Assembly (NCBI GenBank): GCA_013824245.1 | Contig: PNNN01000041.1 | Location: 1 to 43,593, forward strand | Length of the DNA stretch: 43,593 nt | Direction of reading: 5' to 3' | DNA from: Chlorobiaceae bacterium | GTDB lineage: Bacteria; Bacteroidota; Ignavibacteria; UBA10030; SZUA-254 | Shown: positions 1 through 43,593 of the stretch, piece by piece | Layout of the letters: every line of letters starts with the position of its first letter | Position numbering within the stretch: the stretch's first letter is position 1 | The notes under the pieces: generated by a model | The model's input: only the letters and a program-made list of their open reading frames with translations | Database searches by the model: none | What the model was told of the DNA's origin: nothing | Program-made: the position numbers and the translations under genes

Positions 1-210
1 AATCCCTTTAATAGTTCGAAGTTAATAATCATTGAGAATATTTAAAAAGTTTGTATATTAATTTTTAGTTAAACTCTTTACACTTGGGAATATCTATCAA
101 CTATGAAAATTATCTCATTAAAAATTATCATTCATGAGATATCAAAATATTAGTAAAAGGAGATAATGTTACTTATAATCCTTTAAAACAACTAACATCT
201 GGCATACAAA

Positions 211-240
211 TTGACACTTTTAATTCGGTCGAGTTTTAAT
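211..240 (+). promoter_or_regulatory. Predicted sigma70-type promoter upstream of ald
   Basis: TTGACA at 211-216 is followed after 18 bp by TTTAAT at 235-240, which would place the transcript start near 247 and give a leader of about 34 nt before the alanine dehydrogenase ATG. Read directly from sequence; not tested. The rest of 1-280 is AT-rich, with no gene or RNA that I can see. Confidence 0.5.
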
Positions 241-280
241 AATCACCTATTTTCGTTTAATCATTTTCATTGCTAATCTT

Positions 281-1396
281 ATGAACTTTGGCGTATTAAA
301 AGAAGATACTTCCCGCGAAAGACGTATTGCACTAACACCTGCGGGAGTCCAGTCGCTTGTGAGTGGCGGACACCAAGTCTATATTGAAAAAGATGCCGGA
401 CTTGCATCTCATTTTATAAATGAACAGTATGAAGCAATCGGAGCAAAAATTGTTTACACTCGCGATGAGATATTCGGCCGATCCGAAGTTGTACTGAAAG
501 TTTCTCCGCCCACCGTTGAAGAATGCGAACGACTCGAAGATGGAAAAACATTGATTTCATCTCTTCATCTTGTGGTTGGAAAAGAAAAAAAACTTGAATT
601 GCTTTTGAAAAAAAATGTATGCGCCATCGGGTACGAGTTGATAGAAGATCAAAACGGAGAATTGCCGATACTTCAGGTGATGAGTGAAATCGCAGGACAG
701 ATGGCAACGCAGGTAGCCGCACGTTATCTTGAAAGCAGCGCTAACGGGCGTGGCATAGTGATGGGTGGAATTACGGGCGTTCCGCCGGCAACAGTTTTAA
801 TTATCGGAGGCGGAACTGTAGGACATGCCGCGGCGCGAATTGCTTTTAGTTTAGGAGCCGAAGTTATATTACTTGATAAAGATTTAAGACGCATTCGCGC
901 TTTGGCAAACGAATTTAAATTTCGCATAGTAACAGCTATCGCAAACGAATACAATATCCGCAAGGTATTGCATTTTGCTGATGTTGTGATTGGTGCGGTA
1001 CTTATTAAAGCAGAACGCGCGCCTCATGTGGTAACTGAAGATATGGTAAAACTGATGAAACCCGGTTCTATTATAGTGGATGTTTCAATCGATCAGGGCG
1101 GATGTATTGAAACAAGCCGTCCGACTACGCTGGAGAATCCGACATACGTATTACATAATGTAATTCACTATTGTGTTCCCAACATGCCGGCAAATGTTTC
1201 GCGCACTGCAACCTATGGTTTGACTAACGCTTTGCTTCCATATCTTTTAAACATATCGCAATTGGGAATCCCCGATGCACTGGCAGAAGATGTTGGACTT
1301 GCAAAAGGTGTTTGCACATTCAAGGGGAAATGTACAAACGAACCGCTCGCTCGTCGGTTCGAGTTGAAACATTTTAACGTTCAATCACTATTGTGA
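281..1396 (+). CDS. ald: Alanine dehydrogenase
   Basis: Cytosolic NAD-dependent enzyme that interconverts L-alanine and pyruvate plus ammonia. The 371-residue length is normal for the family. The N-terminal catalytic half holds the expected substrate residues R15, K73 and H96. The central NAD-binding Rossmann fold begins with IIGGGTVG (about 174-181), and the acid/base aspartate lies in VDVSIDQGG (about D271). The related proton-translocating transhydrogenase alpha subunit is less likely, because the residue set and length fit alanine dehydrogenase and no PntB partner follows. The gene is first in a + strand run leading to a CoA-transferase and malic enzyme, so it probably feeds alanine nitrogen and carbon into the pyruvate pool, or disposes of pyruvate as alanine during fermentation. 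A TTGACA promoter lies 40-70 bp upstream. Confidence 0.93.
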   Translation: MNFGVLKEDTSRERRIALTPAGVQSLVSGGHQVYIEKDAGLASHFINEQYEAIGAKIVYTRDEIFGRSEVVLKVSPPTVEECERLEDGKTLISSLHLVVGKEKKLELLLKKNVCAIGYELIEDQNGELPILQVMSEIAGQMATQVAARYLESSANGRGIVMGGITGVPPATVLIIGGGTVGHAAARIAFSLGAEVILLDKDLRRIRALANEFKFRIVTAIANEYNIRKVLHFADVVIGAVLIKAERAPHVVTEDMVKLMKPGSIIVDVSIDQGGCIETSRPTTLENPTYVLHNVIHYCVPNMPANVSRTATYGLTNALLPYLLNISQLGIPDALAEDVGLAKGVCTFKGKCTNEPLARRFELKHFNVQSLL

Positions 1397-1441
1397 TTTG
1401 TTCGACTGTAATAATCTAAAAGAAAAATATTTTAAAAGAAT

Positions 1442-2746
1442 ATGAATTGGGTATATCAATATAAAGAAAAACTTACAACACCCGAACAAGCTGTTACTGC
1501 TGTAAAGAGCAACGACCATATTTTTATAAGCGGGAATGCCGCTACACCGTTCCAATTAATAGAGTCTCTTGCCGCCCGTAAAGATGAATTGAAGAGTGTA
1601 AAAGTAAATCATGTTCTGCTGATAGGTGAAGATCCGTTTACAAAGCCGGGGATGGAAAAACACTTCAGACATAACTCACTTTTTGTCGGTCCTGCAGATC
1701 GGCTTGCAATAAACGAAGGTCGTTCAGATTATGTGCCGGTTTTTCTGTTTGAGATTCCTGCTCTGTTCACAAAAAGAATTATTCCTCTCGATGTAGCCAT
1801 AATTCAGGTTTCGCCTCCCGACGAACATGGCTTTATGAGTTTTGGTGTTGAATGTCTGACATCCAAAGCCGCAGCCGAAAGCGCTAAAATTGTTATCGCT
1901 CAGGTAAACGAAAATATGCCTCGCACATTAGGAGATTCGTTTATACATATTTCGCGTATCCATAAAATCGTTGAGATATCAAAAGAATTACCTGAACTTC
2001 CGAGAAAACCACCTTCTGCCGTTGAACTTCAAATCGGGAAACATGTCGCGTCTCTTGTTGAGGATGGGGGGACACTTCAACTTGGCATCGGAGGAATTCC
2101 AGACGCAGTTCTTCAATCATTGATGGATAAAAGAGATTTAGGAATTCATACCGAGATGGTTTCGGATGGAATTGTAAAACTTATTGAAGCAGGAATCATC
2201 ACGAACAGTAAAAAAACGCTTCATCCCGGTAAAATAATCGCCACCTTTATATTTGGATCGAGACAATTATATTCGTTCGTCGATAACAATCCATTATTCG
2301 AAGTCCATCCGTGCGATTATACCAACGATCCGTTCATAGTTGCGAAGAACGAAAAAATGGTAGCTATAAATTCAGCCATCGAAGTTGATATCACCGGTCA
2401 GGTTTGCTCAGATTCTATTGGAACTAAAATTTATAGTGGATTTGGCGGCCAACTTGATTTTATTCGCGGAGCGGCTTATTCGAAAGGCGGAAAACCTATT
2501 ATCGCGCTTCCATCAACAACAAAAAAAGATACAGTTTCAAGGATAGTGTCGAAATTAAAATCGGGCGCGGGAGTTGTTACCACCCGCGCCGATGTTCATT
2601 ATGTAGTAACCGAATTCGGCATTGCCGAGCTTCACGGACGTAATATCCGTCAGCGTGCCAAAGCGTTAATCGATATTGCTCATCCGAAATTCCGTGAAGA
2701 ATTGGAGCGATATGCATTTGATCATAAATATACTTTACCTGTTTGA
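1442..2746 (+). CDS. Acetyl-CoA hydrolase/4-hydroxybutyrate CoA-transferase family protein
   Basis: Family I CoA-transferase of the acetyl-CoA hydrolase/4-hydroxybutyrate CoA-transferase group. It moves CoA between short acyl groups (acetate, propionate, butyrate or 4-hydroxybutyrate) through a glutamyl-CoA thioester. The predicted catalytic glutamate is E238 in GIHTEMVSDG, the same position as in the clostridial 4-hydroxybutyrate enzyme. The CoA-binding loop GIGGIPDAVL is at about 215-224, and the C-terminal signature GFGGQLDF followed by VTEFGIAELHG is present. The 434-residue length matches the family. It lies 45 bp after ald and 74 bp before malic enzyme, in the same direction. With a ferredoxin-dependent 2-oxoacid oxidoreductase downstream, a plausible role is releasing or activating the resulting acyl-CoA. 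The exact acid used cannot be told from sequence. Confidence 0.88.
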   Translation: MNWVYQYKEKLTTPEQAVTAVKSNDHIFISGNAATPFQLIESLAARKDELKSVKVNHVLLIGEDPFTKPGMEKHFRHNSLFVGPADRLAINEGRSDYVPVFLFEIPALFTKRIIPLDVAIIQVSPPDEHGFMSFGVECLTSKAAAESAKIVIAQVNENMPRTLGDSFIHISRIHKIVEISKELPELPRKPPSAVELQIGKHVASLVEDGGTLQLGIGGIPDAVLQSLMDKRDLGIHTEMVSDGIVKLIEAGIITNSKKTLHPGKIIATFIFGSRQLYSFVDNNPLFEVHPCDYTNDPFIVAKNEKMVAINSAIEVDITGQVCSDSIGTKIYSGFGGQLDFIRGAAYSKGGKPIIALPSTTKKDTVSRIVSKLKSGAGVVTTRADVHYVVTEFGIAELHGRNIRQRAKALIDIAHPKFREELERYAFDHKYTLPV

Positions 2747-2820
2747 GAAAAGTTTTTCATAAAAGTATTCAGCCGTTTCAAATAAAAAACTGAGACTATC
2801 ATAAATTAGGAATTATCACC

Positions 2821-5073
2821 ATGTTAAAAAAACAAGATGCACTCGATTATCATTCGCAGGGCCGCAGGGGAAAGATAGAAGTAGTTTCCACTAAGCCATG
2901 CGCAACCCAACGCGATCTCTCACTGGCATATTCGCCGGGTGTTGCAGAACCGTGTCTCGAAATAGAAAAAAATCCGGAAGATGCTTACCTTTATACAGCC
3001 AAAGGAAACCTTGTCGCTGTTATTAGTAATGGAACCGCTGTATTAGGATTAGGTGATATTGGTGCTCTTGCCGGTAAACCGGTAATGGAAGGAAAAGGAG
3101 TATTATTTAAAACTTTCGCAGATGTCGATGTTTTTGATATCGAGCTTGAATCCCACGATCCAAAAGAAATAATTAAAGCTATAAAACTTCTTGAGCCGAC
3201 ATTTGGTGGAATAAATTTGGAAGATATAAAAGCACCCGAGTGTTTCGAAATCGAAGAAGAATTAAAAAAGATAATGAATATTCCTGTCTTCCACGACGAT
3301 CAACATGGAACTGCAATTATCAGCGGCGCAGCTTTGCTAAACGCTCTCGAAATTGTTGGAAAAAAGATCTCGGATGTTAGAGTTGTTTTCAGCGGTGCCG
3401 GTGCGTCGGGTATTGCATGTGCAAAATTCTATGAAACTCTCGGTGTAAAACGGAGTAATATCCGGCTCGTCGATACTAAAGGAGTGGTATTTAAAGGTCG
3501 AACAGAGGGGATGAATAAATACAAAGAATATTTCGCAGTCGATACAAACGATAGAACACTTGCCGATGCTATGAAAGGTGCGGATGTCTTTTGCGGCGTA
3601 TCTGTAAAAGATTTAGTGACGAAAGATATGGTTCGATCGATGGCAGATAATCCGATCGTATTCGCAATGGCAAACCCCGATCCCGAAATTACTTACCCCG
3701 ATGCAATTGATGCCCGAAAAGATATAATCATGGGAACAGGTCGTTCCGATTATCCGAATCAGGTTAATAATGTACTGGGATTCCCATTCATATTCCGGGG
3801 GGCTTTAGATGTAAGAGCAACCCAAATAAACGATCAAATGAAAGTAGCCGCGGCGATGGCTTTGGCGAAACTTGCAAAAGAGGATGTCCCCGATTCGGTT
3901 GTTCGCGCATATGGTGGTAAGAAAATTGAATTCGGCAGAGAATATATTATCCCAAAACCTCTCGATCCCCGCGTTCTGATGTGGGAAGCACCGGCTGTAG
4001 CGAAAGCTGCAATGGAAACAGGAGTCGCCCGTGTTCAAATAAAAAATATGGAAGAATACAAAGATCAACTCGAAGCACGCCTTGGAAAATCGCGCGAGGT
4101 GATGAGAGTGTTCATTCATCAGGCGCGAAAATCACCAAAGAAAATTGTATTCCCGGAAGGAGAAGAAACAAAAATTCTTCGTGCCGCGCAGATGGTTATA
4201 GATGAAGGCATTGCACACCCGATTCTTCTTGGAGATCCCAAAATAATTGAGCAAAAAGCTAAAGATATGTCAATCGATATGAGCGGAATCGAAGTGGTTA
4301 ATCCGCTTGCGTCGCCAAAGTATAAAGATTATGTCGGCAAGTTCTATGAATATCGAAAAAGAAGAGGAATAACACGCTTCGATGCTGAACGGTTAATGAA
4401 GATAGAAAATTATTATGGTATGATGATGGTGCGCGAAGGTGATGCCGATGGGTTGATATCCGGATTGACACAGCACTACCCTGATACTGTTCGACCTGCA
4501 CTTCAAATAATCGGTCATAAGGAAGGCACAGACGTGGTTGCCGGTTTGTATATGTTGATCTTTAAGAATAAAATCTTTTTCATCGCGGATGCTACTGTGA
4601 ATATCGATCCAGATTCGGAACAGCTTGCGCAGATTGCCATACTCACTGCAGAAAAAGTTCGTCAGTACGATGTTGAACCAAGGATAGCAATGTTGTCTTT
4701 CAGTAACTTTGGCAGCACTCATCATCCGATGTCTGATAAAGTACGGAAAGCAGTCGAGATAGTAAAGCAGCGTATGCCTAAACTGATGATTGATGGTGAG
4801 ATGCAAGCTGATACCGCAGTATCGCCGGAAATAATCAGTGAAATTTATCCGTTCAGCAGTCTCAAAGGCGGAGCCAATGTGCTCATTTGTCCCGGACTCA
4901 CATCAGCCAACATCGCATATAAACTTTTAGCACACTTAGGCGGTGCCACAGCCGTAGGACCGATTCTTATGGGAATTAAAAAACCGGTTTATCTATTAAT
5001 TCCGGGTAATGATGTTTCCGATATCGTAAATATCACTGCGATGGCAGTGAAGGATGCACAATTAACAGATTAA
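2821..5073 (+). CDS. maeB: NADP-dependent malic enzyme with C-terminal phosphotransacetylase-like domain
   Basis: Oxidative decarboxylation of malate to pyruvate with NAD(P)+. The 750-residue two-domain layout is typical of MaeB. The malic enzyme part occupies roughly residues 1-420, with [11 protein letters not shown] (71-81), the metal/substrate region NLEDI (132-136), HDDQHGTAI (158-166) and a second nucleotide-binding loop [10 protein letters not shown] (about 188-197). From about residue 435 to the end there is a phosphate acetyltransferase-like domain, which in MaeB proteins is regulatory (acetyl-CoA sensing) rather than clearly catalytic. It is followed after 37 bp by the oxidoreductase operon, so it probably supplies pyruvate and reducing power to the same network. 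Several long antisense frames inside it are shadows. Confidence 0.94.
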
Positions 5074-5110
5074 AGAAAACGAAAAGATAATCATCAATCA
5101 GAGGTAATTC

Positions 5111-5437
5111 ATGGCAGTTCGAGGAACAGTCAAAGTTGACATTGAGACGTGTAAGGGGTGCGAGCTTTGTGTAGAAGCTTGTCCGCAAGACACGCTCGCA
5201 ATGTCGAAAGAAATAAATAATAATGGTTACCACTACGCGGTAACCATTCAAGATAATTGCACAGGATGTGTTAATTGCGCATTGGTTTGTCCCGATGCAG
5301 TCATAACGGTTTACCGATCTTCTGCAAAGAAAAAAGATAAAGAAGCGGTAGCTGTAATCTCGAATGTTAAAGGCGATCTAAGAGTTACAATCGATAACCC
5401 GAATGTTGCCGGCGGGGTAGGAGGGATTGACGTATGA
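5111..5437 (+). CDS. 2-oxoacid:ferredoxin oxidoreductase, 4Fe-4S (delta) subunit
   Basis: Small electron-transfer subunit of a 2-oxoacid:ferredoxin oxidoreductase. Two bacterial-ferredoxin motifs are complete: C14-x2-C17-x2-C20-x3-C24-P and C50-x2-C53-x2-C56-x3-C60-P, enough for two [4Fe-4S] clusters that pass electrons from the thiamine-diphosphate centre to ferredoxin. The 108-residue length is usual; the last 40 residues form a charged then glycine-rich tail. An AGAGG-like ribosome binding site lies just upstream of the ATG. The stop overlaps the next start in an ATGA junction, so it should be translationally coupled to the alpha subunit. Equivalent names in other organisms are KorD/VorD/OorD. 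Confidence 0.92.
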
Positions 5438-6516
5438 GTGAAATACGATTAATGAAAGGAAACGAAGCAACTGCTGAAGCATCGATCCGTGCCGGATGCG
5501 ATGCCTATTTCGGTTATCCGATCACTCCACAATCCGAAATCATCGAATATTTGTCAGACCAAGGGCGAAAACGCGGAATGATTGTTATGCAGGTGGAAAG
5601 TGAAGTTGCGGCAATCAACATGATATACGGAGCCGCCGGCGCCGGCGCTCGTGCAATGACAACATCGTCCAGCCCCGGAATCAGTCTCATGCAGGAAGGA
5701 ATATCCTATATCGCATGTGCTGAGTTACCTTGTCTTCTCATGAATGTTAATCGTGGAGGACCCGGTTTAGGAACTATTCAACCTTCACAGGGAGATTATT
5801 TTCAATCGGTGAAAGGCGGAGGTCATGGCGATTATCATCTCATAGTCCTCGCGCCTGCAAGCGTTCAAGAAATGGCTGACTTTGTTTATCTCGGCTTCGA
5901 TCTCGCAGATAAGTATCGAAATCCGGTTCTTCTCCTCACCGATGGCGCTTTAGGTCAGATGATGGAAAAAGTTATTTTCCCAGACTACGACCCCAAAGCT
6001 CATAAACTTCCGAAACCATGGGCAACAGTTGGGAAGAATAGTAACCGACCTCCAAACGTTATAACATCACTTCATCTCCACTCTGATGAAATGGAGAAGA
6101 TCAATCTTCGACTTCAGGAAAAATATCGGAAGATAGAAGCGAATGAAGTTAGGTACGAATTGATGAACACCGAAGGTGCCGACGTAGTGATGATTGCTTA
6201 TGGGTTAACGGCAAGAATTTGCCAGCGCGTTATTGAACTTGGTATGCAATCTGGCCTGAATGTCGGTTTAATGCGTCCAATTACGCTCTATCCGTACCCT
6301 TATGAAATTCTTGCGAAACTATCAGAACAGGTAAACGGTTTTTTTGTAGTCGAAATGAATGCCGGTCAGATGGTTGAAGATGTTCGGTTAGGTGTAAACG
6401 GAAAAGTGCCTGTCGGTTTTTATGGTAGAATGGGCGGGGTAATTCCTACCGCCGAAGAAATTCTACATAGTTTACAACTATTTATGAAAAGTATTGCTGT
6501 GAAGGAGAAAGTATAA
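5434..6516 (+). CDS. vorB: 2-oxoacid:ferredoxin oxidoreductase, alpha subunit (VorB/KorA type)
   Basis: Alpha subunit with the pyrimidine-binding half of the thiamine-diphosphate site. Recognisable blocks are [16 protein letters not shown] near the N-terminus, [10 protein letters not shown] (residues about 27-36), the conserved ESEVAAINM glutamate region, and the long GGPGLG...QGDYFQ...GGGHGDY segment that is characteristic of the group annotated as 3-methyl-2-oxobutanoate (branched-chain) dehydrogenase VorB. 2-Oxoglutarate oxidoreductase alpha subunits are close relatives, so the substrate may be a branched 2-oxoacid, 2-oxobutyrate or 2-oxoglutarate. Its start overlaps the ferredoxin subunit stop, and the beta gene begins 1 nt after its stop. 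Length 360 is typical. Confidence 0.9.
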
Positions 6517-6517
6517 T

Positions 6518-7339
6518 ATGTCTGAAATTCAAGTTCCAACAAACGGCATGGAAGTAGTTTGGGAAAAACCGAAAACCTTAACTGACACGAGAATGCATTA
6601 CTGCCCCGGTTGTGGGCATGGAGTTGTTCATAAAGTTTTAATGGAGGTGATCGCTGATCTCGGGATTCAAGATAAAACTATTGGTGTTGCACCTGTGGGT
6701 TGCTCGGTTATCTCGTACAATTATATGAACATCGATATGCAGGAAGCAGCTCACGGGCGTGCAACAGCGGTAGCGACCGGTATAAAGCGGGTTCTCCCCG
6801 ATAAACTCGTATTCACATATCAAGGCGACGGCGATCTTGCAGCAATTGGAACGGCAGAAACTATTCACGCATGCAATCGCGGCGAAAATTTCTTGATCAT
6901 TTTCATCAACAATGCTATTTACGGAATGACCGGAGGGCAAATGGCTCCTACTTCACTCCTCGGCATGGTTACTAGCACAACACCCGAAGGGCGGCAAGTT
7001 GAAACTCAGGGATTTCCGATAAAGATTACCGAGATGGTAGCAACATTGCCCGGTACTTATTATATCACGCGTCAATCGGTGCATAATCCCACAGCGGTCA
7101 GGTATTTAAAGAAAGCAGTGGAAAAAGCATTCAAACACCAACTCGATAAAAAAGGAACATGTTTAATCGAAGTTGTTTCAAACTGTCCATCGGGTTGGAA
7201 AATGAATCCGGTTGAAGCCAATAAATGGCTCGAACAAAATATGTTTCCCATGTATTCTCCGGGTGACATAAAAATTGAGGGAAAACTTGTCGAGAAGAAA
7301 CCAACAACCACACCCGATAAGAAGGAGACAAAATTATGA
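6518..7339 (+). CDS. 2-oxoacid:ferredoxin oxidoreductase, beta subunit (thiamine-diphosphate binding)
   Basis: Carries the thiamine-diphosphate/Mg binding half of the enzyme. The motif begins at GDGDLAAIG (103-111) and ends around the conserved N131-N132-x-IYGMTGGQ, the classic GDG-to-NN spacing. The N-terminal CPGCGHG (29-35) is the conserved cysteine motif of KorB/VorA-like beta subunits. Length 273 is in range. The C-terminus (EKKPTTTPDKKETKL) is a short lysine-rich tail with no recognised role. Its stop codon overlaps the start of the gamma subunit gene (ATGA), so all four subunits should be made from one transcript. Confidence 0.93.
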   Translation: MSEIQVPTNGMEVVWEKPKTLTDTRMHYCPGCGHGVVHKVLMEVIADLGIQDKTIGVAPVGCSVISYNYMNIDMQEAAHGRATAVATGIKRVLPDKLVFTYQGDGDLAAIGTAETIHACNRGENFLIIFINNAIYGMTGGQMAPTSLLGMVTSTTPEGRQVETQGFPIKITEMVATLPGTYYITRQSVHNPTAVRYLKKAVEKAFKHQLDKKGTCLIEVVSNCPSGWKMNPVEANKWLEQNMFPMYSPGDIKIEGKLVEKKPTTTPDKKETKL

Positions 7340-7893
7340 CCCACGAAATTTTATTTGCCGGATTTGGCGGGCAAGGGATCCTCTCGATGGGGATGACACT
7401 TGCATATGCAGGCATCATTGAGGGGAAAGAAGTTACATGGATGCCTTCATACGGTCCCGAAATGCGAGGCGGAACGGCAAACTGCATCGTGATTGTATCC
7501 GATAAACGAATCAGTTCTCCAATCGTCGGTAAATTCGATGCACTTATCGCCATGAATCAACCATCACTCGATAAGTTCGAGAAAGCAGTGAAGCCGAACG
7601 GAATCATCATGTACGATAGCGGGAATATCATCGTTCCCCCTACACGCACAGATATAACAATTGCAGCAGTTCCGGTTGAAACCGAAGCGTTAAAACTTAA
7701 CAATCTTAAAGTTAGAAATATGATTATGGTCGGCGCCTTCTTAAGCGTTTGTCAAGTTGTGGAAACCGGAACAGTTGTAAAAGCGCTGTCAAAGGTACTG
7801 CCCGATCGTTATCACCATATGTTAAAAATAAATCAAGAAGCACTCGAACGCGGAGAAAAAATTGTAATCGAAGCGGCAACGCCATTGGCTTAA
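7336..7893 (+). CDS. 2-oxoacid:ferredoxin oxidoreductase, gamma subunit
   Basis: Gamma subunit, thought to bind coenzyme A in this enzyme family. It starts with the typical glycine-rich EILFAGFGGQGILSMG segment and has the conserved SYGPEMRGGTANC block (about residues 38-50), followed by a DALIAMNQPSLDKF stretch that is seen in KorC/VorC proteins. The 185-residue length is usual. The four-gene order delta-alpha-beta-gamma with overlapping or 1-nt junctions defines a complete operon. The reaction is 2-oxoacid + CoA + oxidised ferredoxin to acyl-CoA + CO2 + reduced ferredoxin, in the cytosol. This oxygen-sensitive chemistry points to an anaerobic or microaerobic lifestyle. Confidence 0.92.
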   Translation: MTHEILFAGFGGQGILSMGMTLAYAGIIEGKEVTWMPSYGPEMRGGTANCIVIVSDKRISSPIVGKFDALIAMNQPSLDKFEKAVKPNGIIMYDSGNIIVPPTRTDITIAAVPVETEALKLNNLKVRNMIMVGAFLSVCQVVETGTVVKALSKVLPDRYHHMLKINQEALERGEKIVIEAATPLA

Positions 7894-7906
7894 TGGAGAT
7901 CGAATT

Positions 7907-8164
7907 ATGAAAAAAGATGTTGAATGTGCTCACTCTTGTAAAGGATTTTGTAACGCACTGGAAATAGCAACTCTGCACGAAAAGGAAGCGATTTTTCATT
8001 ACGATTCGCTGAGAGATGAATGTAATTATCCAGATGTTAAAGCGATATTAAATGAGTTGATAATTCAGCGCCAGAAGACTATCCGTTTACTTGAAGAAGC
8101 GAAGGTCTTATTAAAATCGAAGTTCGAAATCCTGGATCAAATACAGGATGGGTTTAAAAGCTAA
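7907..8164 (+). CDS. Small Cys-rich, two-helix hypothetical protein (ferritin-like fragment?)
   Basis: An 85-residue protein that I do not recognise as a named family. It starts with a C7-x3-C11-x3-C15 cluster, then two predicted long amphipathic helices: about 16-36 with an E25-x-E27-x4-Y32 pattern, and 43-68 rich in Leu/Ile/Lys/Glu. The first helix resembles helix 1 of rubrerythrin/ferritin-like proteins, but the partner E-x2-H metal motif is missing from the second helix, so metal binding would have to be different. It sits 13 bp after the oxidoreductase gamma gene with a GGAG ribosome binding site, so it is the fifth gene of that operon, and a strong terminator follows. An accessory, redox or cluster-related role is only a guess. 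Confidence 0.7.
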   Translation: MKKDVECAHSCKGFCNALEIATLHEKEAIFHYDSLRDECNYPDVKAILNELIIQRQKTIRLLEEAKVLLKSKFEILDQIQDGFKS

Positions 8165-8177
8165 TTAACTTTATTGA

Positions 8178-8218
8178 AAAATGGATAGGTTTATTAATCG
8201 ATCTATCCATTTTATCTG
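8178..8218 (+). terminator. Intrinsic terminator of the oxidoreductase operon
   Basis: AAAATGGATAG (8178-8188) pairs perfectly with CTATCCATTTT (8203-8213) around a 14-nt loop. The U-rich 3' arm and the A-rich 5' arm make it likely to stop transcription from either side. It begins about 14 nt after the stop of the small Cys-rich gene and separates that operon from the radical-SAM-like gene. Confidence 0.75.
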
Positions 8219-8284
8219 ACGCTTTACCGATTTAAATGATGCTGACGTCATAATGCAATTAAAAGTATAACCAAGAGCATTGAA

Positions 8285-9274
8285 ATGCAGATGCATTCAA
8301 ATACTTCACAATCGCGAAACGATTTCCGTCCACGGATGATCGTTTGGCAGCTAACCGGTAAAGGTGCTCTGGACAATTTGCACGACAAATTGCTCAATCA
8401 GCATGAATGCCTTTGCATTATCGATAGTATTGCCCGCCTGTCAAAGCCGATCATAGTCTTGAATGGTGATTCCCTCATAGATCGACCCGACTTGCATGAA
8501 ATAATTGAATACGGAAACGAGTTGGACTTGAAGATGATAGCGGAGGTACATCCGGAGGAAATAACCGAAGACTTACTTGTTAAATTTAAATCATTCGGTC
8601 CCAAAACATTTCGACTTGTACTGAACAATCATATTGTTGAAGATATAGAATCGAGATATCAGGTAACCCCCGCATTTCAATCGCTTGAACGCGCAGTAGA
8701 TTTATTGCGTGCTAATCAATACGAACTTCATTTTAGCTATCTGGTTACAAAACCCAATCTTCGAAATCTCGCATTTAATATAGATTATGCTTTCAGGAAG
8801 AACGGTCGTGGTTTGTATTGTCACCTCCGTTTCGAGAAAAGTGTTCAAGAAGTGACTGTGCTTGATGATGAGATACAATCGCTTGATGAGTTCATCACGA
8901 AGATATCGGATTTAAAATTCAGTCTCCCGAATAACATGTATTTATCACCGCAATGTGTTAGATATCTACCGTTTCCGGTTGAAGAACAAAGCGATTTTGA
9001 TTTTTCCGATCTTAGACACCCTCGTTGGATTCACCATTGCCTCGCGGGAAAAACGTATGCTTTCATAGACGAGGTGGGAAAAGTTTTTATTTGCAGCGGC
9101 ATGTGTAAAGAATGCGGTGATTTGAGAGAAGAAAATTACGATTTCAAATCAATCTGGATAAATTCAGAAATCATGCAATTATTGCGCGATCATCCACGTT
9201 CTTGTGTTCAAACACGCCTTCTCTTGAAAAAGAATAGAGGAATTCCGGTTCAACAATTAGATATATTGGAATAA
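8285..9274 (+). CDS. Radical-SAM-like protein lacking the cluster motif, with C-terminal SPASM-like cysteines
   Basis: A 329-residue protein with the outline of a radical SAM/SPASM enzyme but without its catalytic heart. The first strand, RMIVWQLTGKG (17-27), aligns with the usual strand leading into CxxxCxxC, but no cysteines follow at the right place. The GGEP block is replaced by LNGDSLIDRPDL (59-70). The middle has the alternating pattern of a TIM-type barrel. Near the C-terminus there is a SPASM-like pattern: C252, then AFIDEVGKVFIC (to C270), C274, C277 and C307, with a conserved-looking IW before the last. It may therefore still bind an auxiliary Fe-S or zinc centre. It lies between the oxidoreductase operon and a methionine gamma-lyase-like gene that follows after 14 bp. 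Function unknown; a non-catalytic partner or peptide-binding protein is possible. Confidence 0.75.
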   Translation: MQMHSNTSQSRNDFRPRMIVWQLTGKGALDNLHDKLLNQHECLCIIDSIARLSKPIIVLNGDSLIDRPDLHEIIEYGNELDLKMIAEVHPEEITEDLLVKFKSFGPKTFRLVLNNHIVEDIESRYQVTPAFQSLERAVDLLRANQYELHFSYLVTKPNLRNLAFNIDYAFRKNGRGLYCHLRFEKSVQEVTVLDDEIQSLDEFITKISDLKFSLPNNMYLSPQCVRYLPFPVEEQSDFDFSDLRHPRWIHHCLAGKTYAFIDEVGKVFICSGMCKECGDLREENYDFKSIWINSEIMQLLRDHPRSCVQTRLLLKKNRGIPVQQLDILE

Positions 9275-9288
9275 TCAGCAGGTAACTT

Positions 9289-10590
9289 ATGAAAAAAAAT
9301 AAACAAAAACATTCTCTCGAAACCACACTGATACACGGAATGAACGTCAGTAAAAAATGGGATTTCAGTCATCACGTTGTTCCTCCGATATCATCGTCGT
9401 GCACTTTCCGCTTAGAATCGACAAAACGCGGCGCACTCGGATTTGCAGAGTTTGCCCACCACACGGATGATGCTGCTATATCATCGCGCGCACCTATTTA
9501 TATCTACGACCGACTTGGCGAACCGAATAAGGAAGTGTTGGAAGAAAATTTAGCTGCCGCAGAAAACGGAGATGCCGCAGTTACCTTTTCTACGGGAATG
9601 GCGGCGGTTTCGGCTGTGCTTGGATGTGTAACCGGCACCGGTGATGAGATTATCGCTCATAATATTCTTTACGGTTGCACTTACTCTCTTCTCACAAATT
9701 GGTATCCTCGTTATAGAATCTTAACAAAATTCGTTGACATGAAAAATCTTTTGAATATTCGGCGTGCAATCACTCCGAAAACGCGCGTAATTTATTTTGA
9801 AACACCGGTGAATCCCACACTTGAGTTGATTGATATTCAGACAATTGTTAATGAGATAAAACAACAAAATAAAAAACGACCGAAGGGAAGAAAGATATAT
9901 GTTATCGTTGATAATACTTTCGCAAGTCCGTTTTGCCAAAGACCTATTGAATTCGGCGTTGATTTTGTAATTGCTTCTCTGACTAAAAATATTTGTGGCT
10001 TCGGAACCGATATGGGTGGAGTGGTTGTGGGTCCCAAGTGGAGCTACGATGTTTTATTGCTCTATCGGAAAGATTATGGAGGTGCGCTCGCTGCAAAAAG
10101 TGCATGGCCCCTGCTTGTGTATGGATTACCAAGTTTAGCGACACGAATGCGCCATCAGATGGAAAGTGCGCACGCGATATCAACTTTCTTGGAGAGCGAT
10201 CCGCGTGTTGCGTTTGTGAACTTCCCGGGTTTAAAATCGTTTGCACAATCCGACTTGGCAAAAAAACAGATGCGAGATTATGACGGTAAATTTGCTCCAG
10301 GCAGTCTTCTGTATTTCGTCTTAAAGGGGAAGAGCCCGAAGCAGCGTCATGATAAAGGAGAAAAATTTATTAACTTCGTGGCGAAAAATGCGTATTCAAT
10401 TACTCTCGCTGTCAGTTTAGGCCATATCCGAACTCTCATAGAACATCCAAGCTCTATGACTCACTCAGCAATTCCTCTGGATGAGCAAGTAAGAAACGGA
10501 CTCGAGCCGGGCGGCATCCGCCTTTCTATCGGTTTGGAAAAGCCGAGTGATATCATCCAAGATCTCGCGAATGCTTTAGACCAAGTTTGA
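9289..10590 (+). CDS. Cys/Met metabolism PLP enzyme, methionine gamma-lyase type
   Basis: Member of the cystathionine gamma-synthase/methionine gamma-lyase fold family. The PLP lysine is K233 in SLTKNICGFGTDMGG and the PLP-N1 aspartate is D208 in VDNTFASP. A Y73-x-R75 motif from the neighbouring subunit is present. The LYGCTY segment (127-132) has Cys where cystathionine synthases and lyases usually have Gly; Cys at this spot is a hallmark of methionine gamma-lyase, which makes methanethiol, ammonia and 2-oxobutyrate. The 433-residue length is slightly longer than usual, partly from a ~10-residue insertion near residues 191-201 (KQQNKKRPKGR). The product 2-oxobutyrate would suit the ferredoxin oxidoreductase encoded upstream. 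Cystathionine synthase or O-acetylhomoserine sulfhydrylase activity cannot be excluded. Confidence 0.85.
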   Translation: MKKNKQKHSLETTLIHGMNVSKKWDFSHHVVPPISSSCTFRLESTKRGALGFAEFAHHTDDAAISSRAPIYIYDRLGEPNKEVLEENLAAAENGDAAVTFSTGMAAVSAVLGCVTGTGDEIIAHNILYGCTYSLLTNWYPRYRILTKFVDMKNLLNIRRAITPKTRVIYFETPVNPTLELIDIQTIVNEIKQQNKKRPKGRKIYVIVDNTFASPFCQRPIEFGVDFVIASLTKNICGFGTDMGGVVVGPKWSYDVLLLYRKDYGGALAAKSAWPLLVYGLPSLATRMRHQMESAHAISTFLESDPRVAFVNFPGLKSFAQSDLAKKQMRDYDGKFAPGSLLYFVLKGKSPKQRHDKGEKFINFVAKNAYSITLAVSLGHIRTLIEHPSSMTHSAIPLDEQVRNGLEPGGIRLSIGLEKPSDIIQDLANALDQV

Positions 10591-11048
10591 AGAGTATGGT
10601 TTCTAAGAAGTTGATCGACGATTTTTTTAAAGGGGGAAGTTTTGCCATAGCAGGTATATCGCGTACCGGTAAAAAATTCGGTAATGTTATTCTAAAAGAA
10701 TTAACAAAAAAAGGATATACTCTTTATCCTGTTCATCCAAATTCAGATAGAATAGATGGATTCAAGTGCTATAACAATCTTTCGTCTGTGCCAAAAAATG
10801 TGAAATCGTTAATCATTGTGGTTAAGCCGGATCAATCAATAAATATTATACGCGAAGCAGCACAAGCTGGTATTAAGAAAGTATGGTTTCAGCAAGGATC
10901 GTCGACCACAGAGGTTATTAAACTGTGTTCAGAATTTGGAATTGAAGCTATCCACGGCGAATGTATTCTAATGTTTCTGCCTCAACTAAAGTTTCCACAC
11001 AACCTTCACAAATATATCTGGAAATTGATAGGCAAATATCCTCACTAA
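10587..11048 (+). CDS. CoA-binding (Rossmann) domain protein, YccU-like
   Basis: Single CoA-binding domain of the succinyl-CoA-synthetase-alpha type, as in YccU-like proteins. FAIAGISRTGKKFGN (17-31) is the nucleotide-binding loop, followed by a GYTLYPVHPN strand-turn and a KSLIIVV strand. These small proteins bind CoA but have no proven reaction. Two starts are possible. TTG at 10587 overlaps the previous stop by 4 nt; ATG at 10596, three codons later, begins MVSKK. The overlap indicates coupling to the PLP enzyme. With the CoA-transferase and acyl-CoA-forming oxidoreductase nearby, a role in CoA or acyl-CoA handling is reasonable inference. Confidence 0.85.
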   Translation: MKSMVSKKLIDDFFKGGSFAIAGISRTGKKFGNVILKELTKKGYTLYPVHPNSDRIDGFKCYNNLSSVPKNVKSLIIVVKPDQSINIIREAAQAGIKKVWFQQGSSTTEVIKLCSEFGIEAIHGECILMFLPQLKFPHNLHKYIWKLIGKYPH

Positions 11049-11242
11049 TAAAAAATATCTTTTCGCACATCGTTATAATCCATTCCCGCAACAAGCGGTT
11101 TGAAACAAAATCATATTTATCTACCTAAAATTTATTTATCAGGTCGTTCCATTAAAACGCTTCTTGGTATTAAGAAAATTGTTAATACAATCACTGACAA
11201 AAATTATTGTGCTACTTGGAAAACTAAAAATGATTATTAAAT

Positions 11243-11251
11243 TGTTATACT
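11243..11251 (+). promoter_or_regulatory. Extended -10 promoter for feoAB
   Basis: TGTTATACT at 11243-11251 is an exact extended -10 pattern (TGnTATACT). I see no good -35 at the normal distance; the nearest, TTGGAA at 11216-11221, is 24 bp away. The transcript would begin near 11258, inside the inverted repeat described separately. The remainder of 11049-11240 is AT-rich with no supported gene. Confidence 0.45.
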
Positions 11252-11277
11252 AATACGGATAAAAATATCCCGTATTA
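11251..11277. promoter_or_regulatory. Perfect inverted repeat at the feoAB start (candidate operator)
   Basis: TAATACGG (11251-11258) and CCGTATTA (11270-11277) are exact reverse complements separated by 11 nt. The repeat touches the predicted -10 box and covers the predicted transcript start, 17 nt before the feoA ATG. This is where a repressor would act. It does not match the consensus Fur or DtxR box that I know. As RNA it could also fold into a hairpin in the short 5' leader. Confidence 0.5.
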
Positions 11278-11293
11278 AAAAATCTAATTTTAG

Positions 11294-11593
11294 ATGAAAA
11301 TCAGCGAAAATGAAAGAAAATTAAAGATTATGCACCAAAGTAAGGAAGTTCACCAGCTAACTTCGATTAAAAGCGGTCAATGGGTTCGAATAGTATCTGT
11401 TCCGCATGGAATTTTGAAGGCGCAGTTTGTACGCTTAGGAATTCATGAAGGTGAACGAGTAAAATGTCTGGAACGGTTACCGGGAGGCACGGTAGTTCTA
11501 CAAAAAAATCGGCAGCACATTGCTGTTGGGAATCAATTAGCAAAAGCGATTCTCGTGACTATTAGCGGAGAAAAAGGAGCACATCGTGACTGA
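11294..11593 (+). CDS. feoA: FeoA-domain protein
   Basis: Small SH3-like cytosolic partner of the iron(II) transporter FeoB. After a 22-residue charged lead-in, the FeoA domain runs from about residue 23 (LTSIKSGQWVRIVSVP) through FVRLGIHEGERVKCLERLPGGTVVL to the end, all typical blocks. The 99-residue length is slightly over the usual ~75-85 because of the N-terminal extension; an internal ATG at residue 13 could be the true start. Its stop overlaps the feoB GTG start by 8 nt, so the two are coupled. Upstream is the inverted repeat described separately, which may couple expression to iron supply. Confidence 0.9.
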   Translation: MKISENERKLKIMHQSKEVHQLTSIKSGQWVRIVSVPHGILKAQFVRLGIHEGERVKCLERLPGGTVVLQKNRQHIAVGNQLAKAILVTISGEKGAHRD

Positions 11594-13472
11594 TTCATCG
11601 TCCGATAAAAGAATCGAGCATTTTGAAAAACATACTCACACTGAACCAGAGTTTCTTGAAAAAGATAATCAAAAATCAAAAATAGTTTTGGTTGGTAATC
11701 CAAACGTAGGCAAATCGCTTATCTTCAACGAACTGAGCGGTATGAATGTCGAGGTATCTAATTATCCCGGAACAACTGTGGAGATCACAAAAGGGACCTA
11801 CCTTACATATGAAGTATACGACACGCCGGGTGTTTACGGAGTATCATCTTTCAATGATGAAGAAAAAGTGGCGAGAGATATAATTCTTCATGCCGATTTG
11901 ATAATCAATGTTGTTGACGGTGTTCATTTGGAGCGTGACTTGTTTCTGACGCAACAGTTGATTGATATGGGTAAGAAAATTGTTGTGTTGGTTAATTTTA
12001 TGGATGAGGTGAATAAACATCAGATAGAGATCGATTTTCAGCGTCTCTCGCATTTTCTCGGTGTCGATGTTATTCCGATAACAGCAGTCGATAAAACCGG
12101 ATTTGATAGATTAGATGAAGCAATCGTTAATACCCGGGAGGGGACCCAGAGAGAGGAAACGCATTCTGTTTTGCATTCGATGCTGAAAATGGTCGGTTCA
12201 CAAGCAGAGGCACTTCTTATTTTAGAGGGTGATGAGTTCGTTGCAAAAAAACATGGGGTTCAACCCGGAAATCGCCGAGACGAAATATATATCGAACGAC
12301 GTAACAGAGTGAATTATATAATAAGTCAAATCATTCGTGATGTTTCGGTAAAGAAACGGTTCTCCGAATTATTCAGCAGATGGACTATAAGACCGAGTAC
12401 CGGAATCCCAATTTTTATATTCGCATTATATATTGCATACCTGTTTGTCGGTAAATTTGTTGCTCAAGATGTTGTTAATTTTACCGAAAAACAGATTGGA
12501 CAAGCGCTCTGGGAGCCATGGATACGCGGACTTGTAACTGATATTATTCCTTCAACATCCTGGTGGAATACAATACTCGTCGGAGATTTCGGCATCATTA
12601 CAATGACTACAACATATCTGTTCTTTCTCTTGCTGCCGCTTGTGATTGCTTTCTTTACCGCACTGGCGTTGATGGAAGATAGTGGCTACCTTCCGCGCCT
12701 GGCAACAATGGTAGATGCTACCTTGAATAAAATCGGATTGAACGGGCGGGCTGTAATTCCGCTCATTCTCGGATTTGGATGCGTTACTTCTGCAACAATC
12801 ACGACGAGATTGCTCGGATCGGAGAGAGAAAAAACAATTGCAAATGCTCTTCTTCAATTTGCAATTCCATGTTCCGCTCAAATTGCTGTCATTGCTGCGC
12901 TTCTCGCTGGTGCCGGTTTTTTCCCGATGATTGTTTACATAGTTACAATCTTCAGTGTTCTGATCGCGATTGGAACTATTCTGAACCGTGTGCTCAAGGG
13001 AGAGTCAGCTCCATTGCTTTTAGATTTGCCGCCAATGCGTATGCCGAGGATCAATAATGTTGTCCGAAAAACAGTTTTTCGATCTTATAATTTTATGAAA
13101 GAGGCAGCCGGTTGGTTTTTTGTTGGAGCGTTAGGTGTTGGAATTGCTCAGATTACCGGGGCACTTACATTTATTACTAAATTGCTTACACCGTTAACCA
13201 CACACTGGCTGCAACTTCCGGCAGAAGCGGCAACTGCATTTGTAATGGGGATTGTTCGAAGAGATTTTGGCGCCGCCGGACTTTATCATCTCTCACTAAC
13301 CCCAATGCAGATTACTGTTGCGCTGATAACTATAACTTTATTTGTTCCTTGCATCGCATCACTCATGGTGATGATGAAAGAACGCGGCTTGAAAGAAGGT
13401 TTCATAGTTTGGATTGGAACCTGGATAGTGGCATTCGGCATCGGCGGTGTGGTTTCTCATATTGTTCAATAA
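11586..13472 (+). CDS. feoB: Ferrous iron transport protein B
   Basis: Inner-membrane iron(II) transporter with an N-terminal G protein. The start is GTG at 11586. G1 is GNPNVGKS (37-44), G2 lies around YPGTTVE (60-66), G3 is DTPG (79-82) and G4 is VLVNFMDE (NxxD form). A helical linker follows (about 190-270), then the polytopic core with the two gate regions, including LILGFGCVTSAT and FAIPCSAQIAV, and a C-terminal helix pair. The 628-residue length is at the short end for FeoB. An unusual N-terminal stretch of ~30 residues has several His/Glu residues (HFEKHTHTE) before the G domain. It is co-transcribed with feoA and followed 8 bp later by a Cys-rich mini-gene. Confidence 0.95.
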   Translation: MTDSSSDKRIEHFEKHTHTEPEFLEKDNQKSKIVLVGNPNVGKSLIFNELSGMNVEVSNYPGTTVEITKGTYLTYEVYDTPGVYGVSSFNDEEKVARDIILHADLIINVVDGVHLERDLFLTQQLIDMGKKIVVLVNFMDEVNKHQIEIDFQRLSHFLGVDVIPITAVDKTGFDRLDEAIVNTREGTQREETHSVLHSMLKMVGSQAEALLILEGDEFVAKKHGVQPGNRRDEIYIERRNRVNYIISQIIRDVSVKKRFSELFSRWTIRPSTGIPIFIFALYIAYLFVGKFVAQDVVNFTEKQIGQALWEPWIRGLVTDIIPSTSWWNTILVGDFGIITMTTTYLFFLLLPLVIAFFTALALMEDSGYLPRLATMVDATLNKIGLNGRAVIPLILGFGCVTSATITTRLLGSEREKTIANALLQFAIPCSAQIAVIAALLAGAGFFPMIVYIVTIFSVLIAIGTILNRVLKGESAPLLLDLPPMRMPRINNVVRKTVFRSYNFMKEAAGWFFVGALGVGIAQITGALTFITKLLTPLTTHWLQLPAEAATAFVMGIVRRDFGAAGLYHLSLTPMQITVALITITLFVPCIASLMVMMKERGLKEGFIVWIGTWIVAFGIGGVVSHIVQ

Positions 13473-13480
13473 GATTAACT

Positions 13481-13705
13481 ATGGCTGTTGAACCAAAGTC
13501 GGGTACCTTAGAGCAGCAACGTAATTCCGAAATCCGTGTTTGTTCGAAATGTAGCTTATCGGTTGATAATCCCTTTATCGAAAGATGCCCTCGCTGTTTT
13601 TCTCTCCTTTCCAAAGCGTCTGTCGATTGCGATGGATGTGTCCATAAAATTTTGTGTCCTATCGGAAAAAGTCGTAAATTCAATCCTCAACAGTCCGATC
13701 TTTAA
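13481..13705 (+). CDS. Seven-cysteine mini-protein following feoB
   Basis: A 74-residue protein that begins at ATG 13481, only 8 bp after the feoB stop, and so very likely belongs to the feo operon. It has seven cysteines: a zinc-ribbon-like C21-x2-C24-x11-C36-x2-C39, then C50-x2-C53-x5-C59-P. No transmembrane segment or signal peptide is seen. FeoC proteins are small, sometimes Cys-containing regulators or partners of FeoB, and this could play a similar part, but I do not see the FeoC winged-helix sequence. Metal or Fe-S binding is inferred from the cysteine spacing only. Confidence 0.7.
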   Translation: MAVEPKSGTLEQQRNSEIRVCSKCSLSVDNPFIERCPRCFSLLSKASVDCDGCVHKILCPIGKSRKFNPQQSDL

Positions 13706-13776
13706 GTCGATATTCTTTAATTTCAGACTGAATTAACAGAATTTTCGTTCCATACTAAAATTTAGAGGATTTGTAT

Positions 13777-15105
13777 ATGAAGAGGATTAAAGTAATTATT
13801 ATGGGAGCAGCAGGCAGAGATTTTCATGATTTCAATACGGTCTATCGTGATAATGAATTGTATGAAGTAGTGGCATTTACAGCAACTCAAATTCCTAACA
13901 TCGACGGTAGAAAATACCCCAGTGAATTAGCCGGGAAGTTGTATCCCAACGGAGTTCCAATCTATCCTGAATCAGATCTGGTTTCCCTTATCAAAAAAAA
14001 TAATGTCGATGAAGTTGTATTTGCATATTCCGATGTCTCCCACAATTATGTAATGGCGAAAGCATCCGTGGTTATGGCGGCTGGTGCTCATTTTAAACTT
14101 TTAGGTGCCCATCCAACGATGATAAAAAGTAAGGTTCCTGTGATTGCCGTTGTAGCAGTCAGAACCGGTGCTGGTAAAAGTCAAACCTCCCGTAAAGTTT
14201 GCAACCTTCTTCACGCTATGGGAAAACGCGTTGTTGCCATACGCCACCCAATGCCTTATGGAGATTTAGTTAAACAAAAAGTACAGCGTTATCAAACACT
14301 TGATGATCTTGTTAAATTTGATTGCACCGTTGAGGAAATGGAAGAATACGAGCCGCATATCGTAAATGGCACAATCATTTATGCCGGCGTTGATTACGAA
14401 GCCATACTTCGCCAGGCAGAACAAGAAGCGGATGTAATTGTTTGGGATGGTGGTAACAACGACATGTCGTTCTATCAACCCGATATGACGATTACTGTCG
14501 CCGATCCTCACAGACCGGGGCACGAATTAAGTTATTATCCCGGAGCGGCAAATATAAATTTAGCCGATGTTATCGTTATCAATAAAGTTGAATCTGCTAC
14601 ACGCGAGAATATCGATATCGTGAGGAAAAATATCAGGTCGGTTAATCCGGGTGCGGTTGTAATAGAGGCAGCTTCGCCAATTTCGGTTGAAGATGAAAAT
14701 CTTATACGTGGTAAAAGAGTGCTCGTTGTTGAAGACGGACCAACACTTACCCATGGTGAAATGGCTTATGGAGCCGGGGTTATTGCGGCGCAAAAATTCG
14801 GTGCCAAAGAAATTATCGATCCGCGTCCGTGGGTTGTAAATTCAATTGCAGAAACATTTGCGAAATATCCAAAGATCGGAATTTTGCTTCCGGCAATGGG
14901 TTATGGCGGAAAACAGATTAAAGACCTCGAAACAACCATCAACAAAGTGGATTGCGATACTGTGATCATTGGAACTCCGATTGATCTTCGACGAATCATC
15001 AAAATAAATAAGCCGAGCGTTCGCGTGCGGTATGAACTTGATGAAATTGCAAAACCCGACTTGAACGATCTGTTGTTGAATTTTTTCAAGAATTACAAAG
15101 GATAA
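13777..15105 (+). CDS. Cyclic 2,3-diphosphoglycerate synthetase-like GTPase
   Basis: A 442-residue P-loop protein of the family that includes archaeal cyclic 2,3-diphosphoglycerate synthetase. The N-terminal ~120 residues form a Rossmann-like domain (VIIMGAAGRDFHDFN at 7-20). The P-loop is VRTGAGKSQ (about 128-136), followed by VWDGGNND and an NKxE base-binding-like motif (INKVES). I chose ATG 13777 over TTG 13771 because GAGG lies at 13764-13768. The bacterial reaction is not established; family membership does not prove cyclic diphosphoglycerate synthesis. It is 6 bp upstream of ornithine carbamoyltransferase and appears to be the first gene of a carbamoyl-phosphate cassette, so a role connected with carbamoyl phosphate, acyl phosphates or energy sensing is possible. 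Confidence 0.85.
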   Translation: MKRIKVIIMGAAGRDFHDFNTVYRDNELYEVVAFTATQIPNIDGRKYPSELAGKLYPNGVPIYPESDLVSLIKKNNVDEVVFAYSDVSHNYVMAKASVVMAAGAHFKLLGAHPTMIKSKVPVIAVVAVRTGAGKSQTSRKVCNLLHAMGKRVVAIRHPMPYGDLVKQKVQRYQTLDDLVKFDCTVEEMEEYEPHIVNGTIIYAGVDYEAILRQAEQEADVIVWDGGNNDMSFYQPDMTITVADPHRPGHELSYYPGAANINLADVIVINKVESATRENIDIVRKNIRSVNPGAVVIEAASPISVEDENLIRGKRVLVVEDGPTLTHGEMAYGAGVIAAQKFGAKEIIDPRPWVVNSIAETFAKYPKIGILLPAMGYGGKQIKDLETTINKVDCDTVIIGTPIDLRRIIKINKPSVRVRYELDEIAKPDLNDLLLNFFKNYKG

Positions 15106-15111
15106 CAGAAA

Positions 15112-16032
15112 ATGAAAAAAGATTTCTTAACAATCGCAGACTGGTCTTCAGATGAGTTGTTTGCTCTTATCGATCTATCGAAAGAAATTAAAAAACATCC
15201 CGAAAACTTCCGCCGCAGTTTGGAAGGAAAATCTATCGCGACAATTTTCGAAAAACAATCACTGCGAACTCACGTTACATTCGATGTTGGCATCTACCAG
15301 TTAGGCGCACACGCCATTTACTTGACACAGGGCGATATAAGTCTGGGGAAGCGCGAATCAATTTATGACACTGGAAAAAACCTCGAGCGCTGGGTTGATG
15401 GTGTTGTGGTAAGAACCTACGCCCATAAAACATGCACAGATTTGGCTGAAGCGATGAAGATTCCGGTTATTAACGCACTCACAGATTTTGAGCATCCCTG
15501 CCAGGCATTGGGAGATTTTCTGACCGTCCACGAAAAAAAATGGAGCTTCAGTGGAAAGAAATTCGTGTTTATCGGTGACGGAAATAATGTTTGCCATTCT
15601 TTAATGATTTTTGCCGCCAAAGTTGGAATGAATTTCGTTGCGAATACTCCGAAGGGATACGAGCCAGATAAAAATGTTGTAAAACTTTCTGCCGCAACGG
15701 CTAAAAAAATGGGATCAACAATAGAAGTGATAAACGACCCTAAGGAAGCTGTAAAGAATGCCGATGTTATTTATACTGATGTTTGGACAAGCATGGGGCA
15801 GGAAGCGGAAAAAGAAAAACGGTTGGAGATATTCAAGAGCTATCAGGTGAATAAGAAATTGATGGCGCTTGCAAAATCCGATGCCATTTTTATGCATTGT
15901 TTACCTGCGCATCGGGGTGAAGAAGTAACCGACGAAGTTATTGATTCTAAAAATTCTGTGGTATTCGATGAAGCGGAAAATCGATTGCATACACAAAAAG
16001 CTGTTATGCTCACATTGCTTAAGGGGGCATAG
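15112..16032 (+). CDS. argF: Ornithine carbamoyltransferase
   Basis: Cytosolic enzyme interconverting ornithine plus carbamoyl phosphate and citrulline plus phosphate. The ornithine-binding loop DVWTSMGQE (223-231), HPCQ (128-131) and HCLPAHRGEE (262-271) are all intact, which separates it from acetyl- and succinyl-ornithine enzymes. The carbamoyl-phosphate motif, normally STRTR, reads SLRTH (50-54). SLRT forms occur in some lineages as far as I know, but the final His is less usual. The length of 306 residues is normal. It precedes carbamate kinase in the same operon, an order typical of ATP-yielding citrulline breakdown, although no arginine deiminase is seen here. ArgD further along suggests biosynthesis is also possible. 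Confidence 0.92.
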   Translation: MKKDFLTIADWSSDELFALIDLSKEIKKHPENFRRSLEGKSIATIFEKQSLRTHVTFDVGIYQLGAHAIYLTQGDISLGKRESIYDTGKNLERWVDGVVVRTYAHKTCTDLAEAMKIPVINALTDFEHPCQALGDFLTVHEKKWSFSGKKFVFIGDGNNVCHSLMIFAAKVGMNFVANTPKGYEPDKNVVKLSAATAKKMGSTIEVINDPKEAVKNADVIYTDVWTSMGQEAEKEKRLEIFKSYQVNKKLMALAKSDAIFMHCLPAHRGEEVTDEVIDSKNSVVFDEAENRLHTQKAVMLTLLKGA

Positions 16033-16036
16033 TCTG
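16021..16036 (+). promoter_or_regulatory. Ribosome binding site that decides a CTG start for carbamate kinase
   Basis: AAGGGGG at 16021-16027 is followed after 6 nt by CTG at 16034-16036. No ATG, GTG or TTG lies at this place in the reading frame; the nearest upstream ATG is 66 nt earlier inside argF and the next downstream candidates cut into the conserved core. Confidence 0.6.
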
Positions 16037-16981
16037 AAAAATTCGGTTCTCATCGCGATTGGAGGGAATTCATTAATTCGTGCGGGCCAAAAAGGTACGA
16101 TTCCGGAACAGTTTGCCAATGCCAACATAACAGCTCAAAGCGTATCCGATTTGGCAAAGCGGGGATATCGATTGGTTGTTACGCATGGAAACGGTCCGCA
16201 AGTTGGCGCTCAGCTTCTCCGCTCCGAAGCCGGTTCTCATCAAACATATACAATGCCGCTCGATGTTTGCGTTGCAATGACGCAAGGCGAAATTGGGTAC
16301 ATCCTCCAAACTTCACTACAATCGATTTTGAAATCTAAGAATTTGCAAACTTCGGTTGCCGGACTTGTTACGCAGGTAGTTGTAGATAAAAACGATCCTG
16401 CATTTCTTAAACCTACAAAACCAATAGGCCCATTTTACTCGCGTGAAGTTGCCCAGCAAAAGAAGGAAGAACTTGGATGGAACATTGTTGAAGATGCCGC
16501 ACGAGGTTATCGCCGCGTGGTTCCCTCGCCAAAACCTCTCGATATTGTTGAGCTTGATATCATTAAAGAGTGCCTCGAACGAGGAATAATTGTGATAGCT
16601 GCGGGTGGCGGCGGAATACCTGTTTGTTTTGAAAACGGTTCAATAATTGGCATAGAGGCCGTGATCGATAAAGACCGCGCATCAGCCCTGCTCGCGAGCC
16701 GTTTAGGGATAGAACGTTTTATCATATCAACCGAGGTTGAGCAAGTTTATATTAACTTTAAAAAACCGAACCAAAAGCCATTAAATTCAATTTCTCTTGA
16801 CGAGATGAAAAAATATCTTGAAGAAGGACATTTCTTGGAAGGAAGTATGAAACCGAAGATCGAAGCGGCAATAAATTTTCTTGAAGAAGGCGGAATGGAA
16901 GTCATCATAACAGACCCGGAACATATTGTGGAAGCATTCGACGGAAAAACTGGCACACGAATTAAAGGAAGGAGATTATAA
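16034..16981 (+). CDS. arcC: Carbamate kinase (apparent CTG start)
   Basis: Interconverts carbamoyl phosphate + ADP with carbamate (ammonia + CO2) + ATP. With the CTG at 16034 the protein is 315 residues, the normal size, and begins xKNSVLIAIGGNSLI, matching the family, which starts 3-6 residues before VIALGGN. Other blocks are VTHGNGPQVG (about 50-59), GYRRVVPSPKP, AAGGGGIPV and VIDKDRASALLA, all typical. A longer form from ATG 15968 would add 22 residues of low-complexity argF-overlapping sequence and is less likely. The stop shares one base with the next gene start (TAATG). Placement between two carbamoyltransferases fits ATP production from carbamoylated compounds, or the reverse supply of carbamoyl phosphate. 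Confidence 0.9.
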   Translation: MKNSVLIAIGGNSLIRAGQKGTIPEQFANANITAQSVSDLAKRGYRLVVTHGNGPQVGAQLLRSEAGSHQTYTMPLDVCVAMTQGEIGYILQTSLQSILKSKNLQTSVAGLVTQVVVDKNDPAFLKPTKPIGPFYSREVAQQKKEELGWNIVEDAARGYRRVVPSPKPLDIVELDIIKECLERGIIVIAAGGGGIPVCFENGSIIGIEAVIDKDRASALLASRLGIERFIISTEVEQVYINFKKPNQKPLNSISLDEMKKYLEEGHFLEGSMKPKIEAAINFLEEGGMEVIITDPEHIVEAFDGKTGTRIKGRRL

Positions 16982-17904
16982 TGAAATTAGGACACGTTAT
17001 AGAGTCTCAGCAATTTACGTTGCCGATGCTGGTGGAGCTTTTTGAAGTAGCCGACCAGATGGAAAGGATTATTGCGCGCGGGGGTACGCAAGATTATCAA
17101 AACAAAATCATGGCGTCTCTATTTTATGAGCACTCAACCCGGACACGTTTTTCTTTTGAATCTGCAATGTACCGGCTTGGCGGAAAAGTATTATCGACTG
17201 AACGCGCAAACACCTTTTCATCGGTTGCCGCAGGTGAAACTTTAGAAGATACGATCCGTGTTGTGAGCAGTTATGCAGATGTGATTGTATTGAGGCACAA
17301 CGAAATTGGTGGCGCTGCACGCGCCGCCGCCATTTCAACTGTTCCCATCGTGAATGCAGGCGATGGAAAAGGCGGGCAGCATCCAACTCAGGCGCTTCTC
17401 GATTTGTATACAATCTATAAAGGCGTCAAGACAATCGAAGGTGTAAAAGTAGCATTAGTCGGCAACCTAACCGATGGTAGAACCGTTAGATCGCTTGCTT
17501 ATCTGCTGGGGAAATTCGAAAGAGTGAAATTATATTTTGTTGCACCTGATTCGTTCCAAATTAAACAGGATATACTCGATTATCTGACTAAGCATAATGT
17601 TTGGTTTGCGCGCGAGAGTAATTTAAAAAAAATATTGCCGGAGGTTGACGTTGTATACAGCACACGCATCGAACCGGAATTGTTAACTCAACGCGGTGAA
17701 CGGTTGGAGACGATCTCACAATATTTTATCGACGACACTTTATTGAAATTGCTCCCATCTCATGCGCTGGTGATGCATCCTCTTCCGCGTTTGCATGAAA
17801 TATCTCCCACGGTTGATTCAAACTCACGGGCAGTTTATTTTAAGCAGACGAAAAATGGAGTGTTGATCAGAATGGCTTTATTAGCTTCTGTACTTGGTTA
17901 TTGA
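16981..17904 (+). CDS. pyrB: Aspartate carbamoyltransferase-like enzyme with altered active-site loops
   Basis: A 307-residue carbamoyltransferase closest to PyrB catalytic chains. Conserved: HSTRTRFSFE (51-60), LRHNE (104-108), HPTQ (134-137), GRTVRSL (166-172) and HPLPR (266-270). Two family-critical places differ. In the 80s loop the usual KGETL lysine (K84 in the E. coli enzyme) is alanine (SSVAAGETLED, A84). In the 240s-loop region TRIQ/TRVQ is TRIE (T228-E231), changing the glutamine that helps hold aspartate. It may still be an aspartate transcarbamoylase, but another amine substrate should be considered. No regulatory chain (PyrI) is nearby. It is the last gene of the cassette with carbamate kinase, coupled by TAATG and a GGAAGGAG ribosome site. 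Confidence 0.82.
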   Translation: MKLGHVIESQQFTLPMLVELFEVADQMERIIARGGTQDYQNKIMASLFYEHSTRTRFSFESAMYRLGGKVLSTERANTFSSVAAGETLEDTIRVVSSYADVIVLRHNEIGGAARAAAISTVPIVNAGDGKGGQHPTQALLDLYTIYKGVKTIEGVKVALVGNLTDGRTVRSLAYLLGKFERVKLYFVAPDSFQIKQDILDYLTKHNVWFARESNLKKILPEVDVVYSTRIEPELLTQRGERLETISQYFIDDTLLKLLPSHALVMHPLPRLHEISPTVDSNSRAVYFKQTKNGVLIRMALLASVLGY

Positions 17905-17934
17905 GAATATATAGGGAGGTCAGTTTGAATAGTG

Positions 17935-19185
17935 TTATACTGCTTTAACTTTTATGCGGGGTTCATTTACTATCAAGATCATTAATAATATTCCGATAAA
18001 TGAACATCCCATCGCCAATCCAAACAACCAGTTATATCCAAATACCTCGCTTATCCATCCGCCCAACAATCCCGATACATAGAAGGGAGAGAGTATCATA
18101 TTCATCAAAGCGATGTAAGTGGAGCGTCTTTCTACAGGTGCATATTCCATTGCAATATTGTGCCGAATCATCAATTCCGATCCAAGATTCATACCCATAA
18201 AAAGAAAAACACCATAAAAGATCTCGATTGATCCGGATAACGTACCGAGTAAAGAAGCAAAAAACATAGCGCTTGCACCGGAGATAAGCGCGACTTTATT
18301 GCCGAAATGATCAGCAACGAATCCATTTATCAGTGCACCAGTTCCCTGACCAACAACCATCATCAATGTGAAAGTTCCAACGACACTGTCGTCTGCTGCA
18401 AAATGATGCAGACCGTAGACTGTAAAAAATCCGGCGGGCATGACTGCAAGCGTAAGAGGGATTGAAGCGTACAAAAAATTTCGGAATTCGCGATTGTTTT
18501 TCAAAACAGATTTAAGCGATGCGAAATATTCAGATAACGTTTCCGTCGCAATTGTGTGGCTTGGTGTTTCTTCTACCAAACCGAACTGAAGTAAAATAGA
18601 TATCAACTGTAGAATAAATGTTATTGAGAATGCTATTGCATAACCAAATGGGAAATCAAATTGAATTAAAAGTTTCGAAAGTAAAAGCGAACCGAATAAT
18701 GCACCGATACCTGCAATTGCAGTTCTTATACCCGCTAACCTTCCTCTCAGATGAGGTTCTGTCAGCTTTGCAAACATATCGAACCAAAATGGTGTTGCAA
18801 TTCCCATTAAAATTTGGTGCACAGTAAAAAGAAGTAAAATAAGCGTAATTGTGACCGATTGATGATCGGCGCCGAAAATGAAAAGCACACACATTATCAG
18901 TAAAACGTTGATACGTTGAAAAAGTCCCCAACGGATAGCCCACTTTTTTTTCCATTGCTGTCTCTGTGCATACCGTGCGGCAAAGATTTGCGGAAGATAA
19001 AGTCCGACCCAGGTGATAACGATTAAAGCTCCGACAACCATGTTGTTGCCTCCGAGCCGGGTGAGAAGCGCCGGAAGAACTGTATGTGGTGCTACAACCG
19101 CTGCACCAGCCATGAACAAAGCTCCTTCAGCAAGATTGATTGTAAAATTTCGGCGATCCGGATTTTTATTAAACAGTTTTAACAT
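17935..19185 (-). CDS. MFS transporter
   Basis: Polytopic inner-membrane protein of the major facilitator superfamily, 416 residues from ATG 19185, with about twelve hydrophobic segments in two halves and a central cytoplasmic stretch (about 200-225). A TTG 36 bp upstream would add an unhelpful tail, so the ATG was preferred. After transmembrane segment 2 there is a positively charged loop (AARYAQRQQWKKKWAIRW), as expected at the inside of MFS proteins. The substrate is not evident from sequence. It converges on the carbamoyl cassette (30 bp between the stops), so it is not part of that operon. It is divergent from the response regulator. Confidence 0.85.
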   Translation of the reverse strand: MLKLFNKNPDRRNFTINLAEGALFMAGAAVVAPHTVLPALLTRLGGNNMVVGALIVITWVGLYLPQIFAARYAQRQQWKKKWAIRWGLFQRINVLLIMCVLFIFGADHQSVTITLILLLFTVHQILMGIATPFWFDMFAKLTEPHLRGRLAGIRTAIAGIGALFGSLLLSKLLIQFDFPFGYAIAFSITFILQLISILLQFGLVEETPSHTIATETLSEYFASLKSVLKNNREFRNFLYASIPLTLAVMPAGFFTVYGLHHFAADDSVVGTFTLMMVVGQGTGALINGFVADHFGNKVALISGASAMFFASLLGTLSGSIEIFYGVFLFMGMNLGSELMIRHNIAMEYAPVERRSTYIALMNMILSPFYVSGLLGGWISEVFGYNWLFGLAMGCSFIGILLMILIVNEPRIKVKAV

Positions 19186-19249
19186 CTTTAAATTCAAAAT
19201 AGAGTGTTCAAATATACACAACAGAAATTTTCAAAGCTAATTATAAAAA

Positions 19250-19278
19250 TTGACTTTAGGAATAAGAACTGGTATATT
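19250..19278 (+). promoter_or_regulatory. Strong predicted promoter of the response regulator
   Basis: TTGACT (19250-19255), a 17-bp spacer and TATATT (19273-19278) give a near-consensus sigma70-type promoter. The transcript would start near 19285, about 30 nt before the GTG start at 19315. Confidence 0.65.
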
Positions 19279-19314
19279 TACCATAAGTCGTCTCCTAACC
19301 TAACATATTTTGTT

Positions 19315-19686
19315 GTGAAGAAAAAAACCATACTGTTTCTTGAAGATGAAGATGAATTATTGCTAACCTTGGGATCCCTTCTTCGTGACCAGAGATATAA
19401 TGTAATAGAAACCAAGACCGCTGAAGATGCTCTGAAAACTTTGAAGGAGATTAACCCCGATCTCATCATTGCAGACATTAAGCTCCCGGGAATTGACGGA
19501 TTTGATTTTTTTCATGCTGTCCATCAGGATAGTCGTTATAAGAGCGTTCCTTTCATTTATCTAACCGCGTTTAATAATCTAAAAGCCGCCATCCGGGCAA
19601 AGGAAGAAGGGGCTGCAGATTATATAACGAAACCTTTCGATTTAGAATACTTGATGGTTCGGATACGCGAATTAATTCCACCATAG
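19315..19686 (+). CDS. Single-domain response regulator (CheY-like receiver)
   Basis: Receiver domain with no output domain. From GTG 19315 it is 123 residues: KKKTILFLEDEDE with the acidic pair E10/D11, phospho-acceptor D54 in LIIADIKLPG, switch threonine T84 in IYLTAFN and the lysine K106 in YITKPFD. All receiver catalytic residues are present, so it should be phosphorylated by a histidine kinase encoded elsewhere. The frame is open for 37 more codons upstream, but that sequence overlaps the promoter and is not receiver-like. Single-domain regulators act in chemotaxis, phosphorelays or polarity; the partner is not in this window. It may be co-transcribed with the small membrane protein that follows. 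Confidence 0.88.
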   Translation: MKKKTILFLEDEDELLLTLGSLLRDQRYNVIETKTAEDALKTLKEINPDLIIADIKLPGIDGFDFFHAVHQDSRYKSVPFIYLTAFNNLKAAIRAKEEGAADYITKPFDLEYLMVRIRELIPP

Positions 19687-19795
19687 GATAGGGATCATAA
19701 TTTGCCACTATGGCTCTGCAGTAGTGATAGCTGTCATTGCTGGATATTGAAATATGAAGTATTTTAGAATAAAAAGGATATTATAATCGAATATC

Positions 19796-19957
19796 ATGAT
19801 TAATGAAGATAAAGAACTGGTTAAGATTTTGAAATGGGCGGGTATTGTTGCGCTTATTGCCGTACCGATTATTGTTTTTCTTAAGAAAAACAAGGATAAA
19901 CAATCCTCGAATAATTTAGAAGACGAATCAAATATCTACTCAACCGAATTTGAGTAG
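19796..19957 (+). CDS. 53-residue single-span membrane mini-protein
   Basis: Begins MINEDKELVKILKWAG and has one hydrophobic segment (about 14-29, WAGIVALIAVPIIVF), then a lysine-rich KKNKDK stop-transfer signal and an acidic, Ser/Asn-rich tail. By the positive-inside rule the tail would be cytoplasmic. I do not recognise a family. Support for it being real: a regular membrane-protein pattern, the ORF ending 9 nt before a strong + strand terminator, and position after a response regulator gene. A clear ribosome binding site is lacking; TATAAT at 19782-19787, 8 nt before the ATG, raises the possibility of a near-leaderless transcript. Confidence 0.55.
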   Translation: MINEDKELVKILKWAGIVALIAVPIIVFLKKNKDKQSSNNLEDESNIYSTEFE

Positions 19958-19966
19958 CGATTTATT

Positions 19967-19998
19967 CCACCCAATCTAAAAATTGGTTGGATTTTTTT
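19967..19998 (+). terminator. Intrinsic terminator embedded in the 3' end of the opposing PBP1A gene
   Basis: CCACCCAAT (19967-19975) pairs with ATTGGTTGG (19982-19990) with one mismatch, around a 6-nt loop, and is followed by A then seven T. It would end transcription of the response regulator/mini-protein unit. The second arm and T tract lie inside the last codons of the minus-strand PBP1A gene. Confidence 0.75.
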
Positions 19999-22204
19999 GA
20001 TCTTCTACTTCTTTCCAATTACTGCCTGTGTGCTTTGTACACTTCCCGGGTAAATATTTTTTATTGAATATCTCAGTTTCTTTTTCTGGGCAAAACTCCG
20101 TTGCTATTTTTTTTGTTTCTACGCAAATAGTATCTGTTTCAATCCCATCCGGTTGATTGAAATATGCCATCGGTAAATTTATGTTCGGATCGTCGTAAAC
20201 ATATTTCATAAAACGTCCCCAAATTGGTGCGGCGGCTCGTCCGCCTTGGCCATTGTTGGTTGTAAAGTGCACCGACTTATTATCAAATCCCACCCAAACT
20301 CCTGCTGTTATTTGCGGGGTAAAACCAACGAACCATGCATCGGCGTATTCCTGAGTTGTGCCGGTTTTACCGGCTGCAGGTCGAACGAAATAATTTCTAA
20401 TGCGCGCCGCTGTTCCTCCGTTAACCGTACCTTCCATCATGTTGGTCATTATGTAAGCGGTTTCTTTGCTTAAAACATCCCGCTTGGTCGGCTGATTTTC
20501 TTCGATTATATTTCCATTCTTATCTTCTATTCTGATAATCGCCATTGGTTCAACATAAACGCCTTCATTCGGAAAAACGCCATAAGAGGATATTAGTTCG
20601 AGTGGTTGAACTTCACCCGTCCCAATCGCTAACGATTCATAGGGCGGCAAATCGGATTTTATTCCCATACGATGAGCGTATTGAATGACGGTTGAGACAG
20701 GAGCGATTTCCATAATTATACGGATTGCAATTAGATTTATCGATTGCTTGACGGCTTCGCGAATAGTGAACTTTCCGCCGAATGTGTGATCGAAATTTTC
20801 AGGTGCCCAGCGTGTTCCATCAGCCATCATCAATGTTACGGGCTGGTTCATTATTTCATATGATGGTGGATATCCATTATCGATTGCCACTGTGTAAACA
20901 AACGGTTTGAATGCTGAACCCGGTTGCCGGTGAATCTGAGTAACATGATTCAATCCATATTTAAAAGATTTGAATTCAGACCCGCCAACCATTGCAAGTA
21001 TTCCTCCGTTTGAATGATCAATCGCTGCAAAACCTACTTCAATTCTTGCGGCAAGTTTTTTTACCGAGTCGATAAACGCCTGATTCTTTTTCAACATTCG
21101 TGCAATGCTGTCGCGTTGTTTATCGGTTGATGCATCGCGGTACTGATCGGAAGTGCGGATAGCAAGTGAAATTACCTGACGCAATTCATCACGCCGATAT
21201 TTCCAATTCCAATTCTTGTTGAATTCCGGTTGATACTCCGCAAGATGCTCATCAACTGCGCGGTTTGCGTATCTCTGCATTCTGCTATCGAGTGTTGTAT
21301 AAATAGAAAGTCCATCGCGGTATATATCGAAACCATATTTTTCCGCTTTTTGAATTAACTGTTGGCGAACCATTTCGATGAAATGCGGAGCAATCCCGGC
21401 ACGCAATTGTTCGTCGAGTGGTATGAATGCGAGTTTCTCGCCTTTTGCAATTTCGTATTCTTGCTCGTTCAGATAATCGTATTTCACCATCTGACTAAGA
21501 ACGGTATTTCGACGATTCATCGCACGGTCAAAATGGCGGAATGGATCGTACGCACCGGGACCTTTCAATAAGCCGATTAAGAGGGCGCTTTCAGATATTG
21601 TCAGGTCTTTGGAATTTTTTCCGAAATAGATCTGCGCCGCGGAGGAAATACCGTACGCGCTTTTTCCAAAGAATGCAACGCTCAGATACATTTCTAATAT
21701 TTCATCCTTCGTATAGTTTCGCTCAATCTGCACAGCAGTAATAAATTCACGGAATTTTCTTGACATCTTTCCGAATACAGATTCGTTCGACCCTTTTAAC
21801 TCGTAGAGATTTCTCGCTAACTGTTGTGTGATTGTACTTGCCCCCTCACGCAAACGGAGTGTGAAAACATTTTTAACCATCGCCCGCGCAAAACGCGGCA
21901 AGTCAACGCCCCAATGTTCATAGAAATTTTTATCCTCCGTGGCAATTAATGCTTGTATTAAATGTGGAGGAAGTTGGTCGAGCGAGATTGATGTGCGGTT
22001 TTTTATGTAATATTGATCGAGCACTTCCCCGTCAATCGAGTACACTTTTGTGGCGTATTCCGGTTTCGGGTTTTCAAGCTGCTCAAGAGAGGGTAAACCG
22101 GAAAACAGGTAAATTCCGTATCCTGTGAAAATAATTACCGATCCGATTATGAGCAAAATTACATTCCGCCGCCGGTCTTTTAAAATATTTTTTATCTTTT
22201 TCAT
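19976..22204 (-). CDS. Penicillin-binding protein 1A, bifunctional glycosyltransferase/transpeptidase
   Basis: Peptidoglycan polymerase anchored in the inner membrane. From ATG 22204 it is 742 residues: a short basic cytoplasmic tail, one transmembrane segment (about 14-34), a GT51 domain with EDKNFYEHWG (90-99) and GASTITQQLARN (121-132), then a transpeptidase domain with the SxxK serine in PGSAFKPF, the SxN motif in KQSINLIA and KTGTT. A longer start at 22279 was rejected because ATG 22204 forms a perfect ATGA overlap with lpxH. The C-terminus is Cys-containing (ETDTICVETKKIATEFC), a feature seen in some PBP1A tails. It is the last gene of the nusB-to-PBP1A operon, which groups envelope functions. 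Confidence 0.94.
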   Translation of the reverse strand: MKKIKNILKDRRRNVILLIIGSVIIFTGYGIYLFSGLPSLEQLENPKPEYATKVYSIDGEVLDQYYIKNRTSISLDQLPPHLIQALIATEDKNFYEHWGVDLPRFARAMVKNVFTLRLREGASTITQQLARNLYELKGSNESVFGKMSRKFREFITAVQIERNYTKDEILEMYLSVAFFGKSAYGISSAAQIYFGKNSKDLTISESALLIGLLKGPGAYDPFRHFDRAMNRRNTVLSQMVKYDYLNEQEYEIAKGEKLAFIPLDEQLRAGIAPHFIEMVRQQLIQKAEKYGFDIYRDGLSIYTTLDSRMQRYANRAVDEHLAEYQPEFNKNWNWKYRRDELRQVISLAIRTSDQYRDASTDKQRDSIARMLKKNQAFIDSVKKLAARIEVGFAAIDHSNGGILAMVGGSEFKSFKYGLNHVTQIHRQPGSAFKPFVYTVAIDNGYPPSYEIMNQPVTLMMADGTRWAPENFDHTFGGKFTIREAVKQSINLIAIRIIMEIAPVSTVIQYAHRMGIKSDLPPYESLAIGTGEVQPLELISSYGVFPNEGVYVEPMAIIRIEDKNGNIIEENQPTKRDVLSKETAYIMTNMMEGTVNGGTAARIRNYFVRPAAGKTGTTQEYADAWFVGFTPQITAGVWVGFDNKSVHFTTNNGQGGRAAAPIWGRFMKYVYDDPNINLPMAYFNQPDGIETDTICVETKKIATEFCPEKETEIFNKKYLPGKCTKHTGSNWKEVEDQKNPTNF

Positions 22205-22935
22205 TCTTGTTGAGATTCCCATTCTCGTAACGAGATTTTTCCGTCTTTCATCACAGCGTACCTGCTTCCGTTGATCCAATCTCCAAGATTAATATATGTT
22301 CCACCGGCAATATTGTTAACACTCGGAATATGCCGATGACCCATGATAACATAATCGTTCCCGGCTTTTATTTTTTGTTCGGCGAATTCAGTCATTCCAT
22401 CACCTTCACCGTAATGTTTTTGGGATGTATATTGACGGCTCGTTTTTGAGGATGATCGCGCCAACCGAAGTCCGATATCGGGATGGAGCCATGAAAAAAA
22501 CCATATGGAAAAAGGATGGCGCACAATTTTTTTTAAGATTGAATAACCGATATCATTTTTTGAGTGTCCGTCTCCATGATGCAAAAATATTTTTTTGGAT
22601 TGAAGCTCAACCTGAAACGGTTCAAGATAAACTTTCATCCCGATGACTTCTGAAAAATAGTCCCGCACCCAGCAATCGTGGTTACCGACTAAAAAATGGA
22701 CGATTGTTCCGTTCCGGACCAATTCATCCAATTTCGATAATGTCCGATGAAAACCTTTCGGAATAACATTTCGATATTCAATCCATGCATCAAAAAGATC
22801 GCCAACGATAAAAACTTGTTCGGCATCTTTCTTTATTGAATCTAAAAAACTGATGAACCGGTCTTCCTTAAGCCGTTCTTCGGCTTTTGATCCTAATCCT
22901 AAATGAATATCGGAAACGAAATAAATCTTCGGCAT
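22201..22935 (-). CDS. lpxH: UDP-2,3-diacylglucosamine pyrophosphatase-like metallophosphoesterase
   Basis: Calcineurin-like phosphoesterase resembling LpxH, which cleaves UDP-2,3-diacylglucosamine to lipid X in lipid A synthesis on the inner face of the membrane. The two-metal site is complete: D9-x-H11 (SDIHLG), GDLFD (D46), GNHD (84-87), LHHGDGH (118-124) and GHRH. The 244-residue length is typical. Its start shares one base with the upstream gene stop (TAATG) and its stop overlaps the PBP1A start (ATGA). It implies an LPS-bearing, diderm organism. Other phosphoesterases have the same metal motifs, so the lipid A role rests on overall similarity. Confidence 0.85.
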   Translation of the reverse strand: MPKIYFVSDIHLGLGSKAEERLKEDRFISFLDSIKKDAEQVFIVGDLFDAWIEYRNVIPKGFHRTLSKLDELVRNGTIVHFLVGNHDCWVRDYFSEVIGMKVYLEPFQVELQSKKIFLHHGDGHSKNDIGYSILKKIVRHPFSIWFFSWLHPDIGLRLARSSSKTSRQYTSQKHYGEGDGMTEFAEQKIKAGNDYVIMGHRHIPSVNNIAGGTYINLGDWINGSRYAVMKDGKISLREWESQQE

Positions 22936-23384
22936 TATTTTTTTACTTTTACTGAGACCTCGAAAGGATGCTTATATCTACTGCACCAACCATCGGAACC
23001 TGAACAATAAAAATAGATTAGAGTTCCTTTAAGTACGATATCACCCGGAGGAGTATCTTTTGTGATGCTGAATTTTTGTATCAGGTCTTGCTTGTGGTCG
23101 AAATATTCTTGCTTTGGTTTACGCGGTATAATCAATTTTTCCACTTTGTTTAAATATAATGTGCTGTCGAATTTTACAGATATTGGGGGTTCAAAATTGA
23201 TGTGGATACCCTGTTTCGGTTTGAATCGTATCAAAAGATCGCATGTTGATCCGGGTTTAACTTCTTTTTGTTTCAAACTCACCTTAACGTCTACAAATTC
23301 ATTTATTTTTTTTTGATCGGCACAGAAAGCAACCGATGTTAATACGAAAAGCAAGAGTATTGGAACTAAACTTTTAATTTTCAT
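22935..23384 (-). CDS. Periplasmic DsbD alpha-domain-like protein (stand-alone)
   Basis: A 149-residue exported protein with a signal peptide (KSLVPILLLFVLTSVAFC, about 4-21) and an immunoglobulin-like domain resembling the N-terminal domain of thiol:disulfide interchange protein DsbD. The pair C127-x6-C134 (YCSGSDGWC) matches the CADAGFC-type redox pair of that domain. In DsbD this domain receives electrons through the membrane and passes them to periplasmic thiol partners. Here neither the membrane beta domain nor the thioredoxin gamma domain is attached or adjacent, so a separate partner must exist. C21 at the end of the signal may be a lipobox cysteine, but Phe at -1 is unusual. Confidence 0.75.
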   Translation of the reverse strand: MKIKSLVPILLLFVLTSVAFCADQKKINEFVDVKVSLKQKEVKPGSTCDLLIRFKPKQGIHINFEPPISVKFDSTLYLNKVEKLIIPRKPKQEYFDHKQDLIQKFSITKDTPPGDIVLKGTLIYFYCSGSDGWCSRYKHPFEVSVKVKK

Positions 23385-23464
23385 CTGATAACTTTGAATG
23401 TTGGAATTTGTTTTTATAAGGTAAAGAAAAAAATGAATTTCTAAAAATGATATTAAAAAACTTT

Positions 23465-24703
23465 TTATACAGATGATCGAACAGGTTCTTCAACCCGCTG
23501 TAAGATAATAAATCCGGCAATAAAAAATATTCCTATTGAGGCGGCGGCAACTCGTTCAGATGTTGCATCAGCTATCATACCGTAAATAAGCGGTCCTACA
23601 ACCGCGCTTGCTTTGCCGCAAAGTCCGTCGTAAAAGCCAAAAAATTCCGCTTCTCGTTCAGGTGGAGTTAGAAGCGCCATCAAACTTCTGCTGGCTGACT
23701 GAGCCGATCCGATTGCGATTCCAGCCGCCATAGCAACAATATAAAAAAAAGTAACCGACTGAACGAAATAAGCAGCAAACGAAATTGCTATCCACATAAT
23801 GAGCGTAATCGAAATTGTCCGTTTTGGACCAATCTTATCTGTAATGAAACCGAATACCAGCGATCCGATGATCGCACTTGTTTGCACAATGGCAAAAAAT
23901 ACGATGATATCTTTATCCGACATGGCTAAAATATTTTCGGCAAAAATTGCGGCGAAAGCAATTACCGTTAATATACCGTCGTTGTACAAGAAGAAAGCAA
24001 TTAGAAACCGGGCGATGTTCGGAAATTCTTTTTCTATGAAAATGGCTTTGAAAGTTTTTTTCGCTTTATTAAAACCATATCTCATTATCGAGCCATTGAA
24101 AGATTTGATAGCGCGAGATTCTTGGACAAAAAGAAACAAAGGTAGTGAGAAAATTAAAAAGAAAGAGGCGGAGATTATAAACGATAGGCGCACAAAAAAA
24201 TCGTATTGTGGCGATGAAGATTCGGGCAACATTATAGCAACGATTAAAAGTATCACCAACGCACCGAGATACCCCATCGCGAATCCGTATCCCGAAACTC
24301 TACCGTAAGATGTTTTTGATGTGATGCCGGGAAGAAAAGAATCGTAAAAAACCAGACCACCTTCAAAACCGACATTTGCAAGAATGAATAACGTTATCCC
24401 GAGGAATATCATCCCCGGTTGAACGAAAAATAATAAAGCTGTACAAATTATAGAGACAAATGTGAACGCGAGAAGGAAACGCTTACGGTTATGACCTGAA
24501 TCTGCGGCGGCGCCGAGCGGAGGCGATAAAATTGCCGCAACTATCATCGATAAACTTACTGCAAGTCCCCAGAGCCATCTTTGTCCGCCGCTTATTGTAT
24601 TGGTGAAGTAACGGGAAAAAATAACCGTTACGATGATGACAGAAAAGGCGGTGTTGGCGAAATCAAATAGTGTCCATGCAAAAATTTTTGATCGGCTGGT
24701 CAT
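23465..24703 (-). CDS. MFS transporter of the UMF1 (Atg22-like) family
   Basis: A 412-residue polytopic membrane protein. The start WTLFDFANTAFS (10-21) is the signature of the UMF1 group, related to the yeast vacuolar effluxer Atg22 and suggested to export amino acids or related small molecules. About twelve hydrophobic segments are visible. The MFS loop motif appears as GAAADSGHNRKRFL (about 64-77). It begins 17 bp after nusB in the same operon and ends 80 bp before the DsbD-like gene. Substrate not determinable here. Confidence 0.85.
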   Translation of the reverse strand: MTSRSKIFAWTLFDFANTAFSVIIVTVIFSRYFTNTISGGQRWLWGLAVSLSMIVAAILSPPLGAAADSGHNRKRFLLAFTFVSIICTALLFFVQPGMIFLGITLFILANVGFEGGLVFYDSFLPGITSKTSYGRVSGYGFAMGYLGALVILLIVAIMLPESSSPQYDFFVRLSFIISASFFLIFSLPLFLFVQESRAIKSFNGSIMRYGFNKAKKTFKAIFIEKEFPNIARFLIAFFLYNDGILTVIAFAAIFAENILAMSDKDIIVFFAIVQTSAIIGSLVFGFITDKIGPKRTISITLIMWIAISFAAYFVQSVTFFYIVAMAAGIAIGSAQSASRSLMALLTPPEREAEFFGFYDGLCGKASAVVGPLIYGMIADATSERVAAASIGIFFIAGFIILQRVEEPVRSSV

Positions 24704-24720
24704 TAAAAATATTCGGATAA

Positions 24721-25227
24721 TTACTTTCCGCTTGAAGGACGTTTTCGAGTCTGCGATGTTTCGGTTGGCTGGGAATCTTCTATTAATCCTCTCCCGCTCT
24801 TATTTAACATTTTTGAGTTTTTAAAATCCTCAAGAAGGGCATCAAGTATGCCGTTTATAAATTTACCGCTCTGATCTGTGCTGAAATTTTTTGCAATTTC
24901 AATCGATTCGTTTATTGTAACCTTCGGCGGTATCTCGGGAAAGTATAGCATTTCGCAAACTCCCATGCGCAGGAGAATTCTATCGATGTATGCTATCCTG
25001 TTGTATTCCCAATGTGCCACTTTGTTTTTTATTATTTTTTCTATTTCTTCTTCGTGCTGAATGACCTCGTTTATAAGTTTTTTGGCAAACTCGAAATCGT
25101 CGTACGAGCTTTTCAATTCGCTCAGCACATTGGTTATTACATCGGTAATAGGTTCTTTCGACATTTCATAGGCATATAATGCCTGAAGAACTCTTTCCCG
25201 CACTAATCTTCGTTTGAATGTTGGCAT
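24721..25227 (-). CDS. nusB: Transcription antitermination factor NusB
   Basis: All-helical RNA-binding protein that, with NusE (S10), binds boxA RNA in rRNA antitermination. The typical N-terminus RRLVRERVLQALYAYEMS and the central WEYNRIAYIDRILLRMGVCEML and TINESIEIAKNFS blocks are present. Length 168; the last ~25 residues (from about KMLNKSGRG) are an unstructured Ser/Thr/Lys-rich tail beyond the domain. It heads the operon that continues to PBP1A. A well-formed promoter lies directly upstream. Confidence 0.93.
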   Translation of the reverse strand: MPTFKRRLVRERVLQALYAYEMSKEPITDVITNVLSELKSSYDDFEFAKKLINEVIQHEEEIEKIIKNKVAHWEYNRIAYIDRILLRMGVCEMLYFPEIPPKVTINESIEIAKNFSTDQSGKFINGILDALLEDFKNSKMLNKSGRGLIEDSQPTETSQTRKRPSSGK

Positions 25228-25236
25228 ATGTGAAGT

Positions 25237-25265
25237 AATGTATGCAAAATTTTGAAGCTTATCAA
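25237..25265 (-). promoter_or_regulatory. Predicted promoter of the nusB operon, near-leaderless
   Basis: On the minus strand TTGATA (25265-25260), exactly 17 bp, then TACATT (25242-25237). The expected transcript start, near 25230, is only about 3-5 nt before the nusB ATG (25227). This leaves no room for a Shine-Dalgarno site. The rest of 25228-25329 holds no gene that I can see. Confidence 0.5.
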
Positions 25266-25329
25266 GAATTGAACATAATATACCGCCGCATCCAAAGGAG
25301 TCGTCGGCTATAAAATTGAACCTGTATTC

Positions 25330-25962
25330 TTATCTGACAAGCATCATCCGCTTTGTTTCAATCTTCCCGGAAGACTTGAATTGATAAAAATAAATACCGC
25401 TTGGTTGGTTTTCAGCATTCCATTCAACTCTATGATCTCCTGCCGACATGTTTCCATCTACTAAAGTTGTAATTTCAGCACCGAGCAGGTTATATATTTT
25501 TAAAGATGCATAAGCCGGATGGTCTAAGTGAAAATTAATTTGGGTTTGTGGATTGAAAGGATTTGGGAAATTTTGCATTAACCTTAACTCTTGCGGCGTT
25601 ATTGTTTCGGATGGTTTAATATCTGTAGTTTGATTCACAATTATTGTTCCTTTCATCCCAAGCGATGCGTGCGGTATGCAAACGTAATAATGTGTTCCGG
25701 TTGTTTGCAGTACAACTATACCGCCGCCGAATCCAAGCAAAAAGCCGCCGTTCGAAGTTGTGCCGTTCACATCCCATGTTGCCTGGCTGACTTCAACAGC
25801 ATTATGAAGAGATGAAAGTGTAAATATTACGGTATCACCGAGATTGATCGTAATGGCGTTCGGCGAAAATGTTGTTCCTGAATTAATGATTGTGTGTGTG
25901 ATTGAATAACTCAATCCTGTCAATGAAAATAAAAGTGCTACTATTATTGTTGTTTTCTTCAT
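25330..25962 (-). CDS. Secreted cupredoxin (plastocyanin-like) with T9SS sorting domain
   Basis: A 210-residue exported protein: signal peptide 1-20, a plastocyanin-like domain about 21-112 and a T9SS type-A C-terminal sorting domain about 125-210 starting with LMQNFPNPFNPQT. The copper ligands of a type-1 site are all visible: H53, C95, H98 and M103 (YVCIPHASLGM). It probably passes electrons at the cell surface or outside the cell, but its redox partners are unknown. Cupredoxin fused directly to a sorting domain would be anchored to or released from the surface. TTTGGAG just upstream is a good ribosome binding site. It is 100 bp upstream of the nusB promoter and probably its own unit. Confidence 0.88.
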   Translation of the reverse strand: MKKTTIIVALLFSLTGLSYSITHTIINSGTTFSPNAITINLGDTVIFTLSSLHNAVEVSQATWDVNGTTSNGGFLLGFGGGIVVLQTTGTHYYVCIPHASLGMKGTIIVNQTTDIKPSETITPQELRLMQNFPNPFNPQTQINFHLDHPAYASLKIYNLLGAEITTLVDGNMSAGDHRVEWNAENQPSGIYFYQFKSSGKIETKRMMLVR

Positions 25963-26133
25963 GGTTTGTTCTCCAAAAGATATTTTCGGGAAAATATAAT
26001 GATCATTTATCTCTGAATATAAAACAAAGTGAAATGATGAAAAGTGCCTTTAAATAATTTTGGATGGTGATGACTTTTCCAAGGCAACTTAATCATCTAA
26101 ACATTTGTTAAAATATCTGCTAAGCTCTCTATT

Positions 26134-26161
26134 TTGCAACCCCAAAATAAAGAGTTATATT
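26134..26161 (+). promoter_or_regulatory. Predicted promoter of the DUF1385 gene
   Basis: TTGCAA (26134-26139), 16 bp, TATATT (26156-26161), with expected start near 26168 and the ATG at 26191. Region 25963-26133 between the two divergent genes is AT-rich with no gene seen. Confidence 0.45.
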
Positions 26162-26190
26162 TAAATAGAATTTTTTTAAAATCTAATCTC

Positions 26191-27216
26191 ATGGAGAATA
26201 ATTTGTCGGAAAAAGATAGTGATATAAAGTTTGATCCTAACAAACCTTTACAGGTTGGCGGACAAGCGGTAATTGAAGGAGTGATGATGCGCGCGCCCGG
26301 AAAGATTGCCACTGCAATCAGAAGATCGAATGGCGATATAATTATACGCAAACGCGATTTTAAATCGCTTGGTGAACGAAATAAATTCTTTAAGTTGCCG
26401 ATATTGCGCGGTGCGGCTGGTTTGATCGAAATGATGTTTGTTGGGATTGAAACATTGAATTTTTCTGCCGAAATAGCAATACACGATCTTGAGCAAAAAG
26501 AACGCAATAACGGCAAAGATATAAAAAAGAAAAAGTCTGCCAGCAACTTACGGTTGGCGCTGACGGTAATTTTTGCGTTGGTGCTGGGCATAGCAATCTT
26601 TTTTATTACTCCGCTTATTGTAACAACGAAATTGTTCAGCGTTGAACAAAACGCTGTTGGATTCAATATAATCGCCGGGGGAATTCGGCTTAGTATTTTA
26701 ATTGTTTATCTGCTTGCCATTTCAATGATGAAAGATGTGAAAAGATTGTTCGAATATCATGGGGGAGAACACAAAGCCGTTATGAGTTTTGAGTCTAACA
26801 AACTCCTTTCTATCGAATCGGCAACTGCTTCGACCCGTTTTCATCCGCGCTGTGGTACAAGTTTCATACTTATCGTAGCTCTCGTTTCGGTACTGCTGTT
26901 CGCTGTGTTCGATTCGTTGATGATTATGTGGATTGGTAAATTAACACTGCCGATACGCTTGGTAACGCATCTGCCTTTGATTCCGTTGGTTGGCGGTATT
27001 GCGTACGAGTTTATCAGGTGGTCATCAAAAAAAACCGAAACTGCTCTCGGTAAAATTCTTGTCGCTCCCGGACTTTGGTTACAGCGTGTTACCACCAAAG
27101 AGCCGGATCAAAGCCAGATTGAGGTTGCGCTGGTGGCTTTGCAGTGCGCGTTAGGATTTGAAGAATCGAGACCTGTAAGATATGTTCAGAACGTTTCTGA
27201 GATAATTGAAGAATGA
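26191..27216 (+). CDS. DUF1385 membrane protein (YqhQ-like)
   Basis: A 341-residue protein of the DUF1385/YqhQ family, of unknown biochemical function. The family starts with GGQAVIEGVMMRAP, seen here at about 22-35, and has YHGGEHKAV and FHPRCGTSF motifs that look metal-binding (His, Glu, Cys). Four hydrophobic segments are visible (about 125-150, 157-183, 215-240 and 250-275). The ATG at 26191 was preferred over an upstream TTG that lies in the promoter. In many bacteria this gene is a neighbour of prfA, as it is here (70 bp), which supports the assignment but does not reveal its role. Confidence 0.88.
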   Translation: MENNLSEKDSDIKFDPNKPLQVGGQAVIEGVMMRAPGKIATAIRRSNGDIIIRKRDFKSLGERNKFFKLPILRGAAGLIEMMFVGIETLNFSAEIAIHDLEQKERNNGKDIKKKKSASNLRLALTVIFALVLGIAIFFITPLIVTTKLFSVEQNAVGFNIIAGGIRLSILIVYLLAISMMKDVKRLFEYHGGEHKAVMSFESNKLLSIESATASTRFHPRCGTSFILIVALVSVLLFAVFDSLMIMWIGKLTLPIRLVTHLPLIPLVGGIAYEFIRWSSKKTETALGKILVAPGLWLQRVTTKEPDQSQIEVALVALQCALGFEESRPVRYVQNVSEIIEE

Positions 27217-27286
27217 AAAGATATTTTTTCAATAAAATACATTCAGAATTATGTTCATTATTCCTCTGATGCCATTAAATTGATTT

Positions 27287-28357
27287 ATGTTTGAAAAACT
27301 TGAAAATTTGATTGAACGTTATAACGAGGTCACCAATTTGCTCTCTGATCCTGCGGTGATATCTAATCAGGAAAGATACCGTGAGTTGAGTAAGGAACAC
27401 AGCGAAAAAACCGAGGTCGTTAAAAAATATCTCGAATATAAAAAAATCAAATCCGACATTGAGAATCTCAAACATCTGGTTGAATCTGAATCCGACAGCG
27501 AGATGAAAGATATGGCGGCGGCAGAGCTTATTGAATCACAGTTAAAACAAACAGAGTTGGAAGAGGAATTGAAAATTATTCTCATTCCCAAAGACCCCAA
27601 CGATGATAAAGATTGTATAGTGGAAGTGCGCGCAGGGACTGGCGGCGACGAGGCGGCTTTGTTTGCGGCAGACCTTTACAGAATGTATACACGCTTCGCG
27701 GAGCGCGCCGGTTGGAAAACAGAATTGATGGATTGGAACGACACCGGTTTGGGCGGATTCAAAGAAGTTATTTTCTCGCTTAAAGGAGTCGGCGCGTTTG
27801 GCGCGTTAAAATATGAAAGCGGAGTTCACCGTGTTCAGCGCGTGCCTGAAACTGAAGCTCAGGGCCGTGTTCACACATCAGCCGCAACTGTTGCAGTATT
27901 ACCTGAAGTTGAAGATGTAGAGATCGATATCAATCCAGCAGATTTACAATTCGATACTTATCGCGCGGGTGGCAAGGGTGGACAAAATGTGAACAAGGTT
28001 GAAACAGCAGTTCGCATAACACATAAGCCCTCTGGTGTTATTGTGGCTTGCCAACAGGAAAGATCTCAGTTCCAAAATAAGGAACGTGCGATGAAAATGC
28101 TTCGCGCTAAATTATATGAAGCTAAAACTCTTGAACAAAATGCGAGCATCACTGCTCAACGTCGGTTGATGGTTAAAACCGGAGACCGGAGCGATAAAAT
28201 CCGGACGTACAATTTTCCGCAAAACCGCATGACTGATCACCGCATCGGATTGACACTCTACAATCTCAATGAAATTATTGATGGAAAATTAGACGATGTG
28301 ATTGAACAATTGAAAATTGCCGCCAGAGCAGAGAAGTTGCAGGAAAGCTCGGAATAG
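27287..28357 (+). CDS. prfA: Peptide chain release factor 1
   Basis: Recognises UAA and UAG stop codons and triggers peptide release on the ribosome. The GGQ catalytic motif is at 231-233 and the stop-codon-reading PxT motif is P187-E188-T189 (RVPETEAQGRVHTSAA), which marks RF1 rather than RF2 (SPF). The N-terminal helical domain, 1-105, is complete. Length 356. No prmC methyltransferase gene follows; instead tadA is convergent 42 bp away. Confidence 0.96.
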   Translation: MFEKLENLIERYNEVTNLLSDPAVISNQERYRELSKEHSEKTEVVKKYLEYKKIKSDIENLKHLVESESDSEMKDMAAAELIESQLKQTELEEELKIILIPKDPNDDKDCIVEVRAGTGGDEAALFAADLYRMYTRFAERAGWKTELMDWNDTGLGGFKEVIFSLKGVGAFGALKYESGVHRVQRVPETEAQGRVHTSAATVAVLPEVEDVEIDINPADLQFDTYRAGGKGGQNVNKVETAVRITHKPSGVIVACQQERSQFQNKERAMKMLRAKLYEAKTLEQNASITAQRRLMVKTGDRSDKIRTYNFPQNRMTDHRIGLTLYNLNEIIDGKLDDVIEQLKIAARAEKLQESSE

Positions 28358-28399
28358 ATTTCCCTCTGTTTTTATCTCAATTTGGGAGAGAGCTAAGAT

Positions 28400-28873
28400 T
28401 TATAATTTTTGAGTTCGTTGTACTTTAAAAAATTCTTTCAATATCCCTCCGCATTTCGCTTCCAAAATTCCACCAATAGTATGAACGCGGTGATTAAGCC
28501 GGGTATCGTTGGTGATTGTGTAGAGCGATGAACAAGCGCCTGCTTTTGGGTCGTACGCGCCGAAAACTAACAGCGGCATTCGCGCAAGAACGATTGCACC
28601 GGCACACATCGGACAAGGTTCAAGTGTTACATACAGTGTGCATTTTTCCAATCTGCGGTTACCAAGATGTGAAGCCGCAGCGGTGATAGCTATCATCTCG
28701 GCATGTGCCGTGGGGTCTTGCAGCATTTCGATTTGGTTTGAACCTTTCCCGATAACCGCTCCCTCGTAAATAATAACAGCGCCAACAGGGACTTCTTTTC
28801 GTTCCAAAGAAATCTCGGCTTCTTTTAAAGCCATTTCCATCCAATATTCGTGTCCGGTGTTCTGTTTCATCAA
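28400..28873 (-). CDS. tadA: tRNA-specific adenosine deaminase
   Basis: Zinc deaminase that converts adenosine-34 to inosine in tRNA-Arg(ACG). The zinc site is H57-A-E59 (HAEM) and PC87-PM-C90 (PCPMCAG), with E59 as the catalytic glutamate. Length 157 is usual. The start could be either of the first two methionines. It is divergent from the first giant secreted protein with 165 bp between, and convergent with prfA. Confidence 0.94.
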   Translation of the reverse strand: MMKQNTGHEYWMEMALKEAEISLERKEVPVGAVIIYEGAVIGKGSNQIEMLQDPTAHAEMIAITAAASHLGNRRLEKCTLYVTLEPCPMCAGAIVLARMPLLVFGAYDPKAGACSSLYTITNDTRLNHRVHTIGGILEAKCGGILKEFFKVQRTQKL

Positions 28874-28916
28874 TTTTGTTCAACTTTCCCGTTTATTTTT
28901 GAATTAGTATACGAAA

Positions 28917-28942
28917 ATGCACCGATTGCACCAAAAGTGCAT
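28917..28942. promoter_or_regulatory. TGCA-type repeated half-sites between tadA and the secreted hydrolase gene
   Basis: ATGCAC (28917-28922), TTGCAC (28926-28931) and inverted GTGCAT (28937-28942) lie in the divergent spacer; ATGCAC and GTGCAT are perfect complements 14 nt apart. Could bind a dimeric regulator. Short motifs like this arise by chance, so support is weak. Confidence 0.25.
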
Positions 28943-28972
28943 CAAAAATAATAAGCGATAACCGCAATCACA

Positions 28973-29001
28973 TTGTTTTCTTCGATAATTTTCGATATTT
29001 T
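28973..29001 (+). promoter_or_regulatory. Possible promoter of the EEP-domain secreted protein
   Basis: TTGTTT (28973-28978), 17 bp, TATTTT (28996-29001); the transcript would start near 29008, about 30 nt before the ATG. Both boxes are imperfect. Confidence 0.35.
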
Positions 29002-29038
29002 AGTAAAGAAGATCTTGAAAATATAGAATAATAATCTA

Positions 29039-32000
29039 ATGAAGAACCGTCTCCCAACAGTTCTCGCCATCGCATTGGTGTATTTTATGCAACCGGTAAT
29101 ATACACTCAGACGATCCCGTCCGGTATAATGGCGATTAACTATGATACACTCCGTATTGCATCATATAACCTGTTAAATTATCCTAACGATAATTCAACT
29201 CGCGATCCATTTCTACGTCGGGTGGTACACCCGATGAAACCTGATATTCTTGTTGTGCAGGAGATGACGAGCCAAGCCGGCGTAACTGCATTTCTAAATA
29301 ATGTTCTTAATTATTACCAAGCAGGGTTATATACAACAATCGCTTTTCATGATGGATATGATACCGATAATCATATTTATTTTAAAACCGGTAAAGCTAC
29401 CGTTCTTAGCGCGGCGTACATAACAACGGCTCTACGCGATATTGCAGAATATGTTGTTCGATTTACATCATCGAATGATACGGTAAGGTTTTATTCATTG
29501 CATCTCAAAGCAAGCACTGGTTATGAAACACAACGTCTGGCTGAAGCAACCATTTTGCGAAATCATCTTAACAATCTTCCTGCCGGGACAAAATTCATGG
29601 TGGTGGGAGATTACAATATTTATACAAGTACCGAGCCGGCATTTCAAAAATTGATTAGTAGCGAGACAGACAATGACGGTCGATGTAAAGATCCGATAAA
29701 TGCAGTTGGAAATTGGAATAACAATTCGGCGTTCGCAGCCATTCATACACAATCACCAAGAGTTCGTGCGTTTGGCGGCGGCTCAACAGGCGGGATGGAT
29801 GATCGGTTTGATATCATCCTCACATCATACTCGGCGTTAGATAACAACACAATAGTATCGACTTATAAGGCATATGGCAACGACGGGAATCATCTGAATG
29901 ACAGCATAAATAGATTGCCGAATACCGCAGTTCCCGATAGTGTTGCTAACGGATTGCATTATGGTTCAGATCATATTCCAGCGATCTGTAATTTTAAGTT
30001 TGAAAAAAGTGTTTCAGCATTTCAATTGCTTTCACCAATCAATAGCACGGTCAACCAGCAAATATCCGGAACACTACGTTGGCAGTCATCAGCGAATGCT
30101 AACGGTTACGATCTGTATTTCGATCAGAACAATCCACCCACAACAATTGTCAGCGTAAGCCAAACAGATACAACATATTCTTTTTCTAATTTAGCACAGG
30201 GGCATTCATATTATTGGAAGGTAGTTGCAAAAAACGGTTCTAAAACAATTACATCAACTGAAGCGCCCTGGAATTTTACTACAATAACTATAGATCCACC
30301 CAGCGCTTTTGAATTATTATCTCCAACCAATAATGCAGTAGATCAAAGCTTGACTGGACAATTATCGTGGCAAACTTCAGCCAACACCGAGAGCTATGAT
30401 ATCTATCTCGATACAATCAATCCGCCGGTGTTGCGAATTGATTCTAACTTAAATCTAACTTCATATCAGTATTTCAATCTACGCGGCAATACAAATTATT
30501 ACTGGAAAGTTGTTGCGAACAATTTTACCGCTGCTACTGTCTCTCAAAATGCGCCCTGGAGTTTTACAACAGCAACTCCACCAACACAACCATCAGGTTT
30601 AACTGCTACAACTATCTCCTCAACACAAATCGATCTTTCATGGATAGATAACGCATCAGACGAAAATGGATATCACTTATATCGATCATTCTTTGTCGGA
30701 GGACCCTATAGTTTGGTAAGCGGAGATTTAATATCGAATACGATTTCTTACAGTGACACCCAATTATCTATCAATACACAATATTTTTATCGCGTTGTGG
30801 CATTTAATGATGTCGGTGAGAGCGAAATCGCTTCAACAACAAAAGCTACATATTCAAATATTCCTGCCGTGCCTGATATTGGGAATATCACGCCGCACTC
30901 GTTAATCCTGACGGTCAATTCTAATCTGAATCCACCCGTAACGGAGTATCTTGTTAGATTTATTCATTTGAATGATACATTGTTTTTGCTGAATAACGGA
31001 ATGTTAACCGGAGTTATAAGCTGGAATACGCGGCAAATGTTGGGCGATTCAAATGGAATACAAGTTAACGGTTTAGATTCCTGTTCGCTTTATGAAATAG
31101 ATGTTAAAGCGCGAAATGTTGAGTCGATTGAAACAGATTTTAGTGCAAATGTTAGCCAACAATTGCCCTGCTATCTGATCTCTGGATCGGTTAATGCCGG
31201 CTGGAATTTAATATCATTACCTGTAATTGTGGATGATGCATCAAAGCAAACTCTTTTTCCCACCAGCATATCGAATGCGTATAATTATAACGGATCTTAT
31301 GTTTCGGCAGACTCATTAAAATTTGGGATCGGGTACTGGCTAAAGTTTGGATCAACGACGTCGATTGAAATTGCAGGTAGTCCTATTTTTGACGACACCA
31401 TAAATTTATTGGAAGGATGGAATCTCATCGGCTCAGTTAGCAAGCCAGTCCCGGTAAGTTCGGTTAGCACTGATCCTCCCGGAACTACTCTTTCTGAATT
31501 TTTTGAGTATCAAGGTGCGTATCAAATCAGTACGACAGTTGAACCATCAAAAGCTTATTGGGTTAAGGCGGCAACCGCATGTAAACTGATCCTTCCTCAA
31601 ATTTTATTGTGTCGTTCGTTCATTATCGAACCAAGAGATTACAATCTGTCATCTAACCCTATGATGTTTTCGTTTACAGATCCAACCGATCATACTCAAA
31701 ATTTATATTTGACTCCATCATTATCAAGTAACAAATATTTATCTGATCTTCCGCCCCCACCACCCGCGGAGGCATATGATGTTCGTTTCAAATCTAATCG
31801 GTTTATAGAAATGTTCTCCCCGATTAATTCCGAACAAGAATTTTTATTCTCAATAAATTCTTCTGCTTATCCTGTTAAGATGCAATGGAAAATCACTGAT
31901 GATGAATACAATATTTCGTTTGTATATGGTAGCAGCCGCCGCCGACTTGAGGGCGAAGGATATTTACTCATCGACAAGTCGGGAACATACAAATTCGAGG

Positions 32001-32311
32001 TTGATCAAAAAGGAACAGAACAAAGACCTAACCAATATTCACTTTTGCAGAACTATCCAAACCCGTTTAATCCTGAAACTTACATCTCATATGAGTTGCC
32101 TGAGATGAGTGTTGTCAAGTTGACGGTGTTCAACATTCTTGGAAACGAGATTGCGGTTTTAGACGAAGGTATGAAAGAAGGAGGCATTCATCGAGTTTGC
32201 TGGGAGCCACACTGTGCTGCTGGTGTTTATTATTATCGTCTGGTTGCCACGGCGGTTGATAATCCTAAGGATAGTTATCAATCGGTTCGCAGAATGACTT
32301 TCTTGAAGTGA
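29039..32311 (+). CDS. Giant secreted endonuclease/exonuclease/phosphatase-fold protein with T9SS tail
   Basis: A 1090-residue exported, multi-domain protein. Signal peptide about 1-24. An EEP-fold hydrolase domain spans about 36-320, with N44 (ASYNLLNYP), E75 (VQEM), H155 (SLHLKA), D191/N193 (GDYN), DRFD (255-258) and S310-D311-H312 (GSDHIP), the full catalytic set of nucleases and phosphodiesterases. Then two FnIII-like ~95-residue repeats (about 325-515), one classical FnIII (about 518-605), a linker, a WNLIS domain with two NAGWNLIS/EGWNLIG blocks (about 720-860), and the T9SS type-A sorting domain from about 1000 (LLQNYPNPFNPET). It probably degrades extracellular nucleic acid or phosphodiesters. 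It is a mosaic paralogue of the next gene, sharing everything but the head. Confidence 0.88.
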   Translation: MKNRLPTVLAIALVYFMQPVIYTQTIPSGIMAINYDTLRIASYNLLNYPNDNSTRDPFLRRVVHPMKPDILVVQEMTSQAGVTAFLNNVLNYYQAGLYTTIAFHDGYDTDNHIYFKTGKATVLSAAYITTALRDIAEYVVRFTSSNDTVRFYSLHLKASTGYETQRLAEATILRNHLNNLPAGTKFMVVGDYNIYTSTEPAFQKLISSETDNDGRCKDPINAVGNWNNNSAFAAIHTQSPRVRAFGGGSTGGMDDRFDIILTSYSALDNNTIVSTYKAYGNDGNHLNDSINRLPNTAVPDSVANGLHYGSDHIPAICNFKFEKSVSAFQLLSPINSTVNQQISGTLRWQSSANANGYDLYFDQNNPPTTIVSVSQTDTTYSFSNLAQGHSYYWKVVAKNGSKTITSTEAPWNFTTITIDPPSAFELLSPTNNAVDQSLTGQLSWQTSANTESYDIYLDTINPPVLRIDSNLNLTSYQYFNLRGNTNYYWKVVANNFTAATVSQNAPWSFTTATPPTQPSGLTATTISSTQIDLSWIDNASDENGYHLYRSFFVGGPYSLVSGDLISNTISYSDTQLSINTQYFYRVVAFNDVGESEIASTTKATYSNIPAVPDIGNITPHSLILTVNSNLNPPVTEYLVRFIHLNDTLFLLNNGMLTGVISWNTRQMLGDSNGIQVNGLDSCSLYEIDVKARNVESIETDFSANVSQQLPCYLISGSVNAGWNLISLPVIVDDASKQTLFPTSISNAYNYNGSYVSADSLKFGIGYWLKFGSTTSIEIAGSPIFDDTINLLEGWNLIGSVSKPVPVSSVSTDPPGTTLSEFFEYQGAYQISTTVEPSKAYWVKAATACKLILPQILLCRSFIIEPRDYNLSSNPMMFSFTDPTDHTQNLYLTPSLSSNKYLSDLPPPPPAEAYDVRFKSNRFIEMFSPINSEQEFLFSINSSAYPVKMQWKITDDEYNISFVYGSSRRRLEGEGYLLIDKSGTYKFEVDQKGTEQRPNQYSLLQNYPNPFNPETYISYELPEMSVVKLTVFNILGNEIAVLDEGMKEGGIHRVCWEPHCAAGVYYYRLVATAVDNPKDSYQSVRRMTFLK

Positions 32312-32520
32312 TCATATCCGCGTAGCTTCCTGAAATTAAAATCACTGGTTTATTGTTAATATCTAAACATGAGAGAGGATATTATAACCGAATCGGTGTA
32401 ATTCTTACAAAATTTGTAGAAATTTCAATATCAAGGGATAATAAATAGTTTAATTTAATTTTAGTGAAAGCATTAAATCTGGAATAGAAATTGCCCATTT
32501 ACATTAAGATAAGATAGATA

Positions 32521-35500
32521 ATGGTACTAGATAAGGACAGACAGTTGAGACAGAGAAATAATTCGGGATGGATATGTAAGAGCGTTATTTTGATTGCGAT
32601 TTTCTTGAGTATGCACTCTTTTATGAGTGCTCAAACAACATACAATATTTATTTTGGTGATAACCATTCTCACTCATGGTATTCCGATGGGAACCAAGAT
32701 CAAAATAAGTTGACGTACACAACACCAGTAGCGCGGTCAATAACATGGGCGAGGAGCAACAGGTCAAGTTTGGATTTCATGGGGATCAGCGATCATAACC
32801 ACAACGAAAGCTTGAATATGACTTTAGCTTACTGGCGTTCTGGTGTTCGAGAAGCTGACTCAGTAAATATGGATGGCAATTTTGTAGGAATGTATGGACA
32901 AGAGTGGGGCACTATCAGTGGTGGTGGACACGTTTTAGTTTATGGAACAGATAAATTATTCGGTTGGAATCCCGGAGTGTACGATGTATATGTTGCAAAG
33001 GGGGATTATGCTAGATTGTGGGATTCAGTAAAAAAGTATAACGGATACTGCTATCTTGCCCATCCTAATACAAGTGATTTTGGAGCTTTGGCTACATCAG
33101 CTTTTAATGCGAAAGCCGATAGTGTAGTCCGTGGAGTTTCCATGAAAAGCGGTAATGCTTTTTCAACAAATACAACCGAAACTGATCCTGATGTCGGAGA
33201 TTATACCACATATATCAATACACTTTTAGCTAAAGGTTATCATATAGCCCCGATAGCAAATCAGGATAATCATAACACAACATTCGGTAAATCGAACCAG
33301 CAGCGGACCGCAGTGCTCGCAACAGCGTTGACAAAAGCAAATGTAGATGATGCCTTCAGACAGAGAAGAGTATATGCAACAGAAGATCATAATCTGCAAA
33401 TCAAGTTTGAAGTTAATGGACATCAGATGGGAGAAATCTTTTCGATGAGTGGATCTATTCCATTTCGGGTAAAGATCACCGATCCGGATGTTGAATCAAT
33501 AAGTAAGATCGAATTACGTTACGGTGTTCCCGGTTCGGGAATTGCGCCAACAGTTCTTTCAAGTGTTTTAAACAGAGATTCGCTCGTGCTCACGCAGTCG
33601 CAAACTGTTGGAACAACATATTACTATTACGTCTATGTGCAAGAAGCTGATGGAAACGAAGCATGGTCAGCTCCGATGTGGATAACCATCTCTTTGGGAC
33701 CGGTTCCAGGTTCATTCAATTTATTGTCTCCCTCGAATGCGAGCATCAACCAATCTTTGAGCGGAACACTATCGTGGCAGGCGGCTACCGGTGCAACATC
33801 ATACGATGTTTACCTCGGTACAACAAACCCGCCAACAACCAGAGTTGGAGTTGATCTTACAACAACATCTTATAGTTATTCGGGATTATTAAATAACACA
33901 ACATATTACTGGAAGGTTGTGGCAAAGAACAGTAACGGCTCCACAGATGCAACGGCATCACCGTGGAGTTTTGTAACTATACCGGCTTCTCCTGCAGCTT
34001 TTAATTTATTGACGCCATCCAACGGTTCTGTTAATATTCCGACATCCGGATCACTTACGTGGCAAGCTTCTGCTAATGCAACAGGATATGATGTTTATCT
34101 TGGAACGATTAATCCACCTGTAACAAAAGTCAGTTCAAATCAATCTGCTACAAATTATTCTTATAGCGGATTAAATAATAGTACTGTCTATTATTGGAAA
34201 GTTGTATCCCGCAACAGCGTTGATACAACAATTGCTACCGGTTCACCGTGGGGTTTTACAACAATCATTTCAGCTCCGGGTACATTCTCGCTCGTATCAC
34301 CGGCGGATAGCTCTATAAATTTACCCATAAGTGGGACATTGTCTTGGCAGACCTCTGCGAACGCTGCATCGTACGATGTGTATTTAGGTATAACAAATCC
34401 GCCAACTGTAAAAGTCAGTTCTGATCAAACAAGTACAACATTTAACTATACCGGTTTATCCAACAACACTACATATTATTGGAAAGTTATTGCTAAGAAT
34501 GTAGCTGGAACATTGGAAGCGATTGGGTCTCCGCGAAGATTTAAAACTATTGTTGCACTTCCCGGCTCGTTTACACATCTTTTACCTGCTAACTTATCGG
34601 TCAATCAAAATATCGGTGGGACTCTTAATTGGCAATCATCATCAAACGCTTCTGCATATGATGTATTTTTAGATACAATAAATCCGCCGGTTCAAAAAGT
34701 GAGCGCAGAGCAGGCAACTACATTGTTCAATTATTCCGGTTTGATGAATAACAAAACTTATTATTGGAAGATTGTTGCAAAAAATATTGCAGGCGCTACA
34801 GATGCAACTGCTTCACCCTGGAGTTTTACAACCATAATAGACACACCGGGTACATTTACACAATTGGCTCCTGCAAATTTATCGGGGAATCAACCGGTCG
34901 ATGGAACACTATCATGGCAAGCATCTACGAATGCATCATCTTACGATGTTTATCTTGATGTAACTAATCCACCGATGACAAAAGTTAGTTCCGATCAAAT
35001 TACATCATCTTATAATTATTCCGGATTAACAAACAACACTATTTACTATTGGAAAGTTATTGCTAAGAATGTAGGTGGAGAAATCATCGCATCCGGGGCA
35101 CCATGGATGTTCACAACAATTGTAGCAGTGCCTGCCGGTTTTTCAATAGCATCGCCTGCAAACAATGCACAAAATATTTTAGTCGATGGTGTTCTCTTAT
35201 GGCATCAATCACCCAATGCTCAATCTTATGATGTTTATCTCGGGACTTCGACTCCTCCGACCGTGCTCGTAAGTTCGAATCAGGTGGACACACTATACAC
35301 TTACTCTAATTTATCCAACAATACGGTTTATTACTGGAAGGTAGTTGCGAAAAATATTAATGGGACAACAGAGGGTTCATTTTCACCGTGGACATTCACA
35401 ACGATTGTGCCGTCGCCATCATCGTTTCAATTAATAACTCCCTCCGAATCAGCCGGAGATCAGTTGTTATCCGGAGTTTTTTCATGGGAACCATCTTTAT

Positions 35501-37431
35501 ATGCCGAGTCGTACGATATATGTATCGACACTTTGGATCCACCTGTACTCAAAATCGATTCAAATATTCAGGCGACCAGTTATAGTTATTCAAATTTACT
35601 TGGTGGCAAAATATATTATTGGAATGTTGTTGCAAAAAATATTGCCGGATCAAAAAGTGCATCAAACAGTTCGCGTTCCTTTATAACAATTGCTGTGCCC
35701 CTTCCACCATCACAACTTTCTCTTAACTCAATCTCAGATTCTGAAGTTGAAATATTCTGGCGCGATAATGCGGCTAATGAGACCGGTTATCGAGTTTATC
35801 GCTCGATAAATGCAGGCGGACCGTTTGAACAGATAGGTTTGGAGTTACCACCGAATAGCGCGAGTTTTCATGATGCGGGGATTTTACCGAATCAATCGTA
35901 TTATTATCGTATCGTTCCATTCAATTTACTCGGCGAAGGATCAATTGCTTCTATAACTGCAACCACATTAGCAAAGAAACCCTATAGCCCGGACGTTTTA
36001 AATCTCTCATATAGTTCAATCAAAATTATTCTCAATCCTGCTTTCAATCCATCGAATACGGAATTTGCCGTTAAAGTAAAAATCGGGGTACAAGAAAATT
36101 ATTTACAGGATGATGGTTCACTTGGATCGAATATCCGGTGGAACAATTTTACAGCTTGGCACGATACAACCGGCATTATTATCGGGTCGTTGCCAGCATG
36201 TGAATCGTATACGGTGAGTGTGAAAGCGAGAAATATTGGAAATGTTGAAACAGATTGGAGCGAGGCGACTACGGGGACTGTTTTGTGTTATGGAATTGAC
36301 AAAGAGTTGAACGCCGGCTGGAACCTTATTTCATTGCCAGTCGCATCGACAGATCCAAGGAAAACAGTATTATTCCCGAACAGTATTTCTTCCGCATTTT
36401 CATTTAATGGAGGATATGTTCAAAGCGATACTCTTTCGAGTGGTTTTGGATATTGGTTGAAGTTTGAGAATTCAGATCTTAAGCGATTCAACGGTGTGCC
36501 TGTTGATAAAGATACCATAGTTGTTCAGCAAGGGTGGAATTTGATAGGTGGAAGTTCTGTCGACTTACCGGTGATTACATTGCAGACAGAACCCGAAAAT
36601 CTTATCAGCTCAAATATTTATGGGTTCGATGGCTCATACAGACAAGTTGATACAATTAAACCGGGGAACGGATATTGGATTAAAGTTAATGGAACCGGAA
36701 AAATATATTTTAGCGCAACACAACCTGCGATGAAGTCAACCCCCGTTGGAAAGAATCTTGAGTTGCAAAATAATATTGATATTCAATTTGATGATAACCG
36801 CGGGCATGAGCAACGATTATCAATTGTTGGGGAATCAATTTCGGAAGATCAAATCGAAACAACCGTGTTGCCGCCAATTCCTCCAAGCGGTGCATTCGAT
36901 ATACGATTTAATTCACACAGATATCTGGAAACTTTCAGGGAAACCGGAGAAAAAAGATTTCCCATCGTTCTGCAATCATCTCATTATCCCGTTGCGGTAT
37001 CAGTTCCGAATTCTATTCCCGATATCGATTTATTCCTTTTCGATGGAAGACAAGAAAAGAAATTGACTTCGGGAAAGATCATAACGATCAGTGAACCTTC
37101 TGTATCGTTATCCCTTATCATCAGGAGTAAAACAATTTTGCAGCAGCCAAAGAATTTTGAGTTGTCTCAAAATTATCCGAACCCATTTAATCCGTCGACA
37201 AAGATTCAATATAAATTGCCTATTCAGTCGAAAGTAAAAATTATTGTATATGATTTACAGGGAAGAGAAGTGGCTTTACTTGATGATGAGATTAAGCAAC
37301 CCGGAACATATAATATTGAATGGCGTCCGGAGCTATCTTCCGGGATTTATTATTGTCAGCTTTCAGCGGTCGATTTACTCGAACCACAAAATATATTTAA
37401 TAAAATTATTAAGTTGACTTTCTTAAAATAA
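32521..37431 (+). CDS. Giant secreted PHP/CehA-type metallohydrolase with FnIII-like repeats and T9SS tail
   Basis: A 1636-residue exported protein. After a long basic N-region, the signal segment is at about 20-38 (SVILIAIFLSMHSFMSAQ). A PHP-fold head of the CehA/McbA type follows (40-390) with candidate metal ligands H49, H51 (DNHSHS), D91-H92 (SDHNH), E128 (GQEWG), H181 (LAHPN) and D249/H251 (NQDNH). Seven consecutive FnIII-like repeats of exactly 95 residues come next (396-1060), a classical FnIII (about 1061-1150), a WNLIS domain and a T9SS type-A sorting domain (from about 1545, LSQNYPNPFNPST). It probably hydrolyses phosphoesters or related compounds outside the cell. Like its upstream neighbour, 209 bp before it, it is likely T9SS cargo. 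Confidence 0.87.
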   Translation: MVLDKDRQLRQRNNSGWICKSVILIAIFLSMHSFMSAQTTYNIYFGDNHSHSWYSDGNQDQNKLTYTTPVARSITWARSNRSSLDFMGISDHNHNESLNMTLAYWRSGVREADSVNMDGNFVGMYGQEWGTISGGGHVLVYGTDKLFGWNPGVYDVYVAKGDYARLWDSVKKYNGYCYLAHPNTSDFGALATSAFNAKADSVVRGVSMKSGNAFSTNTTETDPDVGDYTTYINTLLAKGYHIAPIANQDNHNTTFGKSNQQRTAVLATALTKANVDDAFRQRRVYATEDHNLQIKFEVNGHQMGEIFSMSGSIPFRVKITDPDVESISKIELRYGVPGSGIAPTVLSSVLNRDSLVLTQSQTVGTTYYYYVYVQEADGNEAWSAPMWITISLGPVPGSFNLLSPSNASINQSLSGTLSWQAATGATSYDVYLGTTNPPTTRVGVDLTTTSYSYSGLLNNTTYYWKVVAKNSNGSTDATASPWSFVTIPASPAAFNLLTPSNGSVNIPTSGSLTWQASANATGYDVYLGTINPPVTKVSSNQSATNYSYSGLNNSTVYYWKVVSRNSVDTTIATGSPWGFTTIISAPGTFSLVSPADSSINLPISGTLSWQTSANAASYDVYLGITNPPTVKVSSDQTSTTFNYTGLSNNTTYYWKVIAKNVAGTLEAIGSPRRFKTIVALPGSFTHLLPANLSVNQNIGGTLNWQSSSNASAYDVFLDTINPPVQKVSAEQATTLFNYSGLMNNKTYYWKIVAKNIAGATDATASPWSFTTIIDTPGTFTQLAPANLSGNQPVDGTLSWQASTNASSYDVYLDVTNPPMTKVSSDQITSSYNYSGLTNNTIYYWKVIAKNVGGEIIASGAPWMFTTIVAVPAGFSIASPANNAQNILVDGVLLWHQSPNAQSYDVYLGTSTPPTVLVSSNQVDTLYTYSNLSNNTVYYWKVVAKNINGTTEGSFSPWTFTTIVPSPSSFQLITPSESAGDQLLSGVFSWEPSLYAESYDICIDTLDPPVLKIDSNIQATSYSYSNLLGGKIYYWNVVAKNIAGSKSASNSSRSFITIAVPLPPSQLSLNSISDSEVEIFWRDNAANETGYRVYRSINAGGPFEQIGLELPPNSASFHDAGILPNQSYYYRIVPFNLLGEGSIASITATTLAKKPYSPDVLNLSYSSIKIILNPAFNPSNTEFAVKVKIGVQENYLQDDGSLGSNIRWNNFTAWHDTTGIIIGSLPACESYTVSVKARNIGNVETDWSEATTGTVLCYGIDKELNAGWNLISLPVASTDPRKTVLFPNSISSAFSFNGGYVQSDTLSSGFGYWLKFENSDLKRFNGVPVDKDTIVVQQGWNLIGGSSVDLPVITLQTEPENLISSNIYGFDGSYRQVDTIKPGNGYWIKVNGTGKIYFSATQPAMKSTPVGKNLELQNNIDIQFDDNRGHEQRLSIVGESISEDQIETTVLPPIPPSGAFDIRFNSHRYLETFRETGEKRFPIVLQSSHYPVAVSVPNSIPDIDLFLFDGRQEKKLTSGKIITISEPSVSLSLIIRSKTILQQPKNFELSQNYPNPFNPSTKIQYKLPIQSKVKIIVYDLQGREVALLDDEIKQPGTYNIEWRPELSSGIYYCQLSAVDLLEPQNIFNKIIKLTFLK
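33706..35700 (+). repeat. Seven exact-length 285-bp coding repeats (FnIII-like)
   Basis: Repeat units begin at 33706, 33991, 34276, 34561, 34846, 35131 and 35416: every spacing is exactly 285 bp (95 codons) with no indels. Shared protein features are SWQ near position 24, YDVYLGTxNPP, YYWKVVAKN and SPWSFTT. Sequence identity between units has drifted, but length has not. Confidence 0.85.
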
Positions 37432-37444
37432 AAGGGTCAAAAAT

Positions 37445-37467
37445 AATCAAGCGGGGGCGCTGATTTT
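37445..37467 (+). terminator. Weak candidate terminator after the PHP-domain gene
   Basis: AATCA(a)GCG and CGCTGATT form an 8-bp stem with one bulged A around a GGGG loop, followed by only four T (37464-37467). It lies 14 nt after the stop. The T tract is short, so efficiency is uncertain. Confidence 0.4.
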
Positions 37468-37797
37468 CATTGAGGAACTGGAGTTTATTTTTTAGTTCTT
37501 TCGATTTGCTATCATTCTGGAGTATCGAAGATTTCTGAAACTTACCAATTACTTAATCTGCCTTTGCTTTCCGATTCGGTGGAAGAGAAAGTTTGGATAC
37601 AATTATCTACCGATTGTCTACGACTTGGAGAGCGGCGCGGAAGTTCATTCTTTTCTAATGAATTTCTAATTTATTTCCACGAATATGAAAATTTATTATG
37701 AAATTAGATGAAAATCACATAAAAAAGCCGTGTTTATTGTTTGTTTTCGATAATATTTTACAATTTACCCATTTTTAAAAGTTTATTGTAAAAACAC
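37468..37797. other. Intergenic region without a supported gene
   Basis: The 482-bp spacer 37432-37913 holds the weak terminator, then about 330 bp in which I see no gene with a start codon and ribosome site, then the promoter of the next gene. A 74-codon open frame at 37474-37699 lacks a start. It becomes very AT-rich from about 37680. Confidence 0.5.
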
Positions 37798-37826
37798 TTG
37801 ACAATTTAGCAAGAATTAGTTAATAT
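37798..37826 (+). promoter_or_regulatory. Consensus-like promoter of the 1462-residue secreted protein
   Basis: TTGACA (37798-37803), 17 bp, TAATAT (37821-37826); an alternative TATAAT lies at 37824-37829 with a 20-bp spacer. The expected start, near 37833, gives an ~80-nt leader ending in a GGAGGG ribosome site before the ATG at 37914. This is the best promoter in the window. Confidence 0.65.
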
Positions 37827-37913
37827 AATACACTAAATTTATGTATTAAGTCATTAAATATCGATAAACCATTAAATCAATAATTTAACAATAATCTAAT
37901 TATTGGAGGGTCA

Positions 37914-40900
37914 ATGAATAAACGATTACTATTTTTTATAACCAGTGTCATCTTTATAAGCTTGTTCGTTAGTTATGCACAAGCAGAAGAAAAGCACTGG
38001 CTTGGGACTGGAATAGGAACTGGTGCTTTGTGGAATGTTGCCACAAACTGGTCTCCTGTCGGGGTACCAACTTCAGGAGACGATGTAATACTTGATGGAG
38101 GTGGAAACCTGACTATCAATACGAGCGCATCCTGTTATTCGTTTTTGCAGGTACTCAGTCCGGGCACACAAGATTTTACAAATAATGCATCGTTGACTGT
38201 CGGTCTTGGAGGATTAAGAATAACCGGCGGTCAATTAAAAATGAATGCTTCTAACAATTACATAGCTGTAAGCGGTGATTGGACTCAGGAAGGTGGAACA
38301 TTTAATGCGGGCACCGGTATGGTGATGATGCTCGGTGGCGGTGTTAAACAAACAATCACAACTTTTTCTCCATTCTGGAATCTGTCTATCGACAATCCCG
38401 ACGGTGTTGATATTAATTCTGATTTAGAAATCGGCGGTGAACTTACGCTTAACAATGGTATTTTGATAACCGATCCTTATTCACTCGTCATCAATCAAAC
38501 TGGTACTGTTTTAAGAGTGAATGGGCATGTGTATGGTAATATGTCGAAGTGGGTATCGGATGTCGCCCCAACCGTTACATACGAAATTGGTGATGATCTA
38601 AATTATACACCAGTAACTATCGAATTCGATAATATAATAACCCCTGGAAATTTAATGCTTGAGACTTTTACCGGGGATCATCCACTATTGTCATTTTCAC
38701 CGGTTGATCAAAATTTGAGCGTTAACAGATTCTGGATATTTTCGAATAGTGGAATAGCGTTCGATTCTTACAACGCAACCTTCAATTTTGTTCCCGAAGA
38801 TATTGACGTATCGGCAGATCCAAATAGCTTTATTATCGGAAAGATCGATGTCTCGGATTGGGAATTACCATCGGTGGGTGCCAGAACAGCAACAAGCACC
38901 GAAGCCATTGATATGACTACGATGAGCGATTTTGCAATCGGACAAATTAAGAGGTTCCCGATTAACCAGTATCCGTTTGGAAACGGTTATATAGATCCGG
39001 GTGGAGCTATGGTGGATTATGGGGCAGATCAGTTGTTCCAGTTTGTGTCCTTACCCGGTAACCATATCGATAGCGTTTATGTTGATGGTAATTATGTTGG
39101 CACACCGACCGAATGGTTGTTTACCAATGTAACTGAGCCGCATTATGTGTGGGTTGAGTTTATTGAAGATACATTATTCATAAATGCAACCGCCGGAGCA
39201 AATGGCACTATAGATCCTTCGGGGAATGTGCCGTACTTGCCGCACGCTAATGCAGCGTTTACAATTACACCTCTGGGCGGTTTCCATATTATCGATGTTC
39301 ACGTTGATAGTGTATCGGTTGGCGCCGTAAGTAGTTATACTTTTGAGAATGTTTTAAAGAATCATACGATTGAAGCATCATTCTCTATTGATCAGTATTC
39401 TATTTATGCAACCACGAACGATGGCGGTATAATTTCACCGCTTGGGACTGTGATATTGGATTCAGGCGCGACTCAAATCTATAATTATTCTCCATATATA
39501 GGTTATCATCTCGACAGTCTATTTGTTGATGGAATACATGTTGATTCTGCATCGAGTTATACATTTTATAATGTACATGCTAATCATACAATTCATGCAC
39601 AATTCCTTATCAATTCTTACACAATAATTGCATCTGCCGGTCCTAATGGTTCTATAACTCCATCAGGGACAATTCACAAAAATTATGGCGAGAGCCAGCA
39701 GTTTGTTGCAACGCCCAATTATGGTTATCACGTAGATAGTCTTTTTGTGGATGGCATGCATGTGGATTCAATGGCAAGCTATACATTTTATGATATAAAT
39801 TCGAATCATTCAATTTTGGCAAAATTTGCATTGAATAAATATACCATATCAGCCGGTGCAACGTTGGGTGGCTCAATTACGCCAAGCGGTGCAGTAACCG
39901 TTAATCATGGTAGCAACCAGCAATTTTCGATCGCATCAAATATTGGTTATCATCTTGACACGCTTTTTGTAGATGGAATACATGTTGATTCATCAACAAG
40001 TTATACTTTCAATAATATAACGGGTGATCATTCGATATTTGCCAAGTTCTTAATTAACATGTATACAATAAGTGCCACATCAACCGGTGGCGGTTATCTT
40101 GAACCTCAGGGTAATATTGCCGTGCCGTACGGTGCAAATCAAAATTTCGGAATTGTTCCCGTGCTTGGATATTACCTCGATAGTTTATTCGTCGATGGAG
40201 CGCATGTAGATTCTACAACAAGTTACACTTTCAATAATGTGATCGATAATCATTCGATCCATGCGCAATTCAAGATTACAATGTTTACAATTACTTCTTC
40301 TACCGGAACGAATGGTACAATCGCACCACTCGGCCCCACTCCGGTTCCATATGGCGGCAATCAGGAATACACCATGACTCCGAACTATGGTTATCATGTG
40401 GATAGCTTATTCGTCGATGGAGTTGTTGTTGCCCCGTTAACACAATATACATTCGCAGGAGTAACGGCAAATCATACTATCCGTGTAGTTTATAGATTGA
40501 ATAATTATACACTTACTTCGTCGGCAACCAGCGGCGGTACAATTACACCATCGGGTGATATAATTGTTCTGCATGGCGGATCGCAGAAGTTTACAATGGC
40601 GTCGAATATAGGATACCATCTTGATACATTGTTCGTTGATGGCGTTCATGCTGATTCTTCGACGAGTTACACCTTCTCGAATGTTACGGCAAATCATTCC
40701 ATACATGCGAAGTTCATGATAGATATGTTCCAAATTGCAGCAACTTCAGGTCCCAATGGATTAATCGAACCGGCGGGTAATGTAATGGTTGCATATGGTT
40801 CCGATCAACTTTTCACATTCTTCTCATACAAGGGATACTATGTTGATAGTGTTTTTGTTGACGGTAGTTATGTGGGCAATCCTACAAGTTATACATTTAG

Positions 40901-42302
40901 CAGTGTAACTGCACCACATTCTATTCATGTAACCTTTGCAATTTATGCTTACACAATTACAGCCACCGCAGGTGCAGGCGGTTCTATAAATCCGGCTGGA
41001 ATTGTCGGCGCAGATTTTGGTGCAACACGCCAATTTACAATCACACCGAACTTTGGTTACAGTATAGATACGGTGTTTGTTGATGGTATGGTTGTTGACT
41101 CAACAACAAGTTATACTTTCTACAATATAACAGCTAATCATACAATCAATGTAACTTTCCGTGCGAATGTGTATACTATTAATGCAACAGCGGAAGGTCT
41201 TGGTATAATTATTCCGAATGGATTCGTTGCAGTGAATCACGGTGTTACTCAAAGATTCTATATGGTGCCAACATTCTATGGATTTGAAGTCGTGGCGCTG
41301 TATATTGATGGAGTAGCGGTCGATTCAACAACAAGTTACACCTTCTACAATGTTACAGACAATCATACAATTCATGCTGTCTTCGGTCAGCGAGTGCGTC
41401 CGGTACCGACTCTCGCGAATATTTATCCGGCAGGTGCGTATCGAGAAGATTCACTGGTGGTTATATTTGTTGGGTCGAACTTCATCCCCGGTGTAACATC
41501 TGTATATGTTGGCGCAGGTATATCGGTTAACTACGTCTCGTTCTATCCCGGAAGTTCAGATAGCATGAAGGTAAGTATCCGCATAAACTATAACGCCGCT
41601 ATCGGAACAAGAGATTTCTACGTGACAAATGCGCCCCCGGGCGGTGGTCCATCGGAAATAGTGAAGTTCAACGTTATGAACCATCTACCAACAGCACCGA
41701 TGCTTACAACACCGGCTGATAACGATTCACTTTCGAAATTGGAACTCATGGGTCTCATATTCGATTGGGATGCTTCATCGGATCTCGATAGGATTGATAC
41801 AGTAAAATACTCACTCCATATTTGGGGTCAAGGATTTGATTCCACTGTGAGCGGGCTATATGGAACATCGTTAACTATGATGCTCTCGCAGTTATCGGAG
41901 AAAGAATGGTATAACTGGACTGTATTGGTTACCGATGGTCATAACATCGTAGCATCACCGGATACATTCATGTTCTTTGTGAAGTTCACAGACGGTGTGA
42001 AAGAAATCGCAGGAATGCCGACGGAATTCGCACTGCGCCAGAACTATCCGAACCCCTTCAACCCGACAACCAACATCCGGTTCGAATTGCCGAAACAAGC
42101 GGTTGTTACTTTGAAGGTGTACAATATGATCGGTAATGAAATAACAACGATACTCGACAGACGTTCGTTAAATCAGGGTATCAAAGAAGTAACATTCAAC
42201 GCGTCTGATCTTGCGTCGGGAGTTTACTTCTGCAGATTCATTGCCGAGAATGAAGACGGTACGCACTTTGTTAAGACCATGAAGATGGTCATGATGAAGT
42301 AA
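37914..42302 (+). CDS. Giant secreted repeat protein with T9SS sorting domain
   Basis: A 1462-residue exported protein, probably a surface adhesin or structural filament. Signal peptide about 1-24 (FFITSVIFISLFVSYAQA). Residues 30-340 form a beta-rich, Gly/Asn-rich region that looks like a beta-solenoid. Then eleven ~74-residue repeats (346-1160) with the core GYHxDSLFVDGxxVDSxTSYTF and xxNHTIxAxF, similar to divergent InlB B-repeat/bacterial repeat domains. These are followed by a TIG/IPT-like domain (about 1163-1260), an Ig-like segment (about 1265-1365) and a type-A sorting domain beginning LRQNYPNPFNPTT. No enzymatic head is visible. A consensus-like promoter and strong GGAGGG ribosome site suggest high expression. 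Confidence 0.87.
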   Translation: MNKRLLFFITSVIFISLFVSYAQAEEKHWLGTGIGTGALWNVATNWSPVGVPTSGDDVILDGGGNLTINTSASCYSFLQVLSPGTQDFTNNASLTVGLGGLRITGGQLKMNASNNYIAVSGDWTQEGGTFNAGTGMVMMLGGGVKQTITTFSPFWNLSIDNPDGVDINSDLEIGGELTLNNGILITDPYSLVINQTGTVLRVNGHVYGNMSKWVSDVAPTVTYEIGDDLNYTPVTIEFDNIITPGNLMLETFTGDHPLLSFSPVDQNLSVNRFWIFSNSGIAFDSYNATFNFVPEDIDVSADPNSFIIGKIDVSDWELPSVGARTATSTEAIDMTTMSDFAIGQIKRFPINQYPFGNGYIDPGGAMVDYGADQLFQFVSLPGNHIDSVYVDGNYVGTPTEWLFTNVTEPHYVWVEFIEDTLFINATAGANGTIDPSGNVPYLPHANAAFTITPLGGFHIIDVHVDSVSVGAVSSYTFENVLKNHTIEASFSIDQYSIYATTNDGGIISPLGTVILDSGATQIYNYSPYIGYHLDSLFVDGIHVDSASSYTFYNVHANHTIHAQFLINSYTIIASAGPNGSITPSGTIHKNYGESQQFVATPNYGYHVDSLFVDGMHVDSMASYTFYDINSNHSILAKFALNKYTISAGATLGGSITPSGAVTVNHGSNQQFSIASNIGYHLDTLFVDGIHVDSSTSYTFNNITGDHSIFAKFLINMYTISATSTGGGYLEPQGNIAVPYGANQNFGIVPVLGYYLDSLFVDGAHVDSTTSYTFNNVIDNHSIHAQFKITMFTITSSTGTNGTIAPLGPTPVPYGGNQEYTMTPNYGYHVDSLFVDGVVVAPLTQYTFAGVTANHTIRVVYRLNNYTLTSSATSGGTITPSGDIIVLHGGSQKFTMASNIGYHLDTLFVDGVHADSSTSYTFSNVTANHSIHAKFMIDMFQIAATSGPNGLIEPAGNVMVAYGSDQLFTFFSYKGYYVDSVFVDGSYVGNPTSYTFSSVTAPHSIHVTFAIYAYTITATAGAGGSINPAGIVGADFGATRQFTITPNFGYSIDTVFVDGMVVDSTTSYTFYNITANHTINVTFRANVYTINATAEGLGIIIPNGFVAVNHGVTQRFYMVPTFYGFEVVALYIDGVAVDSTTSYTFYNVTDNHTIHAVFGQRVRPVPTLANIYPAGAYREDSLVVIFVGSNFIPGVTSVYVGAGISVNYVSFYPGSSDSMKVSIRINYNAAIGTRDFYVTNAPPGGGPSEIVKFNVMNHLPTAPMLTTPADNDSLSKLELMGLIFDWDASSDLDRIDTVKYSLHIWGQGFDSTVSGLYGTSLTMMLSQLSEKEWYNWTVLVTDGHNIVASPDTFMFFVKFTDGVKEIAGMPTEFALRQNYPNPFNPTTNIRFELPKQAVVTLKVYNMIGNEITTILDRRSLNQGIKEVTFNASDLASGVYFCRFIAENEDGTHFVKTMKMVMMK
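38949..41393 (+). repeat. Eleven ~222-bp coding repeats (InlB B-repeat-like)
   Basis: The DSLFVDG-equivalent codon falls at 39069, 39294, 39513, 39735, 39957, 40179, 40401, 40623, 40845, 41067 and 41292. Eight consecutive units (3-10) are spaced by exactly 222 bp; the outer ones deviate by one codon (225, 219 and 225). Units have diverged in sequence but retain phase. Confidence 0.85.
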
Positions 42303-42322
42303 ACACCGTAGTTAAGGACTAC

Positions 42323-42360
42323 AAAGCCGATTCTGGAAACAGGATCGGCTTTTTTATTTT
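42323..42360 (+). terminator. Strong intrinsic terminator
   Basis: AAAGCCGAT (42323-42331) pairs perfectly with ATCGGCTTT (42344-42352), with a 12-nt loop and a TTTTTATTTT run. It ends the giant repeat gene and lies against the 3' end of minus-strand argD. Confidence 0.85.
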
Positions 42361-43532
42361 TATTTGAGGGAAGATAAAATTTGTTTAAGTTCTTTTATGA
42401 AATGATCGACGTGTTCTTCCTTTATGATCAGTGGTGGAAGAAGTCTAATTACATTTGTATTCGTGCAGTTGATTAAGATTCCCTGCTCGCGCATTGTAGT
42501 TACGATAGAAGTGCACTCACGGTCGAGTTCAATGCCGATCATGCAACCTGTGCCTCGGACATATTTTATTATAGCAGGATATTTCTTTTGCAATTCGTGC
42601 AGATGATGAAAGAGATATTTTCCAATTCGTTCCGCATTCTCCATGATTCTTTCATTGATAATTTTATTAAGCACCGCAACACCTGCCGCACAGGCAACAG
42701 GATTTCCACCGAATGTTGATCCATGTGTACCGGGCGTTAAAATATCTGCAACCGAATTATTGCCGAGAATCGCACCTAACGGTAACCCGCCGCCAAGAGC
42801 TTTCGCGACAACGACAATATCGGGATTGATATCGAAATGTTCGAAGAAAAATAATTTACCTGTTCTGCCGATCCCCGATTGAATCTCATCGGCAACGATC
42901 AGGAATTTATATTTATTTTGAAGTTGTTTTAATGTTACAATAAATTTTTCGGTCGCGGGAATTATCCCCGATTCACCCTGAAGAAATTCAAGAAAGACAG
43001 CCGCGGTATTTTCATCGATCGTTTTTTCGAGTACGATCGGATCGTTAAATGGAATGATTTTACAGTTGGGTAAAAAAGGTCCGAACCCGTCTCTGTATTT
43101 ATTTCTATCCATCAAAGAGAGCGCGCCAAGTGTGCGGCCGTGGAAAGAATTAGAAAAAGCGATGATTTCAGATTTGCCCGATGGTATTCCCCATTTTCGC
43201 GTAATCTTAATAGCGCCTTCTATTGCTTCGGTTCCGCTGTTTGTAAAAAATACTTTTTTATAACCGGTATGTGTCGCTAATAATTTGGCGAGTTGTTGTT
43301 GTGGTTCTTGAATAAAATAGTTTGAGAGATGAATATACTTATCTATTTGATCGGTGATTGCCCGCCGGATATCGGCATCGTTATAGCCGAGAGAGTTGAC
43401 CGCAAGCCCGCCGAAAAAATCTAGATACTTTTTACCTTCAATGTCGAAGAGGTAAACTCCATCGCCGTAGTCGATATGAATTGGGAAACGGTTGTATGTA
43501 GCGAAGAAATAGTTGACTTTGTTTTTATCCAT
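42360..43532 (-). CDS. argD: Acetylornithine aminotransferase-type class III aminotransferase
   Basis: PLP enzyme that converts N-acetylglutamate semialdehyde to N-acetylornithine in arginine synthesis, or acts on ornithine/lysine-like omega-amino acids. The PLP lysine is K244 in VVAKALGGGLPLGA, the DE of VADEIQSG (213-220) is present, and the SGTEAIEGAIK segment (99-109) binds phosphate. The 390-residue length is normal. The usual ..VEPIQGEGG.. block reads LEFLQGESGI, a modest deviation. It links to the ornithine carbamoyltransferase gene 26 kb away by metabolism. Other class III enzymes (ornithine or 4-aminobutyrate aminotransferase) are close alternatives. Confidence 0.85.
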   Translation of the reverse strand: MDKNKVNYFFATYNRFPIHIDYGDGVYLFDIEGKKYLDFFGGLAVNSLGYNDADIRRAITDQIDKYIHLSNYFIQEPQQQLAKLLATHTGYKKVFFTNSGTEAIEGAIKITRKWGIPSGKSEIIAFSNSFHGRTLGALSLMDRNKYRDGFGPFLPNCKIIPFNDPIVLEKTIDENTAAVFLEFLQGESGIIPATEKFIVTLKQLQNKYKFLIVADEIQSGIGRTGKLFFFEHFDINPDIVVVAKALGGGLPLGAILGNNSVADILTPGTHGSTFGGNPVACAAGVAVLNKIINERIMENAERIGKYLFHHLHELQKKYPAIIKYVRGTGCMIGIELDRECTSIVTTMREQGILINCTNTNVIRLLPPLIIKEEHVDHFIKELKQILSSLK

Positions 43533-43555
43533 AAGAAGTTTGGTATGGGATGAAA

Positions 43556-43581
43556 CAAAAACCTGACCGTAAAGATCAGGT
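43556..43581 (-). terminator. Terminator or attenuator hairpin upstream of argD
   Basis: Read on the minus strand, ACCTGATC (43581-43574) pairs with GGTCAGGT (43568-43561) with one G-T pair and a 5-nt loop, and is followed by further T residues down to 43557. It probably ends a minus-strand transcript that begins beyond the window; a role in controlling argD is possible, since it lies 29 nt before the argD start. Confidence 0.55.
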
Positions 43582-43593
43582 GGTTAATTGCTT

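Follow-up and report, generated by a model that had tools for sequence, protein, structure and literature searches.

Among described proteins, the closest to the one analysed here is the radical-SAM enzyme AhbD, with its two auxiliary clusters, AuxI and AuxII. In the work on M. barkeri AhbD (PMC10452713), C223, C256, C274 and C324 are assigned as ligands of AuxI and C312, C315, C321 and C342 as ligands of AuxII, with S-S distances at the cluster sites that are mostly 6.0 to 6.8 A. The role of AuxII is called enigmatic there, and roles of AuxI are only proposed. An artificial variant with AuxI only contained 2.7 +/- 1.4 Fe per protein and gave the EPR signal of a tetranuclear cluster, and many archaeal AhbDs are described as lacking the AuxI cysteines and keeping those of AuxII (PMC10452713). 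The four AuxI cysteines are therefore no family-defining trait of AhbD and, as far as this source describes them, these archaeal proteins are the reverse of the protein reported here, which keeps AuxI-type cysteines. Another family, TIGR04347, is similar by name only: it is labelled as a SPASM protein without the SAM motif, with "Halo" in its short name. In the open-access literature searched we found no publication naming this family and, among the papers listed, no relevant description of degenerate radical-SAM proteins; among the papers listed for radical SAM with Ignavibacteria or with methionine gamma-lyase there was also none on this protein, judging by titles and the beginnings of abstracts.

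The gene in question lies in a window (the whole stretch of DNA analysed, 43,593 nucleotides) that corresponds to a whole contig, and its product is the sole match to its own sequence in its genome of 3.23 Mb. The gene and its neighbours are the following:

281..2746, + strand: alanine dehydrogenase (over cut-off) and acyl-CoA transferase (nearest TIGR03948, under cut-off), from family scans
5111..7893, + strand: 2-oxoacid:ferredoxin oxidoreductase operon of four genes (5111, 5434, 6518, 7336), the first and last matching Fer4 and POR
7907..8164, + strand: 85-aa protein, ferritin-like in appearance, whose start has a conserved CX3CX3C; its gene separates the oxidoreductase operon from the pseudo-radical-SAM gene
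8285..9274, + strand: pseudo-radical-SAM/SPASM gene, AhbD-related, 329 aa, ATG start, open reading frame confirmed
9289..10590, + strand: Cys/Met-metabolism PLP enzyme, starting 14 bases after the pseudo-radical-SAM gene
10587..11048, + strand: CoA-binding protein, overlapping the end of the PLP gene

The middle two genes of the oxidoreductase operon (5434 and 6518) were assigned to it presumptively, from their sequence, and between the acyl-CoA transferase and this operon there is a gene that we take to be malic-enzyme-like.

The best NCBIfam match of the window protein was AhbD (TIGR04545; E = 1.4e-20, 74 bits, below the curated cut-off of 500), followed by TIGR04053 and NirJ2 (TIGR04055); these two are radical-SAM enzymes by family name, unlike the window protein, which falls far under their cut-offs. 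TIGR04347 scored it at 19.5 bits, below its cut-off of 525, and Pfam SPASM (PF13186) at 17.9 bits, below the gathering cut-off of 21.5. AhbD was the top match in all four members of the clade that were scanned (the window protein and three others). A scan of genome contigs with the single sequence gave no relative, and a sequence search of solved structures gave no match up to E 10. Using a profile of the clade, 15 further loci were found among genome contigs, 13 of them titled Planctomycetota or subgroups, and in all 15 the CX3CX2C motif is intact. Two of these intact relatives were scanned and had AhbD as best family, with 483 and 435 bits, also under the cut-off of 500; the others are termed AhbD-type here because they can be aligned with these two. 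In the alignments, 14 of the 15 members of the clade (A1, A2; G008, which meets a contig end, was left out) and 14 of the 15 intact relatives (A2, A3; L059, with a fused frame, was left out) were used. Profile-profile comparison of the clade with the 14 intact proteins gave a probability of 100% and E = 5.8e-43.

The structure of the window protein was predicted with AlphaFold from a mixed alignment (pLDDT 85.3, pTM 0.85) and from an alignment of the clade only (pLDDT 79.9, pTM 0.80), with nearly unchanged secondary-structure elements. The best fold matches of the first model in the PDB were PqqE (Z 18.6, 255 residues at 4.2 A, 15% identity) and then SuiB (Z 18.0, 11% identity; PDB 6c8v and 5v1s, respectively), both of which are active radical-SAM peptide-modifying enzymes. 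PqqE was also the top Foldseek match of both models (E 1.6e-10 and 1.3e-10), at a TM-score of only about 0.5. A partial (beta/alpha)6 barrel and a SPASM part are thus present in the predicted models. The initial annotation had suggested structure prediction as a check, with the absence of a radical-SAM fold as the outcome that would count against its reading; AlphaFold, Foldseek and the Z scores all point to a radical-SAM fold. The E-values of the AhbD match and of the profile-profile comparison, together with two confident models, confirm that the resemblance is beyond chance, and the window protein is very probably an AhbD-related pseudo-radical-SAM protein.

The likeness to AhbD concerns the predicted fold, the overall sequence, at least three AuxI-type cysteines and the motifs C-GK-FAFI and F-IW-S-R of the SPASM part. 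In contrast with AhbD, the window protein lacks both the CX3CX2C after strand 1 and the GGE. It has also lost at least three AuxII cysteines, its C-terminus is shorter and its barrel residues are changed, and no haem genes were seen beside it in the window. The two lost motifs map as follows:

8351..8389, + strand: strand-1 loop, residues 23-35, where alignment with intact AhbD-type proteins places the lost CX3CX2C triad
8462..8473, + strand: NGDS in place of GGEP, residues 60-63, read from the sequence

The window protein has cysteines at 42, 44, 179, 224, 252, 270, 274, 277 and 307, none of them in the strand-1 loop. The initial annotation was thus right that the cysteines of the SAM cluster are absent and that GGEP reads NGDS. 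It had also called for homologues equally lacking the motif, and these were found: the CX3CX2C after strand 1 is missing in 15 of 15 members of the clade and neither GGE nor GGD occurs in 14 of 14, while all 14 intact relatives have the CX3CX2C and a GGE or GGD. The loop is not cysteine-free throughout the clade, since each of the four members from the second family (f2) keeps two cysteines there and two members from the family of the window (f1), L017 and L018, keep one each; these are perhaps relics. Concerning the AuxII set (CX2CX5C and a last cysteine), the MAFFT alignment shows gaps at the first, second and last positions in all 14 members and puts the third opposite C307, and the C-terminus of the pseudo-proteins is shorter than in the intact relatives. 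Two possible substitutes for the triad were considered. The string CSGMCKEC at residues 270-277 fits CX3CX2C, but it is part of the SPASM hairpin, where no more than four of 14 members have such a string, so that it was rejected as a displaced radical-SAM motif. Donation of the triad in trans by the 85-aa neighbour is not supported: its motif is CX3CX3C and not CX3CX2C, and four f2 and five f1 carriers have its gene at another place in the genome.

Across all 28 aligned rows (14 pseudo-proteins and 14 intact relatives), no more than four cysteines are invariant:

8954..8956, + strand: C224, invariant, AuxI-type ligand position (compare C223 of M. barkeri AhbD)
9038..9040, + strand: C252, invariant, AuxI-type ligand position (compare C256 of M. 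barkeri AhbD)
9092..9094, + strand: C270, invariant, AuxI-type ligand position (compare C274 of M. barkeri AhbD; spacing of 18 kept)
9203..9205, + strand: C307, invariant, probable fourth AuxI ligand (equivalence to C324 alignment-dependent; starts the last helix in both models)

The SPASM-like cysteines listed in the initial annotation therefore have to be revised: C252, C270 and C307 hold, but C274 (five of 14 members) and C277 (nine of 14) are not conserved, and the invariant C224 was omitted. The bridge to the M. barkeri numbering was the intact relative L053, by cysteine pattern, order and spacing. Its invariant cysteines (248, 283, 301, 341, 344, 350 and 353) repeat the CX2CX5CX2C pattern and the cysteine order published for M. 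barkeri AhbD, and the two middle AuxI cysteines are 18 residues apart both in that enzyme and in the window protein. By position and spacing, at the level of the sequence, C224, C252 and C270, which align directly with cysteines of the intact AhbD-type proteins, match the published AuxI ligands of AhbD. The match of C307 with C324 is probable, since the equivalence of C307 varies with the alignment. MAFFT pairs it with the AuxII ligand that opens CGGC instead of with the final cysteine of this element, in which case only three AuxI ligands would remain. We read it as an AuxI position because it starts the last helix in both AlphaFold models, which is where we take the last SPASM cysteine to be located. 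Judged from these residues, it is likely, by a good margin, that the window protein binds one AuxI-type cluster; we go no higher because the alternative alignment of C307 would leave three ligands. The protein looks like a natural AuxI-only derivative of AhbD, akin to the artificial variant.

It could also be proposed that the protein has no iron-sulfur cluster at all and is a scaffold, structural or regulatory, whose cysteines bind zinc or are structural. Four-cysteine sites can hold zinc, but for at least three of the positions the AhbD counterparts have been proposed as ligands of a cluster that EPR revealed in that enzyme, and we consider such a scaffold improbable. Taken together, the alignments and the fold models support the core of what was first read from the sequence, namely a radical-SAM/SPASM-shaped protein that lost the SAM-cluster triad and retained auxiliary-cluster residues.

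We then evaluated whether this state is an isolated decay or a property of a lineage. Homologues occur in 15 of the 98 genomes of the order, 11 of 15 in family f1 and four of five in f2, so that the carriers are spread over two families, both within a single order of Ignavibacteria-type Bacteroidota. Searching the 98 genomes with the A1 profile at E <= 1e-15 matched only these 15 carriers and gave no intact orthologue in the order, and in 395 genomes sampled evenly over the phylum the matches at E <= 1e-20 were limited to four carriers, from this order, and two proteins whose motif is intact. Eight records with close relatives are named as Ignavibacteriales, Ignavibacteriae, Bacteroidetes or Bacteroidota bacteria, one of them as an uncultured bacterium. 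In a tree of 30 rows, rooted at the midpoint and with long branches for L023 and L026, the 14 full-length pseudo-proteins are set apart from all other rows by a branch supported at 100/100, and within them f1 (97/97) and f2 (90/81) separate. The simplest reading is that the SAM chemistry was lost once, in the ancestor of the two families, and that this state was then inherited.

A decaying pseudogene of a radical-SAM enzyme would explain the loss of key motifs, and a decayed copy among homologues with an intact motif was the alternative foreseen at the outset. However, no homologue in the clade has the intact motif (none of 15), and all 15 members have no stop within the matched frame, one of them (G008) being cut by a contig end. 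Moreover, the gene is kept across two families, the A1 alignment has 36 invariant columns and dN/dS (NG86) is 0.051 for the pair G000-G001 (0.056 for FeoB), at a high dS of 1.28, and 0.110 for G030-G020, with no value obtained for four of the 11 pairs. The window gene is therefore not a decayed copy: all 15 homologues lack the triad, the 14 full-length ones form one clade and dN/dS is low in these two pairs. Decay of a single copy is refuted by the open frames, the dN/dS values, the conserved columns and the spread over two families, and for the group as a whole a decaying pseudogene is hardly credible.

The barrel of these proteins carries residues of its own. E87, R110, Y178 and H180 are present in 14 of 14 members of the clade and in none of the 14 intact proteins, which have A at the first position in all 14, S at the second in 13, N (12) or H (2) at the third and F at the fourth in all 14. 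R160 is never R in the intact set. The contrast is less clean for the clade-fixed E147 (one of 14 intact proteins), K83 (two of 14, R being usual) and D167. Six of these eight positions are located on or beside barrel strands in the model, R160 and D167 being in a helix. Conversely, the clade has substitutions at several positions of strands 5 and 6 and close to AuxI that never vary among the intact proteins. Clade-fixed residues and low dN/dS in the two pairs together speak for a new function of the barrel rather than decay.

Kinship with AhbD makes it conceivable that the substrate pocket was kept and that the protein moves or senses haem or coprohaem. The replaced intact-set residues speak against this, as do the neighbours in the window, which are amino-acid catabolism genes, and the haem genes of the carriers: ferrochelatase is present in 14 of 15 (the one miss is a genome 81% complete) and AhbC is over its cut-off in none of 15. 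No AhbD was over cut-off in the 98 genomes of the order. Outside the clade the AhbD profile matched best at 130 and 116 bits, and both of these proteins belong to G074; since two intact relatives reach 435 and 483 bits, a true AhbD would be expected to be conspicuous. Weaker matches (E <= 1e-10) occur in 68 of the 98 genomes, and the 11 such loci inspected were other radical-SAM proteins. A role in the haem pathway by way of Ahb genes is thus not supported. Since ferrochelatase is so widespread among the carriers, a haem-synthase role is unlikely, and the loss of the SAM motif, as read from the sequence, argues against such an activity; it is also unlikely that the protein serves a siroheme-dependent haem pathway in these carriers. 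We regard a tetrapyrrole binder as a poor prospect.

Concerning the neighbourhood, the initial annotation had placed the gene between a ferredoxin-reducing enzyme and a PLP enzyme, overlooking the 85-aa frame (7907-8164) that intervenes on the upstream side. The order in the window is alanine dehydrogenase, acyl-CoA transferase, oxidoreductase operon, 85-aa gene, pseudo-radical-SAM gene, PLP enzyme and CoA-binding protein. The closer association is with the PLP gene rather than with the oxidoreductase: of the 15 carriers, 11 have the PLP gene downstream in the same orientation (G000, G001, G002, G005, G006, G010, G014, G015, G020, G025 and G030), in two families with differing upstream genes, with a 73-aa frame in between in G014 and a contig end cutting the PLP gene in G030. 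In the other four carriers (G004, G007, G008 and G012) no PLP gene was found at E <= 1e-100, the contig of G008 ending inside the pseudo-radical-SAM gene. The nearest family of the PLP enzyme is methionine gamma-lyase, at 320 bits, below the cut-off of 550. Of the 83 genomes of the order that lack the pseudo-radical-SAM gene, 39 have the PLP gene. Ignoring kinship, co-occurrence of the two genes is weak over the 98 genomes (Fisher p 0.09); restricted to the 20 f1 and f2 genomes, the Fisher p is 0.008.

The oxidoreductase lies upstream in the window and in five of the 10 other f1 loci, in L018 with only the end of the last gene on the contig, and in none of the four f2 loci, where the alanine dehydrogenase and CoA transferase are directly 5' of the pseudo-radical-SAM gene and the PLP gene comes after it. 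In two f3 genomes the oxidoreductase, 85-aa gene and PLP gene follow one another without the pseudo-radical-SAM gene. From these arrangements, the gene is optional in the array, its place being 5' of the PLP gene. The 85-aa gene, upstream neighbour in the window and in five other f1 loci, has a product that matches the EncB family at E 0.05 only and no Pfam family; it was matched in 67 of the 98 genomes (E <= 1e-5) and follows the last oxidoreductase gene in seven other loci having both (L016-L019, L029, L093 and L096).

An electron carrier was among the roles first suggested. In such a role the AuxI cluster would shuttle single electrons to or from the neighbouring 2-oxoacid:ferredoxin oxidoreductase. 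The four invariant cysteines and the operon upstream in the window and in half of the other f1 loci are consistent with such a carrier. However, the operon already has a ferredoxin-like subunit of its own (5111-5437), the oxidoreductase is not adjacent in the other five f1 and the four f2 loci, and a bare carrier has no need of a barrel of 230 residues with new invariant polar residues. This role, possible in itself, leaves the kept barrel unexplained, and we judge it rather unlikely.

Other features of these loci were also recorded. A MobA-like gene is found 1 to 2 kb upstream in three carriers, adjacent in L020 and L021 and one gene off in L023 (assigned by Pfam in L021 and by clustering in L020 and L023), and other genes near it in L023 are presumably MoaA-like, FmdE-like and TorD-like, of molybdenum-cofactor type; a partnership with the PLP enzyme offers no explanation for the MobA-like neighbours. 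About 0.4 and 0.8 kb upstream of the pseudo-radical-SAM gene, L022 and L029 encode proteins of 111-114 aa with two cysteine-rich repeats and no Pfam match. Elsewhere in the window, the protein at 25330-25962 (- strand), which has a match to the T9SS type A sorting domain, shares a C-terminal tail with the ends of those encoded at 29039-32311, 32521-37431 and 37914-42302 (+ strand), and these three match the same stretches of related loci. The gene at 13771-15105 (+ strand) encodes a P-loop protein that we take to be cyclic 2,3-diphosphoglycerate synthetase-like; in six clustering f6 loci a homologue immediately precedes the PLP gene, and one of these was checked against the window gene.

The best reading of these data is a [4Fe-4S] protein that was repurposed as a partner or sensor in the catabolism of amino acids, a function that we infer. 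An AhbD-type radical-SAM ancestor would have lost its SAM chemistry once, before f1 and f2 separated. C224, C252, C270 and C307 would hold one AuxI-type [4Fe-4S] cluster, and the barrel, which in AhbD holds SAM and Fe-coproporphyrin, would have acquired a new polar pocket formed by K83, E87, R110, E147 and H180, binding another small ligand. The protein might then act as a partner or as a redox or metabolite sensor of the PLP enzyme, with no radical chemistry, and the 2-oxoacid produced by that enzyme (2-oxobutyrate if the substrate is methionine) may feed the neighbouring oxidoreductase. We give this chain of events as a whole an even chance of being correct, and that the protein works with the PLP enzyme at all seems about as probable as the contrary, the manner of it being conjecture. 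A more specific version, in which a dedicated iron-sulfur partner stripped down to AuxI senses or presents an amino acid or 2-oxoacid in its charged pocket and the redox state of the cluster sets PLP activity, is put forward only tentatively, as one possibility.

With regard to the auxiliary clusters of SPASM enzymes, a conserved natural protein that apparently has AuxI alone, without radical chemistry, would be a clean object for measuring the contribution of AuxI, and would illustrate the reuse of a radical-SAM barrel after SAM binding is gone. The present data suggest that, in these Ignavibacteria-type Bacteroidota, an old radical enzyme has been put to non-radical use.
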